NCBI GenBank assembly: GCA_020746105.1
Contig: CM036617.1
Span: 145,220,491 to 145,284,490 of the forward strand
Direction of reading: 5' to 3'
DNA length: 64,000 bases
Source: Trogon surrucura
Lineage: Eukaryota; Chordata; Aves; Trogoniformes; Trogonidae
The translations under genes and the position numbers were made by a program. Shown here one piece after another: positions 1 to 64,000 of this stretch (position 1 is its first letter; the number at the start of each line of letters is the position of its first letter). Under the pieces are notes generated by a model. That model was not told where the DNA came from and made no database searches. It saw only the letters and a program-made list of their open reading frames with translations.

Positions 1-3000
1 CGTAGGGTACAGAAGCTAAAATTGAAATTAATTGGACAACAGCCTGTTCCCTTCCTTTCAAGAAAGCTAGCTGCATGCTGAGAAGCCACATACAATAGGG
101 TTAAGTTCCATTATTATGTGGCCTGTGAAACCATTTTGTATTGTCGTCTTCTTACCATCTGCAAACAATTTCTGCCCATCATGATCCTATACTTCACATA
201 AGGACAGGCTGAGTATTTTAAGGAGGGACAACATAGCAAAATCATGCTTTAAAACAACTGCATGCTGGATCGACTTTTCTGTTTAAGAAAATTTCTGAGG
301 CAAAGGAAAGAAAGTTTTAGCACTGACATTCCAGCAAAAAACCCACCCGCACAATTGTTTGATGTTTTCTGATCTCGGTATATGAGTTAGATGATGTTTT
401 ATTTTATATTTCCCCAAATCTTTCTGTAGGGACTAGAAATGCAGTTTATCTTTCTAAGGAGGGAATTTTCCTTTGTGTTGCAAATAGGGTATCCTTACTG
501 CTTGTTTCAGGAGTCTTTTCAAACACTTCTGTTGCAATTGGCGTATTTTTTAATTTGTCCACGAACTATGTAGCCACTCTTCATTCTGTGCTGCTTTAAA
601 AAAGCAAAATTCTCTACAAATCTCATGCAACCAGCACAAGCAAAATGAAATTCTACCCCTGCTGAAGGCAGTATGAGCTCTGCTGTTGACTTCTAATAGA
701 TTTAATAATTTTCCCACCAACACCAGTTCACTCTTGCCTTATAGTGTAAATTACGAGTCACATCAATGAAAGGAAAGCTGATGAAAAGGCAGGTAGAATT
801 TCTGCTAGCTAAGTCTGGCCAAAATTTTCTTTTCTTTTTTTTTTTTTTTTCCCCAGTGAGAAAAGTCAGGATTTAGCTGCCAAGAGGTATGAGAGGTACA
901 GAATCCATCTTTCTCTAACCCTTGAGGATTACATTGGTGCTTCATCCCTTTCAAATTGGCACACGGGACTCCCTAGGCCACTGAAACTCGCTCTCTGCAG
1001 TCACAGCCCATCAGTCATCCCTGCTCTACCTGGAAGGGTACACGGAAGGAAACATAAATGACAGCATTTTCCAACATACTATTAGCTCAGATGTCCCATG
1101 AGTAAACAGTGGGAGAGACAAAGCATGGACTGTCAAGCATGTGGGCTGCTTAATGGTTATGTAGATTATATAGTAGAAAAAGTGTATTTTAAACTTAGTT
1201 TCACTGGGAAGAAACAGGCTAGGAAAAAATATGGCTTTGCTCTTGCAGACGATTATTGCTGATAACACTTCTGCAGTCCCCTGCAGCCATAAACGTAGAG
1301 GAGTTGCATTCAGTTTTTTAGAGAATGGTATTAGAGCCTTCTCTGTGCTGTTTGCAAATCGAAGCCAGCCAGCTGGCACGAAGGGAAACAGGCTGTGCTC
1401 CACTTCTCTGCCCCCCACAGCACACTGAATCGTTTCTCCCAATTAAGGGAAAGTTTATTTTAAAAAGACTTTGGGGATCCCTTTAGATCTAGCTAGCTGT
1501 ACACGTACTTTGTACCTCGCTGAAATATTAAAAAATACTGCAGTCCTTAATTTTTCGTAATAGATATTTAAAAGGGTTCTCAAAGGTGGTTTACATTTCA
1601 GCCATGTGCAGCCACAGGGGGACAGGTACCACGATATTTTTACACCAGAAAGGTTGTGTGGCAGATGATGTTACTGCTGATGCTGTCAGAGACCAACAGT
1701 GAAAATTTCAGGGGTCTTAGCACCGACACTTGTCAGGGCAAACATCAGGCCAGTATCAGCTCAGCTTGACGCAGCACTGCAGGCAAGGGCATCCCTCCGT
1801 AGTGGATACGTTAAATCAAGACTTGTGAGGTTTACAAGTTAAGGTGAGTAAAGCTGAGTATTTATGCTTAGGTATGAGCTCTATTTGCAATATGTCTGGC
1901 ATGAAGGGCTGCCCTGAATTTTGCTACAACCTGCTACAGAGAGATACAGCAGCTGAGGCAAAGAGGAGGGGGAAAAAGGGGGCAAAATGCCTGCTTCCTT
2001 AAATGTCTGTCCTTCTGTGGAAATGATGTGGTGATAGCTCTGACTTGCTATTGAGTTTTCTCTAAAAATAAACTGGGATGTTATTTGAGCTCTTCCAAAG
2101 TGTAACATGCAAAAACTACAAGAAGAATTAGGACAGAGTGGTAAAGAGAGAAACGTCAGCAGACTGTCCACATTTGGGGCTGCCGACTCCTCAGATTACT
2201 TGGTAGTGCTTCTTAGAGCAAAAACTCTGGTTCATCTGTCAGGACACTAGCAAGCATCCCTGAAGAGCAATAGATTGACCTTTCTGGTGACTAAGGTTTT
2301 CGGAACTTGAACAAAACTGTGAGTGGGACATAACTGGCTGGAGGATGAGGAATTAATTTGGGATTGTTACCCAGGACACCCAAACAAAAATTTATCTCAA
2401 ATTTTCCAGCTACTTTAAGTTCAGCCTCTTTGCTTCTCCAAAACATTTTGTTTTGTTTTGTTTTGTTTGTTTGTTTGTTTGTTTGTTTGTTTGTTTTTTA
2501 TTTCAGTTTCTTTGGATTTGCTTCTTACACACAAGAAAGCATTGATCTTTCTGAAGTGCCCCAATGGTATTATTTAGATACCCAAGTTTAGGTGTCAAGG
2601 CTTGGCTTAACGTTATAGAAATCTGCAGCGGAAATGCAGAAAAGTTGGATGTGATTCTCCTTGATGGCTAGCAGCACCAGAGCAAAAGACTAAGCGAAAT
2701 GCAAACCCTGTTGAATGGGAAGTGACTAAAATTGGACTGTAAAACCTGAGGGTGCAGACTGCGGGAGGACCGCTAGATGACGGTAATGTAACTCCTACAG
2801 CCGCAGCTGCTGGAGCTCTTCCAGGAGCTGCCCGGGGTTTCCTAGCCTTCTGGAAAGTCAGATGTTTAACTGAACCTTCTCACTTCTCCGGCAGCTCAGC
2901 TGAACGCCTTCATCAACCGGAAAGCCTGCAGCCACGACTTGAACTTTTACACTCGGGGGTTTGGGCAAATCGGTCCAAAGTGCTGTGGCAGCAGCAGGGG

Positions 3001-4591
3001 AAGTTTTCTGATCATCTGAACAGTCACAAGGGGCTGGCTCTGCTCCCTGTTTGCAGCCAATGTCACACTGAAAATCATGATTAAATGATTAAACCCTTTC
3101 CTAAAGTTACTTTTTCGTGAAAGCAATTGATGTAGTTGCTGCAAAGATATGAAACAACTGTGTTCTTTTCGATTTGAGAACGACCCAGAGCACAACCTGT
3201 GTGTGTGGGTTTAACCAAGTTATTACCAATTTCTTCATGCCAGCATGCCCTTTAGAGGCATATTGTGCAGGTAGAGGAGTAGAGGAGGAAAAAAGCTGAA
3301 GAAATCCAGCCTAGGTTTCTGCTGTGCCAGTGTACTGTTGTTTCATAGAGAGTGGGTAACTCTCCCTGGATTGATGATGCTGTCTGATGTCAGTGAAACA
3401 TGATTGATACGACAATGAATTGAGTAGATTCGAGTTTAAAATTTTTGTTAGAATAAAACTTTGTCATTCAAAAATGTTTACTTTCCAGCTCCACAAAAGC
3501 TTTTTCTACCTAAGATGACTTCAGCAAAATACTGCTCCTCATTTGATGAGCTTCTGTGCTTTATAGACACTTTGTTTCAATGGGTCAATTTAAAAAATAG
3601 GGTCATGAACACAGACAGACATGATGTGCGACCTCAGATCACGGAAATTACTGAGGAGGAAGAAATGAAAATTCTGAATTAATGTGCACATGCTGTAAAA
3701 ATGAAGAAGTCAGGAGCAAAGATAAGAGCATTAAACAGTGAAAAAGGGAAACTCAATCTAGTAGTCAAACCATGAGGCCAAGTCAGAAGCTGCTAGCCTT
3801 TTGAGCTGTCTTCTCACAAACCCAAACTGTGTGACTTCAGACAAAGTCTCTCAGATTTTGCCCAAGGGGCTGTCACTTTTGCAGAGGGACCTGTATCAAA
3901 ACATGCACAAGAATATAGATGCTAACAGTGGTGCCTCATATTTGTTTCTTGTCCTTCTAAAACATGCTTGAAACACAGCTGGGGTCTTACCATCGTAGCA
4001 AAACACAGTTGTTTTTTAATGGTGACACAATAGAAATAGGTCAGAGCTGAGTCATTTGGCACTGGCTCGTTTAGAGGCTAGACGTGTCACTAGTCTCACC
4101 CTTTGAAAATGTCCGTTCTGAAATCTTTGGAGGAGAGGCACTGCAGAAATGCAAGGCTGTGCCACACTGCCAAGGGAAGATAAACAGGGAATGAAACAGA
4201 CCCACCATTGCATTAAAAAAATTAATTTAGCATCTGATTTCAACTGCTGTTAAATGCAACAAATTATGTTTTAGTCTTCATTTACAGTTTGTTTGGTGTT
4301 AAAGCACAAACTAGTTTTGAAGTTAGGTCAGGTCTCTCTGGGCAACCCAGGAGAATTCCTCTGACTTTTAGATCGCATTTATTCCATCTGGTTGTGAAAT
4401 CCTAAAGGAAATATGCTCAGCTGTCTGATCAGCTAATGTTTTGATTAGTCAGATTGTCTGCAATCCATAAAACTTCAGATTTCTGAGGGGAAAAGGATGA
4501 TTTGTGATTGCTTCTTCTGTTACTTTGTCCGTTTTACCAGTAGTAATTTCATAATGCTATTATTTAATAATGGCAATTGGGACATTGCTTT
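1..4591. other. Intergenic DNA upstream of TIGAR
   Basis: No coding exon is supported here. The open frames are short, lack homology I recognise and overlap on both strands. The stretch is AT-rich, with a poly-T run near 838-851 and a TTTG microsatellite (separate entry). By conserved gene order CCND2 should lie further to the left, outside the window. Confidence 0.6.
2446..2494. repeat. (TTTTG)n/(TTTG)n microsatellite
   Basis: Four TTTTG units run directly into about seven TTTG units. This simple sequence explains the Phe/Val/Cys-rich open frame that crosses it. Confidence 0.9.
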
Positions 4592-4784
4592 ACTGTGAGG
4601 GTGACGGAACACTGGAACAGGCTGCCCAGAGAGGTTGTGGAGTCTCCTTCTCTGGAGACTTTCAAAACCCGCCTGGATGCGTTTCTGTGTGGCTGCCCTG
4701 GGGGATCCTGCTCTGGCAGGGGGGTTGGACTAGATGATCTCTAGACATCCCTTCCAACCCCTGACATTCTATGATTCTATGATT
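4592..4784 (+). repeat. CR1 LINE 3' end
   Basis: The CR1 3' region is visible: GAGGGTGACGGAACACTGG, then the GAGGTTGTGGAGTCTCCTTC block, then GGTTGGACTAGATGATCT and terminal ATTCTATG 8-mers. It is a 5'-truncated copy of about 190 bp holding only the last ORF2 codons and the short 3' UTR. CR1 elements normally make no target-site duplication and none is seen. Confidence 0.9.
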
Positions 4785-6105
4785 GCTTTCATTGTCTATT
4801 ATAAATCATCATTATCAAAATTATTGAATTACTCATTTTTAATAGTATTTTCTCAGTTCTTCTTAGCTATTATAGCTCCTTGGGTGTTTCTGTTCACCCT
4901 TAAATGACTTTCCTTGCTTTTTACCACCATAAAATACATACTATCTGTTATTATATTCTACATCAATAACATGGTGATATTTGGCCAAATTTTTATGGTT
5001 AATTTCCTGAAATAGCAATCATTTTGCAGTTCTGGCCAGCAGGAACCTTTCCTGAAGTAAATGTATTTCTGTGTCGAGGGAAACATCTTCTACTTTCTAT
5101 TCCTGCAGTTTGCTGAGATGTACATGTGTTTTTTCATGAATTTTCAAAAATGGGAAGTGGGGAACAAACAGCTAAATAAGTGTCTACTTTTGTAAGACTT
5201 CTTTATTTTTGCTTTGTGTTTTCACTCTCACTAGGGAAAGTGCAAGTCTGAATGTCAAACCATGGGAACTGAAGGAACAATCCCTTACCCAGCATGTAAT
5301 GCATAGGCAACAAGAGTGTGAACTGCAAAATGCATGCATCTCTTATTTTCTTACAAATGCTGTCGGGTGGCTCAGAAAGAGAGCTGCCAGGAAAAAAAGA
5401 GGAGGACTGATTTACTGTATCTAGCTCAGATGCCAGCTTTACACCTGAGTTTGAAAACATCACTGTAATACAGACAGTGTGCAGCTGGTAGGTTTGCTTT
5501 TCTCTCTCCCCCCAACTCCTCTAATTCCTCTTTCTGTTGTTTTCCAAGTATGACAGTGGCTGCAGAGCATAACCAGCATCTGCCCAACAAATCAATCTGC
5601 AACAGTGTTAGCATGAATCTCACCCATTCCAGGACTATGGATCTCGAAATAGTATTCCCCCAATCTGCCGCCTAGATCTCAGGAGCTGAAATGATTTGGG
5701 TGAACAGGATCTGAAACAGAAGGTGACAACCTGCCACACTTGTTAGAAAACACATGTAGGTTCTGTAATCCTGTCGCCTAGGGCCAGCATGGACCCAGCT
5801 GTCTGTAAATACCTGCACTGCACGCTGCTTTGCCTTGTATAAAACCCTGGTCTGAAACCATTGCTTCGGAACAGCTCCCATCTTTGCCGATGATCACCTG
5901 GGGCTACGATTTGGCTTCCAAGACTTTTAATCGACTTGTAATTAGTGTAATTTATCCAAGTTTTGAGCAAAGTCCCATTGCCAACTAGTGTTCTTAATTC
6001 ATTTCACGTAGCAAGATCAAAGGTCATCACATATTACATCCTCTGCAGTGTGGTAAACTTACTCAAGTCTCTGGTTCGAGAATCATGGGATTACATGAAG
6101 AAAGT
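4785..6105. other. Intergenic DNA, nothing recognised
   Basis: AT-rich single-copy-looking sequence between two CR1 fragments. I see no exon, RNA gene or repeat that I can name. Confidence 0.5.
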
Positions 6106-6878
6106 CATAGAATCATAGAATTGTCAGAGTTGGAAGGTTCCTTAAAGATCATCTAGTTCCAACCCCCCTGCCATGGACATGCCCCACTAGACCAGGTTAC
6201 ACAGAGCCCCATCCAGCCTGGCCTTACAAACTTCCAGGGATGGGGCTTCCACCACCTCTCTGGGCAACCTGTGCCAGTGTCTCACCACCCTCATGGGGAA
6301 GAACTTCTTCCTAACGTCCAATCTGAACCGATCCGTCTCTAGCTTCAATCCATCCCCTCTAGTCCTATCACTACCTGACATCCTAAAAAGCCCCTCACCA
6401 GCTTTCTTGTAGGCCTCCTTGAGATACTGGAAGGCCACAATAAGGTCTCCTCAGAGCCTTCTTTTCTGCAAACTGAACAACCCCAACTCTCTCAGTCTGT
6501 CTTCACAGGAGAGGTGCTCCAGCCCTCTGATCGTCCTCGTGGCCCTTCTCTGGACAGACTCCACCACGTCCGTATCTTTCTTGTACTGTGGGCTCCAGAA
6601 CTGGACGCAGTGCTCCAGGTGGGCTCTCACGAGAGTGGAGTAGAGGGAGAGAATCACCTCCCTCGACCTGCTGGCCACGCACCTCTTGATGCAGCCCAGG
6701 AGACAATTGGCTTTCTGGGCTGCAAATGCACACTGACGGCTCATGTTGAGCTTCCTGTCCACCAGTATCACCAAGTCCTTTTCTTCAGGGCTGCTCTCAA
6801 GCCAGTCACTGCCCAGCCTATAGCGGTGCTTGGGATTGCCCTGACCCAGATGGAGGATCTTGCGCTTTGTCTTGTCTG
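6106..6878 (-). repeat. CR1 LINE fragment, ORF2 C-terminus and 3' end
   Basis: Read on the minus strand, this piece encodes the CR1 ORF2 C-terminal region in broken frames (for example [20 protein letters not shown] and [14 protein letters not shown]). It ends with the 3' tail, seen on the plus strand as CATAGAATCATAGAATTGTC. About 770 bp remain. It belongs to a different CR1 subfamily from the long element at 29132-33014. The plus-strand frames crossing it are shadows. Confidence 0.9.
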
Positions 6879-6901
6879 ATTATAATTGTAAAGAAGATAA
6901 T

Positions 6902-7176
6902 CACAGAATCACTCAGATAAGACCTTTAAGATCATTGAGTCCAGCCGCCAGCCTAGCAACACCAGGTCCACCCCTAAACCATGTGCCTGAGCACCACATC
7001 CTCGCATCCTTTAAACACCTCCAGCGATGGTGACTCCACCGCTGCCCTGGGCAGCCTCTTCCAGTGCTCGACAACTCTTTCGGTGACGATGTTTTTCCCA
7101 ATGTCCAACCTGAAGTTCCCGGGGCGCAACTTGAGGCCGTTTCCCGTCGTCCTATCGTTACTGAGGGGCTCATTAC
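6902..7176 (-). repeat. CR1 LINE 3' fragment beside the TIGAR promoter
   Basis: A second minus-strand CR1 3' end lies 24 bp beyond the previous one. Typical blocks are CACAGAATCACTCAGATAAG (tail side), CCAGCGATGGTGACTCCACC and CAACTTGAGGCCGTTTCCCG. It abuts the CpG island and marks the left limit of the likely TIGAR promoter. Confidence 0.85.
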
Positions 7177-7320
7177 CCCCGACCCCCACCTCGCCTCAGC
7201 CCCCCTTCAGGCACTTCGGGAGCGGGACGAGCTCCCTCCGCCGCGCTCCGCGGGGGCGGGACCTAGGCTGCCCCAGGGGAGCACGCGCTCCCTCTCGCCG
7301 GTCGCGACGGGGCGGGGCCG

Positions 7321-7328
7321 TGACGTCA
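7321..7328. promoter_or_regulatory. Palindromic CRE upstream of TIGAR
   Basis: Exact TGACGTCA lies 119 bp upstream of the TIGAR ATG and directly after a GC box. This full-palindrome site is bound by CREB/ATF proteins. A second exact copy lies in intron 1. Confidence 0.6.
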
Positions 7329-7446
7329 GCGGCGCGCGCGGAGCGGCCGGGCGCCGCAGTGCGGGCAGGAGGCGCTGGTGGCGGCGGAGCGTAGGTCGAG
7401 CCGGGCCGGACCGGGCTAGGCCTGCGCACATCTGTGCGGCCGCGCC

Positions 7447-7478
7447 ATGGTTCGTTTCGGGCTGACCGTCGTCCGGCA
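7447..7478 (+). CDS. TIGAR: TIGAR coding exon 1
   Basis: Encodes [10 protein letters not shown] plus two bases of His11. The donor is CA|GTGAGT. The catalytic histidine codon is split by intron 1. Confidence 0.95.
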
Positions 7479-10400
7479 GTGAGTACCGCGGCAACCCCCG
7501 CGCCGGTGCCGGGCCTTGCCCTTTCCCCGTCTCCCCTTGGCCCCTCTCCCCCGCCACGCAGTGCCGTGACGAGCGTGACGTCAACGGAGTTCCGCTTCCC
7601 CCCCTTCCCCCCCATTCCCCCCCCCCCGCCCCCGGCGGTCCCTTGGGCGCGCGGGGCTCCCTCAGAGGTGACGGCTCCCGTCAGTCGGGGCTGAGCGCTG
7701 GCGGGGGCGGGGGCTGCGGCCTGGGCAGGGCAGGGCAGGGGGAGCTCGATCTCTGGGGAGGGAGAGCTGTCTGGGTACTGCCGCTGGAGTTACTGGGTCT
7801 GACCTGGTTGGTGAGCGTGGCCTGGTGTGTTTTAACCAGAGAAGCCAAGCCGTGCCGGGGTAGGAGTTTGGTGGTGGAAGAACTCGGTTGTACACCACGT
7901 TAGTGAAGGCTGTTTGGGAACTCTTAGGTAAGCGCTCATAAGACTTGCCAAAAGCTCTCTGGTGAGGCAAAGAGCTAGTTTAGGAGTGGCAGTCTTGGTG
8001 TTTCTGCTGTGAACTGTGAAAGAATCGGAGTTTGTGACTTTGTTGCAATTGTTGAGGGTTTTTTTCCCTGGTACAGGGGATACTGAGGAAGATTTGTTAG
8101 CTAGACTAAGTACATCCAGCTTCCTGCAATTGACAGTAGTTAACTGCTTAATTTTTATGAAAGCTAAACTTTTTTTCCCTGTAACAGAAGACATTTTGAT
8201 TCTAACTGGAGCAATGACTTTTTTTTTTTAATTCCTCGGATTTTCCTCCTGTTAAGAGCTACTCTTGACTTCTGTTAAAGACCTGGATATGATGACTTGA
8301 TGCTGTAATTGCAGCCTGACTTTTATGTTAGCTAGAAAACATATAAGCTTGAAACAATTTGTTGAAGTCTTCAGGTGCAACTCTTGCAGACACTTTGGAA
8401 AGATCCCAGTTCATTCACCAGCAAATGGATGTGACTTCGTCCATCAGACTGTGCTTGTATATGCTGTGTTTAGTGCTACTTGGAAAACACATTCTGCTCT
8501 TCTTCCACCTGCACTTCAACTAATGACGATCAGATTGGACTCCATCCAGCCTGCTGCATTTTCCTCAGGAGGCTGGGTATAGCTGTCAGTGAGCCTGAGG
8601 AATTAAATTGCGGTGCCCCGTGCAGAAGGAGTCTAAAGCATACTAAACCATACTTTTCTCATAAAGTACTGGTCTTCTGTGCCTAGTTACCTGTTTGGGC
8701 CTCATCTTGAGAACTCAGCAGTGTTGATAGCTCTCCGTATAGAAACCAAGCAGCACACTTGGCCTTAGTACTGCAAAACACCTAAGCAGGTGACATTTCA
8801 GTCAGGTGAGGAATCTCAAGAAAGTCAGCATGTTTATCTTCGTTCGTGTCAAGTTTAGTTGTTACGTTTTCCCTGTTGAATATATCTGCACATGGTTTTT
8901 GTCACTATTCTCTTGAAATACCATTAATTATGATTTGCAGGATAGAATATTTCAATTCTTGAAGAAGATGATGTTCATTCTACTAGTTTTTCTACAGCTC
9001 TGGCTTCTTAAGCTCTGTTTCTTCAAGGTGTGCAGCCTACTCTGCTGCTATTTTTGATGACTTGAACTGAGTTGCCTTTAAAGTACAGAGGTCCAGTTGG
9101 TTAATGCATGCTTTTTGTAATAGGGCTCCAGAGTTTTCTTGCAGCTTCCCCGTCTCCAGCGTGGAAGTGTGTTTGTAATAGATAAATTATGCTGCATATA
9201 TGGTAAATTTCCTTTTATTCCAGGTAGCTTTGTCTTAGCAAATACTGATGCCATGATTGTGGTTGACTACTTGAAATTATTTTATTGTTGTAAGGTCTTC
9301 AGATATGTCTTTTCAAAAAGAAGCTGTGCTATACTGTATCTCATTGTTCATAGTCAGACTCTACTGTCTCCTGTTGATATTTAATGTAATAATGCCTTTG
9401 AACATTCAGTAAAATTATTAAAAATTATTGTGAGTTATTTTTTTTGTTTATAATCTCTTTCAGCGGAGAAACAAGATACAACAAAGACAAGATACTGCAA
9501 GGTTAGTAGCAGTTATTCTGCTAGCTTACTAGAGATGGAAAATTATTCTTCCCTGTAAAATATGAAATTCTGGAATTGACTGCTGAAATGTTAAGTCTTG
9601 TTATGGAGTAATACTGTAAACCTTGAAAGACTTTATCTGTAAGTCAGGACATTAGCTTAGTAGTTTTACAGAACTATGAAGATTATAAGTTTGTCTCCAC
9701 AGAATATCAACAAGTAGAGATGCATTTCTAGCATCAACAGGAGTATTAGGATAGTTCCTTTTTCTAAACAGGGGGACAAAAAAGTTACATGTAGTCAAAT
9801 AAAGTGATAGCAACAGCTGTTACTAAGGGTGTCCTGTAGCACCGAGTTAAATCTCAGTAGTATGAAGCCTGGGAAAAGGGCTTCTAGGGCTCTCAGATGA
9901 GAAGTGAGAGCTGCAGCTCTGGTGAAGAACCAGCCACATTTGTACAATGTAGTTGGTAAGGAGCTGCAGAAGTGTGGATAGAGGTCACGTTGTAAAGGAG
10001 GCTATTACTTTAAAAATGTAATCTGTCCCTTGCAAAAAAAAAAAAACCTAGGAAGAACGAAAAATAAAGATTGCTTCAAAACAGCCGTTTGTAAGAAGGC
10101 AGTCTTTAGACAACGTTTTAAACAACATTTAAAACCAGACTTCTTAGTGAGTGCTGACTTGTACACCCAGAACTGAAAATGCTGAGCTGCTTGGATGTTG
10201 GTTGTAGGAAAACAGAGGCTCACCACTGCAAAGAACCTAGTGGGGTTGTATTCTGAATAAATCAACTTTATACAATACTATGTGCTGTGAGAAAGCATTG
10301 TGCATCCGGATTTTCCTACCTGTTTTGACATTGCAATTTACAGTTCTTGCAGCATGGCTTAATGCTCATAATAAAGTGAATAAAAAAGTATTCTCCTGTT

Positions 10401-13400
10401 TCATGTTCTTAAAAGCACCAGTAGTATATTTCAAATTCCTACTCATCTCTGTTGAATAGGTTCCTCTCCCTGCTCCGGTGTACAAAGTGATCACTGTCTT
10501 GTGTTTTGAGAGGTGTGAGACCTACAGCAGCATGGTGGGGTCTGAAGTCTCACATGTCTGAATTACTGATGACACGCTCAGAACTCAAGTTCTGGACTTC
10601 TGGTGGCCTGTCTTCCTATTGGCAGCATAGAAATGATTGTGCATTTGCTTGGTGAAAATTGCTTTTGTTACTGTTCCAGATCTGATGAGAATTGCATGCT
10701 CTCTGCTTTGACTTCCTACAAAAGTAAAATAGCATGGAGATAGCAATTTCCTAGAGATTTGTCCCTCTGCCACAGTTCTTGGTTCTCCTCAGACTTTCAA
10801 GCTGTGATGTGACCTATTTCATTCAAATATTACCAAAATGCTGACTCTCTCAACACTGTCCTAGAGCTTTGTGACCAAGTAGATTCACAGGCTCCTCTGT
10901 CTGAAAACAGTTTTTGGAAGGGTTGCTGCTTTTCAGCTGGGTTTGTTACATCAACATACTTGCTCTGCAGCTGCATGTGCCTCAGTGTCGATGTGCAAGG
11001 TGATGCAGGGGAGAGGAAGAGACCACAACAGATTGTGTTTATGTCAACTGTAAAATTCTTGTGAAACTGTGTCTCTGGCAAGGAGTATGTGCTGCTTTCC
11101 GCATTACACAGAATCCCCTCTTGTTGCCTCATTTCTTCAAGGTATTGTCAATGTTAGGGAGTGGGGAGGAGCAGGCATTTCATATTTGTGAGGACTTGAC
11201 TCTCTTGATGTGCATGTGTTTCCTGTATCTGTATTTTAGTATAAACAACATTATCTCATTTGTATTGTCCTTTTTCTTATTTACAATCAACAAGTTTGTT
11301 TATAGAATTTCAGTTTCAGTTGTGAGATTCCTCTTGGAGGAAGTCTACCAGTGACCATTCTGAAAAGGGCAAGTGATTTGAAAAGACTGCTCACATTTAG
11401 AAAATGTAGGCCTCTTGTTTTATGTCTAAATTTGTCATGTGTATTCATTGATATGAATATCAATAATGATCCTGTCTTCCTGATCTAAAATCCGTGTGTC
11501 TTAATGTTGATGAATTTTTGTTTTGTAGGTCAAGGAGTGGATGAGCCGCTCTCTGCAACTGGTTTCAGACAAGCAGATGCTGCTGGTTTATTTCTCAGTA
11601 ATGTGAAGTTTACTCATGTCTTTTCAAGTGACCTCCTTCGAGCAAAGCAGGCAAGTGCTTCTTGAGGCAGCTGAATGTAAACGTTAGCTTCAGAATTTGG
11701 CATTTATTAATACAGTTATTAAAATAATACAGTGACAGAGGGCAAAAAGCTATTTTGATGGACTTAGAACTGCAGTTTGAGTTCTGTAGAATTCAAGAAA
11801 GCCTCGGGGGAGGAAATTTCAATAAGAACATCTCGGGAAGTGATGAAGGCCAGCTTTCTTTGCAGGATGTCATACAGTTGTTCTTATGGATTTGTTATTC
11901 TATATATGTGTAGGCTCTTGCTAAAGGAGTAATTGGGACTTAGGGGTAACACAGACAGAAGTCAGTGTTTCTTCGAAGAAAGAAACCAGGTTGGCGGTGA
12001 TACTGTTGTACTGTCTTACACTTTGCAGCTGTATGCTGTGTTTTTCTGAGGAATGCTGACTGACATAGGCAGTATATATACAGGGAGGTTGGATTTTGGC
12101 AGGAACATAATAGCACACCTCCCACCTTGGTGCACTACTTTAGTAGGTTAATTAAAGAGGAAAAAATGTTAATTACTGAGTAGGATAACGTGATTTTGTG
12201 TGCAAGATTATGAAATACTGAAAAAAGATAATAATAGAGAACTTTAAAGATAGCTTTTGTTTTAAGAAAGTGATATCTCCTGTGGGAGCCCTATCCTTAA
12301 TTCTCTCTTCTGTTACTGATGCTGTGATTTCAGGAGACATGTAGGCTTCATGGGATTTAAACTACTAAGCAATTCTTGATAGCCCTGTCTGGTTGCTTGC
12401 TTTTTTTCTCTGTTGTCCTGCCACAAAAGTCTGTGAAGCCTTGCTGTAAACCAGATCAGTAAAATCTGGTATAAATAGCCTTTTTTTCTTAAATGTAATG
12501 AACATTGGTCATCAGTTTTGTAGCACAGTCCCATAAACTCGTAGCAGCACAACTTAAAAACTAGAAAACAGCAGAAAACTAGAGAGACAGGGATGGAAGA
12601 GTGCCATAGTTAGATATTTTTAAAATGCATAATGACTGCCTGATAAGTCTCTTCCTTAAAGCTTGTGAATGGCAGTGATTATGTTTAAAAACATTAGTAG
12701 TCTTTTATAATGCTCATAGGACTGTCTGTGATATGTGTCTGCCTTAGGGGAATTGTTTTTGAGTGTTCCACTGCTTGAGAGTGAGATTGGTATTAGAGAC
12801 AACCTTTTCCCTGAGAAGCATTTGCACTCTCATTATGTAGAAGATGGACCTGATTTTGTCCTTTGCATAAAAGAAATGTGGTTTGCCATTTGACAAGCTA
12901 TCCAGACTTTGTGGAAGCTTTTCCAAAGATGCGTAAAGCTGTTGTTTCCACTTGTTTGGAAGTCCCTTTTTTGACAGCTACAAATTTATGAAGAAGTGTC
13001 CTTTTACTATGCTGCCACTTAGTAGCTCAAGAGTGAGAGGAATGTACAAGTTCCCTTACAGAGGGTTGAGGGGGAAAGGTTTTTACAGAAACCGTTAGTG
13101 AGGAAGTCTAGTTTTCCTTGCAATATCTCCTACATCAGCTATAGTCAAGGTGCGTACACAGTACTGAAACCAGGAGCGATAGGTGATCCTCTGGTCCTGC
13201 CCGTGGCTAATAGCCAAATGTTCAAGTCTCAGCAGGATAAGAGAAAACAGGGCTGTGTGCAAAGAGAGTTGTATTAGCTGGGCAGGAGTTCTAAGAGCTG
13301 CAGGAAATGCAAAGTGAGCAGGTATAGGAAATAATAGAATCATAGAATAGTTTAGGTTGGAAAAGACCTTTAAGATCGAGTCCAAATGTTTATCTAGCAA

Positions 13401-16400
13401 TGCCAGGTCCACCACTAAACCATGTCCCTAAGCACCACACCTACAGGTGTTTTGAATACCTCCAGGGATGGTGACTCAACCATTTCCCTGGCCAGCCTGT
13501 GCAGAGGAAATGCAGAGAGAGGCTTTTATGGAAGCGTGATAGAGAGAATAAGCCTGGGAGGGAGTGTCAGAGACAAGCTCCAGAAATTAGCAGTGTAGAA
13601 AGAGAGCAAGCAGACCTGCAATGTGAAAATTTTAGTAATGGATGGTGTGGGAGAAGTGTGGGAAAGTTAATCTTCCTTTCAGAGCATATTAGTTAGCAAT
13701 GTTTTTCATATATGCAAGGAAGTTGATTCAACCCTATCTGAATTTTGACATTATTCTGTGACGGAAGTTAAAAGTTGCAACATAAAGCCTTTCCTAAGCA
13801 ATACATCAAATAGATCATAAAATCTTGTCAGTACAACGAGGCCGCTTATTACTTGCCAGAATCTGAGGAGCCTTTTCTAAACGTGCTCTTTGAACATCAG
13901 TTCAGTTGAATGTGGAAATGTACACAGGAGTTCCAGTGAATGTTACCAGTCACAACTGTACGTAAATCCAGTATAGCCTTCACAACTTGATGTATATGAG
14001 AACAGGAGTGGTTAACTGTCCTTTAGTTCCCGTTAGTGACTATGGCAGCCAGACAGCTGTATAATATCCAACATGCTAGAGCCTGTATTAAGCAATGCTT
14101 TTTCTGAAGTGGTATCAGAATTTCCTCTTGTTTAGTTACCTTCCCCTCCCTGGACCCCCCAAATCATACACTTCTTTGGGACAAAAAAGGATAAATAGCA
14201 CAAAACTAAAGACATCCAGACTGTTGTTAAAAGCAAACTAAGCCCTTTAGATTTTCTGTGTCTCATGGTCATGCTGTCAAAAGGTAGGAGAATACAATAA
14301 ACTAGATTATTTTTCCCACACACACATATATCATCCAGTGCATTTCTTGCTCATAACTTGGAGGCTGACACTTAAGCAAACACCCTCATGCCTCTTAACT
14401 GCTGCAAGAGTATTTGATTTCTGAGCTACATTAAGGAACTACTTACCAGAAAGTAATTTAGTTTGTTAGGTGCTGTGTTTTTCGCAGTCAGATTAACCGA
14501 TCAGTTTTTAGCTTTTGTGTCTGACCCACATACTACGTGCAAAGAACGTGTCAGCATGATTGCTTTGTGAGTAGCAGTATACTCAAGAGAAGGAGTGTTT
14601 TTTAGCCTGGTGAATCCTGCAGCTGCTGTGTGTCTTGCTGCCCACCTTTCATGGATGCTAAGTGTCTTCAACTGATCTGGACTTTGAACTGTGAAAGAAC
14701 TTTCAGAAGGTTGCAGCTTTTCTGCCTTTCATGGCCTGATATGTCGCCAATTCTGACAGACTACTAGCAGAGAAATTTTTTGTATTGTTTGTTTGGGTTC
14801 TTGGTACTACTAACGTGACTAACATTGCCTGTGGTCGTGTAAGGTGATTTAGCTACACTATGAGAAAACAGCTCATTGATAATGACTTTATATTCACTTT
14901 TTAGACAGCTGCCACAATTCTAGGAAAAAATAAGTTTTGCAAAGAATTGGAAATCAAGTACGATGCAAGACTTCGAGAGAGAGTAAGTGCCGAAAGAGTG
15001 TTTTAATATTGATCACTGAACAATTTGAAAGTATAACTTACTGCTGATGGATATCTCAGCTTATTAAATGGTAGATTTAGCAGGGGAGAGCACTATTTGA
15101 TCACTGAAAACTGAACTCATCACATCAGGTACTATAAATTGTTTGCAGAACTGTGAAGCAAAGCCAAAATTTAGTGATTATTGCTGTCATGGTGATGATC
15201 ATCGAATCATAGAATGGCCTAGGCTGGAAGGGACCTTAGAGATCATTTAATCCAACCTCCCTGTCATGGGCAGGGTCGCCGCTCAACTAAATCAGGCAAC
15301 ACATGGGGACCGAACGAGGATCGAACCTGTGACCTTGCTGTTATCAGCACCACGCTCTAACCGAGTGAGCTAACCGGCCCCCTGATGATGTAATGATTTA
15401 ATTCCCTCTGTGTGTGAATCTTACTGTACTTATCTTAAATGTAATAAAAAGCTTAGCTCTATTTGCTACCTTCATATGTAAAATGTTGAAAATACTCCCT
15501 CTGCCTACCTGCTCAAGCATGATGGCAAAACTCAGAGTTGGCTTTTTAGCTGTTTATACATTTTCCTTTGCACAGAGACTAGTGAAAAGCTTTCTGCTGC
15601 CCGTGGAATAGTTTGCTTTCCTGATTAGCCTCTTTGTCTGATAACAGGTGTAATTGTACCTCCCGCCTGTGTTTAAGTATGTCTCGATTAGAATAAATTC
15701 AGATGCTGACTGTTGTTGCTGATATGAATCACTCTACACTGAGAGTATCAGATGGATTTTAAATAAGGAAGTGCTACAAAACCAAAAGTGGGATGACATT
15801 TCCTATTCGGAACTTCTTCTGTCAGAAATTCTACTTCTTCCCCTGAAACCAGCAAGTTAAATGTTCCTTGAGTCTTCTTTAGTTGCTTTACAACGTGATG
15901 GTTCTGAAAATATTGTGTGTTGTGACACAGATTTTTAGAAAGAGTCATCTGAAGTCTCTGTTACTTATCCCTCCCCCCCCCCCCCTTTCATGGCATTTGT
16001 ATGGGTGTACAGAAATGCCAGTGTTCTGTCTGTGGGTCGCAGGTTGTAAATCACAACTCTGGATAACTGGATTTAAGTTTAAATTGCATGAAAAGAAGCC
16101 AAGTTCTTTAAAAGAACATACATTGTTGACCCTATTAAGAAACTTTTATTCTTTCATGCCCTGCTTTCACGGCAGAAATATGGAAAAATCTTTTACGATT
16201 AGGATTTAATTTTCAGCTGTTTCAGAGCACTTATTTCTTTGCATCTTTCTTGGTGTTCTTAAATTGCCAATATTTTGCCTCAGAGAAAGGGATTGAGAGG
16301 ATGGAATAAATGTGTTTCATTTGAATTCTGAGACTGCAATAAATTAGTTATTATGGCTGGTAATTGCATATCCACGGCAAGCGGATAGTGACGTAGGAGT

Positions 16401-18557
16401 CAAAAAAGCCTCAGTAATGAGTGTGTCTGCATCCTGGTCAACATCTGGAATTTTGTAATGCGTGTAACTGAGTGATAGTATAGCATCAGCTGTTAGTTAT
16501 TCAGAATACTCATCCTGTCTGCAGTGTTTTCGCTGTCTTCAGATGTTCTGAGGAAAGACCAAAGCTTTCTATCTGAATACATTTTTCATCTCTGAGAGAT
16601 AGTGGAATATTAATCTTCAGAGGGAGAAGTATTAATCGGTTTTACTGGTTTTAGAGATGTACCTTTGAAAGGTCTTCAAGGTCGAAAATGCTAATGCACA
16701 TCCAAGTATATCTATCTTATACTAAATAAATAAATATTCCATTTTACTATGGGACTTCTGGTGATCCAGGATAATGATATATATGGGTTTTCACTACTGT
16801 TTCTCATATAGGCTTTGCATTTGGAGGTCTCGGGAATAAGCACGTCACTGGAGATAGTTAGTTTATGTTCTCTGAGTCCATTAGCATGTGTTTTTAAGAT
16901 TTTTTTTTTTACTTTTCTTATTTTCTGAAAACTCAGTCCACAGCAGTAATGTATACCTTGAAAAAGTGGTGGGAGACCTTATTGATTATTTTTAATAGAT
17001 AGACTACTTGTGGGGTTTAATTTTTTTCTTTATCTTTTTCAAAAACTCCGATTTTAAAATGGACTCCTCAGTTGTGGAGATTTCAGAGATTTGTAGAGAA
17101 AATATTTGTTTCTTACTTGTGAAAAATAATTCTCTGTAGTCTTACTGCAAAAGAAAAGTAAATAGGAATTTCTTCTCATGTGAACAGCTACATACAGAGG
17201 TGTTTGCAATGTAACCTCAAAGACAGTTGAATTTTTATACTAAGAATGAGTGTCAAGAATGTAGGAAAAAATGTCAAGGCAAAGATCAGGCTGAAGGTGG
17301 TGTTTTGAGTGTTAATACTTTAAATGAGATGCTGCTCTTAATGTATTTCTCTACCCAGCATACACACACACACACACACTTTATACTTTTAATTTAAATA
17401 GCAGATCTCTCGTTCCGTAATATTGGGATAAAATGTAAAACGTAGTTAAGCTTGTGTGTTACACTTGAGAATCCAAGAGAACAAAACTGTGAAGAGATGT
17501 TCGCATTGGAAGCTGTGCTGGAGACTCTGTACCTTGCTGATCACGCTCTCTGTAACTTGCCTCTCGCAGAAATACGGTGTTGCGGAAGGACGGCCTTTGA
17601 CTGAACTCAAGGCTATGGCAAAGGCTGCTGGCGAGCAGTGTCCTTCATTCACGCCTTCTGGAGGAGAAACACTGGATGAAGTATGGTATTTGTTTACTTG
17701 CACCCTACTTTCTAGGCCATTTTATCAGTGTGGAAGTAGCTATTGTGTGTTCTCGAGAGCTTAGCCCAACCAAAGGTAGTTGTTTTTCTAATCTAAAACC
17801 ACTACTTGACCTGATTACAGTGGCTGCCAAGTAGGTTATCTCTTTAGAACTAATATTGATTTTGAGATTGACTCCTCATGAAGTCCTTGTTTGCAGAAGG
17901 ATGATGGCAATCCCTCTCAACCTTGGCTTTGGAGGACAGAGGGGTTTTTACAGCGTTTGATAACTCACCGTTGATTTCTGAGACTTGGCTGTGATAAATG
18001 TTTGTCTTTTAATTTGAAGTAGTAGTTGTATCTCAGACTTCTGAAAGCCGAAGGCTCTTACATTCTTTGCAACATACTCTTCTGACCTTTCTCTTTAGGT
18101 AAGAGAACGCGCAAGGGATTTTTTTGAATTTCTGTGTCGGCTAGCTGTTGAACTGGAACCAAAAGAGCAAGACATGCACGACGCGGCAAGCAGGAGCTCA
18201 GGAATGTCTGAAGAACAGTTAGTTTTTCCTTGGACGCACCACTGCAGTGAAGCAGAACGTGGCTCTGGTAACGGTGGAGCTTCTAAAATACTAGATGCCA
18301 ATATATTAGTGGTGAGTCATGGAGCCTACATGAGGAACTGGATTGGTTATTTTGTTTCGGATCTCAACTGTACTTTACCAACAAATTTAACAAAGTCTCA
18401 GTTGTCTTCTGTCAGTCCTAATACAGGAGTTAGTCACTTCATTATAAAACTTGAAAATGGAAATTTGTTAAAACCTGAAATCACGTGTGTTTGTCTTAAT
18501 CAAGACTCTCACTTAGTGGATGTGGGGGCTGAATGTGTAGCTGCAAAAGTGTTTTAA
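7447..18557 (+). CDS. TIGAR: TIGAR, fructose-2,6-bisphosphatase-like phosphatase (six coding exons)
   Basis: The join 7447-7478, 9464-9501, 11529-11650, 14905-14982, 17570-17680, 18099-18557 gives 279 codons plus stop. Human TIGAR has 270 residues. The protein is a cytosolic histidine-phosphatase-superfamily enzyme that hydrolyses fructose-2,6-bisphosphate and related phosphates (2,3-bisphosphoglycerate in vitro), lowering glycolytic flux and favouring the pentose phosphate pathway. The catalytic histidine is in the RHGE motif (His11). Glu102 in [12 protein letters not shown] matches the family acid, and the second histidine is in VVSHGAYMR (His201). All splice sites are GT-AG except intron 3, which is GC-AG. 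Phases are consistent and the first 64 codons align with human without gaps. The region between about residues 145 and 190 is poorly conserved, as is usual for this protein. The start is supported by [13 protein letters not shown] matching the family N-terminus and by its position in the CpG island. The gene looks intact. Confidence 0.97.
7576..7583. promoter_or_regulatory. Second palindromic CRE, TIGAR intron 1
   Basis: Exact TGACGTCA lies 98 bp after the exon 1 donor and still inside the CpG island. It is 255 bp from the upstream copy. Confidence 0.5.
7597..7635. repeat. C-rich tract with G-quadruplex potential on the minus strand
   Basis: Several runs of four to twelve C separated by one to three other bases lie about 120 bp into TIGAR intron 1. 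The complementary strand has the run pattern needed for a G-quadruplex. It also makes this part hard to sequence and assemble. Confidence 0.6.
9464..9501 (+). CDS. TIGAR: TIGAR coding exon 2
   Basis: 38-nt exon between TTTCAG and a GTTAGT donor. It completes His11 and encodes [12 protein letters not shown] plus the first base of Gly24. Confidence 0.93.
11529..11650 (+). CDS. TIGAR: TIGAR coding exon 3 (GC donor)
   Basis: 122-nt exon after TTTTGTAG. It encodes [19 protein letters not shown] through [10 protein letters not shown], matching human codons 25-64. The donor is CAG|GCAAGT, the usual context for a GC-AG intron. Confidence 0.95.
13333..13503 (-). repeat. CR1 LINE 3' fragment in TIGAR intron 3
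   Basis: Minus-strand CR1 tail (plus strand ATAGAATCATAGAATAGTTT) followed by CCAGGGATGGTGACTCAACC. About 170 bp, noncoding. Confidence 0.88.
14905..14982 (+). CDS. TIGAR: TIGAR coding exon 4
   Basis: 78-nt exon in phase 0 between TTTTTAG and GTAAGT. It encodes [20 protein letters not shown] then ARLRER. Confidence 0.95.
15200..15382 (-). mobile_element. TguSINE1-like SINE in TIGAR intron 4
   Basis: On the minus strand the head reads like tRNA-Ile: GGCCGGTTAGCTCACTCGGT, then TGGTGCTGATAACA with the GAT anticodon context, then the GGTTCGATCCTC B-box. A linker and a CR1-type tail (GGTTGGATTAAATGATCTCT to ATTCTATGATTCGATG) follow. The flanks carry a 7-bp direct repeat, TGATGAT, at 15193-15199 and 15383-15389. 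The head has both internal promoter boxes but is not a functional tRNA gene. Such SINEs are mobilised by CR1 machinery. The family points to a passerine. Confidence 0.85.
17361..17379. repeat. (CA)n microsatellite
   Basis: About nine CA dinucleotides in TIGAR intron 4, 190 bp upstream of exon 5. Confidence 0.9.
17570..17680 (+). CDS. TIGAR: TIGAR coding exon 5
   Basis: 111-nt exon in phase 0 between CTCGCAG and GTATGG. It encodes [19 protein letters not shown] to GGETLDE, and contains the acid Glu102. Confidence 0.95.
18099..18557 (+). CDS. TIGAR: TIGAR coding exon 6 (terminal)
   Basis: Begins after CTCTTTAG with [15 protein letters not shown], includes [15 protein letters not shown] and [14 protein letters not shown]-like C-terminal blocks ([16 protein letters not shown]), and ends at TAA 18555-18557. 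It encodes 152 residues, more than half the protein. Confidence 0.95.
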   Translation, partial: VRERARDFFEFLCRLAVELEPKEQDMHDAASRSSGMSEEQLVFPWTHHCSEAERGSGNGGASKILDANILVVSHGAYMRNWIGYFVSDLNCTLPTNLTKSQLSSVSPNTGVSHFIIKLENGNLLKPEITCVCLNQDSHLVDVGAECVAAKVF

Positions 18558-18957
18558 GAGCCTTCGTAGATGGGATTGGTTTTAGACCACCCTTATACTA
18601 AGCTTGTGAAAGGTGTCTGTAGTAATTACGGAGATGGGCTGGAGTTCTTGACACTAAACTGCAAAACTGAAGATGTACAACTGCTTACCATCCTAAAGTA
18701 ACAATCTGCATGGTCCTAGTGCCCAGTATGGGTTGGCACTAGAGAAGTAACACAAATGTTCTTTATGAACAGAAACATAATACTTCCAGTCACTTGCATA
18801 TCTGCTCTTACAATGCATATTTTTAAAAACGTCTTTTCATTAGCCCATAATTATTTTGATTGTCTTCAGGTAAAAGAGTTGGGGAGGGGTGAGGAATGGT
18901 ACCTCAGAGATGAACTATACTGTATTCTTGTTTTATTACAAAATATTATATTGTAAT

Positions 18958-18963
18958 ATTAAA
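18958..18963 (+). promoter_or_regulatory. Candidate TIGAR poly(A) signals
   Basis: ATTAAA about 400 bp after the TIGAR stop is followed by a GT-rich stretch (TGTATGTTGTCTT), giving a plausible proximal poly(A) site. Other candidates are ATTAAA at 19565-19570 and AATAAA at 20829-20834. Which is used cannot be told from sequence. Confidence 0.4.
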
Positions 18964-21900
18964 CATGTATGTTGTCTTAAAATAACTTTTTGGAATGCAA
19001 TAGTATAACCTAAAAAAGGAGGATTGCCTTGTGGAAAAGGTTTAGTACAGGGTCAGAGGACATGTTCCTGGCTCTGATACTAAATAGCTGTGAGACTCTG
19101 GACAAATCTCTTCCATTTCTAAAATGGGGATGATGATATACCTACCTCGCAGAAGTGTTTTGTAAGAAATTGTTAGCATTGTCGAGACCTCTGAAGAGCA
19201 CTGTACACAAACATAAAATATTTATTTTTAACTGTAAGCAGGATGAGGAACCTCATGTGCACATAATTGAAATAACGGTCTCTCTCCTGTAAAGGAACCT
19301 TATCAACAGGGTGAGTTGTACCCAACTAGAATCCTGTTATCAGTTGCAATTGTACACTTAACGGGTAAATATTTTTTTGCCTAGAATTAGGCAAGTTTGG
19401 TTGCTTGATGGTTGCTTTTAGTTGCTTTTAGTACTGCATTATTTCCCTACTGAGGTGTTTGTAGTGTTATTGTGTAAACTTCTCTGATTTGTGTTATTTA
19501 TAATAACCACATATTTGTTTCTTAATTTGCATATTTTAAGCCTGTTAAAAAAAAAAAAACGGAAATTAAAGGCTCCTGAGTAGAACTCCATTTCATCTGT
19601 ATTTCTTTTGAGGTAAAAACCTTTGTTAATATTACTCTGTGAAACTTTGTTTAGATAAAATAACTTTTTTTTTTTTTTTCTGAAAAACCCAGGCTGGTCT
19701 TTTACAGTGAAAAAGAGCCCTTTATAGGGCTGATTGATCAGTACTATCCTGACTCTTACCTGGAAGAACCACTGAGGTTAGTGTTAAGGACATAGTTAAA
19801 CTGCTTGCATATATACAAAATGAGCCGTTTGACTGAAGCTTCAGTGTTTTTTAATTTTTAAAAATACACTATCCTGTGTACTTTAAACTACTTAGCTTCT
19901 TTGCCTTGAAGCAGAGACTTGAATTTTGAGGAGTAAAAAGAGGTTGCTGTGGTTCCCTTGAAGAGGTGGGATACCTGCATTGAACTGCGGCCCTGCTAAA
20001 AAAAACCCAGCAGCAGAATTACTTTGTCTGACTGTAGTGCCTGGTCTTTGCTGCTTCTGCTGGTGTGACTGTCACTTGGTGAGAAAGTTCTCTTGATTCC
20101 TGCCTGAACGAGGATCTGCTGCTGTTTTCTCTGTTGTTCGGCCAATCCTGCTCAGATGGACAGGATGAAATGTGAAGTGCTCAACTGTGTGGTGACTGCA
20201 GGTGGGCTTCTGAGGTTGTGCTCTCCAGAACCTGGAAATGAACACTTGTTACTAGTAAGGCTTATTTATTTAGCAAATAACCGTGAAACTGTCTGCTGCT
20301 GCCTCTGGAAAGTAATCCATAGAGAGGAAGGTAATTTACCTGATGTGTGAAAAGTGAACACTAGTAATGGGTGTCGGCAAGGACTGGTCTTTCAACCTGT
20401 AACACATTATATAATGTCAAGGACTGGACGTTCTTAAGTTGGTTCAACAAATTTAAATTGGAGCTTTATATTGAACTTCTGCATCAATAGGCTAAACTTG
20501 TATCAGCTGGTTTCCTTTCATTTCTTTACAGATAGAGAGGAAAGCTGCTTCACTTGGCCCCTCCTTCACTGTATGAGGCAGTTCATAAATGTACAGGTGT
20601 ATCTGGACAAAGTTTGGTGACTGGGGGTTTTCCCACAAACATGAAATCTTTGTAACGCAGAATCCTGGGAAACTTAAAATTTTTCAGTAACATCAAAGCA
20701 AGGTTTGGTCAAAATACCTCTTTCAAGTTTAATTTTATGTTGGTAGCCTTTGTTCAAAACAAAACCATTCTTAAGCACAGTGTTTCAGTCTTATTCAGAA
20801 GTAATAAGTCCTGAATTCACATAGTCACAATAAAGTGTTTAGAAAATTAGTAAATTTTTGAGAAAGTCAGCCAACTGGAAAAATCCTTGGTAGCCAACCA
20901 CTATTGACATTATGCAGAAAGCTTGTATTTGTGAAATTAAAAAGGGCCTGTTTCAAATCAGAAGTACAGGCATGAGAGTGGTAACTTGAGGAACTGTTCA
21001 AGACTTGTTTAAAAGCATCCATATAGGGCTTTTTCACAAACTAAATAAGTTCATTCTTAATATACTAAAGGAAGCAAGCTGTGTACACAGGAAGGAAAAA
21101 TGGGAATGTGGGCTTTTGTGCAGGTTCCTCGAGCTTCTTGTGAAATGCATCTTCCTAGAGGGCTCCGGAATACTAAATTGATGATCAAAGCCAAAGAAGG
21201 TAGAAAAGTTTTAATGATGGCTATTACCCAAGTTAATGGCAGGGGGTGGGCCGGGAATTCATTCTTAATTTCCTTGTCCCTGGCAGTGCCTGTTTATTTC
21301 AGGAAGGCTGGCTGCACGGCAGGAGACTGTCCTGTTGGTGCTTTAAATAGCTTGAACTTTTACTGTAATTGCCGTGTCCTGAATTTGGTCAGTCATTCCA
21401 TTAACAATACTGCTTGGAGCCAGAGTAACCAAGTTGAAAATGTGCATCCTTCATCAGCCAGAAAATGAGTGGAGACCTGATCACGTTTTCCTCCCAAAGC
21501 CAGTAACTTTTGTCCAATACTTTGAAACACACTAGTGATTCGTGTGCTTCCCTTAGTTTAAAAGGCTGCTTTTTTTTTTTAGTCTTGCTTACCTTCAAAC
21601 AAGTTAATTAACATTTTGTTCTTCCTCATATATTATGGGAACACCTACTTGTTAAATGCTTTGTCACTTCTTCCAGTAGGGATTTTTGACTCTTCTTCTG
21701 TAATATCCTTTACCTTCTTCAATGTATGTGTTTAAAATTTAGAACCATCCTAAGAAACCTGATTGTTTTCTTTAAGCTATTGTTAACAAATTCTTCCATC
21801 TTGTGTTAGTTCTTACGTAGGACGAGCAGGTGGTACAATGGTGTGTAACCATGAAAAATGTCAAAAAGTGAAACCGTGTTTTCTGAACAGCTCCCAAGTT

Positions 21901-24900
21901 AATGAAATAAGATTTCTTTTAGTGAATAACTTGAGAGCCAGAATCTCCTAATTAAGACTTTGTAAACCACACTAAATTGGTGCAAACACATGTGCCAGTG
22001 GCCTGAGATGTATAAGCAGTCAAGTGTGTTCTGCTGGTACCCTGTGGTGGTCTTTCCCTGTGTATCTGTGCTTGGTGGTTTTGGAGACAGGGTAGTGGCG
22101 TAGAGATGATCTCGTAGCCTGCCCTAATACAGTTTTTATTCAACCTTTGTTATATTCAGATGTGAGCTTCTCTATGCATTAAAAAGTAAATTGTTGATTT
22201 TTGGAAGCTTCTGAACTTAATTGCAAAGCCTATTTCCTCTCAGTCTGCATATAGTACTTGTCTTTTAAAGTCTTTAAATTGTTCTTTCGCTCTTTTAAAA
22301 AAGTGACTCGTGTACCTTTGTACAGTAATTCTGTACAATTTATTTGGATCATGGGAAAGGAGAGCTGCAGTTATAGATGGTTCTGTTAGGAATAGTAGCA
22401 GAATATAAATATTTGAGGGATTACTCGGTAGTGGGCAATGAATGTTTTGTCCTTGTGAAATGCCAGTCTCTAATTAGCAGCAGGAGACAAGGCCTTAACT
22501 ACAGGGTGGATTTTCAGCTGTAGCTGCCAAGATGTAAGAGAGGCTGTGAAAGCAGATCAAGCTGTTAAACACATTACCAGGATTATAAGAATTTCGAGTG
22601 ATAAGAAAAAGGTATGTTCCTTTTGACTACCTTCACAGGAAGATAGTGCTGAAATAAATGTTAGAAACATCTCAGCTTGCCTGTTTAATGGCCTGTAGTC
22701 AGAACTGAGAGAACCGGTGTGTACTTTCAAATCATCTTTTAAACTGGTGAAGATTAAAATAAAAAGTGCCTTGGCAGGCTTTTTCAGCTGATCAATAGGG
22801 GAAGAAAAAGGGACTGTGGAGATCACGAGACTCAAAAGGAAACATGGTGCCTTCCTTCCTAAGCTAATGTTTTCTTATGCTGAAGAATCTCTACTCCCAA
22901 AAAGTCATGCTTCAAAAGGTGGGGGAGTTGTGACCATCTTTGATAAAGTCTTTATGTTTAAGCATTGCTTTACCTGTCTGGGCTTGATTTGGAAAAGCTG
23001 ACAGGAGAAACAGAGGGGAGTTCAAAGCTTCCTGCGTGGTAGTTTCTCAGTTTTGGCCCCACCAACATCATCTCCCAGCCGGTCTGCTAAATGTCTGGCA
23101 GTCAGCAGACATGCGCCTTGGCAGAGCACGCTGATAGTATCACAGTTTCCTTCCTCTAAAGTATCAGCCCTTTTTCAAGATATTTGCTCTATGCGCACAG
23201 TTCTCTGTTGGATTTATGTTTTCCAGACCTGTCTTGCAATAGGAGGAGGTGTGCGTTTTTATTCTTTTTTTTAAAAGCACAGAATTTAGATCAGATGCGT
23301 TCTCTATCCAAGCTTTTGGTATTTCATGAGACTGCCTCACATCCACAGCCCACATGCCTGGCCCTAAAATCTGTCAGATTTTCCCCAGATGTGTCCCTCT
23401 TGTGAGGGCTTTGGCCGCGAGCCTGGGGTTTTTTGGATATCCCAGGCAAATGGCAGCCGCGTGAGCGCAAATCGACTGCACGGTACGTGAGCTGTTTCCC
23501 TGACATCTGTGAATACGGCAAACCCACCGCGTGGATAATCCGTTTGCACGTGGTAAATCCAAGGCTACTCGGGCAGGTCTCCTGCACCGAGGTGACTCTG
23601 GCCTCACTCGCAAATGTCTCTGGGATTCCCGGGCAACAGGGAGCCCCGTGGGAACTCACGAAATGTCATACCTGAACACTAGAAGATGGGTCTGGGGGCA
23701 CAGTCAAAGAACAACAGCGGAGGCCCTGAGAATATGGGCATGGGAGGATTCCAAGATAAAAACACAAATCATGACTAGGCAATTAATGGACACCAACGGA
23801 ATGCGCTAGAGGTCTGGGCAGAACCGCTTCTGGGGCAAGATTGGACACGATATTCTTTCTCTCTGATGCTGACATTCCAAGCCACAGCTGAACTGAAGAG
23901 GGGTGATGCACTAGACCTGACTGTGCTAAGTCATGAATATGTCTTGGAAGAGCTGGCTCTTGACAAGTAAATTTACTTAAGTTAAAAGTTGAGGTAAAAA
24001 AAGAAGGCTTTATTTCAGAAAGACAAGAATCACAAAATTAATTTAATAAGGTCAGCTATACTTAATCACAAAATCAGTTTAAGAAGGTCAGCTATTCTTA
24101 AGAGATTTGAATAAACTTAATATGGAAGGAAGGGGGAAAGCTTTGTGTGTTTAAATCAGAGATGTAAAAATTACCTAGAAATTGCGTCCCAAACAGGCCA
24201 AAATTACAGGGGAATTTTCTAGGCATAATTAGATCAACAGTAATCTCAGAACAAGTTCCTGATTCTGGGAAGCAAGCCTATAAGGAGTAGAAAGGAAGTT
24301 CGTATAGAATCTTGTATCTTAGATGTGGAATGATGAGAATTTGCAAAATAAAACAAGTAGCAAAACCATCCTGAGGTACGTGTGCATCAAAACAGAGAAC
24401 AAGGAAAGGAGTGTCAGAAATGTTGCAGTGTGTGGATGGCACAGAGATTAGATAGTTTTAAATTATATCCCAAAAATGAATTACTTAATCTACAGCAATA
24501 TTGAACACCAGGGTAGAAGAGGATAGATAATGGGAATGAGGATAGGGAAAATACCACATTTAAAGCCAAGAATTAAAGAATTTAATATGTTCCTGTCAGG
24601 GGAAATGACTAATCCTTGTCCCAGAATCCTGTGAAGGCACATCTAAAATTACACATCGGTAAGCAAGTATTTTAAGTAGATCTGTCAAGTTGGGTGTGGA
24701 ACTGTATGACTAGAGAATAGGAAATAAAATATTTTTTGAGAACGGAGGGCAAAGTAGTGTTACAGAACTGTTACTTTAGCCTTAATAACATTCAGGGCTT
24801 TAGAACAAATTCTGAAAGAGGCTGTAATTACAGACAAGAGAGGTAAATGAAACCTGGAATATAATTAAATGAGTTTTTACCATAAGTAGTTCACACTAGA

Positions 24901-25892
24901 CTAAACTGATAGTTCTTTGATGAAATAACTAATGTCTAGGCAAGGGAAAAAGGATGGAATATGATCTAGGTGAATTCTAATTGCACACTTGACACAATGC
25001 CATGATGGAAGCCAGTAGCTCAACTGGAAAAGATAAATGTTACTAGGAAAAAAAAAAAAAAAGGTATGCAAGTAATTTATGGGCCTATGAGTAAGTAGTA
25101 GTGTCCAAGGTCAAGCACCAAGCTGGAGTAAAGTTAGTATTTAAGTTCCTTATAGGGCAATTTTTTTGTAAGGACTTCGAATAAAAACATACAAATGTGG
25201 AAATGTTAATGAGGAAGCATCATCAATAACTGTGTGGGTCAGAACATCATGGAGAGGAAGAAATAAATAAGAAGAATGAAGTTAAATGGCATGAAACCAC
25301 CTGTACCTTTGTTTTCCTTACTGTTCTATTTTTTTTCTTAACAGCAACACTGCACTCACACCCCAAAGGATCAGAATTAATTAATCACCAGTTAGGCTGA
25401 CTCTGAATAAAGCAAGCCACAGGCTTCACCTAGTGAATCCTGCATCTAATCTTGCAATGAGCGGTGTTTTTGACATCTTGAAGTCATGTGTCTAATGTCT
25501 ACAAACCCTGTTAAAACTGCAATCCTCGCACAAACGTTCCTAATATCGTCCGGCAGGCACTGGGTCTCATTACACCCTCACCTCCACAATGAAAGAGCTT
25601 TCTGGCGTAGCTACAGCTGTGTCAGTGGCATCTCCATAACTCCACACTCCTCCTCTTCTACTCTGAGGCTTCTTTGCTCACAGGACTGCAGCATTCCTGC
25701 CCAAGGCATTTGTTGCTGAATGTCAGTGCCATGCTAGTGCAAAAGTGACACAGTATTTCCTTATATTTGCACGACTAGTTCTGAAGACTTAAATTCACAA
25801 ACCAAAGATGTATATGAGGAGGAGAAATAACTGCTGTATGAAAGTAACATTGCCTCTGTCTAACAACATCATTTGTCACAGAATTGCCATAT
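18964..25892. other. TIGAR 3' UTR and intergenic DNA, mostly unrecognised
   Basis: The first part may be TIGAR 3' UTR. Beyond about 20.9 kb nothing is recognised as coding. A block at about 23390-23860 is richer in G+C and CpG than its surroundings and may be an old repeat that I cannot name. 24000-25860 is AT-rich with a short tandem duplication (separate entry) and an A-run near 25049. Confidence 0.45.
24028..24099. repeat. Two 36-bp tandem repeats
   Basis: Two adjacent 36-bp copies beginning AATCACAAAAT and sharing AAGGTCAGCTAT. They differ at about five positions. Noncoding. Confidence 0.7.
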
Positions 25893-26208
25893 AATCATAG
25901 AATTGTCAGGGTTGGAAGGGACCTTAAAGATCATCTAGTTCCAACTCCCTCGCCATGGGGGGCAAGCTAGATCAGGTTACCCAGAGCCCCATCCAGCCTG
26001 GCCTTACAAACTTCCAGGGATGGGGCTTCCACCACCTCTCTGGGCAACCTGTTCCAGTGTCTCACCACCCTCAGGGGGAAGAACTTCTTCCTAACATCCA
26101 ATCTGAACCGATCCATCTCTAGCTTTAATCCATCCCCTCTAGTCCTATCACTACCGGACATCCTAAAAAGTCCCTCACCAGCTTTCTTGGAGGCCCTCTT
26201 AAGATACG
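25893..26208 (-). repeat. CR1 LINE 3' fragment
   Basis: Minus-strand CR1 of the same subfamily as 6106-6878. It carries a frame encoding MSGSDRTRGDGLKLEMDRFR and [18 protein letters not shown], the C-terminal end of CR1 ORF2, followed by the tail. Confidence 0.9.
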
Positions 26209-28670
26209 TTTAGATTTAAGATATGTTAAGGTTCTTCAATCAGATACGTTCCTCAAGCCTGTTGGGCACCTCTTGCCATTGTATCCATTTGTAGTTTCAG
26301 CCTTCAAGATTGTGAATTTTCCTACTTGTGCTGTAATGAGACACAGCCTTTACTGCTGCTGTGTTTAAACTTGCAGTTCCACAGAGGCATGCTGATTGCT
26401 GATGCTACACACTCACTTTTCCTTGCGGCGTTCTGCTCTTCTTTCATAAACCTGGATTGTTTCTGTGCCCAGCAACTCGGAATGACATGGTACAACTTTG
26501 TCCGCCTCCCTCATGTATTTTTAGCTTTTCTTCCTTTAGTTCTCCAGCACCTTCTCCCAGAATTTGAGCTTTATTGACGCAATAATCTATACCTCATGAA
26601 AAGCATATACTTTTCTAATGGGGCACAGTGGATTTTGGGCTACTTCCCAAGCACCACGGTTCCTTATCTTATAAAAGACACAGGCACTTTATAAACAAAA
26701 GATAAGAGAAAAACGTACAAATAGAAATGAAAAACTAACAGATGTATGTATTTATTTAAGACACTATGAATCTCTCCAAGTTAAGGACCAGGCTTGTTTA
26801 ACAGGTAGTTTTTACTTCTCTTTATGCTTTTCCCTATAACTAAAGGATAGAAAATGTGAAGCAATTTTCTAGCTAACAAATGACTACTGCTATCAAGAGC
26901 TTCTCATAAATGGAAGCAGAAGATAAAAGAAACATTTAAACAAGACTTCTCCTGAGCTTGAACAGTTCCTTGCATGCTAACAACTAATTAGCCAAATTTA
27001 GTGTAACGATTTCCAAAGTATGCTAATTTTTAAAAAGAATGCTTATTAATTCTGTATGAGATCACAAATGTGTTCTGCATGTGCTTTTCAGTGCTATACA
27101 CTCTGCTTGGGATTCTTCTAGTCTTGCTTTCATTTTTGGTTTCCAGGTTCTGCTGGTACTCAAGCGATTAAGGACCCAATTTAAGAATGAAGAATCATTA
27201 AGCTTGGTGATCCTCTCCCACAAGAAGGATACTGTAAGTGCGGGTTGTCCTCTAGCTGGGAAAACTAGTTTAAGGGCAGTAGATCATCTAGCAACCAGGT
27301 CACCAGGCAAGCAGGGATGTGCATCAAGCCACCCTGGCTGGGCGCACTATGGTGCCAGTGCGCTGCTATACACACCAGGTGAAGTGAGCAGTCTGCAGAT
27401 CTCAGCTGTCTCTCCACAACACATTTGGGAAGAAACAGGGAGGGAATGTGAGTCAGAGCAGGAAAGTCTTCAGTTTACTGGCTGTTTTATAAGTAATCTG
27501 TACTTTGCTGCTCCCAGTCTTGTAAGTCAAAGGCAATTGTCTTTGTAAAGCTCTGGAAAATCAAGGATCATTGAATCATCATGTATACAAATAAATCAAT
27601 CTTTTGCTGAAGTCTTTATGTTGGAGGATTATGGCACACTGTCAAAACAATAGCAGATTAAAAAAATAAACTCAGGGAAGAAAATTTGTGGGTTTTCTGC
27701 TCATGCTTTCATCATCCTGCAGCTAGTAACCATCTTGTGAGTTGCACAGAGGGACAAAGGCAATTTATGCACATTGAAAAGAACACTCTTACAACGAGCG
27801 GATTATTTTATATAAATAAATTTTCAGGGCTTGATAGCACTGTCCTCAACAACAAATATCCATCTGTGATGACAGAAATTACTGAGCAGGATACTTCTAT
27901 TCATGTATGCACAGGTATTCCTGAGCAATTGTATTCTTGAACAAAAAGGGTAGTTGCTGGAATTTCTGGTCCATTTCCTTTCAACACTAATCGTTCTTCA
28001 ATCTCCAGACTCTCATACCACACTTGAAACAAACTGCAACTATCTCAGTGTACTCTGATTTTTCCACATATAAAATAGGTATAAATTTAAAGCTTAAAGA
28101 GAGTTATAAACTTAAAACTTCAAAATATTAAATCATGTTGACAAACACTGATAGTTGACATTATACGTGAAATCCACAGCTATGCAGATTTATATGTATA
28201 CCAAATACATGTATGGATTTTCTTTACCTTCTTTACATTTAATCTTCTTTCTCATTTTCTTCTGTCATAGAATGCAAATAATGAAATATTGACCCTATTA
28301 AAATTTTTGGCAAAACTCCCAACTTTGAAATGGAGCCAGGATTTTGCTCAGTAAATCTGTTTGACTGCTTTTCACATTTTAATAGTATTATATCATACAA
28401 TCTTTTTTTATTTTCTTTTTCTGTTGCTGTTTTCATGCTACATACCGCTTTAAAAGCTGGTATTTGAATTAGCAGGCATGCAATTGTGAGCATGTGTTTA
28501 TAGAAAAAAAAACTCTGAATACTATTTTGGCAGATTTAAAATACAGTACATGCGAGCTGCAGTCTTTTGTGTGTTTCTCCAATGGATATTCAGAAGCATC
28601 TGAAACCTCTTTTGACTTTGAAGTGTCCATTACATTCAGCATATTTCATAAAAAATCTCCTCGGCATTTT
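26209..28670. other. Intergenic DNA with one exon-like segment
   Basis: AT-rich. No known protein is recognised. One segment at 27147-27233 has convincing acceptor and donor sites (separate entry). Confidence 0.45.
27147..27233 (+). other. Exon-like segment of unknown gene
   Basis: A polypyrimidine tract ending TTTCCAG is followed by 87 bases open in one frame and a strong GTAAGT donor. The predicted peptide starts VLLVLKRLRTQFKNEESLSL and is not recognised. With no partner exons visible it may be an lncRNA exon or chance. Confidence 0.2.
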
Positions 28671-29131
28671 CACAGAATCACAGAATGCTAGGGATTGGAA
28701 GGGACCTCGAAAGATCATCAAGTCCAATCCCCCTGCCAGAGCAGGAACGCCTAGATAATGCTACCTAGGAATGTGTCCAGGCAGGTCTTGAATGTCTCCA
28801 GAGAAGGAGACTCCACAACCTCTCTGGGCAGCCTGTTCCAGGGCTCCGTCACCCTCACTGAGAAGAAGTTTCTTCTCTAGTTTAAGCGGAACCTCTTATG
28901 TTCCAGTTTCAGCCCATTACCCCTTGTCCTATCATTGGTTGTCACCGAGAACAGCCTGGCTCCATCCTCGTGACACTCCCCCTTTATATATTTGTAAACA
29001 TTAATGAGGTCACCCCTCAGTCTCCTCTTCTCCAAACTAAAGAGCCCCAGCTCCCTCAGTCTTTCCTCATAAGGGAGATGCTCCACTCCCTTCATCATCC
29101 TAGTTGCCCTGTGCTGGACTCTCTCCAGCAG
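28671..29131 (-). repeat. Minus-strand CR1, 3' part (interrupted by a later CR1)
   Basis: Carries the tail (plus strand CACAGAATCACAGAATGCTA), the 3' UTR and the ORF2 C-terminus. The frame encodes [20 protein letters not shown] and [18 protein letters not shown]. Its sequence stops at CTCTCCAGCAG and continues at 33015 with TTCCCTGTCTTTC. A plus-strand CR1 therefore inserted into it. Confidence 0.9.
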
Positions 29132-30037
29132 ACCAGGTGAGCGATCTGCTCAGCCTGGTGGCTGAGCTGAAGGAGGAAGTAGAAAGGCTGAGGAGCATTA
29201 GGGAGTCGGAGAGAGAGATAGATCGGTGGAGTCAGTTCCTGAATGGCGAGCAGCAAGCTCCGCAAAGAGCTGAATATCCCCCCACCTCTGGCCATCAGGC
29301 AAAAGGGGGGGGACCTAAAGGATAGGGAGGAGTGGAAGCAGGTGCCTGCCAGGAGAGGAAGGAAAATCCTTGCCCGGCCTCCATCACCTGCCCGGTTGCC
29401 CCTGCGAAACAGGTATGGGGCTCTAGACAATGAGAGCCAGGCCAAGGAAGAGTCAGTGGAGGGTTCACCCATAGGGCTGTCTAGTCACTTGGATACACGC
29501 GTTAGGACTTCTTCATCTAAGAAAAAAAGGAGGGTAATCGTAATTGGAGACTCCCTCCTGAGGGGAACAGAGGGCCCTGTCTGCCGCCCTGATCCGACCC
29601 ACAGGGAAGTCTGCTGCCTCCCTGGGGCCCGAGTTAAGGATGTTATCAAGAAGCTTCCTGGTCTGGTCAAACCCACGGACTATTACCCGCTTTTGGTTAT
29701 GCAGATCGGTAATGATGAGATAGTAGAGAGACGGCCAGAAGCAATCAAAAGGGACTTTAGGGCACTGGGGCGGATGCTAGAAGGATCAGGCGCACAGGTT
29801 GTGTTTGCCTCTATTCCTTCAATTATGAGGAAAAATAGTGGAAGGTTTGACAAAGTGCAGCAGATTAATACTTGGCTAAAGGGGTGGTGCCAGCGGTCTA
29901 GCTTTGGATTTTTTAACCATGGGGAGATCTACAGGGCACCTGGTCTACTGAAACAAGCTGGGGTTCAAATGACACAAAGGGAAAAAAGGATCCTTGGTCA
30001 CGAGCTAGCGGGACTCATAGAGCGTTCTTTAAACTAG
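29132..30037 (+). pseudogene. CR1 ORF1, coiled coil plus SGNH/GDSL esterase
   Basis: The first part, in one frame, is a short coiled coil ([18 protein letters not shown]). After an eight-G run near 29308-29315 the reading continues in the frame open from 29243. A basic patch (SSKKKRRVIVIGDSLLRG) leads into the SGNH hydrolase fold. Visible motifs are GDS (nucleophile Ser, about 29549) and GND in MQIGNDEI. Where CR1 ORF1 proteins usually have a D-x-x-H block before LT.RGK, this copy reads AGVQMTQREK, so the catalytic Asp and His appear replaced. The N-terminal PHD-like part of some CR1 ORF1 proteins is absent because the element is truncated. Confidence 0.75.
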
Positions 30038-30039
30038 AT

Positions 30040-32800
30040 ATGAAGGGGGATGGGGTTATAGCTGGGATTGCAGCGGGACAGTGCTCTAGAAATTATGAGG
30101 ACCGGGTGGCCTCCCATCCCCCTAGGGTGAGATCAGTGTGCTCAGCTTGCTCCCTGAAATGCTTATACACCAATGCATGCAGCATGGGGAATAAGCAGGA
30201 GGAGCTAGAAACCTGGGTTCGGGCAGGAGATTATGATCTGGTAGCAACTACAGAGACATGGTGGGACAGCTCAAATGACTGGAATGTGGTCATGGGTGGC
30301 TATGTCCTTTTCAGGAAAGACAGGCCAGCCAGGCGAGGTGGTGGAGTCGCTCTTTACGTGAAAGAGCAACTACAATGTCTTGAATACCATCCGGGCATGG
30401 AGGAGGAGCAAGTTGAGAGTGTATGGGTTAGAATTAAGGGGCAGGCTGGCAGGAGAGATACTGTTGTGGGTGTCTATTACAGGCCACCAGATCAGGGTGA
30501 GGAAGTTGATGAGGCCTTCTACAGGCAGCTGAGAGCGGTCTCACAATCACAGGCCCTGGTTGTCGTGGGGGATTTTAACTTCCCTGATATTTGCTGGAAG
30601 GACAACTCAGCCACCCAGCCACAGTCCAGGAGGTTCCTCCAGTGCATCGATGATAATTTTCTGATGCAAATGGTGGAGGAGCCGACTAGGAGAGGAGCAC
30701 TGCTGGACCTCATCCTCGCTAACAAGGAAGATCTGGTTGAAGCAGTAAAGGTTGAGGGCTGCCTTGGCTGCAGTGACCATGAAATGGTGGAGTTCAGGAT
30801 CTCATGTAGCAGAAACAAAATAGCAAGCAGAATTGCAACCCTGGACTTTGCCAAGGCAAACTTTGGATTTTTCAAGCAATTACTAGAGAAAATCCCACGG
30901 GCAAGGCTGTTTGAAGGTAAAGGGGCCCAAGATAGTTGGTTAGCGTTCAGGGACTGCTTCTACCGTGCTCAAGATCAGAGCATCCCGACACGCAGGAAGT
31001 CAAGGAAGGGAGCCAGGAGACCTGCGTGGCTAAACAGGGATCTGCTGGGTAAGCTCAAGTGCAAGAGGAGAATTTACAGATCTTGGAAGGCGGGGCTGGC
31101 CACTTGGGAAGAGTATAAGGCTGTTGTCTGAGGATGTAGGGAGGCAACTAGGAAAGCAAAGGCCTCCCTAGAATTGAACCTGGCGAGAGGGGTCAAGGAC
31201 AACAGGAAGAGCTTTTTCAAATACGTGGCAGATAAAACTAACACCAGAGGCAATGTAGGCCCACTGGTGAATGAGGTGGGTGCCTTGGTGACAGAAGATA
31301 CAGAGAAGGCAGAGTTACTGAATGCCTTCTTTGCCTCTGTCTACTCTGCCGGAGGCTGTCCTGAGGAGCCCCGTTCCCCTGAGGCCCCAGAGGAAGTCAG
31401 GGCAGTGGAGGAGTTTGCTTTAGTCGATGAGGACGGGGTTAGGGACCAATTAAGCAATCTGGACATCCATAAATCCATTGGTCCAGACGGGATGCATCCA
31501 CGAGTGCTGAGGGAGCTGGCTGATGTCATTGCTAGACCACTCTCCATCATCTTTGCCAAGTCTTGGGAGACGGGAGAGGTGCCTGAGGATTGGAGGGAAG
31601 CAAATGTCACTCCAGTCTTCAAAAAGGGCAAGAAGGAGGACCCGGGAAACTATAGACCGGTCAGCCTCACCTCCATCCCTGGGAAAGTGATGGAACGACT
31701 TATCCTTGGTGCCATCTCAAGGCATATCAGGGATAAGAGGGTCATTAGAGACAGTCAGCATGGCTTCACCAAAGGGAAGTCGTGCTTGACTAACCTCATA
31801 GCCTTTTATGAGGATATAACAAGGTGGATAGATGATGGCAGAGCGGTGGATGTGGTCTACCTTGACTTCAGTAAAGCATTTGACACAGTCTCCCACAGCA
31901 TCCTTGCTGCTAAACTGCAGAAGTGTGGTCTAGACTCTCAGGTAGTGAGGTGGACTGTGAACTGGCTAAGGGGAAGAAACCAAAGAGTCGTGGTCAATGG
32001 GGCGGAGTCTGGTTGGAGGCCTGTATCCAGTGGAGTCCCTCAAGGGTCGGTACTGGGACCAGTATTATTCAATATATTCATCGATGACTTGGATGAGGGA
32101 CTAGAGAGTACTATCAGCAAGTTTGCTGATGACACCAAGCTGGGAGGAGTGGCTGACACGCCAGAAGGCTGTGCTGCCATTCAGCGAGACCTGGACAGGC
32201 TGGAGGGTTGGGCGGGGAAAAATTTAATGAAATATAACAAGGGTAAATGTAGGGTCTTGCATCTGGGTAGGAACAACCTCGGTTTCCAGTATAAGTTGGG
32301 GAATGACTTATTAGAGAGTAGTGTAGGGGAAAGGGACCTGGGAGTCTTGGTGGACAGCAGGATGACCATGAGCCAGCAGTGTGCCCTTGTGGCCAGGAAG
32401 GCCAATGGCATCCTGGGGTGTATTAGAAGAGGGGTGGTTAGTAGGTCGAGAGAGGTTCTCCTTCCCCTCTACTCTGCCCTGGTGAGACCCCATCTGGAAT
32501 ACTGTGTCCAGTTCTGGGCCCCTCTGTTCAAGAAAGACAGGGAACTGCTGGAGAGAGTCCAGCACAGGGCAACTAGGATGATTAAGGGAGTGGAGCATCT
32601 CCCTTAATGAGAAAAGACTGAGGGAGCTGGGGCTCTTTAGTTTGGAGAAGAGGAGACTGAGGGGTGACCGCATTAATGTTTACAAATATATCAAGGGTGA
32701 GTGTCACGAGGATGGAGCCAGGCTGTTCTCGGTGACAACCAATGATAGGACAAGGGGTAATGGGCTGAAACTGGAACATAAGAGGTTCCGCTTAAACTAG
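30040..32800 (+). pseudogene. CR1 ORF2, endonuclease and reverse transcriptase (broken)
   Basis: The endonuclease comes first and its metal/catalytic motifs are present: YTNACSM, TETWWD, GVYYRPP, VVGDFNF and CSDHEMVEF. The reverse transcriptase follows with [55 protein letters not shown] and the FADD catalytic box. A TGA at 31129-31131 between the domains looks like CGA to TGA decay at a CpG. A base difference near 32604 shifts the frame just after MIKGVEHLP. The normal C-terminus, ending in an RFRLN-like block, is still readable up to about 32800. The domains are otherwise well preserved, suggesting a fairly recent insertion. Confidence 0.9.
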
Positions 32801-33014
32801 AGAAGAAACTTCTTCTCAGTGAGGGTGACGGAGCCCTGGAACAGGCTGCCCAGAGAGGTTGTGGAGTCTCCTTCTCTGGAGACATTCAAGACCTGCCTGG
32901 ACACGTCCCTGTGTAGCATAATCTAGGCATTCCTGCTCTGGCAGGGGGATTGGGACTTGATGATCTTTCGAGGTCCCTTCCATCCCTAACATTCTGTGAT
33001 CTGTGATTCTGTGA

Positions 33015-33860
33015 TTCCCTGTCTTTCTTGAACAGAGGGGCCCAGAACTGGACACATATTCCAGATGGGGTCTCACCAGGGCAGAGTAGAGGGGAAGGAG
33101 AACCTCTCGCGACCTACTAACCACCCCCTTCTAATACACCCCAGGATGCCATTGGCCTTCCTGGCCACAAGGGCACAGTGCTGGCTCATGGTCATCCTGC
33201 TGTCCACCAAGACTCCCAGGTCCCTTTCCCCTACACTACTCTCTAATAAGTCATTCCCCAACTTATACTGGAAACCGAGGTTGTTCCTACCCAGATGCCA
33301 GACTCTACACTTACCCTTGTTATATTTCATTAAATTTTTCCCCGCCCAACTCTCCAGCCTGTCCAGGTCTCACTGAATGGCAGCACAGCCTTCTGGCGTG
33401 TCAGCCACTCCTCCCAGCTTGGTGTCATCAGCAAACTTGCTGATAGTACTCTCTAGTCCCTCATCCAAGTCATCGATGAATATATTGAATAATACTGGTC
33501 CCAGTACCGACCCTTGAGGGACTCCACTGGATACAGGCCTCCAGCCAGACTCCGCCCCATTGACCACGACTCTCTGGCTTCTTTCCTTCAGCCAGTTCAC
33601 AGTCCACCTCACTACCCGATTGTCCAACTCACACTTCTGCAGTTTAGCAGCAAGGATGCTGTGGGAGACTGTGTCAAATGCTTTACTGAAGTCAAGGTAG
33701 ACCACATCCACCGCTCTGCCATCATCTACCCACCTTGTTATATCCTCGTAAAAGACTATGAGGTTAGTCAAGCACGACTTCCCCTTGGTGAAGCCATGTT
33801 GACTGTTTCGAATGACCCTCTTATCCTTGATATGCTTGAGATAGCACCAAGGATAAGTCG
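33015..33860 (-). repeat. Minus-strand CR1, RT part (second half of interrupted copy)
   Basis: Read on the minus strand it encodes CR1 [37 protein letters not shown] and FADDTKLGG. Its 3' limit joins exactly to the 5' limit of 28671-29131. Together they are one 5'-truncated CR1 of about 1.3 kb. Confidence 0.9.
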
Positions 33861-34044
33861 TGTTTTTCTCCTGCTAGATTCTGTGTTTAGGGTACACTGT
33901 CTGTTCTTCAAGTTCATCGATGACTATATTGAATAGGGCTAGACCCAGCACTGACCCCTTGAGGACATCATTTGTAACAGGCCATACAACAGGATGATCT
34001 TTTGAGGTCCCTTCCAAACTCTAACATTCTGTGACTCTGTTACA
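33861..34044. repeat. Two small CR1 scraps
   Basis: 33898-33964 is a minus-strand CR1 RT piece (TTCATCGATGACTATATTGA, CTAGACCCAGCACTGACCCC). 33973-34040 is a plus-strand CR1 3' tail (GATGATCTTTTGAGGTCCCT, then CATTCTGTGACTCTGT). The second directly precedes a diverged copy of the array-unit start. Confidence 0.75.
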
Positions 34045-34131
34045 GTCCCAAAAAAGCCCGGAAAAGGAGCTGTGCCACTCCTACCTGGGGTGAAGAACAG
34101 GAGAAGACAACTTGTCCCAGTCAACAGCGCT
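34045..34131 (+). repeat. Diverged partial copy of the array-unit start
   Basis: CAGTCCCAAAAAAGCCCGGA and the following ~45 bases resemble the unit start at 34137 (CAGTCCAAAAAAAAACCCAG). The spacing is ~92 bp and a CR1 tail precedes it, just as at the true unit junctions. It looks like an older fragment of the same repeat at the left edge of the array. Confidence 0.6.
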
Positions 34132-34841
34132 CCATGGCAGTCCAAAAAAAAACCCAGAAAAGGAGCAGTGCTGCTCCAACCTGGCCTGACAAACTGTTCT
34201 TCTGCACTGTAAAAACAGGAGGCAGGAACAGCAGCAGCCCAGGGAGAGGTGCCAAAGAGCCAACAGGCACCCACCCCGCACAGCAGGCCCCAACAGCCCC
34301 AGGGCTCTCCTTAGAGGCCCTTATAGACCGAGCACATGGGAAGGAACTCTGGATCACCTGACCCACCGTCTCCTGCCCATAGGCACAGCTGCCCCTGCTC
34401 CTCCCTTGCGGGAGAGGAGCCCCAGAGAACTTCAGTCCTGGGGCTCTCGAAGGAGGCCAATGATGCTCCTGACCGAGACGCTTCTCCCAGAGTGTCTGCG
34501 GCGAGGGGAACCCGTGCGAGGAGACGACCTGTCGGAGCCATGGGTGCTTGCCAGTTTGCAGCTCCCTTCTGGGTCTTGCTGGGCCTGGGGACGATGGTGG
34601 GAAAGAACTGTGAGGGCGGTATCTGCAATTCGTTCTATCTGTGACCTGTCCGATGCAAAACAGAGCCTCAGCACAGCCTTGGGAATGGAGTTAGAATGTT
34701 TTGTATGAGCAGCGAGAAGTGAGCGGTAACGCTGATTTACCGAGTATCCTTTACCCTAAGATCTTGGAGCCGGGATCACAAATATTTCCGAGCAGCGCTG
34801 GGCTGTTGGACCAGTGATTTTCCATTGCTTTTGGCTTGCAG

Positions 34842-35161
34842 AAGAAGTTTCCCAGGAAAGGTGACAATCCCTTCATGGTCGGTCTGGACAGAGCAAGACT
34901 TGGTTTTTCTCAGCATCTTTCACACAAGTGTCATGGTTGTGGAGCAGGAAACGCCCAGGAAGCTGCAACCTACGAGGCTGAAAATCACATGGGACACTGG
35001 GACACAAAAATTGGTGGACACAGCCAGCACCATTGGTTTGCCAAAGCCCTTCTGGAATGGGGAGCTTGAAGAGATGATGCACTCTCCACCATTTGCAGAG
35101 TAGGAAAGGTTTATTGGCCTTTTTCTCAAAGGGAACAGGCTCTGTGATACATCTGTATCTG
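34842..35161 (+). other. Possible 5' leader exon of unit 1 RING gene
   Basis: A polypyrimidine stretch ending GGCTTGCAG (34833-34841) and a GTGAGT donor at 35162 bracket 320 bases. A second possible intron, 35694-35815 (GAG|GTGAGC to TTTTGTAG), lies just before the coding exon. Both are sequence-based guesses. Equivalent sites are in units 2 and 3. Confidence 0.35.
35110..35115 (-). promoter_or_regulatory. Antisense AATAAA in unit 1, conserved in the remnant
   Basis: Plus-strand TTTATT gives AATAAA on the minus strand. The same hexamer with similar flanks is kept at 50326-50331 in the diverged remnant. It could end an antisense transcript or an old element. Confidence 0.3.
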
Positions 35162-35903
35162 GTGAGTCCTCTTGCCTTACGTGCCTGGAGACGTGTGCCC
35201 CAGGCGGAGCGCCCTGACGGGGCCCTGGGAAGATTGGACCAAGGCCTCGGTGAGGGCTGTGTAACGCCGATGCCGAGCACGAGACAAGAGGTGCAGGGAC
35301 GAAGCGGGCAGTGGTGCTGCGGTAAGCCCAGAGGCCAGCGCTGGGGCGAGCGCCATGGTGGAGGCTGGCCCCCGGTGACGCCCCTGAGCGATGGGTTCTG
35401 TGGTTTCCAAGGGACGGGCCGTGAGGTCACCGAGCACCGGATTGTGAGGCGGCGGTCCTCGCCGCTTCTGCCGGGGCGCCGAGTGCCAGGCGGCTGGTTC
35501 GTGCCCGGACTTCAGCTGAGCAGGACGCGAGGCTGGAGTGCTGAGCGAGGCCTTGGTGCTGGTGGACGGACGGACTGGGGAGTTGCACCTTGCAGCTCTC
35601 TGTTCCCGACGCCAGAGCCGCCAGAGGATTTTCCCCGGCCCTGCCAGGTTCAGGCAGCCGGGGCACGCAGCACACACGCTCGCAGGAGCCGAGGTGAGCT
35701 GGGAGGGGAAGCCTCACCCTGGGGAGCAGGGAGGGAGACCCTCTTGAGGGACCTGGGCATTTCTTCCAGCCCTGCCCGCGCCAGCCAGTGACCGGGGCCT
35801 CTCTTTGTTTTGTAGCGCGACACCGGCTGCTGCGGCAGCGCTGGTGAGAGGGAGCGGCTCAACACCCCCAGCTCCCCCCAGCCCCCCGTGGAGAGCGGAG
35901 AGC

Positions 35904-36935
35904 ATGGCCAGCGAGCTGGGTGACCGCTGTCCCATCTGCCTGGACAGCTGGGAGGAGGCCAGCTATGTGCTGCCATGCCTCCACCGCTTCTGCTACCCCT
36001 GCATCTGGCGGTGGGTGGAGAGCAAGCGCGAGTGCCCCCTCTGCAGGAGGAGCATCACGTCCATCGTGCACTCGGTGCAGGCAGATGATGATTTTGAGGA
36101 GCGGGTCCTGACACCACCTGCTGCAGATGATGACCTTGAGGAGCGTGTCGGGACACCACCAGCGACACCTCCCGTCATCAGCCACCAGGCAGGAGCTCCA
36201 GCTGCCCACAGCCCTGCGGAGGCACAGCCGCAGCCTGCGGGGATGGTGCCCGAGCCTCCTCTGCGCGGCCTCCCGCCCAGCACCTGGGCATCCCTTTTCT
36301 GGGAGCACCCAGCTCTCCTCCAGCCCATCCTGACCTGGGTGCGTCAGGAGGTGGAACGCCTCTTTGAGGGCCAGAGAGCATGGGCAGCGATGGTGGAGAG
36401 TCTAGTCCACGCCCTCCTGGTGGTCTATGGCCTGGACGAAGACCTACTGGTCCAGCCGCTGGGGCTCACCCTCGCAAACCACTCAGCGGCCATTGTGCGT
36501 GGGATGATCCAGGTCGCCGAGGAACGGTGCAGCGGGGAGGCCCGCCGTCTGCTGGGCCTGGAGGACGGCCATGCTGCCAGGAGGCCGCAGAGCGGCCCCA
36601 TGGCTGTCCCCGGCCCTGCCGCCTCCCGAGGACGCTCTCCCACACCTGGACCGGCCCCCTCCGGCAGCCCTGAAGGGTCCAGTGGGGAAGAGCTGCCCAG
36701 CTCCTCAGCAGCTGCCCTTCGGGGGCGTCCCGCCAGCCCTCCCTCTGCCCCCATTCCTACCCTTGGGGAGCCAGAAGAGCCCCAGGAGGAGCCCGAGGCG
36801 GCCGCGGCTCTTCCATCTACTTCCAGCCAGGGCAGGGCACGTGCCCCTGGGGGGCCACGGCGACCCCCGAAGAGGAGGGCCGGCAGATCCGAGGCCTCTT
36901 CTCCGGCCAAGAAGAGGCCGCCTCGCCGGCACTAG
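35904..36935 (+). CDS. TOPORS-like C3HC4 RING protein, copy 1
   Basis: 343 codons, MASELGDRCPICLD to the terminal RRH. The RING lies at residues 9-47 (C9, C12, C25, H27, C30, C33, C44, C47). It is followed by SIVHSVQADDDFEERVL, which from memory matches the residues after the TOPORS RING. Residues 128-225 (WASLFWEHPALLQPILTWV onward) resemble the helical region of TOPORS. The tail is Ser/Pro-rich and ends in a basic nuclear-localisation-like cluster (PPKRRAGR, AKKRPPRR). TOPORS is a nuclear ubiquitin and SUMO E3 ligase of about 1,045 residues, so this is a short form without the long Ser/Arg tail. I chose ATG 35904 because it has a good Kozak context (AGCATGG). The longer frame from 35805 starts inside a probable intron ending TTTTGTAG at 35815. 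Ligase activity is inferred from the intact zinc ligands. The open frame is kept in all three array copies. Confidence 0.8.
   Translation: MASELGDRCPICLDSWEEASYVLPCLHRFCYPCIWRWVESKRECPLCRRSITSIVHSVQADDDFEERVLTPPAADDDLEERVGTPPATPPVISHQAGAPAAHSPAEAQPQPAGMVPEPPLRGLPPSTWASLFWEHPALLQPILTWVRQEVERLFEGQRAWAAMVESLVHALLVVYGLDEDLLVQPLGLTLANHSAAIVRGMIQVAEERCSGEARRLLGLEDGHAARRPQSGPMAVPGPAASRGRSPTPGPAPSGSPEGSSGEELPSSSAAALRGRPASPPSAPIPTLGEPEEPQEEPEAAAALPSTSSQGRARAPGGPRRPPKRRAGRSEASSPAKKRPPRRH
36081..36164 (+). repeat. 42-bp in-frame tandem duplication in RING gene copy 1
   Basis: Two 42-bp units encode ADDDFEERVLTPPA and ADDDLEERVGTPPA just after the RING. The same duplication occurs at 42648-42731 and 49207-49290. 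Confidence 0.85.
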
Positions 36936-37044
36936 AAGAACGCCCCAGGCGCTGCCGAAACAAGGGCTGGGACAGCAGCGGAGAAATGCACCAGCCCCCA
37001 AGGGCTCCTGGCCCTCTAAGTCTGCTTAGCAGGCAGAGAAAGAA

Positions 37045-37050
37045 AATAAA
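37045..37050 (+). promoter_or_regulatory. Poly(A) signal of RING gene copy 1
   Basis: AATAAA lies 110 bp after the stop codon, followed by a GTGTTA-type downstream stretch. The equivalent in unit 2 is 43612-43617. Copy 3 lacks it. Confidence 0.6.
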
Positions 37051-37280
37051 GACCTGAAAAGAGCAGAAAAAGTCTCAGTGTTACTAACAGCGCAGGAGGT
37101 CTTGCTGTCCCCACCCGTGCTGCTTCCTCCCCCTTTTGCCGGGGCCGTGCCCAGCGGCTCCTCTCCCTGCCCGCAGTGGAGCGCCACGGGGCTTCTTCCT
37201 CCCTCTGGTCTTGCAGAGCCTCGTTGCCCGGCTTGGGCTCTCCTGGGGCTGGACCTGTGCTCTCTCTGGGCCTCTCCCCT

Positions 37281-39135
37281 CACAGCGCTTTCTACCTGAA
37301 AGCCAATGTGGTTTCAGAGCCAACAGGAGTACCGCAGACATGGTATTTGTTCTCAGACAGCTGCAAGAGCAGTGCAGGGAACAGAACAAAGGACTTTCTG
37401 TAACTTTCCTTAACCTCATTAAAGCTTTTGACACTGTGAGCAGAAAAGGCCTGTGGCAGATTTTGGAACGTTTAGGATGTCCTCCCAAGTTCCTCAAAAT
37501 GATTATCCAGTTACACAAGGGGCAGCGCGGCCAAGTCAGATATGGCGATGCACTCTCTGAGCCCTTCCCAACAACCAATGGTGTGAAACAAGGTCGCGTT
37601 CTCACACCAACTCTGTTCACAATCTTCTTCAGCATGACACTCCAAAGGGCCACGGCAGACCTCAGTGAAGATAACGGCATCTTCATCTGTTACCGATGTT
37701 ACCGACGGTAACCTATTCAACCTAAGGCGACTGAAGGCCCACACTGTAGGGGAATTTCTTGTGGAGCAGGGGCGCGGTGCCCCTTTAAAGGTGTGGACAC
37801 CCCAGCTTAGGCCTAAACAAAGGCTCTGTCCTTGAAGCTGCCTCGGAACACAGGGAGGAGGAGGTTTTATCTGTTTTGTGGGAGCTTTGCGAGAGGCTTG
37901 GCTGGAGGTGCTGGCCCCGGGGGGAGAAGGCGGGGCAAGAGCCGCCTGCATTGGGCACTACCCAATAAAACACTGGCGCGTGTAAACCTGTATCTGACCA
38001 ACTCGGTTTTAGAGGCAGGCGCGTGGACGCTGCTTAACTGTATGTATTGAGCTGTCTGGAGCAATAAAGGGAGAACTACTTATAGCCATATCGGTGGGAT
38101 TTGTCGTTGTCTTGACCGGCTCTCCGACGGGACCCTCTTCGCCACACTAAGAGCTTAAATCACCTTGTCCACAAGCTGCTTTTTGCCGACGATGCCGCCC
38201 TCGTTGCTCGCACAGAAGGAGCTCTGCAGCGCTTAACGTCCTGTTTTGCAGAGGCTGCTGAGCTTTTTTGGGCTGGAAGTCAGCCTGAAGAAGACAGAAG
38301 TTCTTTACCAACCGGCACCTCAGGAAGACTCCCATCATCCCCACATCACCACGGGAAAATCAGAGCTTAAGTCAGTCCAGCAGTTCAACTATCTAGGAAG
38401 TATCATTTCCTCGGATGGTAAGATTGACAAAGAGATAGACAACAGGTTAGCAAAGGCATACAGAGCTTTTGGAAAACTCCTTAAAAGAGTTTGGTGCAAT
38501 AAACACCTGAAGAAAGGTACAAAGGTTAGTGTCTACAGAGCCATTGTACTGTCTACCGTTTTATATGGGTCTGAATCATGGGTCATCTACCGCCACCACC
38601 TGCGACTCCTCAAACGCTTCCATCAGCGCTGCCTCCGTACAATCCTAAACATCCACTAGACTGACTACGTGACTAATGTTACTGTCCCTGAACAGGCAGG
38701 GGTCACCAGTATTGAGGCCATGCTGCTGAGGACGCAGCTGCGCTGGGCAGGGCGCGTCTCCAGGATGGAGGATCACCGCCTCCCTAAGGTTGTGCTCTAT
38801 GGTGAACTCGCCACCGGCTGCCGCAACAGAGGAGCCCCAAAGAGGAGATACAAGGACTCCCTGAAACAATCCCTCAGTTTTGGCCGTATTGACTACCATC
38901 AGCGGTCCACTCTGGCCTCCAATCGGGACACATGGAGACACCCCATCCGTAATGCTGCTGCCTCCTTTGAGAACACATGTAGAATTAGTCTCAAGGAGAA
39001 AAGACAGCACAGAAAGAACCGTGCCTCGCCAATACCGCCTAAGGAGACTTTCAGCTGTGCCTTTTGCAACCGGACTTGCCTATCCCCTATCGGTCTTTTT
39101 AGTCATCAGTGCGTTTGTAGCAAGCGTGGGTAGAG
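37281..39135 (+). mobile_element. 5'-truncated RTE-like LINE in unit 1 (interrupted)
   Basis: Encodes RT from FLPESQCGFRANRSTADMVF through FLNLIKAFDTVS, NGVKQGRVLTPTLF and, after an insert at 37745-38147, LLFADDAALVA. The C-terminal part has NYLGSIISSDGKIDKEIDNR, VLYGSESWVIYRHHLRL and RWAGRVSRMEDHRLPK, then a CxxC...H..C-type finger (CAFCNRTCLSPIGLFSHQ). The endonuclease domain is missing. The RT motifs place it with RTE-like LINEs, and the exact clade is not resolved. A stop lies at 38657-38659 where the family reads on, so it is inactive. Birds are poor in non-CR1 LINEs; AviRTE is one known horizontally acquired RTE. Confidence 0.75.
37745..38147 (+). mobile_element. LTR-like insert (candidate solo LTR) inside the unit 1 RTE LINE
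   Basis: About 400 bp interrupts the RTE LINE. It begins TGTAGGGGAATTTC, contains two AATAAA hexamers in its second half, and ends near TTCGCCACA. A short CACAC-type direct repeat lies on both sides. The form suggests a solo LTR of an avian endogenous retrovirus, a fossil with no internal genes. The family is not identified. It predates the unit duplication because unit 2 has it at the same place. Confidence 0.5.
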
Positions 39136-39284
39136 CCCTTCCCATATGTTTTTTTGCGAAGCCTAACCATGATGAGTTCCAGTTCACAGCTGCAGGGCTT
39201 CAGGTTCCCTGGACAAAACTGGCAGCTCCCAGAAGCGCCACAAAGGCCACGAGAGGGTTGCGTGCCATTCTGCAGGCAGTTCTG

Positions 39285-39578
39285 GGCCCCACAACTTAAA
39301 AAGTGTGTGAAGGTGCTTGAATGCGTCCAGAGGAGGAGGGACACAAAGCTGGTGGAAGGGCTGGGAGACATGTCCTTTGGGAGGAGGAGGGGCTGAGGAC
39401 TTTGGGTTGGCCTAATTTGAAGAGAAGGAGGCTGTGGGGCAACCTCATTGCTCTCTACAGCTTCTTGAGGATGGGAAGTAGAGAGGGAGGTGCCGAGCTC
39501 TTCTCCCTGGGGCCCAGAGAGATGATGCCCGAGAAGAGTTCAAAGCTGCATCAGGGGAGCTTTAGACTGGACATGCTG
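39285..39578 (+). repeat. Old CR1 3' fragment in unit 1
   Basis: Plus-strand CR1-type blocks: CAGTTCTGGGCCCCACAACT, AAGAGAAGGAGGCTGTGGGG and a GGAGCTTTAGACTGGACATG end. This is an older subfamily than the element that follows it. Confidence 0.65.
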
Positions 39579-40690
39579 TTTCCCACAGCATCCTCACAGC
39601 TAAACTGAGGGAATGTGGTCTGATCGGGTAGTGCGGCGGACGGTGAACTAACTGAAGGAAAGAGATCGGAGAGCTGTGGTCAATGGGGCAGAGTCTAGTT
39701 GGAGGTCTGTATTTAGCGGAGTCCCTCCACGAGAGGGGTGGGTACTGGGACCAGTGCTATTCAATAGAGTCATCAACACCCTGGATGAGGGAACAGAGTG
39801 CTGTGTCAGCAAGTTTGCTGGTGACACCGAACTGGGAGGAGTGGCTGACACACCAGAAGGCTCTGCTGCCATGTAGTGAGACCTAAAGCGGCTGGAGAGT
39901 GGAGCGGGGAGAAATGTAACGAAAAGCCACGTGGGCAAGTGTAGAGCCCTGCGTCTGGGAAAGGACAATCCCATGTAGCAGTATAGGTTGGGGACTGACC
40001 TGCTGGAGAGCAGAGTAGGGGAAAGGGACCTTGGGTTCCTGGTGGACAGCAGGATGCCCATGATCCAGGAATGTGCCCTTTCGGCCAGGAAGGGCAATGG
40101 CACCCTGGGGTGTATTAGAAGGGGTGTGGCTAGCAGGTGGAGAGAGGTTCTCTTCCCTCCTCTCTGACTTGGTGAGGCCAAATCTGGAAAACTGTGTCCA
40201 GTTCTGGGCCCCTCAGTTCAAGAAGGACAGGGAACTGCTTGAATGAGTCCAGCACAGAGCCACAAAGATGATGAAGGGAGTGGAACATCTCCTTTATGAG
40301 GAAAGGCTGAGGGAGCTGCATCTCTTTAGCTTGGAGAAGCGGAGCCTGACGGGTGACCTCAGGAACGTTTATAAATATGTTAAGGGCAAGTGTCACGAGG
40401 ACAGAGCCAGCCTCTTCTCAGTGATGTCCAATGATAGGAGAAGGGGCAACAGGTTCAAACTGGAGCATAGGAGGTTCCACGTAAACATAAGGAAAAGCTT
40501 TTTCACTGTGAGGGTGACAGAGCACTGGAACAGGATGCCCAGAGAGGTTGTGGAGTCTCCTTCTCTGGAGACATTCAAAACCTGCCCAGACACTTTCCTG
40601 CGTCACCTACTCTAGGTGATCCTGCTCTGGCAGCGGGACTGAACTCGATGATGTCTTGAGGTGCCTTCCAACCTCTACCGTTCTGTGATT
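39579..40690 (+). repeat. CR1 RT-to-tail fragment ending unit 1
   Basis: 1.1-kb 5'-truncated CR1 from CCCACAGCATCCTCACAGCT to the terminal CTGTGATT. The RT frame is decayed: FAGD stands in place of FADD and stops are present. Its C-terminal frame at 40268-40615 is still open ([15 protein letters not shown]-like). Its end is the junction with unit 2. Confidence 0.85.
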
Positions 40691-42470
40691 CCATGGCAGT
40701 CCAAAAAAAACCCAGAAAAGGAGCAGTGCTGCTCCAACCTGGCCTGACAAACTGTTCTTCTGCACTGTAAAAACAGGAGGCAGGAACAGCATCAGCCCAG
40801 GGAGAGGTGCCAAAGAGGCAACAGGCACCCACCCCGCACAGCAGGCCCCAACAGCCCCAGGGCTCTCCTTAGAGGCCCTTATAGACCGAGCACATGGGAA
40901 GGAACTCTGCATCACCTGACCCACCGTCTCCTGCCCATAGGCACAGCTGCCCCTGCTCCTCCCTTGCGGGAGAGGAAGCCCAGAGAACTTCAGTCCTGGG
41001 GCTCTCGAAGGAGGCCAATGATGCTCCTGACCGAGACGCTTCTCCCAGAGTGTCTGCGGTGAGGGAAACCCGTGTGAGGAGACGACCTGTCGGAGCCATG
41101 TCGGAGCCATGGGTGCTTGCCAGTTTGCAGCTCCCTTCTGGGTCTTGCTGGGCCTGGGGACGATGGTGGGAAAGAACTGTGAGGGGTATCTGCAATTCGT
41201 TCTATCCGTGACGTGTCCGATGCAAAACAGAGCCTCAGCACAGCCTTGGGAATGGAGTTAGAATGTTTTGTATGAGCAGCGAGAAGTGAGCGGTAACGCT
41301 GATTTACCGAGTATCCTTTACCCTAAGATCTTGGAGCCGGGATCACAAATATTTCCGAGCAGCGCTGGGCTGTTGGACCAGTGATTTTCCATTGCTTTTG
41401 GCTTGCAGAAGAAGTTTCCCGGGAAAGGTGACAATCCCTTCGTGGTCGGTCTGGACAGACCAAGACTTGGTTTTTCTCAGCATCTTTCACACAAGTGTCA
41501 TGGTTGTGGAGCAGGAAACGCCCAGGAAGCTGCAACCTACGAGGCTGAAAATCACATGGGACACTGGGACACAAAAATTGGCGGACACAGCCAGCACCAT
41601 TGGTTTGCCAAAGCCCTTCTGGAATGGGGAGCTTGAAGAGATGATGCACTCTCCACCATTTGCAGAGTAGGAAAGGTTTATTGGCCTTTTTCTCAAAGGG
41701 AACAGGCTCTGTGATACATCTGTATCTGGTGAGTCCTCTTGCCTTACGTGCCTGGAGCCGTGTGCCCCAGGCGGAGCGCCCTGACGGGGCCCTGGGAAGA
41801 TTGGACCAAGGCCTCGGTGAGGGCTGTGTAACGCCGATGCCGAGCACGAGACAAGAGGTGCAGGGACGAAGCGGGCAGTGGTGCTGCGGTAAGCCCAGAG
41901 GCCAGCGCTGGGGCGAGCGCCATGGTGGAGGCTGGCCCCCGGTGACGCCCCTGAGCGATGGGTTCTGTGGTTTCCAAGGGACGGGCCGTGAGGTCACCGA
42001 GCACCGGATTGTGAGGCGGCGGTCCTCGCCGCTTCTGCCGGGGCGCCGAGTGCCAGGCGGCTGGTTCGTGCCCGGACTTCAGCTGAGCAGGACGCGAGGC
42101 TGGAGTGCTGAGCGAGGCCTTGGTGCTGGTGGACGGACGGACTGGGGAGTTGCACCTTGCAGCTCTCTGTTCCCGACGCCAGAGCCGCCAGAGGATTTTC
42201 CCCGGCCCTGCCAGGTTCAGGCAGCCGGGGCACGCAGCACACACGCTCGCAGGAGCCGAGGTGAGCTGGGAGGGGAAGCCTCACCCTGGGGAGCAGGGAG
42301 GGAGACCCTCTTGAGGGACCTGGGCATTTCTTCCAGCCCTGCCCGCGCCAGCCAGTGACCGGGGCCTCTCTTTGTTTTGTAGCGCGACACCGGCTGCTGC
42401 GGCAGCGCTGGTGAGAGGGAGCGGCTCAACACCCCCAGCTCCCCCCAGCCCCCCGTGGAGAGCGGAGAGC

Positions 42471-43502
42471 ATGGCCAGCGAGCTGGGTGACCGCTGTCCC
42501 ATCTGCCTGGACAGCTGGGAGGAGGCCAGCTATGTGCTGCCATGCCTCCACCGCTTCTGCTACCCCTGCATCTGGCGGTGGGTGGAGAGCAAGCGCGAGT
42601 GCCCCCTCTGCAGGAGGAGCATCACGTCCATCGTGCACTCGGTGCAGGCAGATGATGATTTTGAGGAGCGGGTCCTGACACCACCTGCTGCAGATGATGA
42701 CCTTGAGGAGCGTGTCGGGACACCACCAGCGACACCTCCCGTCATCAGCCACCAGGCAGGAGCTCCAGCTGCCCACAGCCCTGCGGAGGCACAGCCGCAG
42801 CCTGCGGGGATGGTGCCCGAGCCTCCTCTGCGCGGCCTCCCGCCCAGCACCTGGGCATCCCTTTTCTGGGAGCACCCAGCTCTCCTCCAGCCCATCCTGA
42901 CCTGGGTGCGTCAGGAGGTGGAACGCCTCTTTGAGGGCCAGAGAGCATGGGCAGCGATGGTGGAGAGTCTAGTCCACGCCCTCCTGGTGGTCTATGGCCT
43001 GGACGAAGACCTACTGGTCCAGCCGCTGGGGCTCACCCTCGCAAACCACTCAGCGGCCATTGTGCGTGGGATGATCCAGGTCGCCGAGGAACGGTGCAGC
43101 GGGGAGGCCCGCCGTCTGCTGGGCCTGGAGGACGGCCATGCTGCCAGGAGGCCGCAGAGCGGCCCCATGGCTGTCCCCGGCCCTGCCGCCTCCCGAGGAC
43201 GCTCTCCCACACCTGGACCGGCCCCCTCCGGCAGCCCTGAAGGGTCCAGTGGGGAAGAGCTGCCCAGCTCCTCAGCAGCTGCCCTTCGGGGGCGTCCCGC
43301 CAGCCCTCCCTCTGCCCCCATTCCTACCCTTGGGGAGCCAGAAGAGCCCCAGGAGGAGCCCGAGGCGGCCGCGGCTCTTCCATCTACTTCCAGCCAGGGC
43401 AGGGCACGTGCCCCTGGGGGGCCACGGCGACCCCCGAAGAGGAGGGCCGGCAGATCCGAGGCCTCTTCTCCGGCCAAGAAGAGGCCGCCTCGCCGGCACT
43501 AG
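42471..43502 (+). CDS. TOPORS-like C3HC4 RING protein, copy 2
   Basis: 343 codons; the protein is identical to copy 1 as far as I can compare. All eight RING zinc ligands, the 14-residue duplication, the TOPORS-like helical region and the basic tail are present. The upstream acceptor (TTTTGTAG ending 42382) and the AATAAA at 43612-43617 are also preserved. Nothing suggests decay. Function is inferred as a nuclear E3 ligase, as for copy 1. Confidence 0.8.
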   Translation: MASELGDRCPICLDSWEEASYVLPCLHRFCYPCIWRWVESKRECPLCRRSITSIVHSVQADDDFEERVLTPPAADDDLEERVGTPPATPPVISHQAGAPAAHSPAEAQPQPAGMVPEPPLRGLPPSTWASLFWEHPALLQPILTWVRQEVERLFEGQRAWAAMVESLVHALLVVYGLDEDLLVQPLGLTLANHSAAIVRGMIQVAEERCSGEARRLLGLEDGHAARRPQSGPMAVPGPAASRGRSPTPGPAPSGSPEGSSGEELPSSSAAALRGRPASPPSAPIPTLGEPEEPQEEPEAAAALPSTSSQGRARAPGGPRRPPKRRAGRSEASSPAKKRPPRRH

Positions 43503-43611
43503 AAGAACGCCCCAGGCGCTGCCGAAACAAGGGCTGGGACAGCAGCGGAGAAATGCACCAGCCCCCAAGGGCTCCTGGCCCTCTAAGTCTGCTTAGCAGG
43601 CAGAGAAAGAA

Positions 43612-43617
43612 AATAAA
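43612..43617 (+). promoter_or_regulatory. Poly(A) signal of RING gene copy 2
   Basis: AATAAA 110 bp after the stop, in the same context as copy 1. Confidence 0.6.
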
Positions 43618-43847
43618 GACCTGAAAAGAGCAGAAAAAGTCTCAGTGTTACTAACAGCGCAGGAGGTCTTGCTGTCCCCACCCGTGCTGCTTCCTCCCCC
43701 TTTTGCCGGGGCCGTGCCCAGCGGCTCCTCTCCCTGCCCGCAGTGGAGCGCCACGGGGCTTCTTCCTCCCTCTGGTCCTGCAGAGCCTCGTTGCCCGGCT
43801 TGGGCTCTCCTGGGGCTGGACCTGTGCTCTCTCTGGGCCTCTCCCCT

Positions 43848-45703
43848 CACAGCGCTTTCTACCTGAAAGCCAATGTGGTTTCAGAGCCAACAGGAGTACC
43901 GCAGACATGGTATTTGTTCTCAGACAGCTGCAAGAGCAGTGCAGGGAACAGAACAAAGGACTTTCTGTAACTTTCCTTAACCTCATTAAAGCTTTTGACA
44001 CTGTGAGCAGAAAAGGCCTGTGGCAGATTTTGGAACGTTTAGGATGTCCTCCCAAGTTCCTCAAAATGATTATCCAGTTACACAAGGGGCAGCGCGGCCA
44101 AGTCAGATATGGCGATGCACTCTCTGAGCCCTTCCCAACAACCAATGGTGTGAAACAAGGTCGCGTTCTCACACCAACTCTGTTCACAATCTTCTTCAGC
44201 ATGACACTCCAAAGGGCCACGGCAGACCTCAGTGAAGATAACGGCATCTTCATCTGTTACCGATGTTACCGACGGTAACCTATTCAACCTAAGGCGACTG
44301 AAGGCCCACACTGTAGGGGAATTTCTTGTGGAGCAGGGGCGCGGTGCCCCTTTAAAGGTGTGGAGACAACCCAGCTTAGGCCTAAACAAAGGCTCTGTCC
44401 TTGAAGCTGCCTCGGAACACAGGGAGGAGGAGGTTTTATCTGTTTTGTGGGAGCTTTGCGAGAGGCTTGGCTGGAGGTGCTGGCCCCGGGGGGAGAAGGC
44501 GGGGCAAGAGCCGCCTGCATTGGGCACTACCCAATAAAACACTGGCGCGTGTAAACCTGTATCTGACCAACTCGGTTTTAGAGGCAGGCGCGTGGACGCT
44601 GCTTAACTGTATGTATTGAGCTGTCTGGAGCAATAAAGGGAGAACTACTTATAGCCATATCGGTGGGATTTGTCGTTGTCTTGACCGGCTCTCCGACGGG
44701 ACCCTCTTCGCCACACTAAGAGCTTAAATCACCTTGTCCACAAGCTGCTTTTTGCCGACGATGCCGCCCTCGTTGCTCGCACAGAAGCAGCTCTGCAGCG
44801 CTTAACGTCCTGTTTTGCAGAGGCTGCTGAGCTTTTTTGGGCTGGAAGTCAGCCTGAAGAAGACAGAAGTTCTTTACCAACCGGCACCTCAGGAAGACTC
44901 CCATCATCCCCACATCACCACGGGAAAATCAGAGCTTAAGTCAGTCCAGCAGTTCAACTATCTAGGAAGTATCATTTCCTCGGATGGTAAGATTGACAAA
45001 GAGATAGACAACAGGTTAGCAAAGGCATACAGAGCTTTTGGAAAACTCCTTAAAAGAGTTTGGTGCAATAAACACCTGAAGAAAGGTACAAAGGTTAGTG
45101 TCTACAGAGCCATTGTACTGTCTACCGTTTTATATGGGTCTGAATCATGGGTCATCTACCGCCACCACCTGCGACTCCTCAAACGCTTCCATCAGCGCTG
45201 CCTCCGTACAATCCTAAACATCCACTAGACTGACTACGTGACTAATGTTACTGTCCCTGAACAGGCAGGGGTCACCAGTACTGAGGCCATGCTGCTGAGG
45301 ACGCAGCTGCGCTGGGCAGGGCGCGTCTCCAGGATGGAGGATCACCGCCTCCCTAAGGTTGTGCTCTATGGTGAACTCGCCACCGGCTGCCGCAACAGAG
45401 GAGCCCCAAAGAGGAGATACAAGGACTCCCTGAAACAATCCCTCAGTTTTGGCCGTATTGACTACCATCAGCGGTCCACTCTGGCCTCCAATCGGGACAC
45501 ATGGAGACACCCCATCCGTAATGCTGCTGCCTCCTTTGAGAACACATGTAGAATTAGTCTCAAGGAGAAAAGACAGCACAGAAAGAACCGTGCCTCGCCA
45601 ATACCGCCTAAGGAGACTTTCAGCTGTGCCTTTTGCAACCGGACTTGCCTATCCCCTATCGGTCTTTTAGTCATCAGTGCGTTTGTAGCAAGCGTGGGTA
45701 GAG
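43848..45703 (+). mobile_element. 5'-truncated RTE-like LINE in unit 2 (interrupted)
   Basis: Equivalent of 37281-39135, with the same truncation point, LTR-like insert and internal stop. One T fewer near 45667 changes the frame inside the C-terminal finger, after LSPIGL. It therefore descends from a single insertion copied with the unit. Confidence 0.75.
44312..44716 (+). mobile_element. LTR-like insert (candidate solo LTR) in unit 2
   Basis: Same element and position as 37745-38147, carried along by the tandem duplication. About 405 bp, no internal genes. A fossil. Confidence 0.5.
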
Positions 45704-45852
45704 CCCTTCCCATATGTTTTTTTGCGAAGCCTAACCATGATGAGTTCCAGTTCACAGCTGCAGGGCTTCAGGTTCCCTGGACAAAACTGGCAGCTCCCAG
45801 AAGCGCCACAAAGGCCACGAGAGGGTTGCGTGCCATTCTGCAGGCAGTTCTG

Positions 45853-46146
45853 GGCCCCACAACTTAAAAAGTGTGTGAAGGTGCTTGAATGCGTCCAGAG
45901 GAGGAGGGACACAAAGCTGGTGGAAGGGCTGGGAGACATGTCCTTTGGGAGGAGGAGGGGCTGAGGACTTTGGGTTGGCCTAATTTGAAGAGAAGGAGGC
46001 TGTGGGGCAACCTCATTGCTCTCTACAGCTTCTTGAGGATGGGAAGTAGAGAGGGAGGTGCCGAGCTCTTCTCCCTGGGGCCCAGAGAGATGATGCCCGA
46101 GAAGAGTTCAAAGCTGCATCAGGGGAGCTTTAGACTGGACATGCTG
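45853..46146 (+). repeat. Old CR1 3' fragment in unit 2
   Basis: Equivalent of 39285-39578. Confidence 0.65.
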
Positions 46147-47258
46147 TCTCCCACAGCATCCTCACAGCTAAACTGAGGGAATGTGGTCTGATCGGGTAGT
46201 GCGGCGGACGGTGAACTAACTGAAGGAAAGAGATCGGAGAGCTGTGGTCAATGGGGCAGAGTCTAGTTGGAGGTCTGTATTTAGCGGAGTCCCTCCACGA
46301 GAGGGGTGGGTACTGGGACCAGTGCTATTCAATAGAGTCATCAACACCCTGGATGAGGGAACAGAGTGCTGTGTCAGCAAGTTTGCTGGTGACACCGAAC
46401 TGGGAGGAGTGGCTGACACACCAGAAGGCTCTGCTGCCATGTAGTGAGACCTAAAGCGGCTGGAGAGTGGAGCGGGGAGAAATGTAACGAAAAGCCACGT
46501 GGGCAAGTGTAGAGCCCTGCGTCTGGGAAAGGACAATCCCATGTAGCAGTATAGGTTGGGGACTGACCTGCTGGAGAGCAGAGGAGGGGAAAGGGACCTT
46601 GGGTTCCTGGTGGACAGCAGGATGCCCATGATCCAGGAATGTGCCCTTTCGGCCAGGAAGGCCAATGGCACCCTGGGGTGTATTAGAAGGGGTGTGGCTA
46701 GCAGGTGGAGAGAGGTTCTCTTCCCTCCTCTCTGACTTGGTGAGGCCAAATCTGGAAAACTGTGTCCAGTTCTGGGCCCCTCAGTTCAAGAAGGACAGGG
46801 AACTGCTTGAATGAGTCCAGCACAGAGCCACAAAGATGATGAAGGGAGTGGAACATCTCCTTTATGAGGAAAGGCTGAGGGAGCTGCATCTCTTTAGCTT
46901 GGAGAAGCGGAGCCTGACGGGTGACCTCAGGAACGTTTATAAATATGTTAAGGGCAAGTGTCACGAGGACAGAGCCAGCCTCTTCTCAGTGATGTCCAAT
47001 GATAGGAGAAGGGGCAACAGGTTCAAACTGGAGCATAGGAGGTTCCACGTAAACATAAGGAAAAGCTTTTTCACTGTGAGGGTGACAGAGCACTGGAACA
47101 GGATGCCCAGAGAGGTTGTGGAGTCTCCTTCTCTGGAGACATTCAAAACCTGCCCAGACACTTTCCTGCGTCACCTACTCTAGGTGATCCTGCTCTGGCA
47201 GCGGGACTGAACTCGATGATGTCTTGAGGTGCCTTCCAACCTCTACCGTTCTGTGATT
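46147..47258 (+). repeat. CR1 RT-to-tail fragment ending unit 2
   Basis: Equivalent of 39579-40690, with the same 5' truncation and tail. It joins CCATGGCAGTCC of unit 3 at 47259. Confidence 0.85.
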
Positions 47259-50108
47259 CCATGGCAGTCCAAAAAAAACCCAGAAAAGGAGCAGTGCTGC
47301 TCCAACCTGGCCTGACAAACTGTTCTTCTGCACTGTAAAAACAGGAGGCAGGAACAGCATCAGCCCAGGGAGAGGTGCCAAAGAGCCAACAGGCACCCAC
47401 CCCGCACAGCAGGCCCCAACAGCCCCAGGGCTCTCCTTAGAGGCCCTTATAGACCGAGCACATGGGAAAGAACTCTGGATCACCTGACCCACCGTCTCCT
47501 GCCCATAGGCACAGCTGCCCCTGCTCCTCCCTTGCGGGAGAGGAGCCCCAGAGAACTTCAGTCCTGGGGCTCTCGAAGGAGGCCAATGATGCTCCTGACC
47601 GAGACGCTTCTCCCAGAGTGTCTGCGGCGAGGGAAACCCGTGTGAGGAGACGACCTGTCGGAGCCACGGGCGCTTGCCAGTTTGCAGCTCCCTTCTGGGT
47701 CTTGCTGGGCCTGGGGACGATGGTGGGAAAGAACTGTGAGGGCGGTATCTGCAATTCGTTCTATCTGTGACCTGTCCGATGCAAAACAGAGCCTCAGCAC
47801 AGCCTTGGGAATGGAGTTAGAATGTTTTGTATGAGCAGCGAGAAGTGAGCGGTAACGCTGATTTACCGAGTATCCTTTACCCTAAGATCTTGGAGCCGGG
47901 ATCACAAATATTTCCGAGCAGCGCTGGGCTGTTGGACCAGTGATTTTCCATTGCTTTTGGCTTGCAGAAGAAGTTTCCCGGGAAAGGTGACAATCCCTTC
48001 GTGGTCGGTCTGGACAGACCAAGACTTGGTTTTTCTCAGCATCTTTCACACAAGTGTCATGGTTGTGGAGCAGGAAACGCCCAGGAAGCTGCAACCTACG
48101 AGGCTGAAAATCACATGGGACACTGGGACACAAAAATTGGCGGACACAGCCAGCACCATTGGTTTGCCAAAGCCCTTCTGGAATGGGGAGCTTGAAGAGA
48201 TGATGCACTCTCCACCATTTGCAGAGTAGGAAAGGTTTATTGGCCTTTTTCTCAAAGGGAACAGGCTCTGTGATACATCTGTATCTGGTGAGTCCTCTTG
48301 CCTTACGTGCCTGGAGCCGTGTGCCCCAGGCGGAGCGCCCTGATGGGGCCCTGGGAAGATTGGACCAAGGCCTCGGTGAGGGCTGTGTAACGCCGATGCC
48401 GAGCACGAGACAAGAGGTGCAGGGACGAAGCGGGCAGTGGTGCTGCGGTAAGCCCAGAGGCCAGCGCTGGGGCGAGCGCCATGGTGGAGGCTGGCCCCCA
48501 GTGACGCCCCTGAGCGATGGGTTCTGTGGTTTCCAAGGGACGGGCCGTGAGGTCACCGAGCACCGGATTGTGAGGCGGCGGTCCTCGCCGCTTCTGCCGG
48601 GGCGCCGAGTGCCAGCCGGCTGGTTCGTGCCCGGACTTCAGCTGAGCAGGACGCGAGGCTGGAGTGCTGAGCGAGGCCTTGGTGCTGGTGGACGGACGGA
48701 CTGGGGAGTTGCACCTTGCAGCTCTCTTTTCCCGACGCCAGAGCCGCCAGAGGATTTTCCCCGGCCCTGCCAGGTTCAGGCAGCCGGGGCACGCAGCACA
48801 CACGCTCGCAGGAGCCGAGGTGAGCTGGGAGGGGAAGCCTCACCCTGGGGAGCAGGGAGGGAGACCCTCTTGAGGGACCTGGGCATTTCTTCCAGCCCTG
48901 CCCGCGCCAGCCAGTGACCGGGGCCTCTCTTTGTTTTGTAGCGCGACACCGGCTGCTGCGGCAGCGCTGGTGAGAGGGAGCGGCTCAACACCCCCAGCTC
49001 CCCCCAGCCCCCCATGGAGAGCGGAGAGCATGGCCAGCGAGCTGGGTGACCGCTGTCCCATCTGCCTGGACAGCTGGGAGGAGGCCAGCTATGTGCTGCC
49101 ATGCCTCCACCGCTTCTGCTACCCCTGCATCTGGCGGTGGGTGGAGAGCAAGCGCGAGTGCCCCCTCTGCAGGAGGAGCATCACGTCCATCGTGCACTCG
49201 GTGCAGGCAGATGATGATTTTGAGGAGCGGGTCCTGACACCACCTGCTGCAGATGATGACCTTGAGGAGCGTGTCGGGACACCACCAGCGACACCTCCCG
49301 TCATCAGCCACCAGGCAGGAGCTCCAGCTGCCCACAGCCCTGCGGAGGCACAGCCGCAGCCTGCGGGGATGGTGCCCGAGCCTCCTCTGCGCGGCCTCCC
49401 GCCCAGCACCTGGGCATCCCTTTTCTGGGAGCACCCAGCTCTCCTCCAGCCCATCCTGACCTGGGTGCGTCAGGAGGTGGAACGCCTCTTTGAGGGCCAG
49501 AGAGCATGGGCAGCGATGGTGGAGAGTCTAGTCCACGCCCTCCTGGTGGTCTATGGCCTGGACGAAGACCTACTGGTCCAGCCGCTGGGGCTCACCCTCG
49601 CAAACCACTCAGCGGCCATTGTGCGTGGGATGATCCAGGTCGCCGAGGAACGGTGCAGCGGGGAGGCCCGCCGTCTGCTGGGCCTGGAGGACGGCCATGC
49701 TGCCAGGAGGCCGCAGAGCGGCCCCATGGCTGTCCCCGGCCCTGCCGCCTCCCGAGGACGCTCTCCCACACCTGGACCGGCCCCCTCCGGCAGCCCTGAA
49801 GGGTCCAGTGGGGAAGAGCTGCCCAGCTCCTCAGCAGCTGCCCTTCGGGGGCGTCCCACCAGCCCTCCCTCTGCCCCCATTCCTACCCTTGGGGAGCCAG
49901 AAGAGCCCCAGGAGGAGCCCGAGGCGGCCGCGGCTCTTCCATCTACTTCCAGCCAGGGCAGGGCACGTGCCCCTGGGGGGCCACGGCGACCCCCGAAGAG
50001 GAGGGCCGGCAGATCCGAGGCCTCTTCTCCGGCCAAGAAGAGGCCGCCTCGCCGGCACTAGAAGAACGCCCCAGGCGCTGCCGAAACAAGGGCTGGGACA
50101 GCAGCGGA
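47259..50108 (+). repeat. Tandem array unit 3 (truncated, ~2,850 bp)
   Basis: Matches the first 2,850 bp of units 1 and 2 and stops 47 bp after the RING-gene stop codon, at GGACAGCAGCGGAG. The poly(A) signal, RTE LINE, LTR-like insert and CR1 tail are all absent. Confidence 0.95.
49030..50061 (+). CDS. TOPORS-like C3HC4 RING protein, copy 3
   Basis: 343 codons with one visible residue change against copies 1 and 2 (Ala to Thr in the Pro/Ser-rich region, RGRPTSPPSA). RING, duplication, helical region and basic tail are intact. Two things set it apart. A G-to-A change makes an extra ATG at 49014, 16 bases upstream and out of frame. The normal 3' UTR with its poly(A) signal is lost because the unit ends 47 bp past the stop; the nearest AATAAA downstream is at 50416-50421. 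The protein could be made, but probably with different efficiency. Confidence 0.78.
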   Translation: MASELGDRCPICLDSWEEASYVLPCLHRFCYPCIWRWVESKRECPLCRRSITSIVHSVQADDDFEERVLTPPAADDDLEERVGTPPATPPVISHQAGAPAAHSPAEAQPQPAGMVPEPPLRGLPPSTWASLFWEHPALLQPILTWVRQEVERLFEGQRAWAAMVESLVHALLVVYGLDEDLLVQPLGLTLANHSAAIVRGMIQVAEERCSGEARRLLGLEDGHAARRPQSGPMAVPGPAASRGRSPTPGPAPSGSPEGSSGEELPSSSAAALRGRPTSPPSAPIPTLGEPEEPQEEPEAAAALPSTSSQGRARAPGGPRRPPKRRAGRSEASSPAKKRPPRRH

Positions 50109-50129
50109 GTAATGTGCTAGTTCCCATGG

Positions 50130-50346
50130 GCACCTTTCACACATCTTTGCTGGTTGTGTTGTAGGAACACTCAGGAAGGTGTGACCTACGAGTCTGAGAA
50201 TCGCACGAGAAACCTGGACACAAAAATTTGCAGGCACAGCCAGCAGCATTTGTTTACTAAGGTCCTTCTGGAATGGGGAGCTTGAAGAGATGATGCATTA
50301 TCCACCATTTAGATAGAAAGAAAAGTTTATTGACATTTTTTCTAAA
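50130..50346 (+). repeat. Diverged remnant of the array unit at its right edge
   Basis: Aligns with 34908-35135 of unit 1 at roughly four of five bases by eye. Shared blocks are GGACACAAAAATT, CTTCTGGAATGGGGAGCTTG and AAGAGATGATGCA, and the antisense AATAAA at 50326-50331 is kept. It follows unit 3 almost at once, so it is an older copy or the ancestral sequence against which the array ended. Confidence 0.8.
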
Positions 50347-53072
50347 AGTAGACATTCTCTATTATACATTGTTATAAATATTTATAAATATTCTGTGGGA
50401 CTTAAGACCCACTCAAATAAATAAATAAATATTTCATTAAAAATATGTAATGCTTTCTTTCTAGCCGGTGATTGCCAGCATCTCCATTGAATAATTATTT
50501 TGACATTTCTATACCCTTTTTAAATAGTTATAAATATGGGTTTTTTTATGCAAAATCCACTTCCATTTATTCTTCTCTTAGGGACTAAATCCGTTGGCTA
50601 CCAATGGTGTGAGCAACCTTTTTGATTTTATTTTAATGTGTGAATGTAGAGATTGTATAGAGAATTAACCCTGCCAACATTTTCCATCCAGGTTCGGTAT
50701 GGACTGATATGGAATTTTCACAATTCAAATTGTCATAGGTCCATTGACTTGTACTCCTACAGTACCCTGTGGAGTTTAAAACAATTTATGCAGGATGAAA
50801 ACTTTGCTTGTGTAATTTCTGTCCGTCATTCTCAAGGAGCAAAAGCCAGGAAGAATAGTATAGGAATTAAGTAAGATTATTTAACTTGCACATATAAGTA
50901 AGATCACGCCTCTTCACTGCATAGAATCAAGGTAAAATTAATTCTGTATTTTGAAAAATAAAATACACAACTGTCTGCCTATTCTACAGTTCTCTTAAAT
51001 CCATTAGAATCACTGCTTTCCTTGTGAATCTAATAAAAAAATATGAAAAGTTTAGAGGATGGAAAACAGCAAAATGTGGAACAGAACTCTAGCTATAATC
51101 CTAACCATTTGGCTTCTCTGTCGATGCTAAGAATTTACATTACTTAGGAATCACTCTGCACAGGAAAACTATTTTAACAGCAGGATCAGGCCCCAGGACC
51201 TTTCTATTGTAGCAATATGGGTGTTGTAGATAAGGAGATATTGTGTATATACGCATGTATAGGGGAAAAAAATGCTGTCAGCAGGAGAGACAGTGTGGTA
51301 AATCAAAAATAATTTCAATGAAAGCAAGAAACACAGGAGCTTATTTTGATTTTGTGACATTGTTGTAACTCCAGGGGCTTCAGTGAATTATTACATGAGA
51401 GAGAGAAAAGAACAGAACCAGAATCTAGCCTGATGTCTTTTGGATTATTGCTACGAGCACACTTGGGACAAACGTACTATTTTCAGATTGTTGTCAGGCT
51501 GTTAGAAATACTAATAAACAAACCAGAAGAATCTGCATCTTGACATGCAAAAAATGCTCGCACTCCCCAAAATAAAAAACTCTTCTCAGATATCTACCAC
51601 ACTGGATTTTTGTGCAGCTCATTGGTACCTTGCAATTGATTTCTGCAGAATACATCAAGAACAACTTTTTCAAAACCACACGAGTTAAAGATCACAGGAA
51701 GATCAAAACAAAATGAAAAAAGGGAGAAAAATAACTGTGTACAAAATTTTCAGAGTCCTTGTGCAAGTAAATATAGCTCATTAAAACCAATCAAGTTATA
51801 CTGACTTCTACCAGCTAAAAATTTGACACTTAAATTACAATAAAAAGCTGTGCTCTGCAGATATCACATATTAACTAAAGATTGGTAAACTTCAGATGTA
51901 TACATAGAAGTTAGACTCTGATAAGTAGACTTAACCATAACATCTACCAATCTAGGGAAAAGATTTTGTCAACATTAGAGATCTCCTGATTGATATTAAT
52001 TTCACTCTTATGTCTGTGACCTCATCAGAACTGAATAGAAACGTGGATGCTAAACTTAGATTCTCCTTCTCTAAATACAAACCAAATCTCAACTCATTAG
52101 ATGAGTGTCCATGAGCTATTAATATTTGATGCCTATAACGTACTTTTTTTTGCACTTTTTCCCCCGTACAGTTCAGCAGTGTGCAAAAAAAAAAGCCATC
52201 CTGTTTAAAGCACTACTGATTATTAGTAATCCTGATACTTCTCTTAGAGTTGGAAATGTGCAAAACTAATGAATGTCTCTACCTTTGATTTCCATATTGT
52301 GATGCTGAAGTTTAACAAATACAGAAGTGTGATAGAGAAGCACTTGAAAGACAGTAAGACACTCATCTTTTTATCCCAAACCTCAGCTTGGGTTCGATAA
52401 GTGTCAGAAATTACTCTTTCTACACAAGACCATTTGATCCTGTCTTGGTGTCCCATCAGTTACTCCAGTCTTCCATGTATACTGCTCTGGTAACAGCAGA
52501 ATGGTCACATTTTGATTTGTTTGAGCATGAAGAGACTGAAGCTCCAACTTAACAGCTAGAAACAATATAATACGTAATAATATAATATAGATAATAACAT
52601 ATATTATAACATATATATAATATATATTATTATGTATAAAATAATATAATAATATAGTATATAATAACACACCATAAGTTGTGTCTCTGTTGGAATCTTG
52701 GATGCTCCAGGTCCCTTCCCACTTACATCAGTCATGCAACATCAGTTTCTCGTTTCATCCAAGTGATTTCTTTTTATCACCAATGCATACTTAAAGTGAT
52801 TCAGACCCTAAAATATTTGGTTTGTATTAATCTTTCCAAAAAAAGTTTCTCTGTTTTCAGTACAGCAAAGCCCCAATTGGAAAATGTCCAACTTGGGGTT
52901 TTTTTTTGGTAAACTGTTACCTCTAAGTACAAAATTTGAAATTAACGATTTTTTCCCAATGTCTTCCATGTTTCTAAATAGCTGTTTTGACATTCAGACT
53001 GAGCATGCTAGGCAGTTCCTTTTGTCTGTTATACTCACCCATGTCTTCAGTTTGCAAGTGGTGGGCCCACAG
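50347..53072. other. AT-rich intergenic DNA downstream of FGF23
   Basis: No exon recognised. Part is probably the FGF23 3' UTR, read on the minus strand, though I see no clear AATAAA close to the stop. An (AAAT)n run lies at 50415-50431. Confidence 0.5.
52562..52672. repeat. AT-rich TATAATA-type low-complexity tract
   Basis: Imperfect TATAATA and ATAT repeats over about 110 bp with almost no G or C. Confidence 0.85.
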
Positions 53073-53510
53073 TTATCTTGTAATGTAAAAGCGAGGACTT
53101 GCATACCTCCTGGCATCCATCATAGCATGTGGGTCATCTGGGTTGACCACATCGTTCTGGTTGATTCTCATGGGTTCTCTGGGCAAGTGGGAAAAGTCTG
53201 CTTGCTGATGTAACTGAGATCCGAAGGCGGAGATCTTCCTCTGCGGGACCAGGATCTGGTGAGGATCCATTGGATCAATATCTGCACTTCTAGTATTTCT
53301 GTGGGGCTCTGGTGTGTTGAATCGAAACAAAGGGATTTCATTTCTCCTGGACAAAAACTGGGAGTATGGTGGTGGGTTCATGCCAGGGAAGAAAGCTTGT
53401 TTAACTCTGCCTAAGCTAACTAGGAAGTTGTGTTTGGGAGACTGGTACACATCATATCCATTTTCCAGTGTCCTGTGATTGAACACGCAGTCCTCTTGAC
53501 TGAAGTAATG
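53073..53510 (-). CDS. FGF23: FGF23 coding exon 3 (terminal)
   Basis: Begins after acceptor CCCTAAG with [20 protein letters not shown] and contains the RNTR cleavage site. It ends RFYITR and stop. 145 residues. Confidence 0.95.
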   Translation of the reverse strand, partial: HYFSQEDCVFNHRTLENGYDVYQSPKHNFLVSLGRVKQAFFPGMNPPPYSQFLSRRNEIPLFRFNTPEPHRNTRSADIDPMDPHQILVPQRKISAFGSQLHQQADFSHLPREPMRINQNDVVNPDDPHAMMDARRYASPRFYITR

Positions 53511-56500
53511 CTTAGGGAAAAAAAATATGGCACCTGTGAGCAGAGGGATTTGGTGAAGGACAAGTGTTGACTAAAGATGGAATGAGGAGTGAAATCTTGC
53601 AGCATGTTTTTCTGACCGTGGAATCATAGAATCATTTAGGTTGGAAAAAACCTTTGAGATCATTGAGTCCAATCATTAACCTAGCAATGCCAGTTCCACC
53701 ACTAAACCATGTCCCTGAGCACCACATCCACAGGTTTTTTAAATATCTCCAGGGATGATGTCTCCACCACTTCCCTGGACAGCTTGTTCCAAGTGCTTGA
53801 TAAGCCTTTTGGGTGAAGAAATTTTTCCTAATGCCCAATTTAAACCTCCCCTGCTGCAACTTGAGGCCACTTCCTCATGTCCTATCACTTGTTACCTGGG
53901 ATAAGAGACTGACATCACTCGGTTAGAACGTGGTGCTGATAACACCAAGGTCACCGGCTCGATCTCCGTTGGGTCCCGATGTGTTGCCTGACCTAGTTAA
54001 GAGGTGTTGCCTGACCTAGACAGGGAGGTTGGATTAAATGATCTCTAAGGTACCTTCCAGCCTAGGCCATTCTATGATTCTATGGTATCCACCTTGCTAC
54101 AACCTTCTTAGAGGTTGTGGAGTCTCCTTCTCTGGACACTTTCAAAACCCACCTGGATGCATTCCTGTGTGACCTGCCCTAGGGGATCCCGCTCTGGCAG
54201 GGGGGTTGGACTAGATGATCTTTCGAGGTCACTTCCAACCCCGAATATTCTATGATTCTATGAGTTTTTCAGATAGTTGTAGAGAGCGATAAGGTCTCCC
54301 TTCAGCCTCCTTTTCTCCAGGCCAAACAACTCCAGTTGCCTCAGCTGCTCCTTACAAGACCACAAGACTTGTTCTCTAGATCCTGAACTGCCAGCTCTGT
54401 AACTCAGACAATTCAGGCTTAGTCAAGTGTAGATCTGCATGCCCAAGTTTTCAGCAAAGGTATTATAATGATTACATTGTGGTGGTTTTTTTTTCTTCAG
54501 AGGGCTGTATCGTTTGAGCTACTCCCAACTCATGGGTCTATGCTACAGCAGGAATTCAGATTGTTCCATCACTGAATCTCACTCCACCTTCCTTTACCCA
54601 AGCAGGAACTCAGAGGATTTTTGTCAGCTCTACAGATCAATGCAACAAAAGAGGAGAGGAAAGTTTAACCTAAATGGCAGGTCCTCAGCTTGCTTAAATC
54701 TGTATCCTCCTACTGCAGCTGTACAGATTTGTTCTAGACATCACTCTGGCAGGCTGCACCTGCCTTTCAGTCTTGAGTCTTAGTAAAGGTCACTTACCGA
54801 ACCAAAAACATTTCCTTTTGGGTCCATACATAGGTAACGTCCACTCTTCACACCCCTGATTATTACTGAGCCAGCACCCTCAGACTTGATCATTAGGGCA
54901 CCTGTTTAGAAAAACGAAGTTGTCAAATCCATGACTCAGTTCAACACGGTCCCAATGCCTTACAGATCCACAGATGCTCTGGCTGGAAGTGTCCTCTGGG
55001 GTCTGAACCAACCTCTCACGTTACCTGGGACTATTGTCCACCCTAGATCAGGTTAGCCATGTTTATATCTGTCTGAGTTTTGAAAAGCTTCCAGGATAGG
55101 GATGCCACCACCTTTTCTGAGTGCCCTATTCTAGTGCTGCACTAGCTTCCAGAGAGAACTCTTTTTGCCTAGTGTTCCAAACCACAGCCTGGGGACATTG
55201 CCTTAAGTTCCATCATTGGCCACTAGCAAGGGAATTGTGTCTCCCTCATCTTTGTGACCGCCCTGTGGTGTTAGACTAGCTTTAACCATCCTTTTGCTGT
55301 GCTAAGCAAGACCAGCTCCTTCAGCCTTTCCCTACATGTCATGCTCAAGGCCCCTGACCGTCCTGAAAACATTCTGCCAGAGCAGCTCCAGTTTCTCCAC
55401 ATCCATCTCAAACTGGCCTTTTTATAGAGCTCCAAGAGCAAGTTCACCAGTGCTGAGTAAAATGGGAATAACATCTTCCCTTGACCTGCTGAGCAGGTGG
55501 TTTGCTTTCCTCTCCAAGTGAGTGTGTGGTTGACTTACGTTGGATTGGCTACCTGTTCTAACCCTCAGGTCCTGCCTGGGAGGGCTGTAGGTGTCCAGCC
55601 CGGTGTCTCAGTGGTACCGTGGTGACCTTGCAGAGATCCAGTCACCCTCCCTTTCATGACCCCCTTCATCATTTGATTTCCACACTTCCTGCTCCATCAT
55701 TCCAAATACTGATGTATTTGCTTCATGGCAGATATGTGAAAAAAACATTATTACTTTGCTGTTTGTTGCTCTCTAAAGCATCACACTAGTTCTTTACCAA
55801 CATACTTCAAATGAGTTTTATAAAATCTTTAAATATGGAAGCAGAATAACAACGAGACAGTGCAAGCGTTCCTGTAAGTAGTAATTCCTAAAAAATAAAA
55901 CAAAATAGCAAACTTGATCCTTTTTTTCTCCTTGGCTAAATTATAACCATTTAAAACATCCTTTGCTCCTTACATACTTATGTAAGAGCATCGTTATAAA
56001 TACAATTTTTAATTGAGTGTATGAAGAAGATGTTATGCAATGATAATTATAAACATGACTTTATGACACCTAGCTGCTTCTAATTTTAGTGCTGCTAAAA
56101 GAGAAATACTTTTGAAATACTGTGAAAGAACCTTAAAAAAATCCAAGTTTTCTACTAATTGTAGTGTTTGCGTCACGTATTCATCAAAGCAAGAATACCT
56201 TAGTTTTCCATGAAAATTAATTATGACGCGACATTATGAGAATCTTTTAGTTGCAGTAGGGAATAATTACTTCTCATGAAGCCCAAGGGCTTAGCACTTC
56301 TTGCATGACAGTCTAGCCATTTGTGGTTTACCCCTTTTTAAATGGCCTTTCCATACCCATGTCTGCACATTAGAGTTAGTTTCAGTCATTATCAACTCTC
56401 TACTCCAAAATAAAGATTTTACAGATGCTATTTTACGGATGCTATGCTCACTGTGGTGAGTTTTCTCAGTGCAGTTCTTTTGGTAATATTGTCACTGCAA

Positions 56501-57087
56501 TGGGAAATAGCTGCTTGGTGGCTGTTATCATCAACCTCTAGGAGGAACTTCCACAAGAATCGTGCGTAAAATCTTGAAGGAAAATTCACATAGTATTTAC
56601 TTGCAGAATATTACGGGAACGATAGGACTTTACCTCTTAGGCGAGGAATGAAATTCCCCATCCATTAGATTTCTCTGGAGCAATTTTGTTTATTTGTTAA
56701 AGAAAAGAGAGAATATAATTACGTATATTTTCCATGTCACAGCTATACTCTTATTGCCTGCCTAAAGAGAGGAAGGGATTTTCTATAGGTAGCAAGAAAG
56801 CAAAAGTCTTGTTTTCCCTTCTCATACTCCCACAAAGGCTGAGGGTCCACAACAAGCTACTTACTGTATATGGTTTGGTGAGGAACACCATCGACGTAGC
56901 CATCAGCATTGATTTGGAGATGGAAGCTGTTCCTCTCTGCATCTGTGTAGAGGTGCATCAGGTGATCTCCATTCCCCCAGCTGGGATTCAGCAGCGGAGA
57001 CGAATTGGGGAAGGCGAGGGCAGCCTTCAGGATACAGAGTACCAGCAGTGTGAACCCCAGGCAGCTGCAGGGGCTACTCTGCAGCAT
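53073..57087 (-). CDS. FGF23: FGF23, phosphate-regulating hormone (three coding exons)
   Basis: The minus-strand join 57087-56865, 54901-54798, 53510-53073 gives 254 codons plus stop. Human FGF23 has 251 residues and the same exon pattern, including a 104-nt exon 2. FGF23 is a secreted endocrine FGF, made mainly by bone. It signals through FGFR with alpha-Klotho in kidney and lowers phosphate reabsorption and active vitamin D. A signal peptide (residues 1-25, hydrophobic core [16 protein letters not shown]) precedes FPNSSPLL. The beta-trefoil core has [16 protein letters not shown], and Cys99 and Cys117 at the spacing of the human disulfide. FLVSLGR and [19 protein letters not shown] are conserved. 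The furin-type site R180-N-T-R183 is kept, with Thr182 at the position glycosylated in human. The C-terminal tail has two DPH-containing repeats. The gene looks intact and lies convergent to TIGAR, as in other vertebrates. Confidence 0.97.
53621..53915 (-). repeat. CR1 in FGF23 intron 2, 3' part of an interrupted copy
   Basis: Minus-strand CR1 (plus-strand tail GAATCATAGAATCATTTAGG, then CCAGGGATGATGTCTCCACC). It is interrupted by a SINE and another CR1 and resumes at 54263. Confidence 0.88.
53916..54086 (+). mobile_element. TguSINE1-like SINE inserted in a CR1
   Basis: The tRNA-Ile-like part begins CACTCGGTTAGAACGTGGTG, lacking about the first 15 bases, followed by CTGATAACACCAAGGTCACC and the GGTTGGATTAAATGATCTCT tail. 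A short internal duplication of GTGTTGCCTGACCTAG lies in the linker. A second member of the family seen in TIGAR intron 4. Confidence 0.82.
54110..54262 (+). repeat. CR1 3' end inserted in a CR1
   Basis: GAGGTTGTGGAGTCTCCTTC through TTGGACTAGATGATCTTTCG to ATTCTATGATTCTATG. A plus-strand, 5'-truncated copy splitting the older minus-strand CR1. Confidence 0.85.
54263..54380 (-). repeat. CR1 in FGF23 intron 2, continuation of the interrupted copy
   Basis: CAGATAGTTGTAGAGAGCGA and CTTTTCTCCAGGCCAAACAA continue the minus-strand CR1 that breaks off near 53915. Confidence 0.8.
54798..54901 (-). CDS. FGF23: FGF23 coding exon 2
   Basis: 104 nt between acceptor CTAAACAG and donor GTAAGTG. It encodes [20 protein letters not shown], then [14 protein letters not shown]. 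Confidence 0.95.
54955..55590 (-). repeat. Old, strongly diverged CR1 in FGF23 intron 1
   Basis: Minus-strand CR1 recognisable from AGCTTCCAGGATAGGGATGC, TTCAGCCTTTCCCTACATGT and CTTCCCTTGACCTGCTGAGC. It is much more diverged than the other copies in the window. Confidence 0.65.
56865..57087 (-). CDS. FGF23: FGF23 coding exon 1
   Basis: Encodes the signal peptide and PHQTIY, with the last base starting Ser75. The donor is ACA|GTAAGT. The start ATG is the first one downstream of the TATA box. Confidence 0.95.
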
Positions 57088-57214
57088 GATTCACCCTTCC
57101 CAGATGTGGGTTGATATCTGCAGCTTGATACAGCTCTGCACTTCTCTGCTTGCCCTTGGCCTCCCGTGTCTGGAGTGTGAACCCTCAGCTAGGTTCCCTT
57201 CTTCTCTTCAGAGG

Positions 57215-57220
57215 TTTATA
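57215..57220 (-). promoter_or_regulatory. FGF23 TATA box
   Basis: TATAAA on the minus strand, 128 bp upstream of the ATG, in the context CCTTTATAAACC. A transcription start near 57185-57190 would follow. A CRE-like TGATGTCA (57241-57234, minus strand) lies about 15 bp further upstream. Confidence 0.65.
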
Positions 57221-57299
57221 AAGGGCAGCAAAGTGACATCACACAGGAAAAACTTCTCCACATCCTTGATTTTTGGCAAAGCAACATTTTAAGTGTCCC

Positions 57300-60200
57300 A
57301 AAACCTCAAGGGAAGGATCTCTGGCTAAGGTGCGGGAGGGAAAAAATGTAAGGTTTCTAAAGACAGCTCACGAAAGCTAATCATATGTTCAAATGTTATC
57401 TACAACCCTATGACATCTGAAAACTTCCCACGCCCCTGCTGTTAGATCCAGGAAGAGCAATCCACTGCACTTGACTTTTACTGAAGAGAATGACCCTTCA
57501 GACCTGGATTATCTCTTTTTTTTTTTTTTTTTTTTCAGATATGTTTATTCAGATTTTCACCTTTCCTCTCTGTTTCCAAACTACATTCAGATTTAGTGGA
57601 AACATGAAACACAGTGAAGACTTTTCTCAAAAATGTTTCAAAGGCTGATATTAGGTTGTCCCGAGCCTTATTCCCCCTCTATCACAAAATAAGTTTAGCA
57701 GGGATATTTGTGTCACTCCGTTTAAGGAAAGGAAACTTGATATAAGCACAATCTACTTCAAAGAGGCTTTCCCTTTTATTTCTCTTGTTTCATTTTGAGT
57801 TACCTGAATAATTTTAAGTTGTCCAAACAACTGAAAATTACCTGTAAAACACTTAAAACCCGCATGTTTCCTCCCGCATTGCACATCTGGCCAGCAGTCT
57901 TTTACAGTCAAACGAGTTGGCATGGACAGTAGATCTACGATCTGAATCAGACCTGAAATCCCTCGTATTACCATATTTTTATTACATCAGGTACAGAAAG
58001 CAAGCTTGAAAGAGCTACAAAGGGACATGACCAGGCTGAAAAGTAATAAACAAACAGCAATGTCAAAAAATGTTCCAAGTCACAATACCTGCTTTTAGTT
58101 GTCCTGACAATGTTCTGTCTTTACAAACAAATTTTCTGATTTAAAAAATAGGGTTCCATTTATTGTACAAAAAGGCTGTACTAATGTGACACTGTGTACA
58201 GGTGAAAAAGATGATGATAGGAATAGCAGGTTATAAAATTAGACTGTGTTAAGGTTTCTTTCAAAAATCAATACAAAACTGAAAAGAGTACCAAACAATA
58301 TTTTTTTTTTAAGAAGCCTGAGGATTTTAATTGTAGCAGTCTTAGGTTCAGTTACAGTCTTAGCTGGACACACTATGCAAAATTCTTAGTTTTATTAACA
58401 AGCTGTGGATCAGTGCCATCAGCACCAAACATATTATGGATTGATGCAACTGTAACCAACTGCAAAAGTTGATCTGATTTTTTTATTGTTTAAAATTAAC
58501 AAAACTCTGCCAAACTCGTCTGTCACACCTGTGTAAATTTAGAGACTTGCGTCAGTGTATATACACCTGTGTAAATGACAGCAGTTTTTAGCCAAAGTGT
58601 ATAAGGGTCATATCTTAAACTGAGTAGACGGACAAAGCTGTCTTCACTGAGATGCAATGCAGGCTACAGAGGTTTTACTGCTTATATCATCTGAAATGCT
58701 TTAATTTCAAAGACAGCTTGGAAGGAAAGGAGTCTTATTTTTTCCTTTTTTCTAAAAGTGATGTAACTATTTACTATTGAAATTATCCACCAATGTTTTT
58801 CACTCTGGTATTAAAACAGGCATTTCTGTTGTTTGTTTGCTTTGTTTTTCTTTTGGTCCTTTTCATTAGACAACCATGGAAATGTGGATAACTGCAGAAG
58901 CATTTGCAAAAGTTTCTGCAAGAGGAACTTACAGGATACTCTGTCATCTTGGAATTTTTTGTGATTCTTTTATGAATACAATTTTTCTCGTTTGCTATTT
59001 CATATTCATCAGGAAATATTTCTGTGCTTGCCATTGTGCACTGATTTGATCTCACTCGTGTCTTAGCTGCAGAGAAACCGTGCTCAGATGTTTGAGAAAT
59101 TTATTCAACCCCCATTTTAGCACATGCCAGTTGTGAGCAGCTGTTTCTCTTTTTTTTGTGTGTGTCAAAGATGCAAAAACTACTTTCACATATTTAAACT
59201 GTTTGGCATTTTCAAAAGTTTCGCACAACGTCAGCAAAGTTGCCGAGTTCTGCTTAAACTACCTGGTTAAAGTGAATTTAAGTCTCTGCTTGTGAGGATG
59301 ATAAAGCAAATTTTGCCTTTTCATAGACTTTTTGTTGTTGTTGTTGTTGCTTTAAACCTATAAATGCCCACTGCATGTGTGCTTTTTTAACAGTCCATTT
59401 CATTTTTATTTCAGGCTGGTCCATTTTTTCCTGCTGTCTGTATGCCACTTATGTCCTCCTACCCATTCAGCTGCTGCTGAAGTAACCAGATGTATGAAAG
59501 CTTGTGTCTTTCTTCATTTGTGTCTGTTGGTTGACAGAAGTGATGACAACCTTTCTTCTCACGTCCTGTTATGCTGTTGCATTAATAATGACAATATTTC
59601 TGCAACTTTTACCATCTATGTTGATATTGTTCTTTTAGACCTCTATACAGTTCTGACATGTTTGATGAACTGAGACAGCTTTTCTCAGTTCTCAGTAAAG
59701 AATTACCTGCAGAGTCATACAGATTTTGCTTGTTTTAGAAGAAATGAAAAAAAATGGAACTGAATTCGAACGCCAAAACTGTTTCAGCAAACTCAGAACT
59801 GCTGTTCCTCTTAGCTGCTACCTTCATTTAAATGGATAATTCACGTAGTGCTAAGTTTTGTTCAAACATGAAAATAGGTTAGTCCTTCTAATGAGGAGCC
59901 TAGACCTTTAAACAGGTGGGAGGGAAAGTGGTCGCTGTGAGAATAGGAGTGAGAGCACATGTGGAGCCTGAGACATGCTGGTGGGAAAGGGCAGGTCTGA
60001 CTTGCTTCAGGACTGAACACGGTCAGGATGGCCGCATTGCCATTGCAGGGATGCTGCACAGCCCGTGTCAGGCACCACAGTGGTGTTGGGCTTTCCTTAG
60101 AAGTGTCCTGAGAAGGCAACTGGGAGACAGCCCAAAAGTACCACCATCCATGATGGATATCAGAAACAACTGAGGTAGAGTGAGGAAATTCTCACTTCAG

Positions 60201-60311
60201 AGCAATTTTAAAAGGAAAAGATGGGCAAGACGGGCTTCAGCTTGCAGAATGAAATTCATTTGAGAAAATCATTAATGGTCTCTCGCTTAGCAGGTTTCAT
60301 TTCCCCCCGGC
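57300..60311. other. Intergenic DNA upstream of FGF23
   Basis: No exon recognised. Simple sequence includes a T run at about 57511-57535 and (TTG)n at 59331-59348. By conserved order FGF6 should lie further right, beyond the window. Confidence 0.5.
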
Positions 60312-60630
60312 CTGAGGGGTGACCTCATTAATGTTTATAAATATGTAAAGGGTGAGTGTCAGGAGGACCAGAGGCAACAAGCTGGCTACAAGCTGGAACA
60401 TAGGAGGTTCCACAAAAACATTAGAAAAAACGTTTTCACTGTGAGGGTGACAGAGCACTGGCACAGGCTGCCCAGGGAGGTTGTGGAGTCTCCTTCTCTG
60501 GAGTCATTCAAAACCCACCTGGACACTTTCCTGTGTAACCTACTCTAGGTGATCCTGCTCTGGCAGTGGGGTTGGACTAGATGATCTTTCGAGGTCCCTT
60601 CGAATTCCTGACATTCTGTGATTCTCTGAT
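60312..60630 (+). repeat. CR1 LINE 3' fragment
   Basis: CTGAGGGGTGACCTCATTAA through GAGGGTGACAGAGCACTGGC and GGTTGGACTAGATGATCTTT to ATTCTGTGATT. Plus strand, 5'-truncated. Confidence 0.9.
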
Positions 60631-63600
60631 TAGATTCTGTGGTTCTGCCATGCCTTCATCCCAGCCTTCTGATGTCTCCCTGCTCAAGAGGCAGCACAGG
60701 TCTGGTTAAGCCAGTGATGAGTGCTCAACCAGGCCAGGTGCCTCATTCATGATGTCTGTGCCTCGCTGGCACGTCGTGTGCCAGACACACAGCAAACGGG
60801 ACGCAAAACACTGAATATCTGTAAATGAACAAAGCAACTTTTTTGCTAAATGAAGCAAAGGTTCAGTGGAAAGTTTTGTAACTGCAAATTGTACCCAAAA
60901 AGGTACAAAGAAGGAACTGAGTTAGGGCCATGGGAGTAGCCTGAGATCTGAGTTTTCCCTGTTTTGAGTGCTTTGTGTTTCAGCCCTAAGTAATTTTTTG
61001 ATCAAAACTTGCCATTTCAAATCTGTAAAACCCAAATCTCAGCAGCTGCATGTCATCCTTTGCTCCTCTGCTAGCAGAGTAACTCCTTTCTTTTACTACT
61101 CGTCACTTCAGTCAATTGCAGAGGACTTAAAATGGAAAAGGAAGCCTTTTTACAACCAATTTAAGTTATTGCAAGTTACTTGCTCTCAGTTACCTTTTGC
61201 AGACCCCTTGAAAGTGCTTTTTGCACCATAAGTAATTTAGAGGTTAAAGAAAGGAATTTCCTGCTTGATACAGGGTTTGGTTGCAATTGCCTTCCAGGAT
61301 TTTCCTACAAGTCAAAATGCATGTTCCCTTGCAGTACTGGGCTACCTTTCATCACGTAGGAACACCTGTAGAGCTGTTGCTTAATAAAGCATATTGACTT
61401 TTATTTAAACAGGTGTGTGCTTGTCCTTTTGCAGAACTCTGTGCTATCTGGCTATCTGGCGTGGTCTCAGGAAGCTTCTTGTTCTTTGCCGTTACAGAAA
61501 TCACAAGGGAGTTTGGGTTGACAGATTTGAACTACCTCTGCTTTCAACAATTTTCTTTGCATTACATCCCTTCAAAGGGGTCTGAGAAATCAGGGGCCCA
61601 TCCCTCTGCCTTCCCTTCCTTAAAATCACTGTAATAGCTGGCTCTGGGACAATCACATCTTCAGCGTTGGAAGTACAAGGGTGGAGTGCCTCTCCAGAAG
61701 TTATTCTAGGAATAATGACGCACTAGGTCTACGGTATGTACAGTGGATGCTCTGTGTGTATGTGTGTGCATGAGCCTTTGCCGCAGACTTTACCCGGTGT
61801 TGTTAAACACATCCTGAGTGACCTTATTTGGATGTCCCATTCTTGTCACACTGCCCACGACTAAAGAAAACATCCTGGCTAGGTTCACCTACGTGAAACA
61901 AATGAGGTAAGCACAGCCCACTGGCTCTGGGACCGCAGCATGTACCACAGCAGTTTCTGCAATGTGCTTGCCAAATAGGTTGGTTTGGGTTTTCTGTTTT
62001 CCCCCCCTCACCCTTTCTCTCTGTAGTAGGTGTTTTGGAAATCCATTTCCAGTTTCAGAAGTGCTAAGTCACCTGCACAGTCAGCTCAGACAGTGATATT
62101 GCTAGAGTAGTTTCCTTGGTGCTTTTCTCTAGAGAAAGCAGGATGCATGGTCTTCCCGAGAAACGTCTGACTTTTCTTCCTAGCACTTTTCTTTCCAGTC
62201 AGGCAGGAGACTGACATAAGCCTTCAGCTTTGGTTCACAAGTCCAAAATGAGGAGGGAGGGGAGGGAACTTTTTTACCAGTGGTTTTAGAGACTGTGAGC
62301 TTTCAAAATGTAATGCAACAGGGAGGAATGTAATGCAAGAAATGCAATTCGAGAAAGAGGAAGCCCCAATTTTTCGCTGTATTCTGAGGAGGAGGTAGGT
62401 AAGAAAACAGACTTCCCTGCCTGCACATGTCCCAGATGGGCATTTGTGATGCTGTTTGTGTTTTGCTCTAACTAACCAAAATGAAGGGCCTCATTCCTCC
62501 TGCAGCTGAAATCCTTGGCAGAGCTCCCAGTCAAAGCAGAACCAGTCCCTAAAAGGTTGTGTTTTCTGAACAGAGAGTGTTTTTGTCATTTTAAAGGGTC
62601 TGAATTTTCTTAGGTATTGTGGAATAGAGAATGGTTACAATCTGTGACGAGAGCTGTGGATGCCCTCCATTTCTGAAAAAAATCTTCTAGTTTATTGAAA
62701 TGGAGACTCACAGATTGTGACACCCATTCCTCTGGGGATGAGAAGGCCCTTCCACATGTGGGGACCTGTTTCTCCTGCAGCTCAGGTCAGCACCCAGACA
62801 CAGTCAACCCTGTAGATGATCTGTTGCACTTGGTGATAGGTAGATGAGAGGACATCCTTGACCTAGGGTGAGACAAATGAGAAAAGTTGGTGGCGGTCTC
62901 GGGGTGGATCCCAAGATAAGGAATAAGTGGGGGACAAGTGGTCAAGGTGGGAAGTACAGATGTGAGGGGGTACACCAAGAAAGAAAAAGAAGGGAGTATG
63001 AAGACAGACCTCTTCTCATGTTTGTCTGTGGTAGCTGCTGCCCTTTGTATATGAGCAAACTCTGAGGTAATCTGCTTGAGTGATGTAGGTGATTGAACCG
63101 AATGCCCTTTCTCAGTGCCTTGTGGTATCAAGTTGTCCTGATAACCTGTGGTTTAAAATATGTCTATATACTTAAAACCATGCAATTTGATTTCTCGGTG
63201 TGCAACCTGTAATTTCATCTAAGGTGCTATAAAAGTGAAAGAATTTCAAGCTATATCTGCCTCTACACACATCTCAGCTCTCAGGTGTCTTTCCTCCTCA
63301 AAACTAGAGAACCCAATTCAATCTGAGCTTTCACATGGAGATCTCTGCATGCTTTCTTTGAGCATCCTTTTACTGTTGCTCTTGCCACTCAGATTCCAGC
63401 CTGATTGATTTGCTTCAATCCAACCTCTATAAAACAAAATCTACGTGCTCAGCATGTTTCGATGTGTGAACTCCTTGTCTCTCATAACAACCTGTAGGGG
63501 TTGGTGGCACTTAGTTTGAAGTCTGATATTGTAAAATGTGGTTTGCTAGCATGGCAAACTACTTGCAGTCTTTGAAGGATGTTTGGTTTCTCAACCACAA

Positions 63601-64000
63601 TACAAGTTTACTCTTGAGACGTGCATGCCCTTACATGGAGGGCTAGGAGGGGTGGTAATGACAGTTTTATGAGCAGAAGCAAAAATTTTAAAAGACATTT
63701 TTTCTTTTTTTTTTTTTTTAATTTAACAGTACTTTTCCTTATTCTATGTTTACAAATGTGTTTTGGGGAGGAAAAATTCAGTACAGTATTCACAAACCTT
63801 TAGTTTTCAACTTCACAGCAATGTTATTTGATCTAGACATAAGGGAAGATGTTGTCTAGACAGTCTAATCTCACCAGCCTACCTCCACAGCTTTGCACTT
63901 GAGTTTTAGTAATTATGCAAGGTCTGAATGTCTTTCTGAAGACATTTTAAAAATAGACCTCTCTAGCATCAGTTTGTTTCAGGTGTAAAGAAACAAAGAA
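60631..64000. other. Intergenic DNA, nothing recognised
   Basis: No coding exon or named repeat. A TG-rich patch lies near 61752-61770 and a T run at 63708-63719. Confidence 0.5.

Follow-up and report, generated by a model that had tools for sequence, protein, structure and literature searches.

TOPORS is a SUMO-targeted ubiquitin ligase according to PMC11402782. For chicken, a table row of PMC7563548 already lists an 'E3 ubiquitin-protein ligase Topors-like'; going by its name, this entry may be the counterpart of the genes described here or a relative of them. No description of a bird family of short TOPORS paralogs was found in the literature searched, most subscription papers lying outside that search. 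Here we describe such genes in one window (the whole stretch of Trogon surrucura DNA analysed, 64,000 nucleotides) and follow them across the genome.

Tandem array and gene layout in the window

The window carries a tandem array of two full units and a partial one, in which 34131-43555 aligns to 40690-50114 at 99.3% in a self-BLAST of the window. Each unit holds one short RING gene, and LINE remnants have been copied together with the unit:

34131..40690, + strand: array unit 1, 6560 bp (self-BLAST and alignment)
40691..47257, + strand: array unit 2, 6567 bp (self-BLAST and alignment)
47258..50114, + strand: array unit 3, partial, 2857 bp, ending 53 bp past the stop codon
35904..36935, + strand: TOPORS-like short RING gene, copy 1, 343 codons and stop
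42471..43502, + strand: TOPORS-like short RING gene, copy 2, 343 codons and stop, same protein as copy 1
49030..50061, + strand: TOPORS-like short RING gene, copy 3, 343 codons and stop, one residue different (A to T)
37136..37708, + strand: reverse-transcriptase remnant in unit 1 (PF00078, E 8e-16), repeated in unit 2
39578..40689, + strand: LINE remnant in unit 1, repeated in unit 2; identity to 31888-33000 about 81%

The stretch 31888-33000 lies ahead of the array and overlaps a reverse-transcriptase frame. Of 6554 bases aligned between units 1 and 2, 22 are different, and identity across 6.5 kb excludes chance; there are no N runs within the window. All eight RING zinc ligands can be read in each of the three proteins. 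As to the neighbours, 53073-53570 matches FGF23 (E 9e-39), and 18099-18554 matches PDB 3dcy (E 5e-30), an entry titled only 'regulator protein' which we take to be TIGAR. An earlier note on this DNA had described near-identical units (two complete, a third partial) between TIGAR and FGF23, with open 343-codon frames, all eight ligands, embedded LINEs and recent amplification or homogenisation. The self-comparison, the Pfam matches, the matches of the neighbours and the near-identity of the three proteins bear this out; the limits it gave, 34132-50108, place the array correctly and miss its exact ends (34131-50114) by a few bases.

The genes share a layout beyond the coding sequence:

35694..35815, + strand: inferred 5' UTR intron of copy 1, GAG/GTGAGCTG ... 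TTTTGTAG, from aligned paralog upstreams
42261..42382, + strand: inferred 5' UTR intron of copy 2, from donor and acceptor patterns
48820..48941, + strand: inferred 5' UTR intron of copy 3, from donor and acceptor patterns
37045..37050, + strand: AWTAAA, poly(A) signal-like, copy 1, 112 nt past the coding sequence
43612..43617, + strand: AWTAAA, poly(A) signal-like, copy 2, by pattern search

Donor and acceptor patterns recur in 52 of 60 family upstreams, a count made with loose patterns on rows many of which are near-identical, and since these patterns are kept, we set aside the idea that the family arose as a retrocopy. One member on C23 (L049) looks intronless; no poly(A) tract was found by eye in the part of its 3' flank examined. 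AWTAAA stands 92-112 nt past the coding sequence in 21 of the 25 close paralogs listed. Copy 3 lacks the signal of copies 1 and 2 because its unit ends 53 bp after the stop, the first such site lying 357 nt downstream in unique sequence. The CRE-like motif TGAYRTCA occurs at 24 sites against 0.66 expected from first-order samples, in 19 upstreams that were chosen by hand and are related to each other. The window copies carry the motif in altered form, none of them intact, so a germ-line promoter is at most hinted at.

Kinship with TOPORS and spread of the family

Sequence comparison supports the kinship of the short RING genes with TOPORS, a relationship that the earlier note had based on motif likeness. 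The genome's own TOPORS (L031) is a 1009-aa frame on C67. Its RING scores 88.7 bits against a profile of 50 short members, and across the RING plus the 18 residues that follow, 28 of 57 positions are identical. The post-RING region alone reaches 37.7 bits against the same profile (E 1.8e-9 for a set of 20,000), a score attained in none of 500 shuffles, with an hhalign probability of 96.2; the stretches after the RING are visibly alike (SIVHSVQADDDFEE vs SIFHTIRAEDDFKE). The profile comprises 48 distinct proteins, with members below 280 aa omitted, and its 50/50 counts for the zinc ligands and the Ile of CxIC arise by construction, as these residues belonged to the selection pattern. No Pfam model matches the post-RING region of the window protein, nor that of TOPORS; the label PWI serves as its working name. 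Family and TOPORS also share a RING near the N-terminus and, shortly before the coding exon, a site that resembles a splice acceptor.

A single genome search gave 145 matches, merged into 110 places, with 72 on C67 (probably the Z chromosome), 15 on C1 and 13 on C10. They form 54 physical groups, of which the window array is one; it is thus no isolated event, and a large expansion, which the earlier note had inferred to be lineage-specific, is supported for this genome. In the tree, the 14 copies from C1 group as a single clade, and tandem copies with other spacings stand at three further C1 sites. Sequences were fetched for part of the 110 places. Of 76 loci (L001-L076), 19 are missing from the family set, as they yielded no RING pattern or no start codon. 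Long frames occur in three of the 19: L026 keeps all eight ligands, while L027 and L028 have each lost one. Broken or fragmentary copies exist as well (e.g., L029, L053, L065-L070), and altogether the family comprises about 100 copies and fragments, the majority on what is probably the Z chromosome.

A basic residue following the last zinc ligand has a role in RING E3 ubiquitin ligases. It is R or K in 46 of the 50 members and R in the window protein, and the window genes probably encode ubiquitin ligases, the family members being probable nuclear E3 ligases. By a simple pattern test, SIM-like motifs occur at three places in TOPORS of this genome and nowhere in the window protein, so SUMO targeting is not expected of the latter. 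A loose SIM pattern matches after the RING in 22 of the 50 members: in 10, from clade D, within the tail, and in the rest inside the post-RING domain or shortly past it, among them the close C1 relatives L010-L014. The RS-rich region of TOPORS is absent, with four RS/SR pairs in the window protein vs 46.

Constraint, rapid change and rival readings

Codon models were fitted on fixed trees with our own Python implementation, M2a being run from several starts. Set C1 was used without L002, L008 and L009, set B without L023 and L026, set D without L045, and set AB without L002, L003, L008, L009, L011-L013, L016, L018, L023 and L026. The RING is constrained in sets B, C and AB (omega 0.23-0.30, p 1.1e-4 or less; AB overlaps B) and has omega 0.30 in a 15-sequence set from C1, C7 and C67. 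On C1 alone the RING gives 0.46 (p 0.096), the post-RING domain a maximum-likelihood value of 0.93 and the whole frame 0.91, not distinguishable from 1. In clade D, which has few changes, the RING is unconstrained (1.09). The tail, at 0.92-0.98 in four of five sets, looks to evolve neutrally. The RING thus tends to conservation, whereas rapid change is frequent in the part presumed to bind the target.

In 8 of 10 related C1 pairs, divergence is greater in the post-RING domain than in LINE DNA; in the other two (window-L005 and L007-L006) its pN does not exceed LINE divergence significantly. Gene conversion confounds selection estimates, and exchange of tracts between old paralogs could by itself account for the rapid post-RING change, with no need for selection that favours it. 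Such conversion predicts a post-RING pS about level with pN, as is seen in 5 of the 10 pairs. It also fits the mosaic copy L007 and the uneven differences between units 1 and 2 (15/1466 vs 7/5088, p 5.6e-6). With L007 included, M2a is significant on C1 (p 5.7e-8); p rises to 0.08 when this mosaic is left out, and we have dropped a strong claim of positive selection for that reason. A wider set without L007 gives p 5.9e-4. Imported tracts should raise both classes of change alike, however, and post-RING pN exceeds both pS and LINE divergence when the window is compared with the 147.5 Mb cluster (0.179, 0.104 and 0.071) and with L006 (0.093, 0.056 and 0.042). Conversion as the sole cause seems unlikely, though it deserves serious weight.

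Copies might also multiply passively with LINE-rich segments, as decaying duplicates with no present role. The near-neutral C1 frame and tails, the broken copies, the ligand losses in L027 and L028 and the missing 3' UTR of window copy 3 all suit this reading, and a dN/dS near one across divergent copies is what the earlier note had named as telling against its proposal. That value holds for the C1 whole frame, but not for the RING in the wider sets, and this constraint together with open frames (on C1, as compared with simulation) argues against simple decay. The intron, the place of the poly(A) signal and a C-terminal motif are, moreover, common to members of which some are only about 40% identical. 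We consider passive amplification rather doubtful.

An assembly artefact, with haplotypes laid in tandem, would agree with the differences between units 1 and 2, which fall within the range of heterozygosity, but the presence of three units, which carry indels and join cleanly, and the tandem copies at other spacings on C1 make it very improbable. Capture of a viral ICP0-type RING gene, with no descent from TOPORS, takes its cue from the best solved-structure match of the RING, that of equine herpesvirus 1 (E 3e-18), which may simply be the nearest solved, as no TOPORS chain is among the best 60 of 171 matches; given the post-RING match to TOPORS and the shared splice-acceptor-like site, we have put this origin aside as barely credible.

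Proposed origin and comparison with known ligases

We favour, with moderate confidence, the reading that the three window genes are intact members of a large, fast-turning family of short TOPORS paralogs. A TOPORS segment with RING, post-RING domain and upstream splice acceptor would have been duplicated, probably on Z, losing the SUMO-binding and RS-rich parts and gaining a short basic C-terminus; its paralogs would then have multiplied on Z and several autosomes. On C1, one founder may have seeded four sites over 2.3 Mb, the window array among them, which subsequently grew separately by unequal crossing-over and gene conversion between copies. In the likeliest mechanism, the RING would recruit the E2-ubiquitin conjugate, the post-RING domain pick the substrate and the basic tail hold the protein in the nucleus. 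Quick change after a conserved RING suggests that the target of the copies probably shifts, which may stem from genetic conflict with a sex chromosome, transposon or virus, perhaps in the germ line. The fuller version, a Z-born, TOPORS-derived short E3 family of about 100 copies that gave up SUMO targeting, spread to autosomes and serves germ-line conflict through a hypervariable substrate domain, we offer tentatively and think improbable as a whole.

If expressed, these genes would be a large bird ubiquitin-ligase set centred on the Z chromosome, and would show how a SUMO-dependent ligase can be cut to RING and recognition domain and put to use over and over. Their layout, a fixed enzyme with a moving choice of target, would be the one that genetic conflict predicts.

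Compared with TOPORS, the window protein is short (343 vs 1009 aa), and many short copies face the only 1009-aa TOPORS-like frame seen. With SUMO-targeted ubiquitin ligases of the RNF4 kind it has in common the RING and the basic residue after the last zinc ligand, and it differs from them by lacking a SIM-like motif. TRIM genes are multicopy, fast-evolving E3 families. Like the family described here, they combine a constrained RING with a faster-changing presumed recognition part and tandem turnover, whereas their second domain is a different one; an antiviral role is not thereby implied for the short TOPORS paralogs.

The array between TIGAR and FGF23

The genes on either side of the array are TIGAR and FGF23, the former identified by a match to entry 3dcy, which we take to be TIGAR. 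Self-comparison of the window yields two complete units followed by part of a third, approximately 99.3% identical and with limits near those of the earlier note, whose open 343-codon frame was recovered in all three.

Features of the array (window positions; units from self-comparison, predicted introns from donor and acceptor patterns)
34131-40690, array unit 1
35694-35815, predicted intron of copy 1
40691-47257, array unit 2
42261-42382, predicted intron of copy 2
47258-50114, array unit 3, partial
48820-48941, predicted intron of copy 3

The proteins of copies 1 and 2 are identical, and that of copy 3 has one residue changed. Over the first 1.47 kb, units 1 and 2 differ at 15 of 1466 bases, against 7 of 5088 in the remainder (Fisher p 5.6e-6), with 0 of 1032 differing in the coding frame; this unevenness fits homogenisation confined to one part of the unit. 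In copy 3 the unit ends 53 bp past the stop codon; copies 1 and 2 have an AWTAAA 112 nt beyond the coding sequence that copy 3 lacks. Directly right of the array, window 50130-50348 shares approximately 79% identity with the genes' upstream region and may be what is left of an older unit. Window 29243-32607, adjoining the array, is a LINE whose open frames measure 264, 363 and 477 aa; the 477-aa frame has a reverse-transcriptase domain (PF00078, E 1e-33).

Over the 375 bp 5' of the start, a window copy shares about 81-95% identity per 75-base step with four C7 and C67 copies; beyond this the similarity drops, at a distance varying by pair. The 375 bp contain a donor (GAG|GTGAGC) and, with its pyrimidine tract, an acceptor; 52 of 60 upstream regions, near-identical copies counted, match loose patterns for the two sites. 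Family member L049 (contig C23) is without the 5' UTR intron, and no poly(A) tract was seen there; it may have arisen long ago as a processed copy, in which case some member would be transcribed in the germ line. Many of 19 selected members have CRE-like sites in their upstream regions, and the window copies have no intact one.

Extent of the family and its history on C1

The window protein has at least 145 matches in the genome, a lower bound because 118 of the 612 first-look candidates were scored. When matches closer together than 1 kb are joined, 110 places result, a total that includes TOPORS itself as well as fragments and broken copies; with a 100-kb gap they fall into 54 groups. A query from a different subfamily gave 129 matches and, by eye, four new places.

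Places by contig
C67: 72
C1: 15
C10: 13
C7: 3
C68: 2
C69: 2
C6, C8 and C23: one each

C68 and C69 carry matching pairs of hits and may represent one sequence twice. C67 (87.9 Mb) has three DM-domain matches inside 100 kb, presumably the DMRT cluster of the Z by synteny. Since these matches and TOPORS are both on C67, and a table row locates TOPORS on the chicken Z (PMC1876622), C67 is probably the Z chromosome, which would in turn make the animal a bird.

At C10 5.946-5.985 Mb, nine places are spaced mostly about 5 kb apart; L071, the one read, has a 214-aa frame. L058-L062 (C67 66.6-68.4 Mb) form a small RING-protein group of their own, resembling the family solely via the RING and the stretch following it; L059 and L060 have 194 aa, the RING being followed by an Arg/Pro-rich tail. 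Adjoining a full member, a 489-aa open frame (L043:3716-5182, + strand) has the post-RING domain and, by eye, no RING, and same-length frames matching it lie at C67 9.449 and 9.457 Mb. L036 and L047 (C67 0.59 and 0.65 Mb) carry glutamate runs of unequal length between post-RING domain and tail.

The 51-row tree places all 14 C1 rows in a single clade (100/100) and likewise unites the three C7 rows. Three of the four physical clusters on C1 are supported clades (147.56 Mb, 100/100; 146.40 Mb, 99/94; the window, 100/99), and the 145.63 Mb copies (L004, L005, L007) are not joined as one. Copy spacing differs among the four sites (about 6.56, 4.7, 4.4 and 7.46 kb in order along C1), which suggests that they were amplified separately. 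L007 is a mosaic, closest to the 146.4 Mb cluster in codons 121-200 and to its own neighbours in codons 81-120 and 241-343.

Proposed mechanism and selection

We infer three functional steps: a ligase RING, substrate choice and a nuclear place. The eight zinc ligands claimed earlier were read in the window RING, and a basic residue follows the last ligand there and in 46 of 50 members; these members were selected by RING pattern, so that their ligand counts hold by construction. Among three long frames missed by the pattern, one has all eight ligands and two, L027 (C69) and L028 (C68), are short of one. Substrate choice is best assigned, as a candidate role, to the post-RING domain, since this is the second part that TOPORS has in common with the family and, within C1, the part that changes fastest; the basic tail would suggest nuclear location. 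A conserved enzyme with a moving choice of targets, multiplied locally on and off the Z, would fit genetic conflict; a serious rival is that weakly constrained copies were amplified passively.

Constraint was measured with codon models written for this analysis. In the AB set (C1, C7 and C67 copies; 15 sequences), the RING has an omega of 0.30 (p 7e-6) and the post-RING domain one of 0.57 (p 2.7e-4), with tail (0.95) and linker (1.49) not different from 1. RING and post-RING values are 0.23 and 0.33 in set B, 0.23 and 0.47 in set C, and 1.09 and 0.82, not significant, in set D. In the C1 set (11 sequences), RING (0.46, p 0.096), post-RING (0.93), tail (0.97), linker (1.37) and overall (0.91) values are all indistinguishable from 1. 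A dN/dS near one, named in advance as counter-evidence, thus applies to C1 overall but not to the RING of AB, B and C. Decay is opposed by neutral simulation on the C1 tree, in which on average 7.6 of 11 tips acquired a stop and 2 of 300 runs were stop-free, although the tips had been chosen as open frames. Of 15 C1 places, 3 are altered or broken (L008, L009, L029), and the coding frame has no indel in the five C1 pairs compared.

For change after the RING, the yardstick was the LINE remnant within the same unit.

Post-RING pN and LINE difference, window against other C1 copies
147.58 Mb cluster: 0.179 and 0.071 (p 9e-6)
L007: 0.129 and 0.039 (p 3e-6)
L006 (146.4 Mb cluster): 0.093 and 0.042 (p 0.004)
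L005: 0.048 and 0.065 (p 0.4)

Across ten non-independent pairs from five copies, p is below 0.05 in eight and not in two; RING pN significantly exceeds the LINE in no pair and is significantly lower in one. Because post-RING pN is clearly above pS in just four pairs (about equal in five, lower in window-L005), imported tracts seem to account for some of the excess. The M2a versus M1a site test gives p 5.7e-8 for C1 with L007; without it, p is 0.08 in C1 (not significant) and 5.9e-4 in the wider set. Diversifying selection is therefore no more than suggested.

Relation to TOPORS

A 1009-aa open frame on C67 is the genome's own TOPORS, as we assume from its sequence features and its position on the probable Z. 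Pfam search of the window protein gave no families above their cut-offs other than RING ones (best zf-C3HC4_2, E 9e-14). The TOPORS relationship suggested in the earlier note is supported by a profile of 50 short members, which scores 88.7 bits on the TOPORS RING; the post-RING part alone scores 37.7 bits (E 1.8e-9 in a set of 20,000; highest score among 500 shuffled versions of that sequence, 2.9 bits) and has an hhalign probability of 96.2. TOPORS and the family alike also have a splice-acceptor-like site closely upstream of the coding exon. It follows that the kinship is homology across two domains, beyond RING resemblance. The best match among solved structures is a herpesvirus RING; the 60 matches listed of 171 include no TOPORS chain, so this may be just the nearest solved RING.

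In the literature searched, no description of such a short TOPORS-like family was found by title or abstract start. The name is already known to annotation, as 'Topors-like' is used in a single row of a table on chicken liver (PMC7563548) and for one duplicated pea-aphid gene (PMC7475028); topors is also mentioned in duck gonads (PMC9643717) and in gene lists of a migratory restlessness paper (PMC11439032).

By a simple pattern test, TOPORS has SIM-like motifs in three places and the window protein none; the window protein should therefore not act as a SUMO-targeted ligase, and may still be a ubiquitin ligase. A loose SIM pattern matches after the RING in 22 of 50 members, ten of them (clade D, which may have regained the motif) in the tail and the others within or directly after the post-RING domain, including L010-L014, near relatives of the window copies. 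A basic xKRP-type motif lies close to the C-terminal end in 45 of 50. The earlier picture of a stripped TOPORS suits the window protein, with 343 codons against 1009 aa, 4 RS/SR pairs against 46 and the SIM-like motifs gone.
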